Notes under the pieces: generated by a model
What the model was told of the DNA's origin: nothing
What the model saw: the letters and a program-made list of their open reading frames with translations, nothing else
Database searches by the model: none
Assembly (NCBI GenBank): GCA_963555705.1
Contig: OY743169.1
Span: forward strand, 6,262,014-6,326,013
DNA length: 64,000 nucleotides
Direction of reading: 5' to 3'
From: Ligustrum vulgare
Taxonomy: Eukaryota > Streptophyta > Magnoliopsida > Lamiales > Oleaceae
Shown: piece by piece, positions 1-64,000 of the stretch
Layout of the letters: every line of letters begins with the position of its first letter
Numbering within the stretch: position 1 is the stretch's first letter
Program-made: the position numbers and the translations under genes

Positions 1-1741
1 TAACAGTTGTTTGTAACCGTTGATTATTACCTTTTTTAGGCTAATTGGTTATGCCACGATGTAGTCCATATATTATGTTTTTTCCTACACTTAGAATATC
101 TTTTTAATATTTCATGATAGTTAAGTATTTTATTGGTATATTGCTTTCCTGCTGTAGGATTTGACTGTAAGATATGACTTCAAATCAAGGAATATCTTGG
201 AAGTACAGTTGAGGCCTTGATAATTAGATAGTTTAGCATTTTCTGAGTTTGGATTTGGAGAAGATTTGATTGGGAAAGTGTAATTGATTAATAAGTTGTG
301 TTTTCTTTGAGTGGGAAGAAAGGGGGAAGAGGACGGCGACAAGAAGAGAGGAGGCTATGGTAAAGAAGACCTTTAGTTATCTATGCAGGAAGAAATGAGA
401 GGATTGGATGAAGATAGGCGGACGTATGAATTCCTTTTTTGTCATTGTAGGGGAGAAAACCTCCCTTAAGGTTAAGGTTGGTGATTAGAGTGACAACTGA
501 CAACGGGATGGGTTGTATTTAAATTCCTGACTGGGGAGACACAGGGAAGTACTCTTCCTCTTCTGTTGGGAATAGGAATAGGAATTGATTGATTGGTGGG
601 TACATGAATACAACCATAAGCTGGTTGTCGGTCGACTGAGAACCGGATCCATATTTGTTTCTGTCACATATTTTTAGAAAACCTTTTTCTAATCATAGAC
701 CTGTATTTTTTTGTGCGTTGCAAGTTCTGACTCAAATTTTCGCTTCATTTTTTTCTTTAAATGGCCTTTATTTTCATAACATTTAGTTAGTCAAGTATCA
801 AAGAGACTCATAGAGCTCCATTTCAAGTTAAGTGGGGACGGGAGGGTTTCCTATGGTTGATCACAAGCATGTAAAGTTTACAATTAGGTTTCTTTAACCT
901 GACATTTCTTCCCCTGGCTGGAATACTTCACTGGATTCCTTGATGCTTGTTTATTGCCTACAATGTGTTGGACTGTAGGGGACCTTGTAGACTTGGTTCT
1001 AAAAGGCGTAAGGTGTGGCAAGCTTCAAGCCTTATGAACCTATGCGTAATAAGGCATTTTCTATTTTTAATATTATTTAATTATGTATACCAGTAAATAA
1101 ATAAAATAACTTTCATACATATTTTTCAAGTTTTCGAGTTTCAACAAAAAATATAATTCTCAAAATCATAAATGCTCTAAATTAGTAATGCTTTGTTTGT
1201 GGGTGCAGAAAGCTATGTTTGTTGGCAGGATTTGGGCTAGGGTCGGTTTCTTGTTGGAATTATATCCATTTTAAGTTTTTGCAATGGTTGAGCATTTTTT
1301 TTGAGCTGGATTTCATAACAAGAAAGTCTGTAAATAAATAAATAAAAGGCACGCCTTTCTTTGGCCTAGGCGCTCCTTAGGCAGTCTAAGTACAGTTGAC
1401 TGTCTATATTTGATCCTAGGTTAGCCTTTTAGACACTAATACAACCTGCCTACCCTTCACACATTTTTTTCCTTGTGTTTTTAGCTTTTCTTCCTCTGCT
1501 TTCAACTTGGCTGACCATCTACACCATACATCTTACATTTGGCTTACGATTTTTGACTTTTCAACTCAATTTACACCCCACAATCTCCTAAAAACTCAAC
1601 TTTCTCCAAAAATAATGGGAATCAAACAAGCACTAAATAGAACTTCAATTCGTTATTTGATGTTCATATGGTACATCGTACTGCTATCATTGATCATATA
1701 ACTTGTTCCACTCATCTTATTGATAATTTGCATATGCATAG
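1..1741 (+). other. Intron / upstream part of the tocopherol cyclase gene
   Basis: I see no exon here that matches the N-terminal half of tocopherol cyclase, so the missing 5' exons should lie before the window and this stretch is most simply one long intron. It is AT-rich. Around 1000-1060 and 1345-1400 there are short segments with the look of old dispersed repeats. The minus-strand ORFs at 130-667 have no recognisable protein character. Confidence 0.5.
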
Positions 1742-5556
<3,815 letters not shown>

Positions 5557-7146
5557 ATGATTCGGATTAATGCAAACTTGCAGTACCAGGTTGCATTGGT
5601 TTCCCTGTTTAATGTCTATATTTAGGTTTCAATGCCATTATTTGATATATAGTTTCTACGAGTTGTGTAAATATTGCAATATACTGAGCAACAAAAATGG
5701 ACGAAGACCACCTGAGTATTCATTTTTATGTTCCATTTTTCACACTGCTATAAAATGTTGTACAAGCAGTGAACATATGGCTTATAATTTCAGATTCATT
5801 TAGTTCCTTTCCTTCTTTAGTTGTCTTTTTTGTTAGGCGAGTATCTAGTTGTGTTGCTCACGCTCTCGTGAAGAACGCTCTCTTATATCCCCCATGACAC
5901 GGCCTGGTTTGAAGAGTCCTCAAAAAATCTCTCGTGTTTCACTTTACGAGTCCAATCAAGATCGTGATTCAGTTCTAACAATTTAAAGTTTTATTAGATG
6001 ATGTATATTACTGTGATTGTGAAGTTACTGCGTGCTCCAATAGTATGATGTACATTCGTTTTTAATAAAGCGTGTTTTGAATCAAGAAACTTTTAGTCAC
6101 TTTTATCAGAGCCTGCTTAACTGCAGATTCTCCTCTATGGTCCTTTTACAAAGAGGGATGAAAAGATGACTGAAGCAAAGCACCTCTACAAGTTTCATCA
6201 TTTCAATCAGTAAAAAAGATAATAAAAGTGCCCACCCACCCCACCCCATCAGCTGAAAATGGCATGTCATTGGTGCACAATTGTTTTCTTAAAACATGAT
6301 TAGACTTAAAGCAATATGATCAAAGAGAGTCCCACTTTCTTGATTGCCTTCAAGTTAGAAAACTATAGACGTCACTGTTTGCACGAACACTTTGTTGGAG
6401 CTAGCGTGTCGGTGTCCGACGTGTGTTGGACATCTACACTCTCCGAACACGAACACTTTTCAAAACTTGTCAGAGCTACATTTTACGCATCAAAATAAAA
6501 AAAGAGGATAGAAATGTCGACAATTAAAAAAAATATAAATAATAATAAGTTACAAAATTAATTTGCATTTACTCAACGTGTCGTATCCCAATTTTAATAA
6601 AAATCACATATTGACGTTTCAATATCGTGTCCATTCAACCCAGACCACATATTCATAATGTGAAGTAAAGTACTCATGCTTTCAGTTCTTATCATTGCTC
6701 GACCTTGCGGGGTCGTTTTGTTCAAATCTTATTCGTGGTTTTATACCGATTCAATGTTGTCATTCATTTGTCGGAACCTATTCTTTATGGGACCTTGACC
6801 TCAGCTTCCTTTTCAAGTTGTCACACTCGACATTACCATCTATGATGCAAGCTGGCTAAGAAGTACGAACATGCACAAACCACACGGGTTCGAGTGTCAC
6901 GACTATCTATATTCTACTTGGTAGATTCTCAAGAGTATGATTTCCACTCGAGTCCAACCACTTAAAACTTGCTAAATAAGTAAATATACTATATTCTTGC
7001 TGACTGCTGATATAGTTCAGGGAAACCTGTAATGGAGGGCCCTATTTTTTTACTTTAAACAGGGATAATGGGGGAGAAAAAGGATTCCTTAGTCATAATT
7101 AAGCCCGCCGCTCAAGAAATTTTTAGCCTTTTATGCACATATAAAG

Positions 7147-7179
<33 letters not shown>

Positions 7180-7330
7180 GTACATGGAGAATAAAGCAGA
7201 CACTGAGAAATTGGAAGACATGAATTATCTTGACTTTATTTGAGACCTTTCAAATATAAAGAAAACAAAAATGTACTTCCACTTAGAATCTCTCTTTTGA
7301 TTTTATTCACTTAAAAAATTAGCTTCTTAG
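5557..7330. other. Intergenic spacer between VTE1 and the FORKED-like gene
   Basis: No gene is visible. The first few hundred bases should hold the VTE1 3' UTR. At 6390-6660 there are repeated GTGTCGG/GACACG-type words that look like an old dispersed repeat. A run of about 29 A residues ends near 7177. The short ORFs at 5570 and 6316 have no recognisable family. Confidence 0.6.
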
Positions 7331-7340
7331 TATATAAATA
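7331..7340 (+). promoter_or_regulatory. TATA box of the FORKED-like gene
   Basis: The sequence TATATAAATA lies about 80 bp before the first exon end. It would place transcription start near 7365 and give a short 5' UTR before the split start codon at 7418/7509. Confidence 0.6.
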
Positions 7341-7417
7341 TCAGATTATTGCTCCTTCCCCTCATCATCTTCCTCTCAAGCTTGTTTTCATCAACTGGTT
7401 TATACAAACACAGCAAG

Positions 7418-9976
7418 AGTAAGTCTAATGATCAAAATTTCAGCTTAATTTCAATGAGTGGATAAGCAAGAACTTGCCAAGTTTATTTGTACTTTATGAT
7501 TGTTACAGTGTTGAAATGCTCTGGTGGCTCGGAATTCAAGCCGAATAGGCTGGAAAACATCGAGGAAGACAATGCTGAAAGTTGGCTTCCGGCAACCTGT
7601 CCCCCTCCTGAAACTCCTACCGAGTCAATGGAGTTCTTGGCTAGATCATGGAGCCTGTCTGCGAAGGAACTGTCAAATGCTCTTTGCCACGTCCAAGTTG
7701 CAAAGCCATCTTCATGCTCTCCCGGTGCTACTGCTCAAGCTGACGATGGAAGCGCTTTACTCTCCCTGCAGGAGCCTGTAGGTCTTTTAAATTTTATCAT
7801 TCTGCCTCAGGTACTCCTGAGGACAGTAAATGCATGCTTGATACACAGTGTTCGACAGTATTAAGAGTACAATAAACAAGATTTTAGCTTCTTTTTCTTC
7901 TTTAATACTATTGAGTAATGTCGAATCTACCTAAAAAAACGTCATAACAGTAAATATATTAAATTGCTCTTCTTATTTGCTTACCTGGTTTTTCCATTTT
8001 CTTAAAGAATCAACCACTAGCAACTTCAGAGAGTCCTCCATTGTCTCCAAGAGGAAGCGACGACACGAAGGTACTCGGGTCCCTGTCTTTTGTACAGGCA
8101 ATGCATAGAACAATGAACAACCACAACTACAAGGCAATCACTTTCGCAACAGATTAGGTTCTAAGAAAAATACTTACCACTAGACTAATGCACAATAACA
8201 CAATCTAGATACTTCCATTCTTCAAGCCTATTTGGTGTAGGAGAAATTAAAGAAAAATTTTAATGTCTGGCTAAAAAGTTGTTGAAAAGTGTGTACAGTT
8301 GTGGGGTACCATAGAAATTTGTGGTTGAAAACGAATTTGAGGAAAAAGTTGTTGAATTCATTCTGGACCAAACAGATGCAAAGTTTTGCATTGCCTTTTG
8401 CACCATTTCATACATATTGGGGTTCTTACAGCATCATACTCCGAGTATTTTTCACAATCAGTTCGATCTATACAGGAATTGCTTCAACTGCATCAAGCTC
8501 TCAACCAGGAGCTTCTTTTTAATCCACAGTTGATAAGAAATGGGGTACATAATTTTTAAGCTCAACCGACGTAACTATCATATAAGAAAGACACTATAAA
8601 CAGATTCTCCTGATCTCTGTTATTGTCTAAACAGCTCTACAGGAGCACTATCAGGAGCAAGAAATTAGGTAGATGTTTAAAAGATCATAAAGAGCGGAAA
8701 AGGCAAGAGATAAGAGCTCACAATGCTCAATTGCACGCAGCAATATCGGTGGCAGGGGTTGCTACTGCTGTGGCTTCCCTTGCAGCCTCATCAGTAACCT
8801 CTCCGGAAAAAGCAGCTGCCCAAAATAAGAAATCCACTGGAATTGCATCTGCAGCTGCTCTTGTTGCATCTCACTGCATAGAAGTTGCAGAGGATATGGG
8901 AGCTGATCATGAGCAAATCTTATCAGTTGTAAATTCAGCAATCAGTGCAAGGACTAATGGTGATGTAATGACACTCACTGCTGGAGCTGCTACAGGTACA
9001 GTTGTAGAAATTTAATTGCTGTCATAGATTCCAGTCATCTAAATCTAAAAAGACAAATCAACCAAATTTTACAAATGGGAAAGATTTTATTGGGTTTTTT
9101 TGTATGTCCAGTAAAGGTCGCTTATGAAAGATCAAGTCAGAGTACAAAAAAATCAAACTCATGTCACCCGACCAGATAATTTTTTAATGACATTTCTAGT
9201 GGTTTGTGATACAAAGGAATCTGAAAGCTACCCAATCATACTATATCTGATTTGTGATATTAATTACTAATACAGCATTAAGAGGTGCTGCCACTCTAAG
9301 AGCTAGACTACATAAGGTGCATGGACCTGCAATTGCGATGAATGACGAAAATGTTCAAATCAGCACAGAATCAAATACCTTAGCAGCATTAGATTTTGTC
9401 ACAAGAGGGGAAGAACTTCTTAAATGCACAAGGAAAGGTAATGATACAGTGAATGAACTGATCCAACGGAGAGATTGTATTATTTTTTTTTACCATATAA
9501 TCATGGTTTTTACAGGAGATCTCCACTGGAAGCTAGTCTCATTCAACATAAATTCAAATTTACAGGTAAATTTTTGACCACTCTGCTGTATTCTCCTAAA
9601 CTTCAAAACATGTTAATTAATACAATATAATGAAACAGGTTGTGGCTAAGATGAAAAGCAAGCACATGGGAGGAACATTCACTAAGAAAAAGAAATGTAA
9701 GAAAGCAATTTACCAGTATCAGGTGAAAATTTACTTCAAATATCTTTCACTGTAATCTGAATTGTTCTTTTACTGAGTGCAGGCATAGTCTCTGGTGTAT
9801 ATTGTGACATCCCAGCATGGCCCGGACGTGAGACAGAGAATAACAAGCAAAAGGCCTATTTTGCAATACAAACTGCTGATAGGACCATTGAGTTTGAATG
9901 TAGAAACAAAGGGGAAAAACAGATGTGGGTTGAAGGGATCCAACATATGTTGCATTTGAGTGTCAAAATGACATGA
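7418..9976 (+). CDS. FORKED-like / VAN3-binding protein (DUF828 + PH-like domain)
   Basis: Members of this family bind the ARF-GAP VAN3 and act in membrane trafficking that positions auxin carriers and leaf veins. Exons inferred from splice signals and phase are 7418 (last base of exon 1), 7509-7777, 8008-8070, 8476-8544, 8635-8995, 9276-9437, 9516-9565, 9639-9696 and 9783-9976, giving about 408 aa with stop TGA. The N-terminal block MEFLARSWS and the region with KERKRQEIRAHNAQLHAA and SVAGVATAVASLAA are hallmarks of DUF828. The end (CDIPAWPGRE, then EFECRNKGEKQMWVEGIQHM) is the plant PH-like domain. The start codon is formed only by splicing: exon 1 ends in A at 7418 before GTAAGT, and exon 2 begins TG at 7509. 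The alternative is the unspliced ATG at 7496, in the same frame. The acceptor at 8476 was chosen because it alone keeps phase; the one near 8430 breaks it. Confidence 0.88.
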
Positions 9977-10276
9977 TTTTGAGTTAGAGGATCAATAATT
10001 GTCAAAAAAATCGATCTTTACTCTTACGAAAAACTAGACAATATGTTATTCTTCAAAAATACAAACTGAGCAAAGGGTAATACATAATTTAATTTGAATT
10101 TTACAACAGATAACCAATGATCAAGAATGTTTCAGCAGATAATTCTTGAAACCGCGATCTAATTTGTAGGGCTCTTGGTAATAACTCACGAGCCCTGAAA
10201 ACTCTTTTAGGTCAATCACAAGCACCTTGATAGGTGCTTGCCACTCTATGTGAATGGAGAAAGTAGAGTGATTCTG

Positions 10277-13200
10277 TCACTCTAGCTCCTTCAGAAAGTC
10301 AATATTATCGACGAATGCCTGCAAGCAATCATGAGATTAATAATAAATATGTAGCATCAATAAGAATTTGTGAACCCATTGAGTGAAAGATAGATCAAAT
10401 ACTTGAAATTAAATTTTGATAAATAAGAAAGAATTGCTAGCTTTAGAGACAAAATATAGGAACAAAGACATCAGTGACACAAAATCTTAACTTGCAAGCA
10501 AAAATAAAAATAAATAAACGAAAGACATACCGTTTTCCAACCATCAGGATCCAAGCATACAGTGATTTTAGTGTTTATCCCTGGCAAGGGTCCGGGATCA
10601 CGGACGATTTTTCCTCCGGAAAGTCTTATAGCCTCTGCAGTCTTATAAACGTCATCTGTACCAATTGCAATCTGGTAAAAGTAAAACCACAACAAGTTTC
10701 ACGACAAATAAACTTTGATATCCATATTGTTTGGCTTAAGGAATAACAAGCTTAAGGTTTAAAATATACCTGAACATAACCATTTCCTTTGTCATATTCT
10801 CTGATGCCATAGTTATATGTCAACTCGAGAACTGTGTTTTTATCTTCGAGACCATAACCCATAATGGCTACTGTATACTGAATATAATCACCCAGAAGAA
10901 TTAGCAAAAAACAGTGTGAGATACTGAGGAATAGCCACCACATAAAATTAATTGAATTTCTAAAATATGAAAATACAATAAAATATAAAATCAAGTTACT
11001 TTTCTCCACATAAACTCACTCTATATTCAGGATTGTCTCTTTTCCGAAGAAGCTCCATGCCAAAACCCTTGATAAGTTCATGATAAATGGAGATTGTTAA
11101 ATATATTTACCATATGCTTCCCACAGAACATGCAGTAACAGCAAGTCTAAGAAAACAGTTTTTCTTAACATGTATCATCGTTCACCTTTCTATAGAAATC
11201 GATAGCACGATCAAGATCTCCCACTCGAAGCATTACTTGACATAGGGGCTCAGGAGTAGGCCCTCTTTCGATAAGCTCAAATTTATAGCCATCTGGATCT
11301 TCAACAAAAGCAATAATTGTACTTCCACCTTTGACAGGGCCAGGTTCCCGGGTTACTTTGCCCCCCTTAGTTTTTATTAACTTTACTGTTTTGGAAACCT
11401 ATATAGGGTTTCAAAATATGCAGTACGTACAAATAAATACATTGCAATGAAAAATGATAGCTCAGTGTACAATATGCAATACTTAAACCATGTGGTTACT
11501 ACCCCTAATTCTAAAATTATAAATATAACACTGTGACAATTGTTGGGAATTTCGACACGTCGATTCCCACTTTAATTTTCCCACAGGATCTTTCGATGTT
11601 CAAAATAAAATAAGCAAACAAGAAAATAAATACGAACACAGAAATTTACGTGGTTCAGCAAAATGCCTACGTCCACGGACCCTCGCCAAAGCTTTTCACT
11701 ATATATTAAATTGTTACAAATATATAGACTTTCACTCACCAACCCAATCCCACAGACCACAGAGAAAATACTACGAACGAGCTTTACCGCATATAATTTC
11801 TACCCTTTGACTTACACTACAAAGAGTTACAAGAAAGTTCACAATATGCTAGGCTCACAATTTTCTCTCTTTGATCACAATGTGACACTAATTAGCACTC
11901 TCTCATATGTTTGTGATGGTGTCTTTCTTCCTCTAATTCCTTCTCTATTTATAGAGAGGATTCTATAAATAGTCAAAACTAATCATCATTTCAAGAAATT
12001 TCATGTAGAATCCTCTCTATAAATAGAGAAGGAATTTGAGCTAATTACATGAAATTAGTCAAAACTAATCATCATTTCAAGACATCATAATTAGTCAAGA
12101 CTAATTATCATTCAAAGACATCATAATTAGTCAAGACTAATTATCATTCAAATACTATAATTAGCTCCACCATCTTTTGTTTCAACTAGGCACTCATTAT
12201 GTTTCACTAGGCACTTGATTAATTTGGGTCAAATATCCAACAACAATGAAATGAAGTGTTGTGTTGTGGAGGCCAAGAAAATAGTAGTACATATGTAGTG
12301 ATGATGAAATTTATTTGGTCTAACCCATCATCAAATGAGGCTCAATTTGGACCAACTCCCTCAACATGAATCAAACTTAATTCTTGAAATGGTGCTCCAA
12401 TTTCTTGATACTTCATAATTGGCATTACAAAATGAGAAAGGAGATTGGCAAGCAATATACTAGTGTTTGTTTGCTGCAAATAATCTGAGTTTTTTGTGCC
12501 TTATGTGGGGAAAAAAATTTAAAAATTAATAAATGAAATTTAGGATATTCTTGCTTCAGCCAATTAACTTGCAAGATATTCTATTATTTTGATGAAAGAG
12601 TGCATTTTGAAGCTTCCTTGCTTGGGAAACTAGACATTAATATGCCATACCACTGTTCTTCATTTATTTCACTTACATCCTCAACTGCTATGCCGAAATG
12701 TCCAAATCCCGTTCCAATGTCGTACTTGTCTACTCCATAATCTGGAATCCATCAAAGTCCATAAAAGTCAGCAACCGAAGCAGTAACTGTTAAAGCTATA
12801 GCCTCCTTCAGTAAATATCTGATAAAAACAGAGGATATAAGATGGCATACTGTAAGTAAGCTCCACTGTAAAATTTGAATCTTCAGGCCCATATCCGAGA
12901 AATGCATTTGAATATCTTTCTTCAGGGATGTCACGTCGTCTCAACAGCTTCATTCCCAAACATTCAGTGTAAAATCTGTGCATATTCCAAGTTTATTGAA
13001 ACATTCATATACAAACATTCAAATCAATTCTACTAACAGATACATACTTGATAGTCTTGTCCAAATTTCCAACACAATAAACAGCGTGAAGCATTCTTCT
13101 GTTGTCTCTTTTGGTCCACTCCAGAATATTTTCCGCAGTTACTGAAGTGGCTGGTTCAGCATCTAATGGCAGGATAGACGTCTCTAATTTATTTCCCACA

Positions 13201-14091
13201 TTTCTTAACAATTTTGCATTTGCATCAAATAATTGTGACTGAGAAATAGCTGGATAATGAAATAAACTACAATGAGTTATCTCCCCTCAGTGCCAATTTT
13301 TCTTCCTGAGTAACCATGAAACCACACACACGCCCGAAATATTGATATAATAAGAAAGAAAACAGGAAAACAAATAAGACTATAAATAAGAAAATATGCA
13401 ACCAGAGAAACAATTGAGGCTACTCAAATTGATACTAGGAGAAGCAAATATTCAGCAAGATTATTAATTCATCCTGGGAACTCATAATGCCTCTATCAAG
13501 AAAAACCTTCTGTCTGGGTATCCATTCATAAAAAATCGATCTTATAAGTAAATTTTCTTACAAGTTTCAACATAAGTTGGATCAAAATTACAAACAGTTA
13601 AGACTTAAGTTTGCTTTTTAAAATAAGTAGCTTTTTTAATCGTAAAGCAAAAAAAAGGGTAACTCGCCCAATATATTATATAGTATAGTTTAAGAAATAT
13701 ACTTAACTTACTTATTTTGAAGCTCAGCCAAACATGCTCTAAACCTAACCCTTCAAATTTCCTTCAAAAACCAGAAAAAACCCCAAACAATGAAAAGCCC
13801 AAATATATTTTTTTTTTCACTCACACGCATTGAATGAACTTATAAAATAATGTAAAAATGCTTTAATAAGAACGTATAAGTAATTAAAACTTTTAAATTG
13901 GTTATATGTATATACGAAAAATCAAGAAAAAATAATGAGTGCATACCAGTGCCGAGTTGAAAAAGGGCGATTCTGCGAGATGGGTTTTCAGCAGAGGCAT
14001 AAAAAACCCTGATTTTATAATTATTATGAGTATAAGAAGAAAATGTACTGAGAGAAAAGCAAGGTTGAGCTGACGTCACTTGAAACGCCAT
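10277..14091 (-). CDS. GLX1: Lactoylglutathione lyase (glyoxalase I), two-domain, chloroplast type
   Basis: The enzyme isomerises the hemithioacetal of methylglyoxal and glutathione to S-lactoylglutathione. Nine exons are read on the minus strand: 13947-14091, 13048-13249, 12851-12975, 12677-12741, 11186-11398, 11020-11067, 10770-10877, 10531-10671 and 10277-10318. The total is 1089 nt, about 362 aa, normal for the plant two-domain form. The N-terminal 50 residues are rich in Ser, basic at the end and poor in acids, as in a plastid transit peptide. Domain 1 has the metal-ligand contexts [35 protein letters not shown] and [11 protein letters not shown]. Domain 2 repeats the fold ([20 protein letters not shown]) but lacks the equivalent histidines, as in family members where domain 1 carries the activity. 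The C terminus [13 protein letters not shown] is typical. The 1.3-kb intron 11399-12676 holds a solo LTR. All exons are intact. Confidence 0.95.
11541..12242. mobile_element. Solo LTR (Copia-like) in a GLX1 intron
   Basis: The 702-bp segment begins TGTTGGGAAT and ends TATCCAACA, and is flanked by the 5-bp duplication ACAAT (11536-11540 and 12243-12247). TGTTGG/CCAACA ends and the internal word ACGTGGTTCAGCAAAATGCC are typical of plant Copia LTRs. It holds a perfect 27-bp inverted repeat (11939-11965 with 12006-12032) containing TATAAATAG, and short tandem repeats at about 12055-12150. No internal coding region remains. Confidence 0.85.
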
Positions 14092-14640
14092 TGGAGACCA
14101 CCTTAATCTGAGGTAGTTAATGTCTGTTACAGCTTTCCAGTACATGTTCATAGGATTACTTTCAATTTTGGTCACTAAAATTTAAGAAAGATCTCAATTG
14201 GGCCACCAAATTTTAATTTATTGCAAAATCTGAAAATAGTAATAAGTTTTAACGAGCTTCATTTATCAATAATATATATATCGCTCACGAATTAATTCTT
14301 AACCTTTGTTGTGTGTACTAGATTGTAACGATCTACTTATTTTTTTTGTTTATAGTTACTTATTTTTTTTTTTTTTTATTATTATTTCTTCAAGTGGGAT
14401 GTAGTTTGAATGATTTGAAATTAGAACTGTGAAATTAGAAGTTTTAATTTTAGCATTTATTCTCCCATTATTTCATTTTTTTTTGATCAAACTCCCATTA
14501 TTTCATTTACAATGAGAGGGATGTGGTATTGTGTCAATTTTGTAATGGTAATGATATTCACCATCCACAAAAATTAATCCCTTTTATGATGATTATATTT
14601 TACAGGATGGCTCCCTCATAAACCAATCTAATTTTACCAA
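14092..14640. other. GLX1 upstream spacer
   Basis: AT-rich DNA, presumably the promoter and 5' UTR of the minus-strand GLX1 gene next to 14091. Poly-T runs occur near 14341-14380. I see no other feature. Confidence 0.5.
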
Positions 14641-14946
14641 ACAAGCAGCGGCACAAAGTTTTAGGTTGAAACATTAAAGTTTGACATGATTAAGATGACT
14701 AGTTTTAAGGGAATGTATGAAAGAGTGTCACATTACTGTCATCACTTTTTAATCTAGAAAAACATACTTTCCAAGATTGGTCTATATATTCCAATTTTAT
14801 ATATCATCCATTATAACATAACCATACACTCATCTTAACATTTTCATTTTTACTTATATGATATTACCCTTACAAAGACTCCACCTTTTGTCTTTAACAT
14901 AACATCCACATAGTGATACAAAGCATAATATATGTTTAATAGCTAT

Positions 14947-16656
14947 TGTTCGGTTCGAATCCCGCAAATGTACGGGATCGTTGACAAGTAATAATTGTGA
15001 TGAGTTGAAAGTATCGTTCTCACGATGAATAATATTTAGTCTTAATTACTAGTTTATCGTCGACTCAATTAATGAAAACAATTAAAATAAAAGGATGATT
15101 TTGTTTGTCTATCTATTCTAAAAATTTGCAATAAATAAAACTTAAATAAAAACAAATGTTTGGGAGTAAAATATGAATGAAGAGCATGTATTGGAATCCG
15201 AATCCACTTGTTATCACCTATCTCAATTCAACAATTCGTAGTTTAAATCATTCATGCGTTTCTTGACAATCGATAATTCACATATAATTAATTTTCTTTT
15301 CCAAGACAAATTAAATCTATCCCAAACATGAAACAAATCTATTCCTAGTCCGAATACGAATGTTTAGAACGTATTAAATCACACAATTATCAATGAGATT
15401 GCACATGTCATAGTGTTATTCCTAACATCTAGTGTTCATGTGTTGATCATGCAATGTTCCAACTTATTGTGACTTTTCCAAGACTACAACAAGAAACAAT
15501 ATATTTAATTGGTGGCCAATCAATCAAATAATAATAATAATAAAGCATGTAAGATCAATCAAGACAATACAAGAAATTATTAAACTACTAGTTATCGAAT
15601 TAGAATAAATTAATAACAAGTTTCATCTTCATCCAATACATAAAGAAAATTAGCCTAGCATATTAAAGTGGGAAATACACAAGAAATAAAAGGAAGCCAT
15701 CACCCGGATTATTAAACTATGAAAATCTCCAATTAACGCATTCAAATCCGAATCCAAGCGATGAAATCTTTGTTCTTCGACGTAAATTCCTCAACGTCTT
15801 GCTTCCAAAATCCAGCCGAATCCTGTCTTTAATTTTACCCACAATCGGCAATGAACTCCTCAATTTATCCCCAAAAATCTCCTTTAATTCACCACCTAAA
15901 ATTATGCCAATTTCCTCAATTCCACTACCTGTCGACCAGAATCAAAGTTCACCAGATGGCTGCCTCCTTTTTATTTCCTTCTCAGTCGGTGCCAATTCTC
16001 TCTCCCAGTAGCCCCTCTTTTCCTATACCACAGCCAAGTCTTCTCCTTTTTTTCTCACTAGCTACTGCCCTTTTCTTAACTCCAATCCACCGAAACCTCC
16101 TCTCCAATATGTGACCAGCCGAATATATATGTATATGTTTTCTCCCCAACACCTCCCAGCCGTGTATAATCTGTCTCTCCAATAACTCCCAAAAAGGCCC
16201 TCTTGTTTTTCCTCCCACTCGGCTCTATGTATATCTCTCCATCTGTGTATGTATTCTGCCCTCCTTATATTCAGCCGAGTCTTCTGTCTTCTTGTAGCCC
16301 AAGGAGTCCAATTTCAAATCATATTTAGGGCCCAATTATCATTAAAAAAAATGTACTTTAAGATCTCAATTTTTTTCAAACAATTCAAGTTGATCCTTAA
16401 GTATTTAATTGTGTAGCCCATGTCTTCATTTATACCAATTCGAGTTCTTCAATTTTTGGAAGTTTGCACTTTAATCTCACTTTACCATTTTTTGTACGGT
16501 TTCTATCTCTTTTTTTCGTTTTTCCTTCAAACGCATCCAAATTTGATTTTTTCCTAAAACAAATAAAATAAATATATAATTAGCAATATCATATTCTAAA
16601 ACACTTACAATTGTCTAAATTTAAAGCCAAGATAAGTACGCAAAACGTACTTATCA
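14947..16656. mobile_element. Solo LTR, 1.7 kb, TSD GCTAT
   Basis: The segment begins TGTTCGGTTCGAATCC and ends GTACTTATCA, flanked by GCTAT at 14942-14946 and 16657-16661. Copy B shows the uninterrupted site near 43800. The ends and the early word GTACGGG followed by AAGTAATAA match the element at 18934-20443, so the two belong to related families. No second LTR or coding sequence is seen; the ORFs at 15799-16218 look like chance readings of pyrimidine-rich DNA. Confidence 0.8.
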
Positions 16657-16703
16657 GCTATTACGTACAATTAATTTTAATATCATGTGACTATTTTTAT
16701 CAT

Positions 16704-16884
16704 GAGTCATTTTAGAGAGAAATTTTTTTTGGATATTTTTAAATGATATTGTGCTATGCCACACATTCATTAGGTGGTGAAAAAAATAAGTAATAAGGTA
16801 ATTATTTTTGCAACTCATTGAATGTGTGACATGTTACAATATCACTTAAAAATGTCCCTAATGAATATCTCATTTGAATTAGTG
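16704..16884. mobile_element. MITE, 181 bp, 9-bp TSD (MULE-type)
   Basis: Flanked by TTTTATCAT at 16695-16703 and 16885-16893, and absent from copy B at the matching point (43845). The inside is largely palindromic: TTTTTAAATGATATTGT near 16737 pairs with the complement near 16840. A 9-bp target duplication suggests mobilisation by a Mutator-like transposase. Confidence 0.75.
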
Positions 16885-17121
16885 TTTTATCATACCTCAC
16901 TCTATCCTTTTGCTTTACATCCTCATCAATCCCACTTTCTTTGCAAAAATCCAACTTAATTAAAATAATTACTCTTAAACATGAATTTAATATTCTAAGT
17001 GACTTCATTATGATACTTTAATAAATGAGATACATATATTTTTTTTAGAAAAAAGTAAACACTTGTTTGAAATGTTGCGTGGACATCATAAGCTGCTCCT
17101 GTTTGGTATTCCTTAAAAATA

Positions 17122-17152
<31 letters not shown>

Positions 17153-17488
17153 TTTATTTTTTTTCTACAGTATTCAATTATAATTTTAATCACATTTTAA
17201 TATTAAAATATCCTATACATAAATACAAAACTTTTCTTTCATTTTTAACCACACAATATACATCAATCACTATTCAAATAATTTTTTTCCCAAAATAATG
17301 TACATATCAAACACACACTAAATGATCTTCATCTTTATCAGTATTTCAATGTGAGTTGTTATCCAATATTGGTTTTTTAGACTAATTTTTTTTTATTATT
17401 TTATTTTAAAGAATGTCATCTACGTACTTTGATTTTTACATGTATACCACCAGCGATTTTGAGTTTTGTATTTTGAATAATGCAGAAT

Positions 17489-17601
17489 GGAAAAAGCTAT
17501 TTGGACAACAATAATGAACAACATTGTGGACAACACACTCAAAGGGGGGTGGGGTGTTGTCCACAATGTTGTTCAACTATGTTGTTTAAGTAGAATTGTC
17601 C
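17489..17601. mobile_element. MITE, 113 bp, foldback, TSD ATGCAGAAT
   Basis: Flanked by the 9-bp repeat ATGCAGAAT (17480-17488 and 17602-17610), and absent at the matching site in copy B (about 44395). Both arms contain ACAACATTGTGGACAACAC in inverted orientation around a G-rich loop, so the whole element is a near-perfect hairpin. A 9-bp duplication points to the Mutator superfamily. Confidence 0.82.
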
Positions 17602-18029
17602 ATGCAGAATAGTGAAAGCACACTAATATCGAGAGGAGGGAAGGTTTATAGATATACCGACTTGGTAAAAAGAGAAGGTCTAACATGATTATGACCGCCA
17701 TTCATGTTGAACCCAAACTATGTCCAACCAAAAGACAACTATCTACTAAGTCCAGTATTAGACCGACTCATTTTTATTATGATCAATCGTTCTACTTTCA
17801 CATATCCATATAATGTGTGTTTCTAATATCTTTTGTCTCAATTATTATGTAAAATGATTTTGATTATTTAACTTGCAATTTTGCAATTTTCTTTTATTCA
17901 AATTACAAGGGGTTGGTTGATACTATTTAAATGTCAAATGGACCAAAGGAAATCATATAATTAAAAGTTGGAAGATGACTATACAAACCAAAACTTACTC
18001 ATTGCATCCCACCAATTTCTTTAATCAAT

Positions 18030-18580
18030 AGCATTTATAATGAGAATCATAGGAGGGTCGACAAGGAAAAAACAATCATGTGAGCCAAACAAATTTTGAG
18101 TACATTTTGAAGGACTCCTGAAGTATAAAAGTATAGTATTCGAGGCTAAAACAAGTGATTAAACTCAAGAAACAAGCCAAGAATCAAATTGGAGATCAAA
18201 ATCACGCATGCTAGAATTTACTCCATGGGGCCTCTCAGAAGGAAGACCGCGCGGCCGCGCGCTCCTCTACTAAATCAACAGAACGAAAAATCTCCACCTG
18301 CGTGGCCACGAGGTTTTCTCCTGCGCGGTCGCTCAGTTATACTGAAGACAGAATTCTCGGGATTTTAGTTCATTTTCGATTTTTATTTTATTTCCATTAT
18401 TTTGTACTATATATACCCATTTTCCATCAAACCCTAATAACTTAGAATGGAAGAATATTGAATCCTCTTTGGAGAGTATTTGTGTGGTAAAATCCTCATC
18501 TTAATATTGTTTCTCTTTTGAGAAAATTATGCTCAACTTCATGTGGCTTTTATGAATCTTGCGTTGTTGGAAGAAAAATT
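18030..18580. other. Copy A-specific segment at the position of the missing TIP gene
   Basis: Homology with copy B stops near 18028/45742 and resumes near 18584/48050. Copy B has about 2.3 kb with TIP4;1 here; copy A has 550 bp unrelated to it. The segment includes GC-palindromic words (GCGCGGCCGCGCGC at about 18249) and a TATATATACC box at about 18409 followed by a leader-like stretch. This resembles a truncated retroelement LTR, but no ends or target duplication are clear. Confidence 0.5.
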
Positions 18581-18933
18581 TTATCCAAATATTTTTTACT
18601 ACTATGAATAAAAATCTTCAAAATATTATAATGTACATAAAATAAAGTAATTGCAATAACTTAAATATATGCGATCCTATATTTAAATGAATGTAACAAA
18701 TTAAGAAATATTGACGATTCCCGAAAGTGGGAATCAACCCAAGAGACCCTTCGCATAATTTCAAGTATTTTCCAAAAAAAAAAAAAAAATCATTAATTTA
18801 AAAAAATATCGTTACATTAATTGGTTCTTCCTTTTTCATATTGGAAATTTCTTTATTCATATAATTATATTATTATTTTAATAAAAATTGCTAACCGACC
18901 AGTTGTTTAACAAAAAAATTATGAATTAATTAT

Positions 18934-20443
18934 TGTTCACTGATATCTCGCGATGCGAAATATCCCCACAAGTGTACGGGTCGTGAAAAGTAATAAAAAT
19001 GGATCTAGAAGTCCAGATTGTCGTCCCTCAGAGACTGCTTACTAATTATCGAAATATGTAAATTCTTATCCTTATTTGAACTAATAAATGAATTTTGATT
19101 GTTTTAAACTAAAATTATGAACGATGACTAAAAGATTAAACTTTTGCACTAGATCGAGATTTCAGGATTGCTACTGTTTTTAAATATGGTTGAATGTAGT
19201 TGGGATTCACGAGTTCACCTAACCAATTAACTCAATTCCAATTCCACTTCCTAAATATTTGTTTGATCGAATTCACTAATTCAAATTGAGATTCCTCTCT
19301 CGAGTTTAAATCAATATTATCTGAATAAGTCAACCTCGTATCTCTACAGCGGGTCTGAATATTCCTTACCTAGATGCATTACACACAAGAATTCACACAC
19401 ACGATCGCAATAATCACAAGAGTATATCTCTATCTCTCGTTCAATTACCGGATTTATTACCTAGATCTATGTTATTAACTCACCTCTCGGATTATGGAAA
19501 TAACACATGAAATCATGGAAAAATGGCTAGTTCATTCACACATTAAACGCAATAATAAATCAACACATGCATTGAATTGTTAAAACAAGGAATATGAAAT
19601 TAAAATAATTAACTAGGCTACATCGTTCATCCCAACATTAAAATTAGTTACACATCATTATGAAATAACAAAAATAGTAAAAATAAACGTTCATTGAAAA
19701 ACAATATAAAGAATGGAAATCTTGTACCAAGTTTTTATCCTTCAATTGTCTTCAATTCGCGTCTCTCTGCAATGCTTGAATCTTCAAGGAATTGATGATG
19801 AAATCTCTATTGTGGCTCGTTCTATGGAGAGGCAAATGTCTGATTTTCGTGCCTCATGTGTTGTATATATAGATTTCGAAGAAACCTAGGTCAAGAAAGA
19901 GAGAATTCTGTTGAAAATCGCGAGAAAAAGCCCACAGTCGGCCCAACCGAAAAGTCACGCGATCGCGTGGCTTCAACCCTAGCGATCGCGTGGACTTCGT
20001 TAAAACTCTCGGGTTACAATTTTGCATCTTCTCGCGATCGCGTGGTATGTATCCAGCGATCGCGACTTCTATCTTTTCTTGGCTGTGTAAGTTGGTCCCT
20101 GACTTTTAATTGCACCTTCAATCCTCAACTTTCAATTGTTGCGATTTAGTCCCCAAACTTTATATTCTTCTTGATTTGCCAGTTTAAGCTCTCAATTCTT
20201 TCACTTGGGTCCTCCAACCTCTGATTCGTTCATTTTGGCACATTGCATCTTTCCAGTTGACGTCACAAACTTATCAATTGCTCGTTTTAGCTCCAATTAG
20301 CATCCAATTGTATCAACTCTCCATTAATTTCTTCATTCTTCATATTTTGGGATATTTTCTGCAAAGTAACAATTAAATACAAATTAAAGAGCATATATTC
20401 TTAAAACGACAATAATTTCTTCTAATTTAGACATACAGTATCA
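18934..20443. mobile_element. Solo LTR, 1.5 kb
   Basis: The segment begins TGTTCACTGATATC and ends CATACAGTATCA, flanked by ATTAT (18929-18933) and ATTGT (20444-20448), a 5-bp duplication with one mismatch. Copy B has the uninterrupted sequence near 48990. Shared terminal words link it with 14947-16656. Four GCGATCGC palindromes cluster at 19955-20065. Confidence 0.75.
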
Positions 20444-22489
20444 ATTGTTAATATTTGAAATATATATTCTGTGTATTGTAATTATTTAAATTTATAATAA
20501 AAAAATAGAAAAAGAACAGAATCGGTAATAAATAAAAATAAGTCAAAATGACGAATGAATTGTTCCAAATCTTAAGTTATAAAAATTAACACGACTTAAT
20601 TAAATTTACTTTGAAAATTCATATATTTATTATTCGTTTAAATTTGATAACAAAAACAATTCGAACTGAAATTAATCATCCATGACAAAATTGAATTTAG
20701 TAAACAAATTATAGATGGTATTATAGGATTTAAATGATTTAATTTAAAATGAATGAGATATTGAGGAAAAGTAAAAAAATATAAAATAAAACTTTTACCT
20801 TCGATCTTTAAGACGATTTTATGGATAATATGTTTACAGTTTGTTATCACTTGTTAGCTTATATGAAATTTCTCATTGAGTTCTTTAATTTGACATCCAT
20901 ATTACATATTTTTCGATTTCAAAATAATACAAAAATTCGCAAAACATTAATGTAATTTATAATTAGCCCCTGCTACAAACCCCCACCGCGGGACCACCAT
21001 TGGGAAATTCCTATGGCAAACATTTCTTCCTCTACGACGTTTAGAAAATAGATCTAGATTTCATTTATCGAGATGAGATCTGATTTGTCATGGACCTGAG
21101 AAAATAGATACCTATCTATCTTCTTCTCCTGTACCATCGTTGCCATCTACAACTAAAACACCACCAACTAGCCACCAGCAAAACTACAACAATATATATC
21201 TGATGTCAAATTTCTCTCGAGGCTTACTGCGGAATGGCTTGCAATGGTTAATATTAAAGAGTAGAGTATCAGGGAAACAACCTTTGGCTTTCTAAACACG
21301 ATATAATGAAGCCCTGCCGAAAAATTAATAATTACAATAGCGCGTTCTATAGCAAGAGCCATTAGATATGAACACTAAATTCCTTGCAACCACAAGTTGC
21401 CAAGTTATTCCCTCCTTCAGAGATATTGCTCCTGTACCACGTTCTTTGAGCAAGATGAATAGACATGTTCAGCTTTTCGTGATTTCTCTTTAACTCTAAA
21501 ATTGACACTGTAGACACTGATTCATTAACTGAAGAGCAAATTAGATACTCTAGGCAGTACAAGTGAAGGAAGGAGAATTGGTGAGCAATGCTAAGAGCGC
21601 TTGTGCTTAATTATTTATTTGTCAGATCAAAGATGGAGATAAAAGTAGAAATTCAAGCCTGCTTCAAATAATGGAAACCATGATTGAACGACTATGGAAG
21701 CGAAGGAAGGAGGAGATGGTGGTGGTCGAGGTTTCAATTTTTGTCGACAGAGATGGAGGTGGTTGGGTCAAGATCCAAATTTGCATAGTGGTCAAGGGTT
21801 GTGTGGCCGATGGTTAAGAAGGAGCGGGTGGTTATGTTTCGGTGGTCAATTTGTTTTAGCATATAGATTAGGCATGGGCAAAAGAATCGGAACCAACGAT
21901 TCGGTTCGGTTCTTTCAAAATTTTAAACGGTTATGGTTCTATAAATCAAGAGCCATTCGGATCTAGTTCCGGTTCTAGGTTTATGTGACGACCCGAATTC
22001 TCGACCATTCGAGTGCCATTAAAGTGACTCATATCATATTATCGAGACTTAAATAGAAATGTAAAATTATTCAAAAGAATAATTAGAATCCCATAATTTT
22101 ATTTGTGAATAAAAATAGAACATAATTTTCTTACATAAAGTTCAACATAATTATCTCATCAATCTTAACCACTTTTGCCACTTCCATGTTGACCGCCTCG
22201 AACCTTCAATTATCTGAAAATGATAAATATCGTGGAGTGAGATTTATAAAATCCCAGTAAGTATACCAAGCATAAATTTTCTTTTGAAAGCATATGGATC
22301 ATTTTCATCATAACATAGGATATGATCGAAATACTCATAAACATAGGGAAACACAAGAATTTTACCGAACTTAAATGGCAAGAATTCTTATGTGTAGCGC
22401 TACTAAACTCCGGTCCCCTTAGCATAATCATAAACATATCATATGGAACCCATAACAATCTTGTGAGATTGATTTCATAGCAATGATCC

Positions 22490-23060
22490 AAACATTTTCA
22501 TAAAAACATAAGATATACTTACTTGTCATAAAAACATACTTACTTTTCATAAAAACATAAGGTGTATTTACCTTTCATAAAAACATACTTACTTTTCATA
22601 AAAACATAAGATATACTTACTTGTCATAAAAACATACTTACTTTTCATAAAAACATAAGGTGTATTTACCTTTCATAAAAACATACTTACTTTTCATAAA
22701 AACATAAGATATACTTACTTGTCATAAAAACATACGTACTTTTCATAAAAACATAAGGTGTATTTACCTTTCATAAAAACATACTTACTTTTCATAAAAA
22801 CATAAGATATACTTACTTGTCATAAAAACATACGTACTTTTCATAAAAACATAAGGTGTATTTACCTTTCATAAAAACATACTTACTTTTCATAAAAACA
22901 TAAGGTGTATTTACCTTTCATAAAAACATACTTACTTTTCATAAAAACATAAGATATACTTACTTGTCATAAAAACATACTTACTTTTCATAAAAACATA
23001 AGGTGTATTTACCTTTCATAAAAACATACTTACTTTTCATAAAAACATAAGATATACTTA
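22490..23060. repeat. Tandem array of CATAAAAACATA units in the left LTR
   Basis: Roughly 25-bp subunits, each containing TCATAAAAACATA followed by variants of AGATATACTTAC, CTTACTTT or AGGTGTATTTACC, form a higher-order unit of about 98 bp repeated about five to six times. The right LTR has the same array at about 28809-29380. Confidence 0.9.
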
Positions 23061-23286
23061 CCTTTTAAAAGATTAAAATGAAGTGTAGTAGTAAATGGAC
23101 CAAAACTTTCTTGACCACCTTGAATTTCTCTTACTTGTGGATTTTGTCAAGAGATTGGAAATAAGTGTATATGTGTAGAGTTGTGTGTAAAAGAGATGGG
23201 TTTAAATAGATGTATAAAGTTGGCATATTGTAAACATAATCATTCAATTCTATTAATTTTAACACATCCTTTTCTTAAAGTAAAGC

Positions 23287-23600
23287 ACCATTCATATACT
23301 TTTCCATATTTATACAAATATTATGCTCTTCATGATTACATATAATGGAGTCTTATCAACCATTCATATACTTTTCCATATTTATACAAATATTATGCTC
23401 TTCATGATTACATATAATGGAGTCTTATCAACCATTCATATACTTTTCCATATTTATACAAATATTATGCTCTTCATGATTACATATAATGGAATCTTAT
23501 CAACCATTCATATACTTTTCCATATTTATACAAATATTATGCTCTTCATGATTACATATAATGGAGTATATAATTCATTCATATACTTTTCCATATTTAT
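23287..23600. repeat. 72-bp tandem repeat in the left LTR
   Basis: Starts at 23287, 23359, 23431 and 23503 show an exact 72-bp period over about 4.3 units. The period is a multiple of three, so it opens a spurious 98-aa ORF with 24-residue repeats. The same array is at 29605-29918. Confidence 0.92.
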
Positions 23601-23930
23601 TAAATTAAGATTCTCATAATTATTATATATAATGGAACCTCTCATGCTTGCATATATTTTCTTAATTTCAATAATAAAAATAATTTTTGTATAAATAAAT
23701 ATTGGGATAACATTGAATTAAGTACTTGGACTTAATATACTTTAAATCAAGAGAATGGAGATATTTTTAGAAATTCGGAATTTAATTTAAAATCGAACGA
23801 TCTCGATTATTTCTTGACTTGGCTATACGAATACGTCGTGGCGTTAACTTAATAAAAATGGGTGAAATAGTAGCGACATGATTTTCTATTAAAATAATTA
23901 TTAATCGCGTAAAAATTCTTGGTCGCTACA

Positions 23931-23943
23931 AACTTACCCCCTT
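23931..23943 (-). other. Polypurine tract (minus strand)
   Basis: On the minus strand AAGGGGGTAAGTT directly precedes the LTR start TGTAGCGACC. A few bases further upstream in element orientation lies TTTCGAGGACGAAATT, usual near the 3' end of Ty3/gypsy elements. Confidence 0.8.
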
Positions 23944-24710
23944 AAAATAATTTCGTCCTCGAAATTAATCTTACTTGATCTTATGATTTCTGAACACTTA
24001 ATCAGAATCTCTTCTTCTTCTTCTTATGTAGCATCATCGCTACCATATTTAACCCACTGGACTTTGACTAAATGCATCAATTTGTTTTCTTAAGACATGG
24101 ACTTTTCTATCAATAATAGACATATGTCTACTCATAAATTCTTCTGAATCAAAATGAAAATTTCCAATCGTATGTGATATTTCATCATATCTTGTAGTAT
24201 TCATGTAACTTGTCATTTATCATCGTATCATGTGACCTCAAATATTCGTATTAATATCTCTAAAATTTCAATAAATCTTTACTAACATATCATACCATAA
24301 TAATTTGTCATTTCTTCTTATCACCAAATATCCCAAAATAATTAAAACGATTACCTGAATATTCTCTATGTAATATACCCAAACATGTTATTCACATATC
24401 AACATAATCATCAGTTTATCTTTCCAATATTTGTAACCCAAAATTTCTGCAAAATTCAATAAACAAATATCTCCCAAATAATTAAAATTCTTAACTCAAA
24501 TATCATAACATTTCCCGTAAGGTATTCCTTTCACTTGCACAAACTTATTAATCCTGATTCAATACAGTCCTTATTTCACTTTCACGTATCCCCGTATTAT
24601 TTCTATACCTTGATTATTATATCAAAATATCAGTACCCAAAATCCAAGAAAATATTCCATATCTCAAATCCCGTCATCATCAAATCTTCCTTTTATCAAG
24701 AAAGTAAACG

Positions 24711-24718
24711 GCGTATAA
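24711..24718 (+). promoter_or_regulatory. TATA-like box for the zinc-finger ORF
   Basis: GTATAAAC lies 82-89 bp before the ATG at 24800, followed by a pyrimidine-rich leader. 24800 is the first ATG after the expected start site. This is a sequence-based prediction only. Confidence 0.4.
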
Positions 24719-24799
24719 ACTCTTGTTCCCTCTTTTCCATTATTCTATTCCGCGCTTTCTTGCTGGAATCAATATCACGCGGATTCCCTCCGATCCTTA

Positions 24800-25399
24800 A
24801 TGCTTTTAAATAGTTCATGCTGGGAAGAGGTTAGATCCATCAAAAACATGGATATCATTCTTACAAACATTCGCAAGTATTATTCCAGTCTTCCAATGAA
24901 TGATCTGAGGAAAATTTATCGAATAAGACTCGAAAGATTGAGGTTGCTGATGGCTCATGGTGTTTCAGAAGATGTTCGCTGGTTTATCGAAGCAAAGGTT
25001 CGACTATCTGGTGAATTACCTATGACATTTCCAAAGCACATGCCTGGTTTAGGCAAAAGCACCTTCGCAAAGAAACGAAGAGCAAAAAGGCTGAATGGTT
25101 GCTACAAATGTGCTCGTTGGAACTGTGATACTCGTTGCAAAACAGTAGGATATTCTTCTACTAATCGGGATGATAAAATCAAATTCATAAAGGGTGGACT
25201 GAGTAAGGAGTCTTTGGATGATATTCGACTGACTCTTGAGACGCACCCAAGTGGTTATGTGCAACGTGAACTTCTCTCCTTATACGCTCAGTTTAACGAG
25301 GACAAAAATCGTTATAGTCTCCAAAATATAATAGCAAAAGATCCTGTTTGCCAGTCTGTTTTACAAAATGAGGCTTCTGGCAGTTCAACAATGATATAA
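24800..25399 (+). CDS. Cysteine-rich, basic zinc-finger-like protein carried by the retrotransposon
   Basis: An intact 199-aa intronless ORF, antisense to the element. Seen: a basic patch KKRRAKR (residues 91-97) directly before a compact four-cysteine motif, C101-x2-C104-x4-C109-x3-C113, then a hydrophilic tail with ESLDDIRLTLETHPSGYVQREL. The N-terminal 90 residues are helical-looking with many Arg and Leu. A basic patch followed by a C4 finger is the layout of cysteine-rich nucleic-acid-binding proteins of carlaviruses and related plant RNA viruses, several of which suppress RNA silencing. That resemblance is my inference from pattern, not an alignment. Alternative starts are Met17 and Met33. 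It lies about 300 bp before the LOG ORF in the same orientation. No clear plant protein family was recognised. It might instead be an unknown host or transposon protein. Confidence 0.6.
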   Translation: MLLNSSCWEEVRSIKNMDIILTNIRKYYSSLPMNDLRKIYRIRLERLRLLMAHGVSEDVRWFIEAKVRLSGELPMTFPKHMPGLGKSTFAKKRRAKRLNGCYKCARWNCDTRCKTVGYSSTNRDDKIKFIKGGLSKESLDDIRLTLETHPSGYVQRELLSLYAQFNEDKNRYSLQNIIAKDPVCQSVLQNEASGSSTMI

Positions 25400-25611
25400 G
25401 GTAAATCTCTTGATACACATTTAAAATATTTTGCTGTTTTCTTTCACGCGTTTTGGAAATAAAATATATTTTCCTTTCTCGAGTTTTGATAAAGCTGGAA
25501 ATAAATCACCGAAAGGTGATATCTTTGGTAAAACAGTCAAAAGTTGGCCGATTTTGACAAAAGTAAATCTTTACTTTTTCATAATCAATCAAAAACAGTA
25601 AATTTTTTCGG

Positions 25612-25621
25612 CTTTTAAATA
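25612..25621 (+). promoter_or_regulatory. TATA-like box for the LOG ORF
   Basis: TTTTAAATAG occurs about 76-85 bp before the ATG at 25697, followed by a leader without upstream ATG. Upstream there is a small hairpin, CACCGAAAGGTG near 25508. Confidence 0.4.
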
Positions 25622-25696
25622 GCCAAACATATTTCATAGTTCAGGCATCCCAAAATCACATCTTCTTCGTAAGTTTTCTCTTCTATACTATCAAAG

Positions 25697-26350
25697 ATGG
25701 AAGCACCAAAACTTCGACAGATCAAAACTATTTGTGTATTTTGTGGATCAAAAGTGGGGAAAGGCTTCAGTTATCTAGAAGCGGCCGTAGATCTTGGAAA
25801 GAAACTGGGGGAAAAAGGTATCACTCTTGTGTATGGGGGTGGTAGCAGTGGTCTAATGGGTTGTGTTTCCCAATCTGCTCTTGCAGAGAAATCAAAAGTA
25901 ATCGGTGTCATACCTGTCCCTTTGGTAGATGTTGCAGGCAAAACACGAGGGCATGAAGTTCAAACATTATCCATCCATGAACGCATAACTTGTATGCTAT
26001 ATGGTTCTGATGCCTTTATAGCCCTGCCCGGAGGTTTTGGTACCTTAGAAGAAATCTTTAACATTACCTCGTGGGCTCAACTAGATCTCCATACTAAGCC
26101 TATTGGGCTTCTGAATGTTAACAATTTCTTTGATGGCTTGTTAACCTTTCTTGATTATGCTGTGGAACAGGGATTCATCTCTCCATTTTCCAGAAGGCTC
26201 CTTATTTCTGCTCCTACTATTGATGAACTACTGGATAAGCTGCAGTCATATATCTCAATACAAGATCCAGCAGGGGTTAAGATAGATTGGTCGCAAGGAA
26301 GGGGAATCAAGCGAAAATGGAGTCCGGTTAATGTAAACTTAACTTTATGA
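25697..26350 (+). CDS. LOG: Cytokinin riboside 5'-monophosphate phosphoribohydrolase (LONELY GUY family), intronless
   Basis: LOG enzymes release free cytokinin bases from their ribotides in one step. This 217-aa ORF has the normal LOG length and is intact. Motifs: CVFCGS at 13-18, VYGGGSSGLMG at 45-55, GVIP at 70-73, an Arg at 96 in IHER, and the signature PGGFGTLEE at 111-119 with its Glu. WAQLDLHTKPIGLLN follows. The usual MHQRK stretch is changed (Lys lost after Arg96), and the overall sequence looks clearly diverged from typical plant LOGs while keeping the core, which suggests selection on the protein. Plant LOG genes normally have several introns; their absence and the position inside an LTR element point to capture of a processed transcript. 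It is antisense to the retrotransposon and next to the zinc-finger ORF. Lysine-decarboxylase annotation in databases refers to the same fold. Function as LOG is a strong inference. Confidence 0.9.
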   Translation: MEAPKLRQIKTICVFCGSKVGKGFSYLEAAVDLGKKLGEKGITLVYGGGSSGLMGCVSQSALAEKSKVIGVIPVPLVDVAGKTRGHEVQTLSIHERITCMLYGSDAFIALPGGFGTLEEIFNITSWAQLDLHTKPIGLLNVNNFFDGLLTFLDYAVEQGFISPFSRRLLISAPTIDELLDKLQSYISIQDPAGVKIDWSQGRGIKRKWSPVNVNLTL

Positions 26351-26359
26351 ATCTTAGAA

Positions 26360-26605
26360 TAGGTGGGGGTAGAGTACGGAGTATTCTTACTCTCGAGACA
26401 CCCCTCTAATTTCCTAGGATTTTCCTTAATGTTTAAATCTTGTGTGTACCTCAAAGGTTCCAGGTGGTAGATTACGGAGTATTCTTACTCTCGAAACACA
26501 CCTTTTTGAAGGTTTCTTTATTTCCTCAAAAGGTCAGAGGTGGTAGGATACGGCTACTCCGGAAACACATCTCTCAATTTGAGGAATTTCCCATGTTGCT
26601 TTCTT
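26360..26605 (+). repeat. Three imperfect hairpin-bearing repeats after LOG
   Basis: Three units begin GGTGG(GG)TAG at about 26361, 26464 and 26531, then carry TACGG, a short hairpin and GA(G/A)ACAC. Units 1 and 2 have the stem GAGTA/TACTC with loop TTCT. Unit 3 has a different short stem, CGG/CCG around CTACT. All three are followed by a CCTC/TTTCCTC-type stretch. They fall in the predicted 3' UTR of LOG. Function unknown. Confidence 0.75.
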
Positions 26606-26649
26606 TTGCTTTTGCGTGTTTTCATGTATTTCCTTTCTAGGGTGACTCT

Positions 26650-27310
26650 TGTGTGTTCTCCTTATGAGAAAATAATAATATCTCTGTTATCATCTACTAA
26701 ATCTCGTTTGTGATGTAAATGAACTTGTATGTCTAACTTCAATTCTCTTAGTGATTGCATACCATACTATGCTCTTAACTCCAAACGATAAAATTCTAGG
26801 CAGAGTTTTCCTTTGAAATTTGGACTTATCCAAATCGTAAGCATACTTCATAACTCACAATAATAACTAATTGTACATTTGATCACAATTTCATCAAACT
26901 TCAATATCATCATAAATATTCCAGAAAATCAATTCATAATTCCTCAACATAGAAATTTCAAATCATAATTTCTAATATCACCATATCAAGTCCTTATTTC
27001 TCAATAATTAAGAGCCTAAACTTTAAATCTCCAACTTCATAATTCTTCTCATAAAAATCTCAATAAAATCATATCACTTATAATCTCAACATCTCATCAT
27101 AACTTCATAAAACTGACTTTCTATTTCTCGTTTAATCTAAACGATGAATAATTCGAAAATATTATCTAGTCCTTTCGGTTGACTTCTCATACTTAGTGCC
27201 ATGTCTAAAATCAATTATGCAAAGTCCATTTAGGGCTCATCATTTCTAAACTTGACGACAAAGATTATTTTGAAAATCATTCGTAAATCTTTTTTTTTTT
27301 TTTTTTTTTC
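26650..27310. other. AT-rich interior of the retrotransposon
   Basis: No ORF or recognisable domain on either strand. The sequence is rich in CATAATTTC-like words. Confidence 0.5.
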
Positions 27311-27495
27311 AAAATTGAAACTTGAAGAGTGGTACCAATAATCATCCACAGTTTTTCCTTGCTTTTAAGCAAAGGTAGTGATAAAGGGATAAATTATTGA
27401 ACCGAAAATTGAAACTTGAAGAGGAAGTACTAATAACCATCCACAGTTTTTCCCTTGTTTTTACACAAAGGTAGTGATAAAGGGATAAATTATTG
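27311..27495. repeat. Tandem duplication, period about 104 bp
   Basis: Units at 27311-27409 and 27415-27495 share AAAATTGAAACTTGAAGAG, ATCCACAGTTTTTCC and AAAGGTAGTGATAAAGGG with a few differences. They lie inside the LTR element. No function suggested. Confidence 0.8.
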
Positions 27496-27789
27496 TACAA
27501 TTCATTATCAATTTTGTTTGTTTAATATATTATTCCATATATTTTGGGCCAAAGTTACAACCCAACTTAATTTCTAATTGAGTCAATCTTACTAAGCTTA
27601 ATATGAACCAAAATTCATATCAATATCCTCTATGTCTCATGATTCTACATTAAAATGAATAAATTAAAATTTAGGCTTCTATCAATTCATATCATACTCA
27701 ACATGTATATTTCACTTAAAGATTCATAACATATGAATATTTCATACTTAACATGTCTTAATAAAATCGTAAATGACTTGCAAAGCATA

Positions 27790-28080
27790 TAACATACCTG
27801 GTTCGAGGAGTCAATACGTGGAGAGTGACATAGTAGAGTGATGAGTTAAAATATTTTAAAAAAAAAATTATTATTAATCATTTCGCATCTTTACATAAGA
27901 TTGGGCCTAATTAACCCAAATAAAATTTTATCGTCAAATCTTATTTTCCTTTAGTCCCCGAACTTCTAGAAATTTATCAAAGACATCAATATAAACATCA
28001 TATCACTAACTAATTATATTCCATAAAATTTTCAGGACATTACAAACTCCCTTGCTTAAAATGAATTTTGTCCTTGAAAT
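27790..28080 (-). mobile_element. Fragment of a second Ty3-type LTR with its PPT motif
   Basis: On the minus strand TTTCAAGGACAAAATT and AAGCAAGGGAG precede TGTAATGTCC at about 28043. This mirrors the PPT/LTR junction at 23930 but with a different LTR start. The following bases include AAGTTCGGGGACTAAAGG, common in Tekay-like LTRs. The far end of this LTR is not clear. It suggests that the host element's interior was assembled from more than one retroelement. Confidence 0.55.
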
Positions 28081-28284
28081 TCGCACATCAAATTTCATCA
28101 TACTTTTCAAAATCATAACCATACTTGACATGTGAAAATTCAAAATTTTTTTTTTTAATTGAATAGTGATTTCGTTCACTGTTCATCATGAATAGCACGT
28201 CGTTTTACTGTTCACGTGAATAGTGTTTTTTTTTTTTTTAAGAAATAAAATTTCAAAAATCTACAGAATCGTTTTTAAAACTCT

Positions 28285-28298
28285 TGGCTCTGATACCA
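28285..28298 (-). other. Primer binding site (initiator tRNA-Met)
   Basis: On the minus strand TGGTATCAGAGCCA starts two bases after the end of the right-hand LTR. It is complementary to the 3' end of plant initiator tRNA-Met, the usual primer. It fixes the element's orientation as minus. Confidence 0.92.
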
Positions 28299-28300
28299 AC

Positions 28301-30248
28301 TGTGACGACCCGAATTCTCGACCATTCGAGTGCCACTAAAAGTGACTCATATCATATTATCGAGACTTAAATAGAAATGTAAAATTATTCAAAAGAATAA
28401 TTAGAATCCCATAATTTTATTTGTGAATAAAAATAGAACATAATTTTCTTACATAAAGTTCAGCATAATTATCTCATCAATCTTAACCACTTTTGCCACT
28501 TCCATGTTGACCGCCTCGAACCTTCAATTATCTGAAAATGATAAATATCGTGGAGTGAGATTTATAAAATCCCAGTAAGTATACCAAGCATAAATTTTCT
28601 TTTGAAAGCATATGGATCATTTTCATCATAACATAGGATAGGATCGAAATACTCATAAACATAGGGAGACACAAGAATTTTACCGAACTTAAATGGCAAG
28701 AATTCTTATGTGTAGCGCTACTAAACTCCGGTCCCCTTAGCATAATCATAAACATATCATATGGAACCCATAACAATCTTGTGAGATTGATTTCATAGCA
28801 ATGATCCAAACATTTTCATAAAAACATAAGATATACTTACTTGTCATAAAAACATACTTACTTTTCATAAAAACATAAGGTGTATTTACCTTTCATAAAA
28901 ACATACTTACTTTTCATAAAAACATAAGATATACTTACTTGTCATAAAAACATACTTACTTTTCATAAAAACATAAGGTGTATTTACCTTTCATAAAAAC
29001 ATACTTACTTTTCATAAAAACATAAGATATACTTACTTGTCATAAAAACATACGTACTTTTCATAAAAACATAAGGTGTATTTACCTTTCATAAAAACAT
29101 ACTTACTTTTCATAAAAACATAAGATATACTTACTTGTCATAAAAACATACGTACTTTTCATAAAAACATAAGGTGTATTTACCTTTCATAAAAACATAC
29201 TTACTTTTCATAAAAACATAAGGTGTATTTACCTTTCATAAAAACATACTTACTTTTCATAAAAACATAAGATATACTTACTTGTCATAAAAACATACTT
29301 ACTTTTCATAAAAACATAAGGTGTATTTACCTTTCATAAAAACATACTTACTTTTCATAAAAACATAAGATATACTTACCTTTTAAAAGATTAAAATGAA
29401 GTGTAGTAGTAAATGGACCAAAACTTTCTTGACCACCTTGAATTTCTCTTACTTGTGGATTTTGTCAAGAGATTGGAAATAAGTGTATATGTGTAGAGTT
29501 GTGTGTAAAAGAGATGGGTTTAAATAGATGTATAAAGTTGGCATATTGTAAACATAATCATTCAATTCTATTAATTTTAACACATCCTTTTCTTAAAGTA
29601 AAGCACCATTCATATACTTTTCCATATTTATACAAATATTATGCTCTTCATGATTACATATAATGGAGTCTTATCAACCATTCATATACTTTTCCATATT
29701 TATACAAATATTATGCTCTTCATGATTACATATAATGGAGTCTTATCAACCATTCATATACTTTTCCATATTTATACAAATATTATGCTCTTCATGATTA
29801 CATATAATGGAATCTTATCAACCATTCATATACTTTTCCATATTTATACAAATATTATGCTCTTCATGATTACATATAATGGAGTATATAATTCATTCAT
29901 ATACTTTTCCATATTTATTAAATTAAGATTCTCATAATTATTATATATAATGGAACCTCTCATGCTTGCATATATTTTCTTAATTTCAATAATAAAAATA
30001 ATTTTTGTATAAATAAATATTGGGATAACATTGAATTAAGTACTTGGACTTAATATACTTTAAATCAAGAGAATGGAGATATTTTTAGAAATTCGGAATT
30101 TAATTTAAAATCGAACGATCTCGATTATTTCTTGACTTGGCTATACGAATACGTCGTGGCGTTAACTTAATAAAAATGGGTGAAATAGTAGCGACATGAT
30201 TTTCTATTAAAATAATTATTAATCGCGTAAAAATTCTTGGTCGCTACA
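28301..30248 (-). repeat. 5' LTR (right) of the LOG-carrying retrotransposon
   Basis: 1948 bp with TG...CA ends. It differs from 21984-23930 at about five sites, all seen in the first few hundred bases (for example TTCAACAT against TTCAGCAT). It carries the same two tandem arrays. Confidence 0.93.
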
Positions 30249-30579
30249 GTTTAGAACCAGAACTGATAGAGTAAAACAGGATTTTTTATTTATTTTTAAA
30301 TATAAAATAAAAAAATAAAAAAATTCTTAAACTCAATGCATGTTATTTGGTCCATTAGTAATTATCAATTACTCAACAACTATTAACTTATTCAACATTA
30401 CAATAACTATAAGCAAAACAAGTAATAAACAAAAAATCATAGATCTAAAATCATTTTTTTTAGTAATTATGTCGTCCAGCTTCAACCCTTCAACATTTAG
30501 TTCTTCAAGAATCAACAAATAAGAAATCTTCAATCTATATCTCACAATCAGTTGTTATTTTATTTTCAAGGATTTGCTT

Positions 30580-30800
30580 GACTTGTGCGACTGTTCCCTA
30601 AAAAGGTGGAAAATTATAAGTAGAAATTGAAGAATTTTTTCGCGGAGCACATACAAGCGGATGATGAAATACATTACTATCTGAAAGGGAGTAAATATTT
30701 TGATGTCAAGGACAAAGATGACTGTTGTATTAGTATCTTGATCAAGGTCGATAACCGGTAGTCTTACGACTCTTGCCGGCCGGAATCTACCATGACTTCA
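30580..30800 (+). pseudogene. Acireductone dioxygenase fragment (copy A)
   Basis: The reading matches the copy B fragment at 52512-52745 but is more decayed: it has in-frame damage after the segment homologous to SEYFDVKDKD. Acireductone dioxygenase belongs to the methionine salvage cycle. Only the central metal-binding part is present, inside the hAT-like element, so this is a captured fragment and not a gene. Confidence 0.65.
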
Positions 30801-30953
30801 TTACTTAAATTTGAAAATTTTAATTTAGAAAATCGGAATTGGAACCAGAACCAAAGGAACTGAATTGTTCGATTCCAATTCAGTTCTTCTCTTACAAAAA
30901 GAACCAACGGTTCTTTTTTTCTGTTGGTTCTTTTTTCAAAAGAACCATTGGTT

Positions 30954-31763
30954 CACTACAAAAAAGTGACCTTTTACGACATGAATTTACGGCGTGCATA
31001 TAGGGCACGCCGTAAATGAATATATTTTACGGCGTGCATGATAAGCACGCCGTAAAATTTATTATCACCTTTAACGGCGTGTAAAACCAAAACCCCGTAA
31101 AAATTAAAAAAAAAAAACACGGCGTACATATTCGCACGCCGTAAAAATTATTCCTAAAATCACGGCGTGCATTTACGCACGCCGTGAAAAATGCCTAAAA
31201 TCACCAAACTTGGATGAAAAAATAGGGCGCTATTTTACGGCGTGCAAAATCGCATGCCGTAAATAGATACGATTTTGCACGCCGTAAACTAGGATTTTTC
31301 AAGTCGTCCCTAATTTTCAATTTTTTTTTTTTTTTATATAAACGTGTAAAATATTATATTTAGTTTTGTTCAAATTTTTTTTTTAATTCTCTTACTATAT
31401 ATTTATACAATTTTCTAACTAATATATATTAGTTAAAACAAAAATAAACACAAGAATTGAGTTGCCCTAGTGGTTTTGACAATGCCACATAACCCTTTGA
31501 TCAAGGGTTCGAATCCTATAATGCACATATATATCATATGAATTAAATAAAATGCTTGGATTGGCGGGTCGGGTCGAAATTTTGGATCAGGTCAAAATTT
31601 ATGCACGCCGTAATAGTTCACGGCGTGCATTTTTGCATGCCGTGTAAATTTATGCACGCCGTGAAAGTTTATGGCGTGACTTTTTACGGCGTGCGGCTGC
31701 ACGCCGTAAAAATGATTTTACGGCATGCAATGCACGCCTTAAAAGGCTACCTTTGTTGTAGTG
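30954..31763. mobile_element. Non-autonomous CACTA (En/Spm-type) element, 810 bp, TSD GTT
   Basis: Ends CACTACAAAAAAG and the inverse CACTACAACAAAG, flanked by GTT (30951-30953, 31764-31766). Copy B has the empty site near 52854. More than a dozen direct and inverted TTTACGGCGTGCA-type words crowd both subterminal zones, as expected for CACTA transposase binding sites. Inside at about 31455-31515 lie tRNA-like A- and B-box words (GCCCTAGTGG and GGGTTCGAATCC), possibly an old SINE head. No transposase. Confidence 0.92.
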
Positions 31764-31831
31764 GTTCTTGGTTTTGTTCGGTTTTCTGGGAACTAGAACC
31801 ATATGAAATAATCCCCATTCCTAATTTAGAT

Positions 31832-32836
31832 TAATTGAGAGAGGGGATCGGGTATGATTTAGGGTTTTAGGATATATTCTTTTTATTAATACTTGATTGT
31901 TAATAATATTTTTGAAACACCTGGTTTTTTTTTAACTTCTATTTATAAAAAGCACGACTAAACATAATTTTCCATTTTCTAATCTAGATCCAATCATATA
32001 AGCATATCTATTACTAGAGGCATCATCATAAATGTTGCTTTTCACTTTAAATGTCCAGCTAATATGGTAAGAGCACCTACAATGTCACACTTTTCAAATT
32101 GAAAAATATTTGCAACATCATTAAAAGAGATATTGTGTCAATATTATTATTTTTTTTTTATCTCCAATGCTTTAAATTTTGGAGTCCATTATGATGACAT
32201 GAAAACAATAAATGAAGAAAGTTTCAAACCCACTTTCTACCACTTGAAAGAAAGAGTGTTTAACATGATGATTAAGCAATTTTTGTTAAATGCTATTTTT
32301 TTAGTTTAAGTTTATTTTATTTAAATAAAAGAAATACCACATAGGCAAGACTATAGATTATAAATAATACATTGGAGATGACATTTGACATTCTCTTTCT
32401 TTTCATTAGACATTCTCTTTCTTTTCATTGAACATTTATCCTATGTGGAAAAAAATTTCATACATTAATTGCCATATATGGCAAAATTTATTCAATGTGA
32501 AAAATTTAGTATTGTAGATGCTCTAATGAGGTGAATGAGACAAATTTGATGTGACAGTCTGACATGATGTCTATTTGTAGACGATGTGTTAGTCAACTTC
32601 CACAACAAATGCTGCAATTTTGCATCTATCTCCTCTATTTTTCTCTCTTTCCTACTTTTATTCTCTCTTCTCACCTTTTTTTTTTCTCTCTTGCCACACC
32701 ATCTTTTTAGAACGTGTCTAGCATTGAAGATTCTCTAAGTTTTCTAGTAGATTATGTTGTCAATTTATTTTAATTTTAATAAACAATAGAGTATGTTGAT
32801 GTTATGATGTACAGTACGACCAAATTCAAAGATTTA
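31832..32836. other. Shared duplication backbone without genes
   Basis: Collinear with 52923-53940 in copy B at high similarity. No coding potential is recognised; the ORFs in it are pyrimidine-rich chance readings. The pattern AAGAGCACCTACAATGTC...TAGATGCTCTAATGAGG (about 32070-32528) suggests another old inverted-repeat element with ends AGAGCA(C/T)CTACA. Confidence 0.5.
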
Positions 32837-32984
32837 GGCTCTGTTTGCTAATGAAATTGTTTTCATTTTTTAAAACTCATTTCCAACCACATATTTCTAA
32901 GGGATTCACTACTTTTCACACTTTTAACCACTTTTCAATTACACATTCTCCAAAAATAATTTTTTCCCATTACCAAACAAGGCC
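32837..32984. mobile_element. MITE-like element, about 147 bp
   Basis: Ends GGCTCTGTTTGCTAATG and the inverse GGCCTTGTTTGGTAATG form a terminal inverted repeat. A relative sits at 55011-55156, and similar ends occur at 44812-44978 and 58921-59078. Confidence 0.65.
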
Positions 32985-32991
32985 ATCACAT

Positions 32992-33770
32992 GACTGAGGG
33001 ATCTGCCAACTTGACACAGCGGGAAATTTTCAGAATTATTCAGGAAGGAATAGCAGACGGGATAAGGTAAAACAGGCAAGGTCGAACCTCTTTCACGAGA
33101 AGAACCCCTTTCACCCCTGAAATAACGTCGTTCCCCTTACCAGAAAGATTCAAGTATCCTTGGATAAAAGAATACGATGGAACTACAGATCCCAACAACC
33201 ACCTGAATACCTACACTGATGTCATGGACATGCAGAATCAATCTACAAAAGGATTAAGAAGATAGTCGCTTCTATCATGCAGTTGAGACAAGGACCTAAT
33301 GAGACACTGCGAGAGTTCATGACCTAATCCGCCTGCAAATGTGACCGAACTTCTCAGAAGGGAAGAAAAATACATAAATATGGAAGAGACACTGTTATTG
33401 ATTAGGGCACATGATCAAGTTCATGGAACAATAGTACAATCTTCGGAACCCGTCAAACATGGGAACAAAAGATCGAGGCAATAAGATGGAAGGAATTCTT
33501 CCCTGTCCAACACAAAGGGAAGCGGTTATGGGCATCAGAATTTAACTCCATTAAATGCACCTCGGTCTCACATTCTCATGGAAATCATAGGTCGAGAAGA
33601 TTTCCGCTGGCGAAGACTTATCAAGAGGAAGATCGATGAAAGAAATCGACATAAATATTGCGACTTTCACAAAAGCCTGGGTTGTACTACGGATGAGTGC
33701 AGAATACTAAAATAGGAGATAGATTCCCTCATCAAAAGAGGCTTCTTGGGACATTAAATAAAGAAGTAAG
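32992..33770 (+). pseudogene. gag remnant with a broken zinc knuckle
   Basis: Translation in pieces gives Retand-type Gag words (FKYPWIKEYDGTTDPNNHLN, LRQGPNETLREFM, KYCDFHKSLGCTTDECRILK). It has stops and an internal deletion between the YDGTTDP block and the LRQGP block. The protease that should follow is not seen. Confidence 0.75.
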
Positions 33771-33826
33771 AACTGTCGCAATGTTTGAAAAGAAACATCG
33801 ACATATTCGCATGGAACGCATAAGAT

Positions 33827-35420
33827 ATGCCGGGGATTGACCCCGCTCTTGTTGAACATAGGCTTAACGTCATGCCATATAAGAAGCCTGTAAAACAACG
33901 AAGAAGACAATTTGCTACTGAAAGAAGGCAAATAATAAAGGAGGAAGTAGATAAGCTCTTGAAAGCAGGGTTCATCAAGGAAGTAAAGTATCCAGAATGG
34001 CTAGCCAACGTGATATTGGTCAAGAAGCCGAATGGAAAATGGAGAGTCTACATAGATTTTTCAGATTTAAACAAAGTATGTCCAAAAGACAGCTATACTC
34101 TTCCTCGAATTGACAGATTGATTGACTCCACATCAGGTTCTGAACTTTACAGCTTCCTCGACACATTCTCGGGATATCATCAGATTCAAATGACGCAGGA
34201 AGATTAAGAGAAAACTTCCTTCATGGCCAATGAAGGGATATATTGCTACAAAGCCATGCCATTTGGATTAAAAAATACCGGGGCTACTTATCAAAGATTG
34301 GTAAACATGGTCTTTTCCAAACACATCGGGCTAACCATGAAAGTTTATGTTGATGACATGGTCGTAAAGAGCTCGAGAAAGAAAGACCACATAGCCGACT
34401 TGGAAGACATCTTCTCTACACTCCGACAATATCGGATGAAGCTAAATTCAGCCAAGTGCGCTTTCAGAGTATGTTCGAGTAAAATTTTAGGATTCATGAT
34501 CACTCAGCAGAGCATTGAAGTTAACCCTGATAAAATTATGGCCTTTACATCACTGGAACCTCCCAGGACCATTAGGGAAGTGCAGAAACTTATGGGTAGA
34601 GTGGCAACATTGGGTTGTTTCATGTCAAGGGCAGCAGATAAATGTTTTTCCTTCTTCAAGACTCTCGGAGGAGACAAGGAGTTCAGATGGAATGAAGAAT
34701 GCAATGTCTCCTTCAGGAAACTGAAGGAATATTTGGGACTCCTCCAATATTGGTAAAACTAAATCTGGGAGACAATCTGTTCTTGTATCTAGCGGTTTCA
34801 GATCATGCAGTAAGAGCCGTTTTGGTCAAAGAGGAAGGGAAGATCCAAAAACCTGTATACTATGTTAGCAAGATGATGTTGGATGCAGAAACTTGATATA
34901 CACTGGCAGAACAGCTCGCGCTTGCCCTGGTCACAGCAGCTAGAAAGTTAAGACCTTACTTCCAAGCCCATGCTATAACAGTCCTCACGAACCAGCTTTT
35001 GAAACACATCTTGCAGAAATCGGATGTTTGTGGTCGTCTACTCAAATGGTCATCGAGCTTGGGGAATATGACATTGAGTTCAAACCTCGACCTTCCATAA
35101 AGGCACAGGTCTTGGCAGACTTCATCGTCGAACTTGCTCCAAGACCTCGAGGGCTAACAGGTCATGACAGGGAAGAGGTTACATGGATTTTGCAAGTTGA
35201 TGGAGCATCGAATGGCGCAGGCTCGGGGGCTAGAATCATACTAAAAAAGGATGATGGCACAATGAAAATTCAGTGCACAATTAGGTTCGACTTTCGGACC
35301 ACTAATAATGACGCAGAATATGAGGCTTTTATCGCTGGGCTTCAAGCAGCTCAACATCTAGGGGTCGAGCATGTCAAGGTCTTGAGTGATTCACAATTGG
35401 TGGTAGAGTAAGTGAATGGC
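33827..35420 (+). pseudogene. Reverse transcriptase and RNase H (Tat lineage), degenerate
   Basis: RT words MPGIDPALVEH, KKPNGKWRVYIDFSDLNK and YVDDMVV (catalytic Asp pair) are present. One in-frame stop lies at 34205-34207, and a frameshift near 34700-34740 separates the connection domain. The RNase H part (about 35180-35411) reads VDGASNGAGSGARI, NNDAEYEAFIAGLQAA and SDSQLVVE before a stop near 35411. This is the archaeal-type RNase H found in Tat elements. Confidence 0.85.
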
Positions 35421-35534
35421 ACTTCTGAAGCAAAGATGAAAAAATGTCTTTCTTACAGAATGATGGTTCTGGGCTTGTAAAGGAAGTTCAAATCTTGTAG
35501 CGTAGATAAAATACCAAGGTCCACTAATCACAAA

Positions 35535-36640
35535 GTGGATGCCCTGTCAAGACTAACTTTTTCCAATCTGGACCACTTGGAGAGAACTGTGTTCGTGCGA
35601 ACACTGCATGAGCCCAGTATCACACAACAATCCGATATCATAGATATTTCAGAACATGAGCCCATTTGGATGGATCCAATTATCCAATACCTAATGTCGG
35701 GAAAATTTCCAGATGACAAAGCAGAGGCAAGAAGAGTCAAGGTAAGGGCCTTAAGGTATACCATATTACAGGGTACCTTGTTCCGTTGAAGCTTTACGCT
35801 TCCCTACCTTCGATGTCTAACCCCGAAAGAAGTAGCCCTTGCTATGATTGAGGTTCATGAAGGAATTAGTGGAGGACACCAGGGAGCAAGAGCACTGGTT
35901 ATTAAGTTAATGCGATACGGGTACTACTGGCCAACCATGAGGAAGGACACACTCAACTATGTGAAAACTTGTGATAAGTGTCAAAGATTTGCAGCCAGAT
36001 TGCATCAACCAGCAGAAGAACTATCTTCAATTATGTGCCCATACCTATTTGCACAATGGGGAGTTGACATACTTGGACCATTCCCTATAGCTCGTGGCCA
36101 AGTTAAGTTCCTAGAAGTGGCTGTAGAATATTTCACAAAATGGGTAGAAGCAGAACCTCTTGCCGTAATCACAGAATAAAAATTGGAGGTATTCGTTTGG
36201 AAGTCAATTATCTGCCGTTTTGCTCTTCCTAAGACATTAATCACAGATAATGGACTACAGTTCGAGTGCCAAGCCTTCAAACAATTTTGTAAGAATTTGG
36301 GGATAGAACACAGATTAACTTCCGTTTCACACCTGCAAAGTAATGGATTAGCTGAGGTAACAAACTGGCTCATCTTGCAAGATTTGAGGATTCGCCTCGA
36401 CAGTGCCAAGGGTGATTGGCCCGATCTCCTTCCCGAAATTCTTTGGACAAATCGAACAACATTTAAGACAACAATGGGAGAAACTCCATTCATGCTAGCC
36501 TTTGGGATGGAAGCCGCTATTCTAGTGGAAGTGACGATTCCCAGCTTCCGCACAATGACTACAGAATCACCCAATCAACTTGAGGGCAGAGAGAAAGTCT
36601 GGATCTTCTGGAAGAAGTCAGGGAAAGTGCCGCCCTAAGA
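35535..36640 (+). pseudogene. Integrase (zinc-binding + DDE core), degenerate
   Basis: The zinc-binding segment HEGISGGHQG...TCDKC gives the HHCC pattern. The core holds the three catalytic contexts WGVDILGP, LITDNGLQF and LAEVTN. A stop at 36177-36179 interrupts the core in frame, and another ends the reading at 36636-36638. Confidence 0.82.
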
Positions 36641-37169
36641 ATAGCTTCTTATCAACAGGCCATGTCCAAGAAGTTTAATATCCGAGTCAAAAGGAGAGAG
36701 TTCAGAATGTGAGATCTTGTCCTACGTCGAAGTGAAGCCGCTGGTCATCAACCTGGAAAACTTGGACCTATCTGGGAAGGATCATAAAAAGTTATTCGAA
36801 AAGTGGGAAAGGGCTCATACAGCCTCCGAACAATGGATTCGAAGCCCCTTCCTCGGCCATGGAATGTTGAAAATCTGAAGCCTTACTACAAGTAGTTACC
36901 TTTCCGGTAGCAACAAGGTCATCTAGTTGTAGAAGAGTTGGGTTTGTGAACCCATTTTTTCTCTTAATTATTTCCGGACTTGCACGTCCATCCACATTTT
37001 TTAGTAAGGTCGGGCCTGCGCTCCCATCGTGCTTTCTTTCAGAGTCAGAGACGAGTACTTTTTTTCCTTATCCAGATTTTTTCCCAAAGGGTTTTTTCTG
37101 GATAAGGTTTTAACGATGCCCATAGTTTAGTCCCCTTTAATAAAAGTATTCCTTCCGAAGAATGAGCAA

Positions 37170-37420
37170 CATATAACCACGCAATGGAATAATTTACAAT
37201 GTCTCATGGCAAGACGTTACAAATTATTCTCTACGAATAATTTACAATGTCTCATGACAAGACGTTACAAATTATTCTTCCACAATAATTTACAATGTCT
37301 CATGAAAAGACGCTACAAATTATTCTCTATGAATAATGTACAATGTCTCATGGCAAGACATTACAAGTTATTCTTCCACAATGATTTACATTGTTTCGCG
37401 GCTAGACATTACAATTTATG
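37170..37420. repeat. Tandem repeat with AATTTACAATGTCTCATG units
   Basis: Four to five units of about 54-60 bp, each with TACAATGTCTCATGNCAAGAC and TTACAAATTATTC, lie between integrase and the antisense ORF. A repeat block in this spacer is common for Tat elements. Confidence 0.85.
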
Positions 37421-37899
37421 TCCCACAGATTCGCAAAGTCAAGAGCTCGACCTCATCTTTGTATAAATTATCAAAAAGATCGGCCTTGCCCGACCTTTCG
37501 GTAGTCGATATTAGACCACATCTTTGGATTGATCATCTAAAAGGTCGGTCTTGCCCGACCTTGCTGATTATTTGTCATCAATCCAGAGTTTGATGCTACA
37601 AAGAATCGAAGTCCATTCTTATAACAAAATTATAAGGTCGCCTTTGCTCGACCATATACTTTTCAAGACATGGAATCACATACTACTTATTTATAAGCCT
37701 TTATAAGGTCAGCTTGTGTACTCAAAATTGTGAATTAATTTGTCAGTAAAACACAAGTAAAAAGCATGAACATTGACAAAAGATATGCAAATTTATTCAT
37801 AGTAAAAAAATTACAAGTTGTTCATGAGGCATACCCTGGGCTTTACATCAGAATCTACAATTTACTCTACTGCTAGGGGCTGTGGTCGCTCGCTTCACT

Positions 37900-39816
37900 A
37901 GCCTCCCCTTCAGAGTTTTCCTCTTCTTCATCCACCTCTACGAATGGAGTTAGGTCGAGGTCTTCCGTCCCAGGGGAAATTGGGAAAGGGGGCTAGTATC
38001 CAGGTTGGGAGCATGAAGTCGAATCCAAGCTCGAACCTGCTTCATTCCTTAGGAGTATGACTCTAAGGCATAATTGCCCAGAGCAAGGTCGTACTACTCC
38101 GACCTCTTGAAGGCTTCCATAGCCTCGACCTTGGCTTGATCAATCTCTTCTTGAGCACGTCGAAGGTCTTCTACAATTTTGGAATTCTCTTCTCAAGCAA
38201 GATCTCTCTCTTGGATCATCAACAGTAGGTCTGACTCCACCCTAGCTAGCTTCTCTTCAGCAGCCCGGGCTTTGGTAGCCTCGTATTGGACAGAATTAAG
38301 GAGTTGGCTCGAGGTCTCTCCTCGCTTGATGCCTTGGTTGATCAGCCCTTGGCAAATACTGATCAACTGCCAATCGGGATAAAAACTTAGTGATGTTTTA
38401 AAGTATTATTAAGTACAAACGTAAAGGTAGAAATATACCTTCATTGCGGCATTCATAAAGTGGACCGCCCCTTGTTCGAGCGCTACTTCTTCGCAGTACT
38501 TTTCCAGAAGTCCGGGATGGAGACCCTCCTCCATTTTCTCTCTAAGATCAGCCAGCATAGGCCCCTCTGGGACAACTTCGGGCACTGGCTCTTCTCGAGC
38601 TGGTGGGCTTCGAGCATCTCGACCACTCTCCCTTTAGGGGGGAGCCTCCTCATTCCTCCTGGAGGTCTCCCCTATCCCAGATTGATCTTTGTGAGGCCTT
38701 TTTTGATATCGGTGTCGCACGACCCCGTCGTCCTTCCTTTTTTGGGCAGCATTCCGTGCCCTTTCCTCGGTCGCCTTTCTCAACTTGTCCTCATCAAAAG
38801 CCATTCCTGCAGAATGTAAAAGAAAGAAGGAAGAAGATGAGAAAGTGAAGGAGAAACCGAAAAACGTAAAAATTACAAAAGAAGCATATATATTACTTAA
38901 TGTACAAGGCCGAGGCCTACCAGGCTGAAGGTCAAGACCGGCCTGGCTCAAGATCTCATTTGTTGTCAAATCAGACGCCTCTTCAGCCAAGAAGCCAAAA
39001 TCGCATACCCTAATGGCATTAGCAAGAAGGTCGGCCATCTCCTCCTCGCTCTTATCCCCATCCTATTAAAACTATCTACGTTTGGCTTTCTAAAGGTTGA
39101 CAAAAAAATGTTTTCCTCGACTCGAGGCTTTACGTAGAAGAACCTCTCCTTCCAATATTTTGAGGAGGGAACCCAAGGGACCTCGAAGCGTCCTTTCCCG
39201 CTCAGGTAGACAAAGCAGTTGCACCTAGGCAAGTACTTCAAATCCAACAGACATTTACACAAGTCTACAGTAGGCTCTATTCCTAAACTCCTACATAAAA
39301 CAAAAAAAAATATACTAGGATTCTCTATCCATTGGGGGCGAGGTGACCCGGGACTATACTAGTAATAAGGAGAAAATCAATAAAAAAATGGTGGAGAGGA
39401 AACCTAAGTCAGGCCACAAGGGCCTCGTGAAATACCACAATCTCTCCTTCCCGACAGTAGTAGGAGACGTTGTCTTCATCCGGGACCCGAGTTGTATACC
39501 CATTAGAAAGTCAAAACTTTATCATATCGGCCTCGACCATATGCTCCTTCATCCTACTATTAAAAGTCAGGAGCTCAAGGTCGCCCTCACTCGACCCTCT
39601 ATCCAAATCTGGGTTGTCTTCTACACCTTCCTCATCACCTGATTCTTCATCCTGAGGAGATGGGGGCTGGTAAAAGCCTAGTGGTTCGACCTCTGAAGGC
39701 TTGTCCAAATTCTCTACTTCCCTAAGGTCTCCTAATGTCACTTGCCTAACCATATTTTTTTCTTTTTTTGTAGAATAAGTTATATAAATAATGAGCTCGG
39801 GAAGGCTCCAGCTCAC
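37900..39816 (-). pseudogene. Antisense extra ORF of the Tat element, decayed
   Basis: Minus-strand pieces read MVRQVTLGDLREVENLDKP..., GKGRFEVPWVPSSKYWKERF and FLAEEASDLTTNEILSQAG. These resemble the 'putative plant transposon' type antisense proteins placed before the 3' LTR in Tat/Retand elements, whose role is unknown. Stops at several places break it into at least four readings, so no protein is expected. Confidence 0.6.
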
Positions 39817-39920
39817 CTAAAGTGCTATTTTTTTTTGCTGAAGGGGTAGATTGTGCTACTTGCTCGAGGAGTTCTCTGATCTCTTAGAAAATTTCGCAAA
39901 GTAAAATGAAAGGGAGGATA

Positions 39921-40836
39921 GTGACCACATATATATAGGCAAAAATGGCGGGAAATTTTTTGAATCTCAACCTTTCGCTTTGGACACATGTCAACCATCT
40001 GACTTAAGGTTGTTCACCTCATCACATTAATTGAAGAAGAAAAAAGTGGGCAAAACGCGTCATTCGCTGTCAGAAATAAATATGATAACTGTCAAAGAAT
40101 AAATGCAATCAGAGATCTATTGCAGATCTCTGATGCACATGGGCCAATGATTGGAACAATTTCATAACGTCCAAATATGAGCTAGACTAGATGTTTGGAG
40201 TATAACAGGTCGGCACATCTTGACCATTGGGCTGACCTGGGTGCCCGATCTCTCTAAAACTAGTAACCAAATAACCAATAGGTCGGGCATAAATGCCTGA
40301 CCAAACATAGCTCGGGTTGTTTCCCGGCCTAACTAGGTTATTCATTCAATTTATTCATAAGCCGACATAATATCCAGGACATACTTTGTCACTAAGGTCG
40401 GGTATTCCCGACCATATCTTTATCTTGTCATTTGTGGTCGGTCCATCTCGGTCCTATTACACTTAAAGCCCAATACAAACAGGACTCTAAGCATCCTTCG
40501 TTTATGGGCTTTATCAATGGGCTATCGTCTTGGGCCCCCAAGACAAGACGTATTCTATAAGGAAACATCCTAAAAAAGGAGAGCTCAATTTTTGTAAGGT
40601 TAGAACTCCTCCTAAAAGGTACCAAAAGGACTCCTTTTAATTAAAGAATGTTATGGGCTTTTTCAGCCCTATAAATATAACTCATTTACTTACAGATAAT
40701 TCATTCATAATTCACAGCATATTTTCCCAGTTATATATTTTCTCTCTCTATTTTTCTTTTTCTAGAAAACTAATTCTCATGCCGGACCGGAAGGGCGACG
40801 GGGAGATTCCTCATCGTCTTTTTTGCAGGTCATTCA
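39921..40836 (+). repeat. Probable 3' LTR of the Tat element
   Basis: A purine-rich run (AAATGAAAGGGAGGATAG) precedes TGACCACATATATATAGG. A TATA box (CTATAAATATAAC, about 40670), a pyrimidine-rich leader and the tail TTTTTTGCAGGTCATTCA follow, as in other Tat LTRs. Both ends are estimates, because the partner LTR is missing. Confidence 0.45.
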
Positions 40837-40864
40837 AAGCGAATCCATTCATCTTTTCTAGTGA

Positions 40865-41068
40865 TCAAATAACTCCAAATCTTGCCACGTCAATGTTAGG
40901 AATTTTTACAGCATCAAGCTGGTTTAGAGTTTTTCGTTCATAACTTTCGTCCTTGTACGAAATGATGTAGTCATGACCTCGCGTGTAAAACGATGTTGTT
41001 TCCCACTTTCCAAAAATAACGTTTCGGTCTGTTGTTGATGTGTAATGTTGCTTGATAACCTTACTCAT
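40865..41068 (-). CDS. Short unknown ORF (67 aa)
   Basis: The predicted peptide has mixed composition (SFYTRGHDYIISYKDESY) unlike the AT-rich chance ORFs around it. It starts with ATG 30 bp from the Tat LTR end. I do not recognise it. It may be a fragment of a host gene or part of an untranslated retroelement region. Confidence 0.2.
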   Translation of the reverse strand: MSKVIKQHYTSTTDRNVIFGKWETTSFYTRGHDYIISYKDESYERKTLNQLDAVKIPNIDVARFGVI

Positions 41069-41243
41069 TTTCCTTCTACAAAATTATTTGTTTTAGAATA
41101 GAATGTTATTTCTTTAATCTTGTAGATGGAAAATATAAAATGCTGCTTCTTTGTTTGTTATTGTAGATTTATTTTACCTAAATTCAATTTATTGAGCCAG
41201 AGACACAATAGTTTGAATGTGTAAATTATTTATCATGATCATG

Positions 41244-41282
<39 letters not shown>

Positions 41283-41812
41283 TGTTTACCTTATTTTTTA
41301 GCACTATGTTATTCATTTTCATAATCTCTCAATTTTGGAATTTTCAATCCCACTATATTCAAACATAATAGCTGTGTAGATTTTTTAGAACTTAATGGTC
41401 AGCTAATATTGCCTTTATAATGATCACGTGCTTCAGATCTTCTCCTTTTGCATTCTGTTATTCATTTTCATTCTCTCAATTTAGGAATTTTCAATTCCAT
41501 TATTTTCAAACATAATAGTTTTTCTTCAAACATCTCCTTCACCTTTACCTCAATACTTAATTCATAAATGAATTTGACAATTCAAAATTAACATTTTGAC
41601 TTACAAACAATAAAATATAACTGTCAATTACGAGAAGTTCATGCTAATATTTGATTAAAATTGCGGCCCTTGCATTGCACGCGTGGTGAATAGTGAAAAT
41701 TAAAAGAGCTAGTAAAAAAAATGTATATATGCTAGTTGCATTGGACAAAATTGTCAACTGATATGGCACATCATGACTTCACTACTAAAAAATAAATTTT
41801 GTTTTAGTAAAT
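41069..41812. other. Spacer with a CT/GT microsatellite
   Basis: A run of (CT)n followed by (GT)n lies at about 41247-41284. Two similar segments (41325-41400 and 41470-41530) share TCTCAATTT-GGAATTTTCAATCCCA/TTCCA-type words, a small local duplication. No gene is seen. Confidence 0.6.
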
Positions 41813-42287
41813 TTAGGGTATGTTTGATTGCGAGGGTGGAAGTATACACGAAAAAATATTTTTCAAGCAATTAATTTGTTTGGAAAATATGAATTGAAAG
41901 TGTTTGATTGATTTAATTTTCTATATGGAAAAAGTGGAGAACTTTTCAAGTTTTATTGTTTGATTGATATTATTTTTCATGGCAAATACAATAAAATCTA
42001 GCTATTTTAATCAATTTTTATTTTATTTTTTAACTATAATTTTACTTGATAATAATAATATTATTATTTTTAAAATAAAAATAAGTCAATTAATAATAGC
42101 AAATTGATCAAACATAACTTAAAATTTCTGAAAACATGGACACTGAATCAAGGCAAATTAGGCGCGTGCATTGGTGCCAAGAAAAGATTTTCTAGTCCAA
42201 AGTTTTGCCATCAAATAGGTGTAAAAGAGGAAAGGTGGAATAATATTTTCTATGGAAAAATATTCAAGTGCATCAAATAGAGCTTTA
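41813..42287. mobile_element. MITE-like element of the GTTTGATT family, copy 1
   Basis: Ends near TATGTTTGATTG and the inverse of CATCAAATAGAGC. The interior (TTTCTATATGGAAAAAGTGGAGAACTT-type words) is shared with 42289-42808 and, inverted, with 62555-63094. Confidence 0.6.
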
Positions 42288-42288
42288 G

Positions 42289-42808
42289 ACTGCGTTTGAT
42301 CGGGATGATAGAATTTGAGTGAAAAGAAAATGAATTTTAGGGAATTGAATTTTTGGGAATTAGATTTTAATGTGTTTGATTGGTTTAATTTTCTAGGTGG
42401 AAAAAGTGAAAAGTTTTTCAACTTTTATTGTTTGATTGACATTATTTTCCATGACAAATAAAACAAAATTTAGCTATTTTAATAAAAAAAAAAAATATTT
42501 TTTTTTATTTTTTTCACACATTTGTACTTGATAATAATAATGTTAATTTTTGAAAAAAATATAATACAATTAACAACAATAAAAATGATCAAATGTGATG
42601 AAAATAGTTATATATTTTACTTGAAAAATAAATTCTATTAGTTGACTAGGAAAACTAATTCACCAAAAATATGGAACACTCGTACGTGGAAGGAAAAGAA
42701 GGAAAATAGAATTGCCAAGAGAAGTGTACATTTCAAACACCAAAAGGAGGAAAATGGTGAAAATGTTTTCAATTACAGGGAAAATGTTGTGTTTCAAACA
42801 AAGCCTTA
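42289..42808. mobile_element. MITE-like element of the GTTTGATT family, copy 2
   Basis: Ends CTGCGTTTGATC and the inverse of TTTCAAACAAAGCC. Directly abuts copy 1, in the same orientation. Confidence 0.6.
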
Positions 42809-43650
42809 GAGTCGATTGTCTCAATAGTTTTTGTTATGATGTTCGGTTGTAAGTATATACTATATATACATATAATTTGAAAGATTTAATACAATTATTT
42901 TTTTTTTTTTTTTTTAAGGTCTTTTGATTGAATTTCTGACAAGCAATGTAATACTTAACTCTTTTTTTTTTTTTTTTGTTTCTAGATAAGATATGACTCG
43001 AGCATCCAAGTATTAAAACCCAGGGTTCAATCTATAAAGACTAATATTGTTACGGGAAGTTGACCAAACCCTTGTATATTTTATGATCAATCAATATTAG
43101 ATACATCTGCTAACATGCCCTTGGAAATTGTGTCTCGTTTGAATTGAGTAATTTTGAAATCTTGTGTGCTCGTTTTTTAGTTTTAGTTGGGTAGAAGTAA
43201 CCATTTTATGAGCTATAATATAATATCATATTAAAATTCAAAGATTCATCATAAAATATCAATTTCGTTAAGGGAAAATCACCTCAACTCCTTATATGTC
43301 ATTTATTATGATTATTCGAAATATAGGATTTATTCCTTAATAATGGATATATAATTTGATAACACTGTTTGATTTATAAATTAGTTTATTTATAATTTTG
43401 AGATAAAAAGTTGTGCTTGAAAAATGAAGAGAGAAAATGTATATAGTTAAAAATAATTTGAAGTTTATAAAATGATTTACAAATCAGTTTATTTTAGTAT
43501 GATTCATTTGTTTATCAATTATAGGCAATATTGTTGTCATTCTATTTCTAGGAACCAGTGAACCAGAAGTGGGATGAGTCCAGGTCACTTTGACTCGATC
43601 AAATGGATTTAGAAAAAGTCAAATTGATGGAGGTCAGAGCCAAATTTAGA
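42809..43650. other. AT-rich spacer before copy B
   Basis: Poly-T runs at about 42900-42916 and 42962-42977. No gene or repeat boundary recognised. Confidence 0.5.
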
Positions 43651-44516
43651 AAAAGTCTTGACATGATTAAGATCACTAGTTTTAAGGGACTGTATAAAAG
43701 AGTGTCATGTCACTGTCGTTTTTAACCTCAAAAAGCATACTTTATAATTTTATGTCTTTAATTTTTAACATCGACATAGTGATACAAAGCATAATATTAA
43801 TAGATATGACATACAATTAATTTTAATATTATGTGACTATTTTTATCATACCTCACTCTATCCTTTTGCTTTACATCCTCATTAATTCCACTTTCTTTGC
43901 AAAAATCCAACTTAATTACTCTTAAACACGAATTTAATATTCTAAAGTTGCTTCATTATGATACTTTAATAAATGCGATACATATAGCATATTTTTAGAA
44001 AAAAGTAAACGCTCTAGTTGGAAATGTTGTGTGGACATCATAAACTAAGTCCATGTTTGGTATTCATCAAATTTTTTTTTTTTTTTCTACAATAATCAAT
44101 TTTAACAACACATTTTAATATTAAAATATTCAACACATATATCTAAAACTTTTCTTTCATTTTCAACAACAAAATATCACATCAATCATTATTCAAAACA
44201 ATTTATTTCCAAAATAATATACATCAAACACACTAAATGATCTTTGTTTTTATCAATAATTCAATGTGAGTTGTTATTCAATATTGGTTTTTTAGACTAA
44301 TTTGTATTATTTTATTTTAAAGAATGTCATCTACCTTTGAGTTTTACACGTATACAACTAGCGATTTTGAGTTTTATATTTTTAATAATGCAAAATAGTG
44401 AAAGGACACTAATATTGAGATGAGGGAATGTTCGATGTTTTCAAAATTGTAGTTGAGACATACTGTGTTAAAATGATCTAGATATGTATAAAATATTTAT
44501 AGATATGCTGACTAGG

Positions 44517-45349
44517 CAGGGGCGGAACTATGCTTTGGCATTAGTCCGCTCAAGCCAACTACAAAATTCTGAAAATTTTGATTTTTTTTTTTTTTGGGTA
44601 GTATTATTTTAAATTTTGAAGTTCATTTGAGCTCTCAATTTCAGTTCATTTGGGCTTTGATTGATGCTTATTAATTGTTTTGAGTGTGTTAATTAATTTA
44701 GGCTGTATTCGGCGGCCTCATTTGCATTATAATTTGTTTTATTTGTATTTTCTAGATAAAATGTGTGATTAATAATTGGAGAGAGAAATTGTGAGTGGTT
44801 AAGAGCTTGTTTGTTAAAGTTAAAATTTTTACCACAACTTTTCAAATTCAATCTCAACCATTCATTCTTAGTCAAGCCCACCATTTTTTACTTTTCAAAT
44901 ATTTTTAAATCACACATCCATCAAAAAATCAAAAAAAATTATAAAAATCAAAATTTTTCACATTACCAAACAGGCTCTAAAAAGTAGTTTTAAAAATTGT
45001 GTAATTTAAATTTGGATTTAAAATGGCTTAAAGTACAATTGCCGAACACAGCCTTAAATTATTTAGGTTTTATTTAGAATTTTTTGTGGTAGTTAATTTT
45101 TTTATTATAGAAGTACTTATTTGGATTTTTTTGCGCTACACTGGAAATAGCTTATTTAGGTTTTATTGACATTGAAGTATAATTATTTTGTTATATTTAC
45201 GAATTTGAAGTCTAAATCATTCTTATCTTTGGCTTGAAAAAAAAAAATTCGGGGGCTCCGCCCCCGAACCCCCGGGAGGGGGGTCTCCCCCCTCCACCCC
45301 CCATTTTTTATCTAGCCTACTACATTTTTAAATCCTAGTTCCGCCCCTG
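44517..45349. mobile_element. Non-autonomous hAT element, 833 bp, TSD TGACTAGG
   Basis: Ends CAGGGGCGGAACTA and the inverse CAGGGGCGGAACTAGG, flanked by TGACTAGG at 44509-44516 and 45350-45357. Copy A has the empty site near 17662 (CCGACTTGG). A smaller TIR element with ends AGAGC(T/C)TGTTTG lies inside (44812-44978). A strongly GC-palindromic stretch of C and G runs sits near the right end (45250-45300). No transposase. Confidence 0.93.
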
Positions 45350-45932
45350 TGACTAGGTAAAAAGAGAAGGTCTAACATGATTACGATCGATATTCATATT
45401 GAATCCAGACTATGTCCGATCAAAAGCCAACTATCTACTAAGTCTGGTCTTAGACCAACTCATTTTTGTTATGATCAATCGTTCTACTTTCACATGATAT
45501 CCATACAATGTAGGCTTTTAATATCTTTTGTCTCAATTATGATGTAAAACGATTTTGATTATTTAAGTTGTAATTTTGCTTCTTTTTTTTTTTTGCTTAT
45601 TCAAATTACAAGGGGTTGGTTGATACTATTTAAATGTCAAATGGACCAAAGGAAAATCATATAATTAAAAGTTGGAAGTTGACTATACAAACCAAAACTT
45701 ACTGATTGCATCCCACCAATTTCTTTAATTAATAGCATTTCAGCCTTTCCTTCCCTGCGTCGGATAAAAAAGAAATGTGTTTTTCATTATTGACTCAATT
45801 ACCCCCAAGAAATTGGTGCTAATAATTCTAAGAATATTTTGGTAATTTGAATTTTATTTTTATATTCAACAAATAGGCATTGCACATGAATGCCACCCCC
45901 GAAGCTATGAGGGTGATGGCATCTTCTTAATC

Positions 45933-45942
45933 CTATATATAG
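45933..45942 (+). promoter_or_regulatory. TATA box of TIP4;1
   Basis: CTATATATAG occurs 95-104 bp before the start codon at 46037. A CCAAT word follows at about 45946, on the downstream side, so its role is doubtful. Confidence 0.5.
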
Positions 45943-46036
45943 TAGCCAATCAGAGTCCAAGAAATTGCATTGCTCTGTGTGGCATAATTTAAAATAATTA
46001 CCAAACAAGTCACATATTCGCGGCGACGGAGAAATC

Positions 46037-47621
46037 ATGGCTAAAATTGCCTTGGGAAATGCTCGAGAGGCCTTTCAATCGGACTGCATCCAGGCCCTTG
46101 TTGTGGAATTCATTTGCACGTTTCTTTTTGTGTTCGCCGGGGTCGGCGCCGCCATGGCCACCGGTAATGAGTTGAGATTCCTCATTTAAATTCCATTTTC
46201 AACTACATGTATCTAATCTAGTATTAACAGATAAGCTGAACGGGGATCCGTTGGTGGGACTATTTTTTGTGGCTATGGCACATGCGTTGGTTGTTGCGGT
46301 GATGATTTCAGCTGGATTCCGTATTTCCGGTGGCCACCTAAACCCGGCCGTCACACTCGGCCTATTAGCCGGTGGCCATATTACCGTCGTCAGATCATTC
46401 CTCTACTGGATTGATCAGTTATTGGCTTCTACAGCAGCTTGTACTTTGCTCAAGTACCTCACTGGAGGACTCGTAAGCACATAATTGCTTTTCCTAGGCA
46501 TTCGATCAGTTTTCTCTTTGAAAATGCAAAATCTGTAAAAAGTTGCCGAAAACGTCTTAGGATGTTTTACTAGACATGAATCATACACGATATCGAAAGA
46601 ACAAATAGAGAAACGACCTAGCAAAATTTCATTTCATTCACTTCGGCTTCTTATCTTAATGATCTTGGTTAGTCTAGCTAGGTATGTAAAATGACGAAGA
46701 ATTACATGTCTTAGATGATTTTATGATATTTCTCGATTAGCTGTCAAGAGGACTTAGAGGTGACGTATAGGCAGAGCGGCTCATTGAGGCTCATCCCATG
46801 AGTTGCTCGGTGTCCGAAACGCTCGGTTTGCGAGTTGCCCTGAGAGGCTTGTGTCCACGAGCTCGCTCGTATGATTTTGTGGCCAAAATAAATATTTTTT
46901 TTGAAGTTATAAAAAAAAAAAAAAAAATGAGGGTTTGTGGGCCAAGCTCGGCTCATCTCATTGTCCACGAGTTCAAGGGCACCGGCTCGGCCATTTTCCA
47001 TCCCTATGTGGGCTTCCTCTTGAGATTAGACGTGAAAAGTTCATCACCTTTTCTTCTCTTTTTGCATTTTATTTGTGTATATTCACTTGAAAATATAGGT
47101 TATAAAGTTTCAGTTTTTTCTCAAATAGGTTGATAACCTGTCACGGCACTTTATTCAGGGTAAATTACTTTCCCGAAAAACTTATTACTGTTACATTCTA
47201 ACGTAGAATCTTCAATCTTGCGATTTCTTGATTCTTGCAGACCATACCAGTACATACACTTGCAACTGGGGTGAATTTCACCCAAGGGATTATAATGGAA
47301 ATTGTATTGACATTTTCCTTGTTATTCACTGTTTATACAACAATTGTGGATCCCAAGAAGGGGTTCCTTGAAGGGATGGGCCCACTTCTTACTGGGCTTG
47401 TTGTTGGTGCCAACGTTATGGCTGGTGGGCCATTCTCAGGGGCTTCAATGAACCCTGCCAGGTCATTCGGGCCTGCTTTGGTCAGCGGTGACTGGACCGA
47501 TCACTGGGTTTACTGGGTTGGGCCACTCATTGGAGGTGGGCTTGCTGGATATATCTATGAGAAATTCTTCATTGTCAGATCTCACGTTCCACTCTCACGA
47601 GAGGAAGTTCTAATGGGTTAA
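46037..47621 (+). CDS. TIP4;1: Tonoplast intrinsic protein, TIP4;1-type aquaporin
   Basis: A vacuolar-membrane channel for water and probably small solutes such as urea. Three exons (46037-46163, 46231-46472, 47241-47621) give 249 aa, normal for TIPs, with clean phases and the two-intron structure common in the family. Six membrane segments are evident, with the two half-helix motifs GGHLNPAVT (NPA at 80-82) and [10 protein letters not shown] (NPA at 194-196). Of the selectivity filter, His60 in the AHA segment and Arg197 are present. The segments [29 protein letters not shown] and [16 protein letters not shown] fit TIP4 best. The 768-bp second intron includes GC-richer, repeat-like DNA (about 46740-47000). 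The gene sits inside copy B of the duplication; the matching part of copy A has lost it or never had it. Confidence 0.95.
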
Positions 47622-48508
<887 letters not shown>

Positions 48509-49890
48509 TTACCATTTTTACCACATACAAATATTATTTTAATATTTTAAAAAAAATGCAGAAAGGTGAATTGTTTTACCATCTTTGTGAGGAAAAGGGC
48601 TATGAATTAAGAATTTTAGTGATTGTACCATGAATATATCAACTTGATTTTCGAATTTAACTATAAAATTAGGCTCATACAATACATATGCAAGATTTAA
48701 CTTACATATTCTCTTTAGAACCGACGATTTTATTTTAATATATTGTATCATTGTTCTTAATCACATTCTTCCCAAAAAGAGATGTAGGTGTTATATTTTG
48801 ATTTTTTAAGTATTAATTATTAATTTCAAGTGTTTTTCTAATAAAATAATCATTAATTTTAAAAAATATCGTTACATTAATTGATTCTTCTTTCTTCATA
48901 TTGAGAATTTCTTTATTCATATAATTACATTATTATTTTAATATTTTAATAAAAATTGCTAACTAACCAGTTGTTTAATAAAAATTTTATGAATTAATTG
49001 TTAATATTTGTAATATATATTCTGTATATTGTAATTATTTAAATTTATAATAAAAAATAGAAAAATAACAGAATCAGTAATAAATCAAAATAAATCAAAA
49101 TGACGAATGAATTGTTCGAAATCTTAAGTTATAAAAATTAATACGACTTAATTAAATTTACTTTGAAAATTCACAAATTTATTATTTGTTTTAATTTGAT
49201 AACAAAAACAGCTCGAACTGAAATTAATCATCTATGAAAAAATTGAATTTAGTTAACAAATTATAGATGGTATTCTAGGATTTAAATGATTTAATATTTA
49301 AAATGAATGAGACATTGAGGAAAAGTAAAAAAAATGTAAAATAAAACTTTTACCTTTAATCATTGAGACGATTTTATAGATAATATGTTTACAGTTTGCT
49401 ATCACTTGTTAATTTATATTAAATTTCCCATTGAGTTCTTTGATTTGACATTCATATTACATATTTTTTCAAAATAATACATAAACTCGCAAAAAATTAA
49501 TGTAATTCATAATTTGTAATTAATTACATTAATTTAATTTATAATTAGCCACCGCTAAAACCGCCGTCGCGGGACCACCGTTGGGAAATTCCAACGGCAA
49601 ACATTTCTTTCTCTACGACGTTGAGAAAATAGATTTAGATTTCGTTTGTCGAGATGAGATCTGATTTGTCGTGGATATGAGAAAATAGATACCTGTCTAT
49701 CTTCTTCGCCTGTACCATCGTCACCACCGACAACTAAAATAGCCACCAGCAAAACTACAACAACAATATATATCTGATGTCAAATTTCCGTCAAGGCTTA
49801 CTGCGACATGGTTAATATTAAGGGATATCAGGGAAACAGCTTTCAGCTTTCTGAACATGATATAATGATGCCCTGCCAAAAAATTAATAA

Positions 49891-51511
49891 GGGAAGAATA
49901 CGTAACTAAGGTTTTTAAAATATACATTTTCAAAATTAAGAAACTTTTAATTATATATATTTTATTATTTATGGTCACAAGTCACAATTTTTTAGGTCAC
50001 AGCTTATTATGGTCACAAGTCACAAATTAGATCATAAATTTATGGTCACAGTCACAATTTTTTAGGTCACAATTTATTTCTCGATCACAAATTTTGAATT
50101 TCGTAGGTCACGATTTTTTTCGGTCGCAAATATCGTGTCAATTGGTCACAATTTAACAAATTATGAGTCACAAATTTCATTGGTCACAGTTTTTCTCGAA
50201 TACAAATGAAGAATTTTTTAGGTCACAATTTTCACAAATTTCTAATTTTCTTGGTCACATATCATGAATTTTATAGGTCACAATTTATAAAATTATTTGA
50301 TTAACTCATTTTTTGGTCACAAATAATCGATTTATTTGATCACAATCTATTTCTTAGTCACAAATCACAAGTTTAATAGGTCACATCAATTAATTAGTCA
50401 CAACTTATTTTATGATCACAATTATCAAATTATTAGGTCGCAATCATTCAATTAAATGTCACAAATTATCAAAATCTTTATGTCACATACTATTTACTAC
50501 TCACAAATAATAAATTTCATAGGTCACAATCATTTACTCAAGCACAAATGTAAGTCACAATTATAGATTTAATCACATTCTCAAATTTTTTAGGTCACAA
50601 CTTATCTATTTTATCAGTTACAATCACGATAATTGGTCACAATATTATACAAACACCACCACCCCTAACCCCACTACACTGCACCACCATGTTCAACACC
50701 TCTACCAACCACCTCCAACAACACCACCACCACCATCCCACCTCACTGTCGCCATCACCGCTGCCCAAACCGCCACCACTACCGGCCACCTCTCTACTTC
50801 GCAATCACCTCTAGACCCACAACTATCATCACAGCCGCCTCCTACGAACTAGCAGCTGTCTCCTCTGCACCACCGCGCAGCGACGAGGTCAACTCCACTA
50901 AAACTATACCATCGCTATCACCACCGCGTCCACCACCAAAACTCACCCGCACCGCACCACACCGCACCGCACCACCATCAGACAACACAACACAACACCA
51001 CCATAAACCACCGACACAGCAGCAACAAGGGAACACCGCTAGTGGATGTTGCACGGCGCAATAGCAGCGGCGCGAACCACTGTTTATGCTTCCAGTCGCA
51101 ATCGTCGCTGGATCTTGCCTTTGCTGCAGCGGCGCCTGACAGCGAGATCGCCGCTGGATCTCTGAGGTCTTTCCATTGCTGCAGCGGCGAGATCTCTGCT
51201 GGATCTTGTTTGCGACGGTTCATCTTTGCTACTGTCTGGTTCGTCGTTGTGGCCGTTCACTATCCGCCTATCCGACATCTGGCGACACTATATGGGGGTA
51301 GAGAGGGATGGAAGAGGATAGATAGAGAAAGAGATGAAAGTGATTTATGGTTAGAGTAAGGTGGGTAGGATAGTGTGGGGTTGGGTTGATTTAATTTAAT
51401 ATAATTATTAATTTTAAAATTTTCAATTAAAACCTAATTTTTGTATATATAAGATGTAAATCTTGTTTTTGAATTGTGAAGTTCAAAAACATGGGATGGT
51501 GTAATTTCCTC
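49891..51511. mobile_element. Non-autonomous Mutator-like element, 1.6 kb, TSD AATTAATAA
   Basis: Flanked by the 9-bp AATTAATAA (49882-49890, 51512-51520). Copy A keeps the empty site at 21323-21331. Ends GGGAAGAATACGTAAC and the inverse GAGGAAATTACACCATCC are related but diverged; the latter matches the GGGAAATTACA type seen in plant MULEs. The left half (49970-50650) holds about 24 GTCACA words. The right half (50660-51350) is GC-rich and proline/serine-like in translation (ACCACC repeats, GCTGCAGCGGCG words), possibly captured gene sequence. No transposase. Confidence 0.85.
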
Positions 51512-52060
51512 AATTAATAATTACAATAGCGTGTTCTACAGCAAGAGCCATTAGATATGAACACTAAATGTCCTGCAACCACAAGTTGCCAAGTTATTCC
51601 CTCCTTTAGAGATATTGCTCCTGTACCACGTTCTTTGAGCAAGATGAATAGACATGTTTAGCTTTTCGTGATTTCTCTTTAACTCTAAAATTGACACAGT
51701 AGACACCGATTCATTAACTGAAGAGCAAATTAGATACTCTAAGCAGTAGTAGTGAAGGAAGGGGAATTGGTGAGCAATGCTAAGAGCGCTCGTGCTTACT
51801 AATTTATTTGTCAGATCAAAGATGGAGATAAAAGTAGGAATTCAAGCCTACTTCAAATAATGGAAATCATGATTGGATGACTATGGAAGCGAAGGAAGGA
51901 GGAGATGGTGGTGGTGGTCGAGGTTTCAATTTTTCTTGACAGAGATGGAGGTGGTTGGGTCAAGATCCAAATTTGCATAGTGGTCAAGGGTTGTGTGACT
52001 GATGGTTAAGAAGGAGCGGGTGGTTATGGTTTGGTGGGAAATATGTTTTAGCATACAGAT

Positions 52061-52914
52061 TAGGCCTGAGCAAAAGAATTGGAACCAACGATTCAATTTG
52101 GTTCTTTCAAAATTTTAAACGATCATGGTTCTAAAAATCAAGAACCATTCGGCTATAGTTCCGGTTCTAGGTTTAGAACTAGAACCGATAGAGTAAAACA
52201 TGATTTTTTTTAATTTCTTTTTAAATATAAACTTTTTTTTTTAAAAAAAAACATCAATTCTTAAACTTAATATGTTTGTTATCTGGTCCATTTTAATTAT
52301 CAATTACCCAACAACTATTGACTCATTCAACATTACAATAACTATAAGCAAAACAAGTAATAAACAAAAAATCATAAATCTAAAATCATTTTTCTTTCAG
52401 TGGTTTTATCGTCCAGTTTCAAGCCTTCAACATTCAGTTCTTAAAAAATCAACAAACAATAAATCTTCAATCTCCATCTCACAATCAGTTGTTATCTTAT
52501 TTTCAAGGATTTGCTAGACTTGTGCGTTTGTTTCCTAAAAAAAGTGGAAAATTACGAGCAGAAATTGAAGAATTTTTTAGCGGAGCACATACACGTAGAT
52601 GATGAGATACATTACTGTCTGAAAGGGAGTGAATATTTTGATGTCAAGGACAAAGATGGCTGTTGTATTCACATATTGATCAAGGTCGATAACCTTACCG
52701 TCGTACGACTCTTACCAGCAGGAATCTACCATGGCTTCATCGCTTAAATTTGAAGATTCTAGTTTAGAAAATCGGAACCAGAACCAAAGGAACTGAATGA
52801 TTTTGTTCTTCTCTTACAAAAAGAACCAACGATTCTTTTTTCAAAAGAACATTGGTTCTTGGTTCCGTTCGGCTCCCTGCGAACTAAAATTATATGAAAT
52901 CACGCCCACCCCTA
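52061..52914. mobile_element. hAT-like element carrying an acireductone dioxygenase fragment (copy B, uninterrupted)
   Basis: Ends TAGGCCTGAGC and the inverse TAGGGGTGGGC, flanked by ATACAGAT (52053-52060) and ATATAGAT (52915-52922), an 8-bp duplication with one change. GGTTCT and AGAACC words are repeated near both ends. Same element as 21869-31823. Confidence 0.78.
52512..52745 (+). pseudogene. Acireductone dioxygenase fragment (copy B)
   Basis: The 78-aa reading contains NYEQKLKNFLAEHIHVDDEI, with the HxH-x3-E metal ligands of the ARD cupin fold, then YCLKGSEYFDVKDKDG and LPAGIYHGF, holding the later His ligand. Real ARD proteins are about 180-200 aa, so only the central third is here, without the usual N and C termini. 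It lies inside the hAT-like element, so this is a captured fragment of a methionine-salvage gene. Transcription is not expected. Confidence 0.8.
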
Positions 52915-53749
52915 ATATAGATTAATTGAGAGAGGGGGTCGGGTATGATTTAGGGTTTTAGGATATATTCTTTTTATTAATACTTGATTTTTAATAATAT
53001 TTTTGAAACACCTGGTTTTTTTTTAAATTTTTTTTAACTTCTATTTATAAAAAGCACAACTAAGCGAAATTTTCCATTTTCTAATCTAGTCCAATCATAT
53101 AAGCATATCGATTACTAGAGGCATCATCATTATTGTTGCTTTCCACTTTAAATGTCTAGCTAATATGGTAAGAGCATCTACAATGCTACACTTTTCACAT
53201 TGAAAAATGTTTGCCACATCATTAAGAAAGACATTGTACCAATATTTTATTATTATTTTTTTTAATCTCCAATGCTTTAAATTTTGGAGTCCATAATGAT
53301 GACATGGAAATAATAAATGAAGAAAGTTTCAAGCCCACTTTCTAGCACTTGAAAGAAAGAGTGTTTAACATGATGATTAAACAATTTTTGTTAAATGCTA
53401 TTTTTTTAGTTTAAGTTTATTTTATTTAAATAAAAAAAATACCACATAGGCAAGACTATAGATTATAAATAATGCATTGGAGATGACATTTGATATTCTC
53501 TTTCTTTTCATTAGACATTCTCTTTTTTTTCATTGAACATTTATCCTATGTGGAAAAAAATTTCATACATTAATTGCCATATATGGCAAAATTTATTCAA
53601 TGTGAAAAATTTAGTATTGTAGATGCTCTAATGAGGTGAATGAGACAAATTTGATGTGACAGTCTGACATGATGTCTATTTGTAGACGATGTGTTAGTCA
53701 ACTTCCACAACAAATGCTGCAATTTTGCATCTATCTCCTCTATTTTTCT

Positions 53750-54192
53750 CTCTTTCCTACTTTTATTCTCTCTTCTCACTTTTTTTTTTCTCTCTTGCCA
53801 CACCATCTTTTTAGAACGTGTCTAGCATTGAAGATTCTCTAAGTTTTCTAGTAGATTATGTTGTCAATTTATTTTAATTTTAATAAACAATAGAGTATAT
53901 CGATGTTATGATGCACAGTACGACCAAATTCAAAGATTTAGGCTCTGTTTGCTAATGAAATTGTTTTCACTTTTTAAAACTCATTTTCAACCACATATTT
54001 TAAGGGATTCATTACTTTTCACACTTTTAACCACTTTTCAACTACACTTTTACTCTCTCTTCTCACCTCTTTTTTTTTTTTTTTTTCTCTTGCCACATCA
54101 TCTTTTTAGAATGTGTATAGCATTGAAGATACTCTAAGTTTTCTATTAGATTATGTTGTCAATTTATTTTAATTTTAATAAACAATAGAGTA
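53750..54192. repeat. Local tandem duplication in copy B
   Basis: The segment from CTTTTATTCTCTCTTCTCAC through AATAAACAATAGAGTA (about 53758-53896) recurs at about 54046-54192. Copy A has one copy (32655-32792). The CACTA element 54193-54964 inserted at the end of the second unit. Confidence 0.82.
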
Positions 54193-54964
54193 CACTAGTA
54201 CAGAATTGTACAAAAAAAGGGAGTAAACATCGATTTTTAGTAAAAACCAACGTGACGGTGGCATTTTTGTAAATAAATCCCAAAAATACGCGTCGGTTGT
54301 AATGTTGAAACCGACGCGTAAGACGGTACGGTTAGGAATATTCGTCGATTCACACTAAACCGACGCGTAAACTCGGTTTGCGCCGGTTTTAGGCTTCGGT
54401 TCACGATGAACCGATGCTTAAAACTGGTTTTACGCGTCGGTTTAGCTACAACCGACGCGTAAACCCCGCATATTTTTATATTTCCCAATACCCGCGCGTA
54501 TTGTCTTTTCTTCTCTTCAGATGATTGCACCTGCAGTGACATAGGTCATGACCTGTAGTGACCTGGGTCATTGTAGGCTACGTTCAGGTGATTGCACCTG
54601 CAGTAACATAGGTTATTGCAGGCCACGTTCAGGTGGTTGCACCTGCAGTGACATAGGTTATTGCAGGTCATGACCTGCAGTGACCTAGGTCAATGCAAGC
54701 CACTTTCAAGTGATTGCAGATCATGACTAGTAGCGAACTGGGCCATTGTAGGCCACGTTAAGATAATTGCCAACCATGACCTATAGTGGGCACGTAAAAA
54801 AAATAATGACTTTAAGCGTCGGTTATAAAGTTACAACCAATGACTAAAACTGACTTTAGGCGTTGGTTGTAAGTTACAATCGACGCCTAAAGTCAAGACT
54901 TTACGCATCTGCGACATATACATCGCTTCTATAATCGACGCGAATGAGCCTGTCTGTACTAGTG
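54193..54964. mobile_element. Non-autonomous CACTA element, 772 bp, TSD GTA
   Basis: Ends CACTAGTACAGAATTG and the inverse CACTAGTACAGACAGG, flanked by GTA (54190-54192, 54965-54967). Copy A shows the uninterrupted AGAGTATG. The subterminal zones hold repeated AACCGACGCGTAA-type words in both orientations. The centre (54530-54790) is an array of CATGACCTGCAGTGACCT-like words. Not the same family as 30954-31763. Confidence 0.92.
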
Positions 54965-55010
54965 GTATGTCGATGTTATGATGTACAATACGACCAAATT
55001 CAAAGATTTA

Positions 55011-55156
55011 GGCCCTGTTTGGAATTTTTTTCATTTTTTAAAACTCATTTTCAACCACATATTTGTAAGGGACTCACTACTTTTCGCACTTTCAACCACT
55101 TTTCAATTACACATTCTCCAAAAATCATTTTTTTCCCATTATCAAACAAGCTCTTA
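55011..55156. mobile_element. MITE-like element, relative of 32837-32984
   Basis: Ends GGCCCTGTTTGGAATT and the inverse of CCATTATCAAACAAGCTC. A partial copy precedes it at 53940-54046. Homology with copy A ends here. Confidence 0.65.
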
Positions 55157-55190
55157 CTCTTTATGCATGAGCATGAAATGATCAATGGCT

Positions 55191-55433
55191 GCCCTCGGGA
55201 CATAGCTCAATAGTTGAAATGTGAGGTGAGAAACTCTCAGCTTAGCTGACAGCTGTTGGGGGTGAGAGTTCGATTCCTAATTTGGTTTGGAAGGGACTCC
55301 TTGCAAGCGCAGTAAAAAAGTAAGCTTTCAATCTTACTCTATTGAGGCACATCTCGCGATTAACCACCCTCATCAAGGCTCCAAGACAGGGGCAGGTGAG
55401 TTAGGGCCCTTGATCAGGTGTGGGCTACACCTT
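55191..55433 (+). mobile_element. tRNA-derived SINE, 243 bp, 18-bp TSD
   Basis: Flanked by the perfect 18-bp repeat ATGAAATGATCAATGGCT (55173-55190 and 55434-55451). Pol III promoter words are present: an A-box-like TAGCTCAATAGTTG near 55203 and a B-box-like GAGTTCGATTCC near 55267, about 65 bp apart. The tail is short (ACACCTT). Perfect target duplications suggest recent insertion. Confidence 0.88.
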
Positions 55434-55451
55434 ATGAAATGATCAATGGCT

Positions 55452-56968
55452 AGGTTATGCTACATATTGACAATTGACAAACACGCCTTTCTTTATCTAG
55501 AGTAAAAGCACATTTTACAAAACACTATGGTTCACTTTGTCAATAGTTGAAAATTTTCCAATCTCGTGCATTTCACGTGCCATGTTTTTTGTATTTCAAA
55601 TAGCGTGTCTCATATATTAAATATTACATATTTGATAAGGTAGATTGAAAGTATGTTTATAAATTAAAATCCAATTAAACTAGATCTAAATTAACAACTA
55701 AACAACTCCATTCAAGCATTAATAAACCTTTTATAAACAGATGCGGTCCCTGTACCCAAGTCGTTAGTGTCCGCTCTAAAAAAGCCTTGGCCTATTTTAC
55801 CCTTCACTAATTTTTGTCACGTTCCAATGATTCGAACTCAAGACCTAAAAATCTTTTAAAAGGTTTAAGTTGAAATCCTCGTACTAATTGGACAAGTGTC
55901 TTCAAGTTATACACAGTACTCTTTAGTTGAGCTAGCATATCAAAATTTTGGAAAGAATTAAAGCAACCCTTAAATTAATTGATAACTCTCGATAAGGTTA
56001 GTACCTTACCTTGCACAATAATGAACTAAATTGACGTACGTGTCACTTGATATATTAATTAATTTCTACAACGACCAATCAATTATTTTGAAGATCATAA
56101 AAGTATATTTCCCTGTTACTGCAATACGCCATCAAAACTTTATCTACTTCCTGTGCCTTAAATGTGCAATTGAAGTAAGTTAGGGCCTCTAATGGTGAAT
56201 GGCTCGTGCATTCATTTTCAGCATGGGGTAGCTCAGAGTACTATTCAATTCTGCACAACCAATATATTTATATGTTCTTTAATTATACTTATTAAGTTAA
56301 TTAATGGTACCTTAAACATGTCCTAAATTAAGTAATCACAAGTTATTATGAAATAGTTTGGACCACATACATATATAGTACGTACACGGGTTGATCATTG
56401 TTTTGAGATTAATTGTGGACTTAGTATAGAATATATATTACCAAAGGACTCAACATGTGTTAGACCTCTTAATTTAAAAGAAACAGACTTAAGTAATCAC
56501 AAGTTATTATGAAATAGTTTGGACCACATACATATATAGTACGTACACGAGTTGATCATTCTTAAAATTATGTTACTATCATCTTTACTGCGATGCACTA
56601 TTTTGCCGGATATTTTGGATAGATCACCAAATATTCCTTTAAGAAAAGAGTCGGTCTCTTTTTCTAGCTAACATTTGCTCAATAATTTATGCAGTTGGCC
56701 ACTTCATTCATGGGCAAGAAAAACTCACAATTATACTTGACACAATATGAACTTAAAAGAAAAATGTAGTAGGAGATCATCAGAAATTAAGAAATTAATA
56801 GATATAATCGAGTTGATATTACCTAGAGAAGTTGTACACAACCCCCTAGTTGGAATTTAGACGATATTAATACAAACGAGACAATATAATGGAACAAAAA
56901 GAATTCACGCAGTTCGTCGCTTGATGTAGAGACGATCGAGAGAAGTGAAGTAATTTTTTTTCCAGATC
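55452..56968. other. Intergenic spacer
   Basis: No gene is seen. A segment of about 80 bp (AGTAATCACAAGTTATTATG through ATATAGTACGTACACG) occurs twice, at 56331-56389 and 56491-56550, a direct duplication about 160 bp apart. Around 55740-55870 a reversed GAGTTCGAATC word hints at an old SINE. Confidence 0.6.
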
Positions 56969-58354
56969 CTAGTGGACAGGGTGACTACCTTGGAGTTTCT
57001 TCCCCACCCATGAAGGAGAGAGCACAGGGCTCATTTCATATTCTGAAATCTTAGTATTTGTATCAATAGGTTCCACACCTTCAATATTGTACCCTCCCTT
57101 TTTTTCTTCAGGCAAAACCTTAATTCTCCAAACCTTAAAAGTTTGATCCAATCCTGCACTATAAACCAAAAATCCCATAACAACATGTTTTTCTGTCTCT
57201 AAACTTGCAGCCAAACACCTAACAGGCCCTCTGTGTCCATCAATTACTGCAAGACACTCATGAAAACAGCTCCCTTCTTCTCTTCTCCAAACCCTAATTG
57301 TTGTATCCTCTGACCCACTGAATATCAGCTTTTCAATTGCTATCAGACAAAGAACTGAAAATCTATGACCTTGTAAGAACCCTCCATGATTGTATCTACT
57401 GGACATTTTTTCCTTCTCCCAAAAGTTTATTAATCCATCCGAAGAACCTGAATAGAGGAAACATGAGTTTAATGATGTGTTTAAGGCCAATGCATTGACA
57501 GGTGAAGGCTGGAATTTTAGTGTCATGGTGAGAGTATGAGAACTTTGGCCATATACTCTCCTCCAAATCTTCACAGAACCATCAGATGAACAAGAAAATA
57601 CACAACCGTCTTCCTGATTTACGACGATTGAGTTCACATTGTCGTCATGTGCAATGAATGAGTCGACACAACGATTATCAGAAACCCTCCATGCCTTCAC
57701 TGTTTTATCCCATGATCCTGTATACAGAAGCCCTTCTGCATGGAAATAAGCCATGCAAGAGATACAATCCTTGTGTTTTTGGGTATTTGTCTTGGGGAAA
57801 ATAAGAAAGGAATTTCTCCTTTTAGGTAAGGTATTAACCTTTTTGGCCTGAAAATTTTCAGACACATTTATGTTCCACATTCTGACCTTGTTGTCCCTGT
57901 GTGAAGTAAAGAGAGTGTTACCATAGGCTAAAATCGACCGGACGTCGCCAGAACTTGCTCGGAGATAGCCTCTCTCGGTGCAATCTGGTTGTCGCCAAGC
58001 GCGTATTAGGCAACTCTCCGAGCCGGTGAAGATTAATCGGCGAGAGACAGCGATGGAAAATATGGTGCCTTCTTGGCGGCGGAGGGAGGCGATGCAGTGG
58101 TGGAGGAGGGAGGGTGAGGGTGTTTGGAGAGGGGAAAGTGTCCATGGGGAGTCCGGGCTGGGGGGTGGCATTAGGGAGTACATGTTGACATTAGGTGTGG
58201 AAGTGGACCTTGAAGGGCTATAGGGTGCATGATCATGATCATGATCAGAAATTTGACGGTGGGATTTGAAGGAAAGACGAGGTGGTGATGATTGGTTTAC
58301 TTTTACTTCTTCCTCTATAAAGCTGTAGAGGTTTCTCTTGCCATAGTATTCCAT
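56969..58354 (-). CDS. WD40-repeat protein, JINGUBANG-type, intronless
   Basis: JINGUBANG proteins are seven-bladed WD40 propellers. The best-studied Arabidopsis member restrains pollen germination and links to jasmonate formation. This ORF is 461 aa, single-exon as usual for the family, with ATG at 58352-58354. The first 95 residues are low-complexity (DHDHDH, Ser/Pro-rich, PPPSPDSPWTLSPLQTPSPS). Seven WD repeats then run from about 97 to 440, with SLRRQEGTIFSIAVS opening the first, GSESCLIRAWR, SHRDNKVRMWNI, GSWDKTVKAWRV, CSSDGSVKIWRR, GSSDGLINFWEK, GSEDTTIRVWRR and SAGLDQTFKVWRI marking the blades. The frame is intact. Other WD40 families are less likely because of the N-terminal LHHCIASLRRQ block. 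Confidence 0.9.
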   Translation of the reverse strand: MEYYGKRNLYSFIEEEVKVNQSSPPRLSFKSHRQISDHDHDHAPYSPSRSTSTPNVNMYSLMPPPSPDSPWTLSPLQTPSPSLLHHCIASLRRQEGTIFSIAVSRRLIFTGSESCLIRAWRQPDCTERGYLRASSGDVRSILAYGNTLFTSHRDNKVRMWNINVSENFQAKKVNTLPKRRNSFLIFPKTNTQKHKDCISCMAYFHAEGLLYTGSWDKTVKAWRVSDNRCVDSFIAHDDNVNSIVVNQEDGCVFSCSSDGSVKIWRRVYGQSSHTLTMTLKFQPSPVNALALNTSLNSCFLYSGSSDGLINFWEKEKMSSRYNHGGFLQGHRFSVLCLIAIEKLIFSGSEDTTIRVWRREEGSCFHECLAVIDGHRGPVRCLAASLETEKHVVMGFLVYSAGLDQTFKVWRIKVLPEEKKGGYNIEGVEPIDTNTKISEYEMSPVLSPSWVGKKLQGSHPVH

Positions 58355-58397
58355 GGTGAGGAGAAAAGGGATGCTGGAACAAGACTTGGAGTACTTG

Positions 58398-58408
58398 TAT
58401 ATATATAG
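58398..58408 (-). promoter_or_regulatory. TATA box of the WD40 gene
   Basis: On the minus strand CTATATATATACAAG lies about 45-55 bp before the ATG, leaving only a very short 5' UTR. Confidence 0.5.
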
Positions 58409-58920
58409 CTCACCATATTATGTTAATAAAGTGGCTATATATTGAAATATATTATAAATTTATGGAAAATAACAAATTCTTGTCAATTCGGAATGAATCT
58501 ATATTAAATCTTCTCACATGTCTCATTTTATGAAATGAAGTTTGAAGCAAATGTACAACAATGCATAGGTGACATGATCTATTATTTTATACATCACCAA
58601 AATCAACACTTACAATTTTGCCACATCAATTTTTTGTCTACTTTTTTGTCAACAAGGTTGTAAAAGTAGCATAACAAACCACCAATATGTTTTTTCAATT
58701 ATTCTACTTGTAGAAGCAATTTAATTAAAATGTTGACAATATGCATGTGCGTCACAATCTCTTTAAATCATCCATCATATCAACTTTAACATCAACATCC
58801 ACAATTTCATCATCTCATTTTTTTTTTTTGTCAATTTGCTATTACAACTACATTCTTGATGTTTTTATGAGGATGGAGTTCCAATTTAATGAAGATTTGA
58901 ATAATTTTTGCTATTAATTT

Positions 58921-59078
58921 AGCCCCTTTTTGGTTTAGGAGTTTTTGTAAACCTTCCATCCAAAATTCATTTTCAACCATAAATTTTTATGTGATCCATC
59001 ATTTTAACATTTTTTCAACTTCTTTTCTCCTAGAAATTCAAATTTCCTCCCAAATATATCCTATACCAAACGGGTTCT
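58921..59078. mobile_element. MITE-like element with ends CCTTTTTGGTTTAG
   Basis: The left end GCCCCTTTTTGGTTTAGGAG pairs with the inverse of CTATACCAAACGGGTTC. The interior (TCATTTTCAACCATAAATTT) resembles the 32837 family. Confidence 0.5.
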
Positions 59079-59393
59079 TATAATGACGATGGAAATGATC
59101 TCTAACCTTTACTCTTTCCGTACTTGTGTTCCAAACCTTTATTTCTTGCTAATATTTTCAAACTCCATAACCGCCCTAGTCATATTTTGTGCTAGAAAGC
59201 ACCAAGAATGAAAGATTGAGGACAGATATATTATAGCAAAGATTGAGCCCATTTTTGGTACATAGTTTTTAAAACACACTTTCAATAAAACATTCATGGA
59301 ATAAAATATTTTTACGCTTAGACTCATAATTTTTTCCTACTTTAATCACCTATTCTCCAAAATATCAATTTTTCAAAAAATATCATAGTAGAC

Positions 59394-59574
59394 TGAGCCC
59401 CTGTTTGAGCCCCATTATTTCAATTTATAATTTGGGTTTTGGAAATCTAATGATTAAAAAGTGGTTTGAAAAATAAAAAATTGCGAGCTTGACTTTTTTG
59501 AATGGTTGAGAATGATTACTATATAAAAAAGTTGTATTTTTAAAGAGAAATAATGAGGTTCAAATAAGGGCTGA
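59394..59574. mobile_element. Palindromic MITE-like element, about 180 bp
   Basis: TGAGCCCCTGTTTGAGCCCC and ATTATTTC at the left pair with GAAATAAT, GAGG and TTCAAATAAGGGCTGA at the right. Target duplication not clear. Confidence 0.55.
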
Positions 59575-60102
59575 GTACTCTAAATTTTAATTTTCAATAC
59601 AACTTTTTAATCACACATCTTTTCTTTCTCCAATTTTTAACTCTCCACCCACCTCGAGATCCGTGCAAAACAGTAAAAACACTGGTTTAAAAACCAGATT
59701 GGAGCCTCCGAACAGAGGCTAAAGTTTAAACTTCTATTTATGTTGTGAAGGGAACCAACTTTTGAAGCAAAATCAATTCATTTTCAGGCGTACGTGTTCC
59801 TTATCATGCAGTACAAATTTCGGTGAAGAGTCAAGACAGACATTTACTCCTACCAAGCAATATAGGGGATTTTGATGCTGAAGGCTTGGGGACCAGGAGG
59901 CATGATACTCTTCCAAACATTTATTAAACTTATTTTTCTAAAGATAGACTGGACCGTTTGGACTCGGGAAGATCTAGATGGTCCAGCCATACTTGTAATA
60001 ATCAGATGACCACATGTACGTAGACACACTTGCAAAGTTTCAAGAAAAAGTTTACTCGAGTCTTTTTCAATATGTTAGAGAGGATCTGCGCATCTAATTT
60101 AT

Positions 60103-60541
60103 CAGCAGGACGGAGCTAGAATTTTAATTGAGTGGGGGCCAAAATTTTCAAATGGTGGGAGGCGGAGGCCCCCTCCCGGGGGTTCGGGGGCGGAGGCCCC
60201 CGAATTTTTTTTGAACAAAAATGATTGACATTATGAAGCAACAAATCAAAAGTTAAACTAAGTTAACTAACAAGTAACAACTAACTAGTGTAAACTAGTA
60301 ATTTACAAAAGAAAATACCTATAACTGAAAAGTAAATGTAAACTTTCAATGTGAGAGATATTAGTAATAAATATTGTATTTACTTCTTAATAAACATAAT
60401 GATTGTAGAGAGAGAATTAAAATCAAAGGAAATAAATTCAAGATTCCAATTTTTTTTATTTTTTATTTTGAACTCAAAAAAAAAAAAAAAAAATCAGTGA
60501 GGGCCATGGCCCCCACTAGGCCTTATAGGCCTCCGTCCCTG
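60103..60541. mobile_element. hAT-like MITE, about 440 bp, TSD AATTTAT
   Basis: Ends CAGCAGGACGGAGC and the inverse CAGGGACGGAGG, flanked by AATTTAT (60096-60102 and 60542-60548). It shares the CCCCCGAACCCCCGG-type GC palindrome with the hAT element at 44517-45349, inverted and placed near the left end. Confidence 0.7.
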
Positions 60542-60669
60542 AATTTATTGGTGGCGACGTCTAGACTTGAACCCATAAACTTTTTCTTTTCCAATACATA
60601 TCTAAATTAAATGTTTAAGTCATTAAAGAGGGTCACAAGTCATAAATCTTGTCTTCGCTACAAATAATA

Positions 60670-60929
60670 CTCCCTCCATCCTAATTATATACGTTGTTTT
60701 TCCTTTTTTATTTGTCCCAATTATATAGACTTGTTTTTTTATTGAGAAGTATTTATTTTGTTTGTTTATCAATGTACCCCTATTTATTACTTCCAATATA
60801 ATAGTTTTGATATTAAATAAGAGTAAATTGAAAATTTCCTTTGCAAAAATGACTTTTTCAATGACATTAAATATATTTTCTTAATCTGTGTGAAAGTCAA
60901 ATAAACCTATAAAATTAGGACGGAGGGAG
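60670..60929. mobile_element. Stowaway-type MITE, 260 bp, TSD TA
   Basis: Ends CTCCCTCCATCCTAATT and the inverse CTCCCTCCGTCCTAATT, flanked by TA on both sides. These are the ends of Tc1/mariner-type Stowaway elements. No coding sequence. Confidence 0.93.
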
Positions 60930-60931
60930 TA

Positions 60932-62553
60932 TAAAATCTTGTTAATTTTGTACAAAATACGCGCTTACAAAAGATATGGTCATATGGAAATTAAAGATGT
61001 AAGAAATGGAAAAATTCTGGAAAATGTTAGCTAAAAGAATTAAAGGCCTAATAAAGAAGACCTAAAACAGTCGTTGGCTGTCAATTTGCAATATATAAGC
61101 TAGAAAGTGCAAATTGCTACGGTACTGCAGCTGTATTGGAACAAGAATTTATGGAGCTTTACCAACTCTTTTGGTTCTTTAATTTCCATTTTTCAAGCCC
61201 GCAACTAAACTCTTTTATTTTTTCAGTTCTGCTGACTGAAGTGGTGGCGATAGATACAATCTAATTAAATACTACATTTATTTTCAAATGGGCAATAACC
61301 ACGGAATTCTTGATATTAATTTCTAAAATCATGTGAATTTATAGGACGTTACGTGTCTAAAACTAAAAACATAAAAAAATTCATGTATGAAAGAATAGAA
61401 TAATTTAGATCGAGAGACAGAACAAACTCCAATGATATCCTGAAAGTAAATTTTAGCATACAAGTACAAGATAATGGTTGAAGAAAATGATTAACAAATT
61501 TTATACCATTATTATATATAACGTATTGGGAAAATTAACCATCATATATAGTATATTAATTTGGTACACAAGAATAGGGTAATCGAAAAATTGATCTCTA
61601 TTCATAATTAATCTAACACATGGGCAAAATTATCTCCATATTTATTGATAAAAATTTGTGAATATACTCTTACTACCATGAAATGTGGTGTTGAAATTAA
61701 TTATTAATTTAACTTAAACTATATAATATATATGTCTCCTTAGCAAAAGTAACCCTAACGATATATAGGACAAAAGAAAAAAAATGGCAAATTTCATACC
61801 ATTAATCTAACACGATCAAAAAAATTAACCATCATATAATATATTACAAGACTCGAGGAATATTTGGTAAATTTCATACTATCAATCTAACATAGTAACA
61901 TGTAGCATTATTAACAATTGTCGAATTTCTAAACACGATTGAATATAATAATTGAAAATTCGTATAATTAATCTAACTTCTAGGAAAAATCAACCTTGAT
62001 ATTATAATTAGTAAACAATACATAATAGATTAATTGAGAAATATTAATTGAGAAATTTGGGAATTTCTCTAATCTCTCTTCCTTAAATATGATATGTTGG
62101 ACTTACTATTTGTGAGTTAAGGTATATTAACCTAGGAATGTCTATATAACCTTCAAACAAACTTTTAAATAATTAATTGGTATATTAGTATAATAGATTT
62201 TGGTAGAAGTACCTTTCACACCCATCAATAACATGTACTCTATTCACATGAGCTTCCTTAATTTGTGTCCCTTTCTCATATCTGTCATTTTTACATTCTA
62301 TGATTGTTATGTGATGGATTACATGATCAAGCATTGACCTTCTTGGGGAGTTGGGATCGCAACAAGTGAGTTCATAGGTGGTTCAACTTCAAATGGCTAT
62401 AGAAATTGTATACGGTGTCAGAATGACTATTATAATATATTTTAGGAATCGTTTTGACATGCCATACAAGAGTCATCACTTTGCTGTAACAACAATGAAT
62501 TTTAGTCATTTGAAATCGTTTACTTACTTAAAAACTACGTTTTATTATTTCAT
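60932..62553. other. AT-rich gene-free region
   Basis: No exon-like reading on either strand. Short phrases such as AACCATCATATA and TTTCATACCATTAATCTAACA recur at 61540, 61795-61870 and 61960, suggesting decayed local duplications. Confidence 0.5.
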
Positions 62554-62554
62554 T

Positions 62555-63094
62555 AAGGCTATGTTTGATAGGGCATATTTTCCATGGAAAAGAAAAAAGA
62601 TTTTCCATTTTTCACTTTTAGTTGTGTTTGATTGTCCAAATTTTCCAAGGTAAAAATTTTCCTCTAACACATGCACATGACCCATTTGCTTCATTTAGGA
62701 GGAAAATCTTTTCTTTGGCTTGGGGTGGTAAAATATTTTTTAGGAAAATCTTTGGCATGTACTTTGATATTTTCGTCTCGTTTAGTCACTTTTGTTGTTG
62801 TTAATTAACTTATTTTTTTATCAGAAATTAACAATATTATTATCAAGTACAAATGTATGAGAAATTAAAAAAAAAATCGATTAAAATAACTAAATTTTGC
62901 TTTATTTTCCTTGGAAAATAATGTTAATCAAACAACAAAATTAGGAAAAATTTTTACTTTTTTTATCTGGAAAATTAATCAAATCAAACACTTCCAACTA
63001 ACATTTTTCAAGAAAATAATTTCCAAGCAAATCAATTCCCTAGAAAATATTTTCTTATTACCATTTTTCATCTTTTCAATCAAACACAGCCTTA
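62555..63094. mobile_element. MITE-like element of the GTTTGATT family, copy 3 (inverted)
   Basis: Ends AAGGCTATGTTTGAT and the inverse AAGGCTGTGTTTGAT match at 14 of 15 positions. The interior is the reverse complement of that in 41813-42808. The ORFs at 62378-63159 are shadows of this repeat. Confidence 0.75.
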
Positions 63095-63630
63095 GTGTTT
63101 TCAGTCTTCTATTTATTTATTTCATAAGTCGAGCTTGTTTTGTTGTCAAAGTCCATTAATGATTTGTATTTAAACTCTTTCATTATTATTTTTAGGTTTT
63201 GGTTGGTTTCGAATAAAATTTTGTGAGTTTTATCGAATTGCAATCCGTGTTTTAAGTTTGTTTGGAGATTGTGTTATTTATGGAATTGTAGGTGAGCCTA
63301 CATCATAATGTCCCTTCCTTTTTCTTCATTATATATAAAAAACCTTTAGAGACTCAAACTATATTTTTCTTGATGTTCGAATTCGACGATAGAAGTTTGA
63401 GAGAAGTACTAACACTTCCGCTTTACATGGAGTAAGCATGAAGTTTATACGGGATTGAGTTACACCTCTAACATTTTAATCTTTTGGAATGAAAATTCAA
63501 ATTCCCAAAAAACTGTTAGGCTCCGAACAAGTAAAATTAACCAATGACCATCCAACTTGCTGAACATTACAACTTAGCCACCCAACTTCAAATGTATCTC
63601 AATGACCATCCAACTTACAATATAACACCC

Positions 63631-63902
63631 TCTCCGTCCCATAAAGATATACTTATTTATATTTTCACATAAATTAAGAAAATATAATTAATATATATTG
63701 GAACTATAAATTTACTTATATTTTACCTAATATACCCATATATTGAACTAATGGACGGTTCATATTTGTTGATAACAATGTATATTAATAGGGTATATTA
63801 GGAAATTAAGACATTAATATATTATCAATAATGAATTAAAGTAACCTATAATTTAGGACAAACAAAAAATGAAAACGAGTCTATATTTATGAAACGGATT
63901 GA
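63631..63902. mobile_element. Degenerate Stowaway-like MITE
   Basis: Left CTCTCCGTCCCATAAA and the inverse of TTTATGAAACGGATTGA give imperfect inverted ends of the Stowaway type. No clear TA pair could be fixed. Confidence 0.5.
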
Positions 63903-64000
63903 TGTGATCCGGACCAGGCATCGAAGGGCGAAGTCGAGCCATCGACACTATAATAGTGATCTGCGTGCAAAACGGAGCAAGTTCCGTGTTGGGGTCGAGC
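63903..64000. other. GC-richer edge segment
   Basis: Composition changes abruptly after 63903 (GATCCGGACC, GGCATCGAAGGGCGAAGTCG, AACGGAGCAAGTTCC). It may be the start of another mobile element or a gene cut by the window edge. It cannot be identified. Confidence 0.3.

Follow-up and report, generated by a model that had tools for sequence, protein, structure and literature searches.

The locus analysed here raises the question of why an LTR retrotransposon should hold, in the place of gag-pol, a LOG-type gene and a zinc-finger gene, and from where such a pair came. An earlier note on this DNA had seen in the pair a mobile cytokinin-activation cassette. We followed up that proposal in the window, i.e. 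the whole 64-kb stretch of DNA analysed, and in database relatives of both proteins.

The element and its insertion site

The region from 21984 to 30248 is an LTR retrotransposon with the minus strand as its sense strand (Table 1). The two LTRs, 1947 and 1948 bp in length, are 99.74% identical (BLAST) and differ at five positions in the MAFFT alignment, namely four substitutions and one 1-base gap. Read on the plus strand, both LTRs start with TGTGACGACC and finish with GGTCGCTACA. Tandem arrays were found within the 3' LTR (11.7 copies of a 49-bp unit and 4.9 copies of a 72-bp unit). The primer binding site, TGGTATCAGAGC, is presumably of the initiator Met tRNA type. The sequences flanking the element match a second copy of the flank, copy B, in which 51512-52175 corresponds to 21323-21983 and 52171-52841 to 30249-30919 (BLAST). 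The features by which an LTR retrotransposon is recognized, that is, two direct LTRs with TG...CA ends, a target duplication, a PBS and a PPT, are all present. The element had been described as complete in cis, with near-identical LTRs and an empty site in copy B, and every one of these parts could be located in the sequence.

Table 1. Features of the element and of its empty site (positions in the window).
Feature	Position	Strand	Basis or location
Target-site duplication GTTTA, left	21979..21983	.	sequence letters
3' LTR	21984..23930	-	BLAST, MAFFT
Polypurine tract (PPT) AAGGGGG	23937..23943	-	just interior to 3' LTR
NABP ORF, 183 aa	24848..25399	+	Pfam, relatives' alignment, DNA match to L004
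Spacer between ORFs, 297 bp, GC 0.30	25400..25696	+	
LOG-type ORF, 217 aa	25697..26350	+	Pfam PF03641, PDB 2a33
Non-coding interior, 5' side, GC 0.30, without Pfam match in scanned pieces	26351..28286	.	
Primer binding site (PBS) TGGTATCAGAGC	28287..28298	-	interior side of 5' LTR
5' LTR	28301..30248	-	BLAST, MAFFT
Target-site duplication GTTTA, right	30249..30253	.	sequence letters
Empty site, single GTTTA, copy B of duplicated flank	52171..52175	.	flank matches and letters

Coding content of the interior

The interior (4370 bp) holds two intact ORFs on the plus strand, antisense to the element and hereafter called the cassette. They are the only ATG ORFs of at least 80 aa in the interior. 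Their open lengths are 199 and 217 aa; in 300 mononucleotide-shuffled versions of the interior, ORFs reached at most 130 aa. The GC contents of the ORFs are 0.39 and 0.42, versus 0.30 in the flanks. No Pfam match above the cut-off, to gag-pol or to any other domain, was obtained in nine interior pieces (44-116 aa), which were taken from the 25 stop-free interior pieces of at least 38 aa. The 917 and 1950 bp on either side of the cassette could not accommodate a full gag-pol. The gag and pol genes that define an autonomous LTR retrotransposon were not found in the element. Both the lack of gag-pol and the pair of open antisense ORFs in its place, as claimed in the earlier note, are borne out by these observations.

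A stretch at 28030-28100 in the interior resembles, by eye, a second PPT followed by an LTR start. Neither a second LOG nor a second NABP copy was found within the window, and Rfam gave no match at the gathering score across 21900-30300. A repeat 3' of LOG (26365-26405 and 26463-26503) was considered as a structured 3' UTR and was rejected, since the fold of 250 nt was comparable to that of shuffles (z 0.22). The z-scores of five single pieces of this region ranged from -1.45 to 0.41.

The zinc-finger ORF

The first ORF (ORF1) is open from an upstream ATG at 24800 (24800-25399, 199 aa). The protein, however, most likely starts at Met17 (24848), since the start column of its relatives and the DNA similarity to one of them, L004, both begin there. 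The Met17 column is the start of 63 of the 72 aligned relatives, and Met is present in 70 of them. ORF1 matched PF05515 (Viral_NABP; E=1.7e-7, 31.9 bits versus a gathering score of 23) and PF01623 (Carla_C4; E=8.2e-5, 22.9 bits versus 20.9). Among 73 aligned proteins, 69 matched Viral_NABP and 68 matched Carla_C4 at E 0.001. By these family matches, ORF1 is a member of the flexivirus zinc-finger family. The partner had previously been described as an antisense C4-finger ORF that looked like a nucleic-acid-binding protein; the two Pfam matches agree with that description, and the flexivirus-type identity to which they point is what it had missed.

In the window NABP, a finger of the type CX2CX4CX3C sits behind the basic stretch KKRRAKR. 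The finger spacing was found in 106 of the 120 relatives listed, and the basic stretch, K[KR]RRAK, in 94 of the 120 by plain count. The NABP has 361 database relatives, with Populus, Acer and Xanthoceras as named sources among the matches listed; a host gene name appeared on none of the 120 listed. The structure model of NABP was weak (pLDDT 69.8, pTM 0.36). In the fold search, 12 of the 19 viral models listed (E 0.11 and worse) were named proteins that we take to be from flexiviruses; 11 of them were annotated as NABP, RNA-binding, silencing suppressor or 15-kDa protein, and one as HP. Against the PDB, the sequence search gave chance-level matches only (E 0.27 and worse) and the fold search gave no match.

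The relative L004 provides an element context for NABP. An integrase ORF with rve and H2C2 domains, found by Pfam, lies at 104-1594, NABP lies directly behind it in the same sense at 1799-2347, and a PPT-like tract follows at about 2600. This integrase may be of the Athila type. No LOG follows NABP in L004. Because L004 has no LOG and carries NABP in sense, not every element of this kind has the NABP-LOG pair or the antisense orientation. The DNA similarity between L004 and the window is confined to the NABP ORF (24848-25353), and the only match to its integrase ORF in the window is a separate Ty3 remnant at 35571-36548.

Between the L004 and window NABPs, dN was 0.29 and dS 1.35 (NG86), giving a dN/dS of about 0.2 from one pair and one method with dS near saturation. 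The bootstrap median over 181 codons was 0.21, with a range of 0.10-0.37. This estimate shows purifying selection on NABP between L004 and the window copy. The earlier note had held that a dN/dS near 1, or a lack of relatives, would speak for a one-off recent capture. A value near 1 is argued against for NABP by this one comparison with a distant relative, rather than across element copies; the lack of relatives is refuted, since both NABP and LOG have relatives in the databases.

The LOG ORF and its clade

The second ORF matched Pfam PF03641 (E=1.3e-33) and PDB 2a33 (E=4.7e-58), and the motifs GGFGTLEE and HERITCM are present, the former intact. The earlier assignment of an intact, antisense LOG-type ORF is supported by these matches. 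The model of the protein had a pLDDT of 81.4, with residues 200-217 below 50; this disordered tail finishes KRKWSPVNVNLTL.

Rows of the type of the window LOG were then compared with host LOG rows. The GGxGTxE motif was found in 106/115 clade-type rows versus 92/95 host rows, and the catalytic Arg in 101/115 versus 95/95. The Lys after the catalytic Arg (M..RK) was present in all 95 host rows versus six of the 115 clade-type rows, and is replaced by Ile in the window LOG. A strict LxLxL tail, which we take to be an EAR-repressor motif, was found in 92/115 clade-type rows and in 0/119 host rows. The window tail, VNVNLTL, falls short of the strict form.

The clade was separated with a support of 100/100 from the sampled host LOGs, which were obtained with one LOG3 query (the LOG1/3/4 side) plus At5g11950. 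The window LOG is 44-48% identical to 23 aligned host LOGs versus 93% to the nearest clade member. By this split, the LOG is a member of a clade of its own, separate from the sampled host LOGs. Among the matches listed, relatives came from Reevesia, Populus, Diospyros, Primulina and others, and Reevesia accounted for 38 of the 120 LOG rows listed, on 16 chromosome-length contigs (hand count). Some database proteins of this type are named LOGL10 or LOG3-like.

Probable recurrence of the pair

Equal lengths of source contigs were used as evidence for pairing. Five pairs of NABP and LOG rows came from the same source and from contigs of equal length on which both proteins fit together. In a control with 120 shifts, the mean was 0.32 pairs and the maximum was 4. 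Four more equal-length pairs (873, 905, 950 and 1018) were rejected as chance because both proteins cannot fit. Chance matches do occur, as the one shifted control at 4 and these four pairs indicate. The pair of NABP and LOG probably recurs, travelling together in plant retrotransposons. Neither this probable recurrence nor the separate LOG clade had been noticed in the earlier note. No LOG beside a pol gene was found in the DNA examined here.

A viral origin of the pair was also pursued in IMG/VR and was rejected. The 35 pattern matches for NABP included no relative, and the 29 for LOG included three loci at 29-47% identity. A tblastn search with LOG against plasmids gave 181 records, none of which reached 60% identity; five were listed, and these are bacterial.

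Possible origin and role of the cassette

The reading that we prefer, at a probability of roughly 0.55, is that a gag-pol-less LTR element carries an antisense NABP and LOG cassette whose likely source is autonomous Ty3-type elements and whose predicted role is that of a host-manipulation module. Gag-pol would be supplied in trans, and a plus-strand promoter of its own would drive the cassette. By analogy with its viral relatives, NABP would be a nucleic-acid-binding protein that reaches the nucleus and dampens RNA silencing. From the nucleotide form, LOG would set free active cytokinin or a related compound and would thereby sustain cell division; it is in dividing cells that retrotransposons could gain germline copies. 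The EAR-like tail may tether LOG to TOPLESS-type corepressors or to chromatin. Tested plant LOGs divide into iP makers and iPR makers, according to an excerpt of PMC11593424.

It is possible, with a clearly smaller likelihood, that the cassette is a passive passenger, which a non-autonomous element acquired from a different retrotransposon when reverse transcriptase switched templates and which is neutral here, its ORFs being open only through recent insertion. The LTRs differ at five positions only, a single copy was seen, the cassette is antisense, unlike NABP in L004, and the GC of the ORFs is foreign-like relative to the flanks, although usual for coding DNA. On the other hand, neither ORF is broken, the spacer between them is short, and NABP was under purifying selection relative to L004, though maybe mostly before this insertion. 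The interior may be composite, as the second PPT-plus-LTR-start-like stretch indicates, and this stretch would fit the insertion of an Athila-like fragment into an older LTR element, followed by decay of all but two extra ORFs. We consider such nested debris improbable, since decay is unlikely to spare both ORFs, no pol domain was found beside the cassette in the scanned pieces, and the L004 integrase has its match in the separate Ty3 remnant.

Recent capture of transcripts of two ordinary host genes by an LTR element would be in line with the LOG gene families of plants and with the names LOGL10 and LOG3-like on some relatives. It is very improbable in view of the low identity to host LOGs as against the nearest clade member, the fully supported split, the lack of host gene names on the NABP relatives listed, and the 38 listed rows in one genome, which exceed the usual size of a host LOG family. 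Least credible of all is a joint origin of both ORFs in a single RNA virus with genes for NABP and LOG: NABP is of a flexivirus family, and plant chromosomes do hold RNA-virus sequences, including a betaflexivirus replicase-like one in cucumber (PMC3136472, excerpt), but IMG/VR yielded no NABP relative and no LOG above 47% identity, and NABP is present without LOG in L004.

The host-manipulation reading has a wider form, which we advance tentatively and consider doubtful. Ty3 elements of several eudicot orders would long have kept, and given to gag-pol-less satellites, a 'virulence' module of a silencing suppressor of the flexivirus kind and a repressor-tagged cytokinin enzyme of its own clade, blinding silencing and driving division. 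Flexiviruses may have acquired their NABP from such retrotransposons. If this is true, the elements resemble a virus permanently confined to the genome. Antisense extra ORFs have been stated to be without similarity to other TEs or viruses (PMC7264820, excerpt). This vague class, of unknown origin, would gain a testable case in which one extra ORF clearly belongs to a viral family and the other, with its clade-specific changes, to a hormone-enzyme family. Should the two proteins have the activities predicted for them, plant transposons would be actively opposing silencing and changing hormone levels. Among genes annotated as LOGL10 or LOG3-like, some may belong to transposons.

Comparison with known systems

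Steinbauerova reportedly described, in 2011, two Athila-like elements with extra ORFs similar to LOGL4. According to an excerpt of PMC9289625, two Citrus species have LOG (YgdH) domains in their Gypsy consensus sequences, and so does Populus trichocarpa when the filter is relaxed. These Ty3/Gypsy elements are likewise LTR retrotransposons with a LOG-family extra ORF. They differ from the window element in having pol, since they were found through a reverse-transcriptase marker, and neither a virus-type partner nor clade traits nor a form lacking gag-pol is described in the excerpt (PMC9289625). LOG as TE cargo is therefore not new in the sense that had been proposed. Antisense extra ORFs are also a known class, aORF-3R, with Grande, RIRE2, Retand and PvRetro13 as examples; their proteins are without clear similarity except for an SMC domain in PvRetro13 and a transposase-28 domain in Retand (PMC7264820, excerpt). 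An intact ORF likewise runs opposite to the element strand toward the 3' LTR, but lies between pol and the 3' LTR, whereas no pol was found with the window ORFs, which are antisense and nearer the 3' LTR. No published description of the virus-type partner, the pairing or the LOG-clade traits was found in the literature searched (top-ranked matches, few subscription journals). While LOG in Gypsy elements and antisense ORFs are known, these three aspects are apparently undescribed.

The cysteine-rich NABPs of carlaviruses, vitiviruses, allexiviruses and mandariviruses belong to the same Pfam families as the window NABP and likewise have a C4 finger behind a basic stretch; the gene for the window NABP, however, lies in plant DNA, within a retrotransposon. 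Its finger, CX2CX4CX3C, appears to differ from the viral spacing, which is generally about CX2CX9-12CX4C, and the element NABPs are 182-183 aa in length versus 97-170 aa for the flexivirus proteins from the fold search. Several flexivirus NABPs suppress RNA silencing, and one viral relative, acting as a transcription factor, causes hyperplasia (PMC12172455, excerpt). The window LOG shares with plant LOG1/3/4 (PDB 2a33) the sequence family, the GGxGTxE motif and the catalytic Arg. It differs from them in its separate clade, the lost Lys after the Arg, the EAR-like tail and the single uninterrupted ORF; host LOG genes contain introns. Non-autonomous elements of the LARD type likewise have long LTRs, a PBS and a PPT with no gag-pol found. 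LARDs are a class with a large non-coding interior, whereas the interior of the window element holds two intact ORFs.

Structure and age of the element

The two LTRs of the element, 1947 and 1948 bp long, were 99.74% identical and differed by four substitutions and one gap. GTTTA was found at either end of the element. The surrounding DNA belongs to a diverged segmental duplication, and in its copy B the matching flanks (93% and 85% identical) enclose GTTTA only once. The minus strand was set as the sense strand of the element by the positions of the PBS and PPT. These facts bear out the structure described in the earlier note, namely an LTR pair, a GTTTA duplication, a PBS, a PPT and an empty site in copy B. 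Since copy B has the single GTTTA, the simplest reading is that the element inserted after the duplication. Assuming 1.3e-8 substitutions per site per year, the differences between the LTRs give an insertion age of roughly 0.1 million years. From their appearance, we assume that the LTRs, the PBS and the stretch preceding the PPT are chromovirus-like. No further copies of the LTRs were found elsewhere in the window.

Between the LTRs, only two ATG-initiated ORFs of at least 80 aa were present, both on the plus strand. When the interior was shuffled 300 times by mononucleotide, the longest ORF to arise had 130 aa. The GC contents of the two genes were 0.39 and 0.42, versus 0.30 for the surroundings. 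A Pfam scan of nine of the 25 listed stop-free interior pieces gave no match above the cut-off. Because it contains a second PPT-plus-LTR-start-like stretch, the interior may combine parts of two elements. The region of the 41-bp repeat downstream of LOG folded no better than shuffles.

Features of the window and of locus L004 (DAIEQH010000041.1)
Feature	Position	Remarks
LTR element	21984-30248	8265 bp
LTR array, 49-bp unit	22495-23065	x11.7; repeated in other LTR
LTR array, 72-bp unit	23287-23636	x4.9; repeated in other LTR
ORF1 (NABP), from its most likely start	24848-25399	plus strand
ORF2 (LOG)	25697-26350	plus strand
41-bp direct repeat	26365-26405, 26463-26503	90% identical; weaker partial copy at ~26535; just downstream of LOG
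96-bp near-tandem duplication	27311-27495	between LOG and PBS
Second PPT-plus-LTR-start-like stretch	28030-28100	minus strand; AATTTCAAGGACAAAATTCATTTTAAGCAAGGGAGTTTGTAATGTCC; layout resembles, by eye, the element's 3' end (23921-23975)
Decayed retroelement	33824-36638	reverse transcriptase and integrase pieces
Broken segmental duplication	16885-32947, 43841-54050	pieces 80-94% identical
Aquaporin exon (MIP)	47232-47618	within span of copy B
L004 integrase ORF	104-1594	rve and H2C2 domains
L004 NABP	1799-2347	same sense as integrase
L004 PPT-like tract		TTTAAGTTGGGGGG; downstream of NABP

ORF1 and its relatives

Judged by sequence, ORF1 is a flexivirus-type nucleic-acid-binding protein (NABP), and it scored above the Pfam cut-offs for Viral_NABP and Carla_C4. 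The earlier note had described it as a zinc-finger ORF; its open plus-strand frame stands, but the start had to be revised. In the alignment, 63 of 72 relatives begin at the column of 24848 and 70 of the 72 have Met in it, so that this position is most likely the start of the protein. The protein search gave 361 relatives at E 0.001 or better. Among the best 120 of these, the organism-named relatives came from Populus, Acer and Xanthoceras, the CX2CX4CX3C finger was present in 106 and K[KR]RRAK, a basic stretch, in 94; single clusters among the matches listed represent up to 566 member sequences. When 73 proteins including that of the window were aligned, 69 matched Viral_NABP and 68 matched Carla_C4. 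The AlphaFold model was mediocre (pLDDT 69.8, pTM 0.36), and the fold search against the viral library gave nothing significant (E 0.11 to 7.1). Twelve of the 19 viral fold matches listed, all in this non-significant range, were named flexivirus proteins, mostly annotated as silencing suppressor or nucleic-acid-binding.

A scan of genome contigs for NABP gave 96 pattern matches and one relative, in a 3330-bp locus (L004) filed under a Candidatus Nomurabacteria assembly. From its content, the locus is evidently plant DNA. It looks like plant retrotransposon DNA, and is a probable contamination of that assembly. Its integrase, which we take from its appearance to be of Ty3/Athila type, showed a 28% match to the decayed Ty3 remnant of the window. 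No LOG was found between NABP and the PPT-like tract, or after the tract within the 3330 bp. DNA similarity to the interior of the window's element runs from exactly the NABP start codon (24848) to 25353, inside the ORF.

ORF2 and its clade

ORF2 is, on sequence similarity, a LOG-type protein (E = 4.7e-58 against Arabidopsis At2g37210 (2a33), presumably LOG3). Its nearest relatives by identity among the matches listed were the database proteins P0121 (93%) and P0124 (63%). Here, window-type LOG means the window protein or its database match; presence in an element is not implied for each. In the tree, 29 window-type LOGs separated at 100/100 from 23 host LOGs, 22 of which are from the LOG1/3/4 side, the other being At5g11950.

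Among the matches listed, 92 of 115 window-type rows with 205 aa or more had a C-terminal LxLxL tail, versus none of 119 host rows. In rows of 195-235 aa, the Lys that follows Arg in M..RK was kept in 6 of 115 window-type rows versus 95 of 95 host rows, and GGxGTxE in 106 of 115 versus 92 of 95. The tail and the Lys loss thus track the clade split, imperfectly. An exception is P0212, the window-type LOG that the tree places closest to the host LOGs; it ends in KKRRLA without LxLxL. The window LOG itself has a looser version, VNVNLTL. Residues 200-217 are disordered in its AlphaFold model, as would be expected for a docking motif.

By hand count, 38 of the 120 LOG rows among the matches listed were from Reevesia pubescens, on 16 chromosome-length contigs. 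These rows are too numerous and scattered for an ordinary host LOG family, which is not known to reach such size and spread. P0125, P0180, P0218 and similar proteins are named LOGL10 or LOG3-like in the database and yet group with the window-type LOGs; in some plants, the number of host LOG genes may therefore be overestimated.

Pairing of NABP and LOG

Because the protein database gives no gene context, pairing was judged by matching NABP and LOG rows by source and exact nucleotide size of the carrying sequence. Five pairs with room for both proteins were found (4511, 8723, 1558, 1524 and 2128 nt). Controls in which the sizes were offset by 1 to 60 in both directions averaged 0.32 pairs, with a maximum of 4. 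Four other equal-size pairs, in which both proteins cannot fit, were attributed to chance. Provided that the rows of 1558 and 1524 nt each represent one contig, no more than 334 and 261 nt remain outside both ORFs, and the two genes would be as close there as in the window (297 nt). The equal sizes are supportive of NABP-LOG linkage, not proof of it.

Discussion

Comparison of NABP between L004 and the window, a single locus pair (NG86), gave dN 0.29, dS 1.35 and a ratio of 0.22; the codon bootstrap (n=200) had a median of 0.21, with 95% within 0.10-0.37. By these values, NABP has evolved under purifying selection, a signal that reflects mainly its lineage and less the present copy. The main rival explanation is that the cassette in the present copy is neutral cargo. 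Retrotransposons are held back by silencing and gain from divisions in cells leading to the germline. In viruses, several NABP family members are suppressors of RNA silencing, and p12 of chrysanthemum virus B is also a transcription factor that causes hyperplasia (PMC12172455). The product set free by LOG enzymes is active cytokinin or its riboside (PMC11593424). On these grounds, we chose the reading that NABP and LOG would form a host-manipulation cassette. Such a cassette would be maintained by autonomous Ty3-type elements, from which the window element without gag-pol may have borrowed it. The cassette would then be expressed in the window element; by analogy, NABP would suppress silencing and LOG would be enzymatically active, and the LOG tail would have a role.

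LOG domains in Gypsy elements were reportedly described by Steinbauerova in 2011. Among top-ranked matches, where these were many, in the open-licence literature, we found no report of the flexivirus NABP family in retrotransposons, of the NABP-LOG pairing, or of the tail and Lys loss of the LOG clade. LOG domains in Gypsy elements (PMC9289625) and antisense extra ORFs in retrotransposons (PMC7264820; PMC11963269) are already in print, and the endogenous flexivirus-like sequence known in cucumber is a replicase (PMC3136472).
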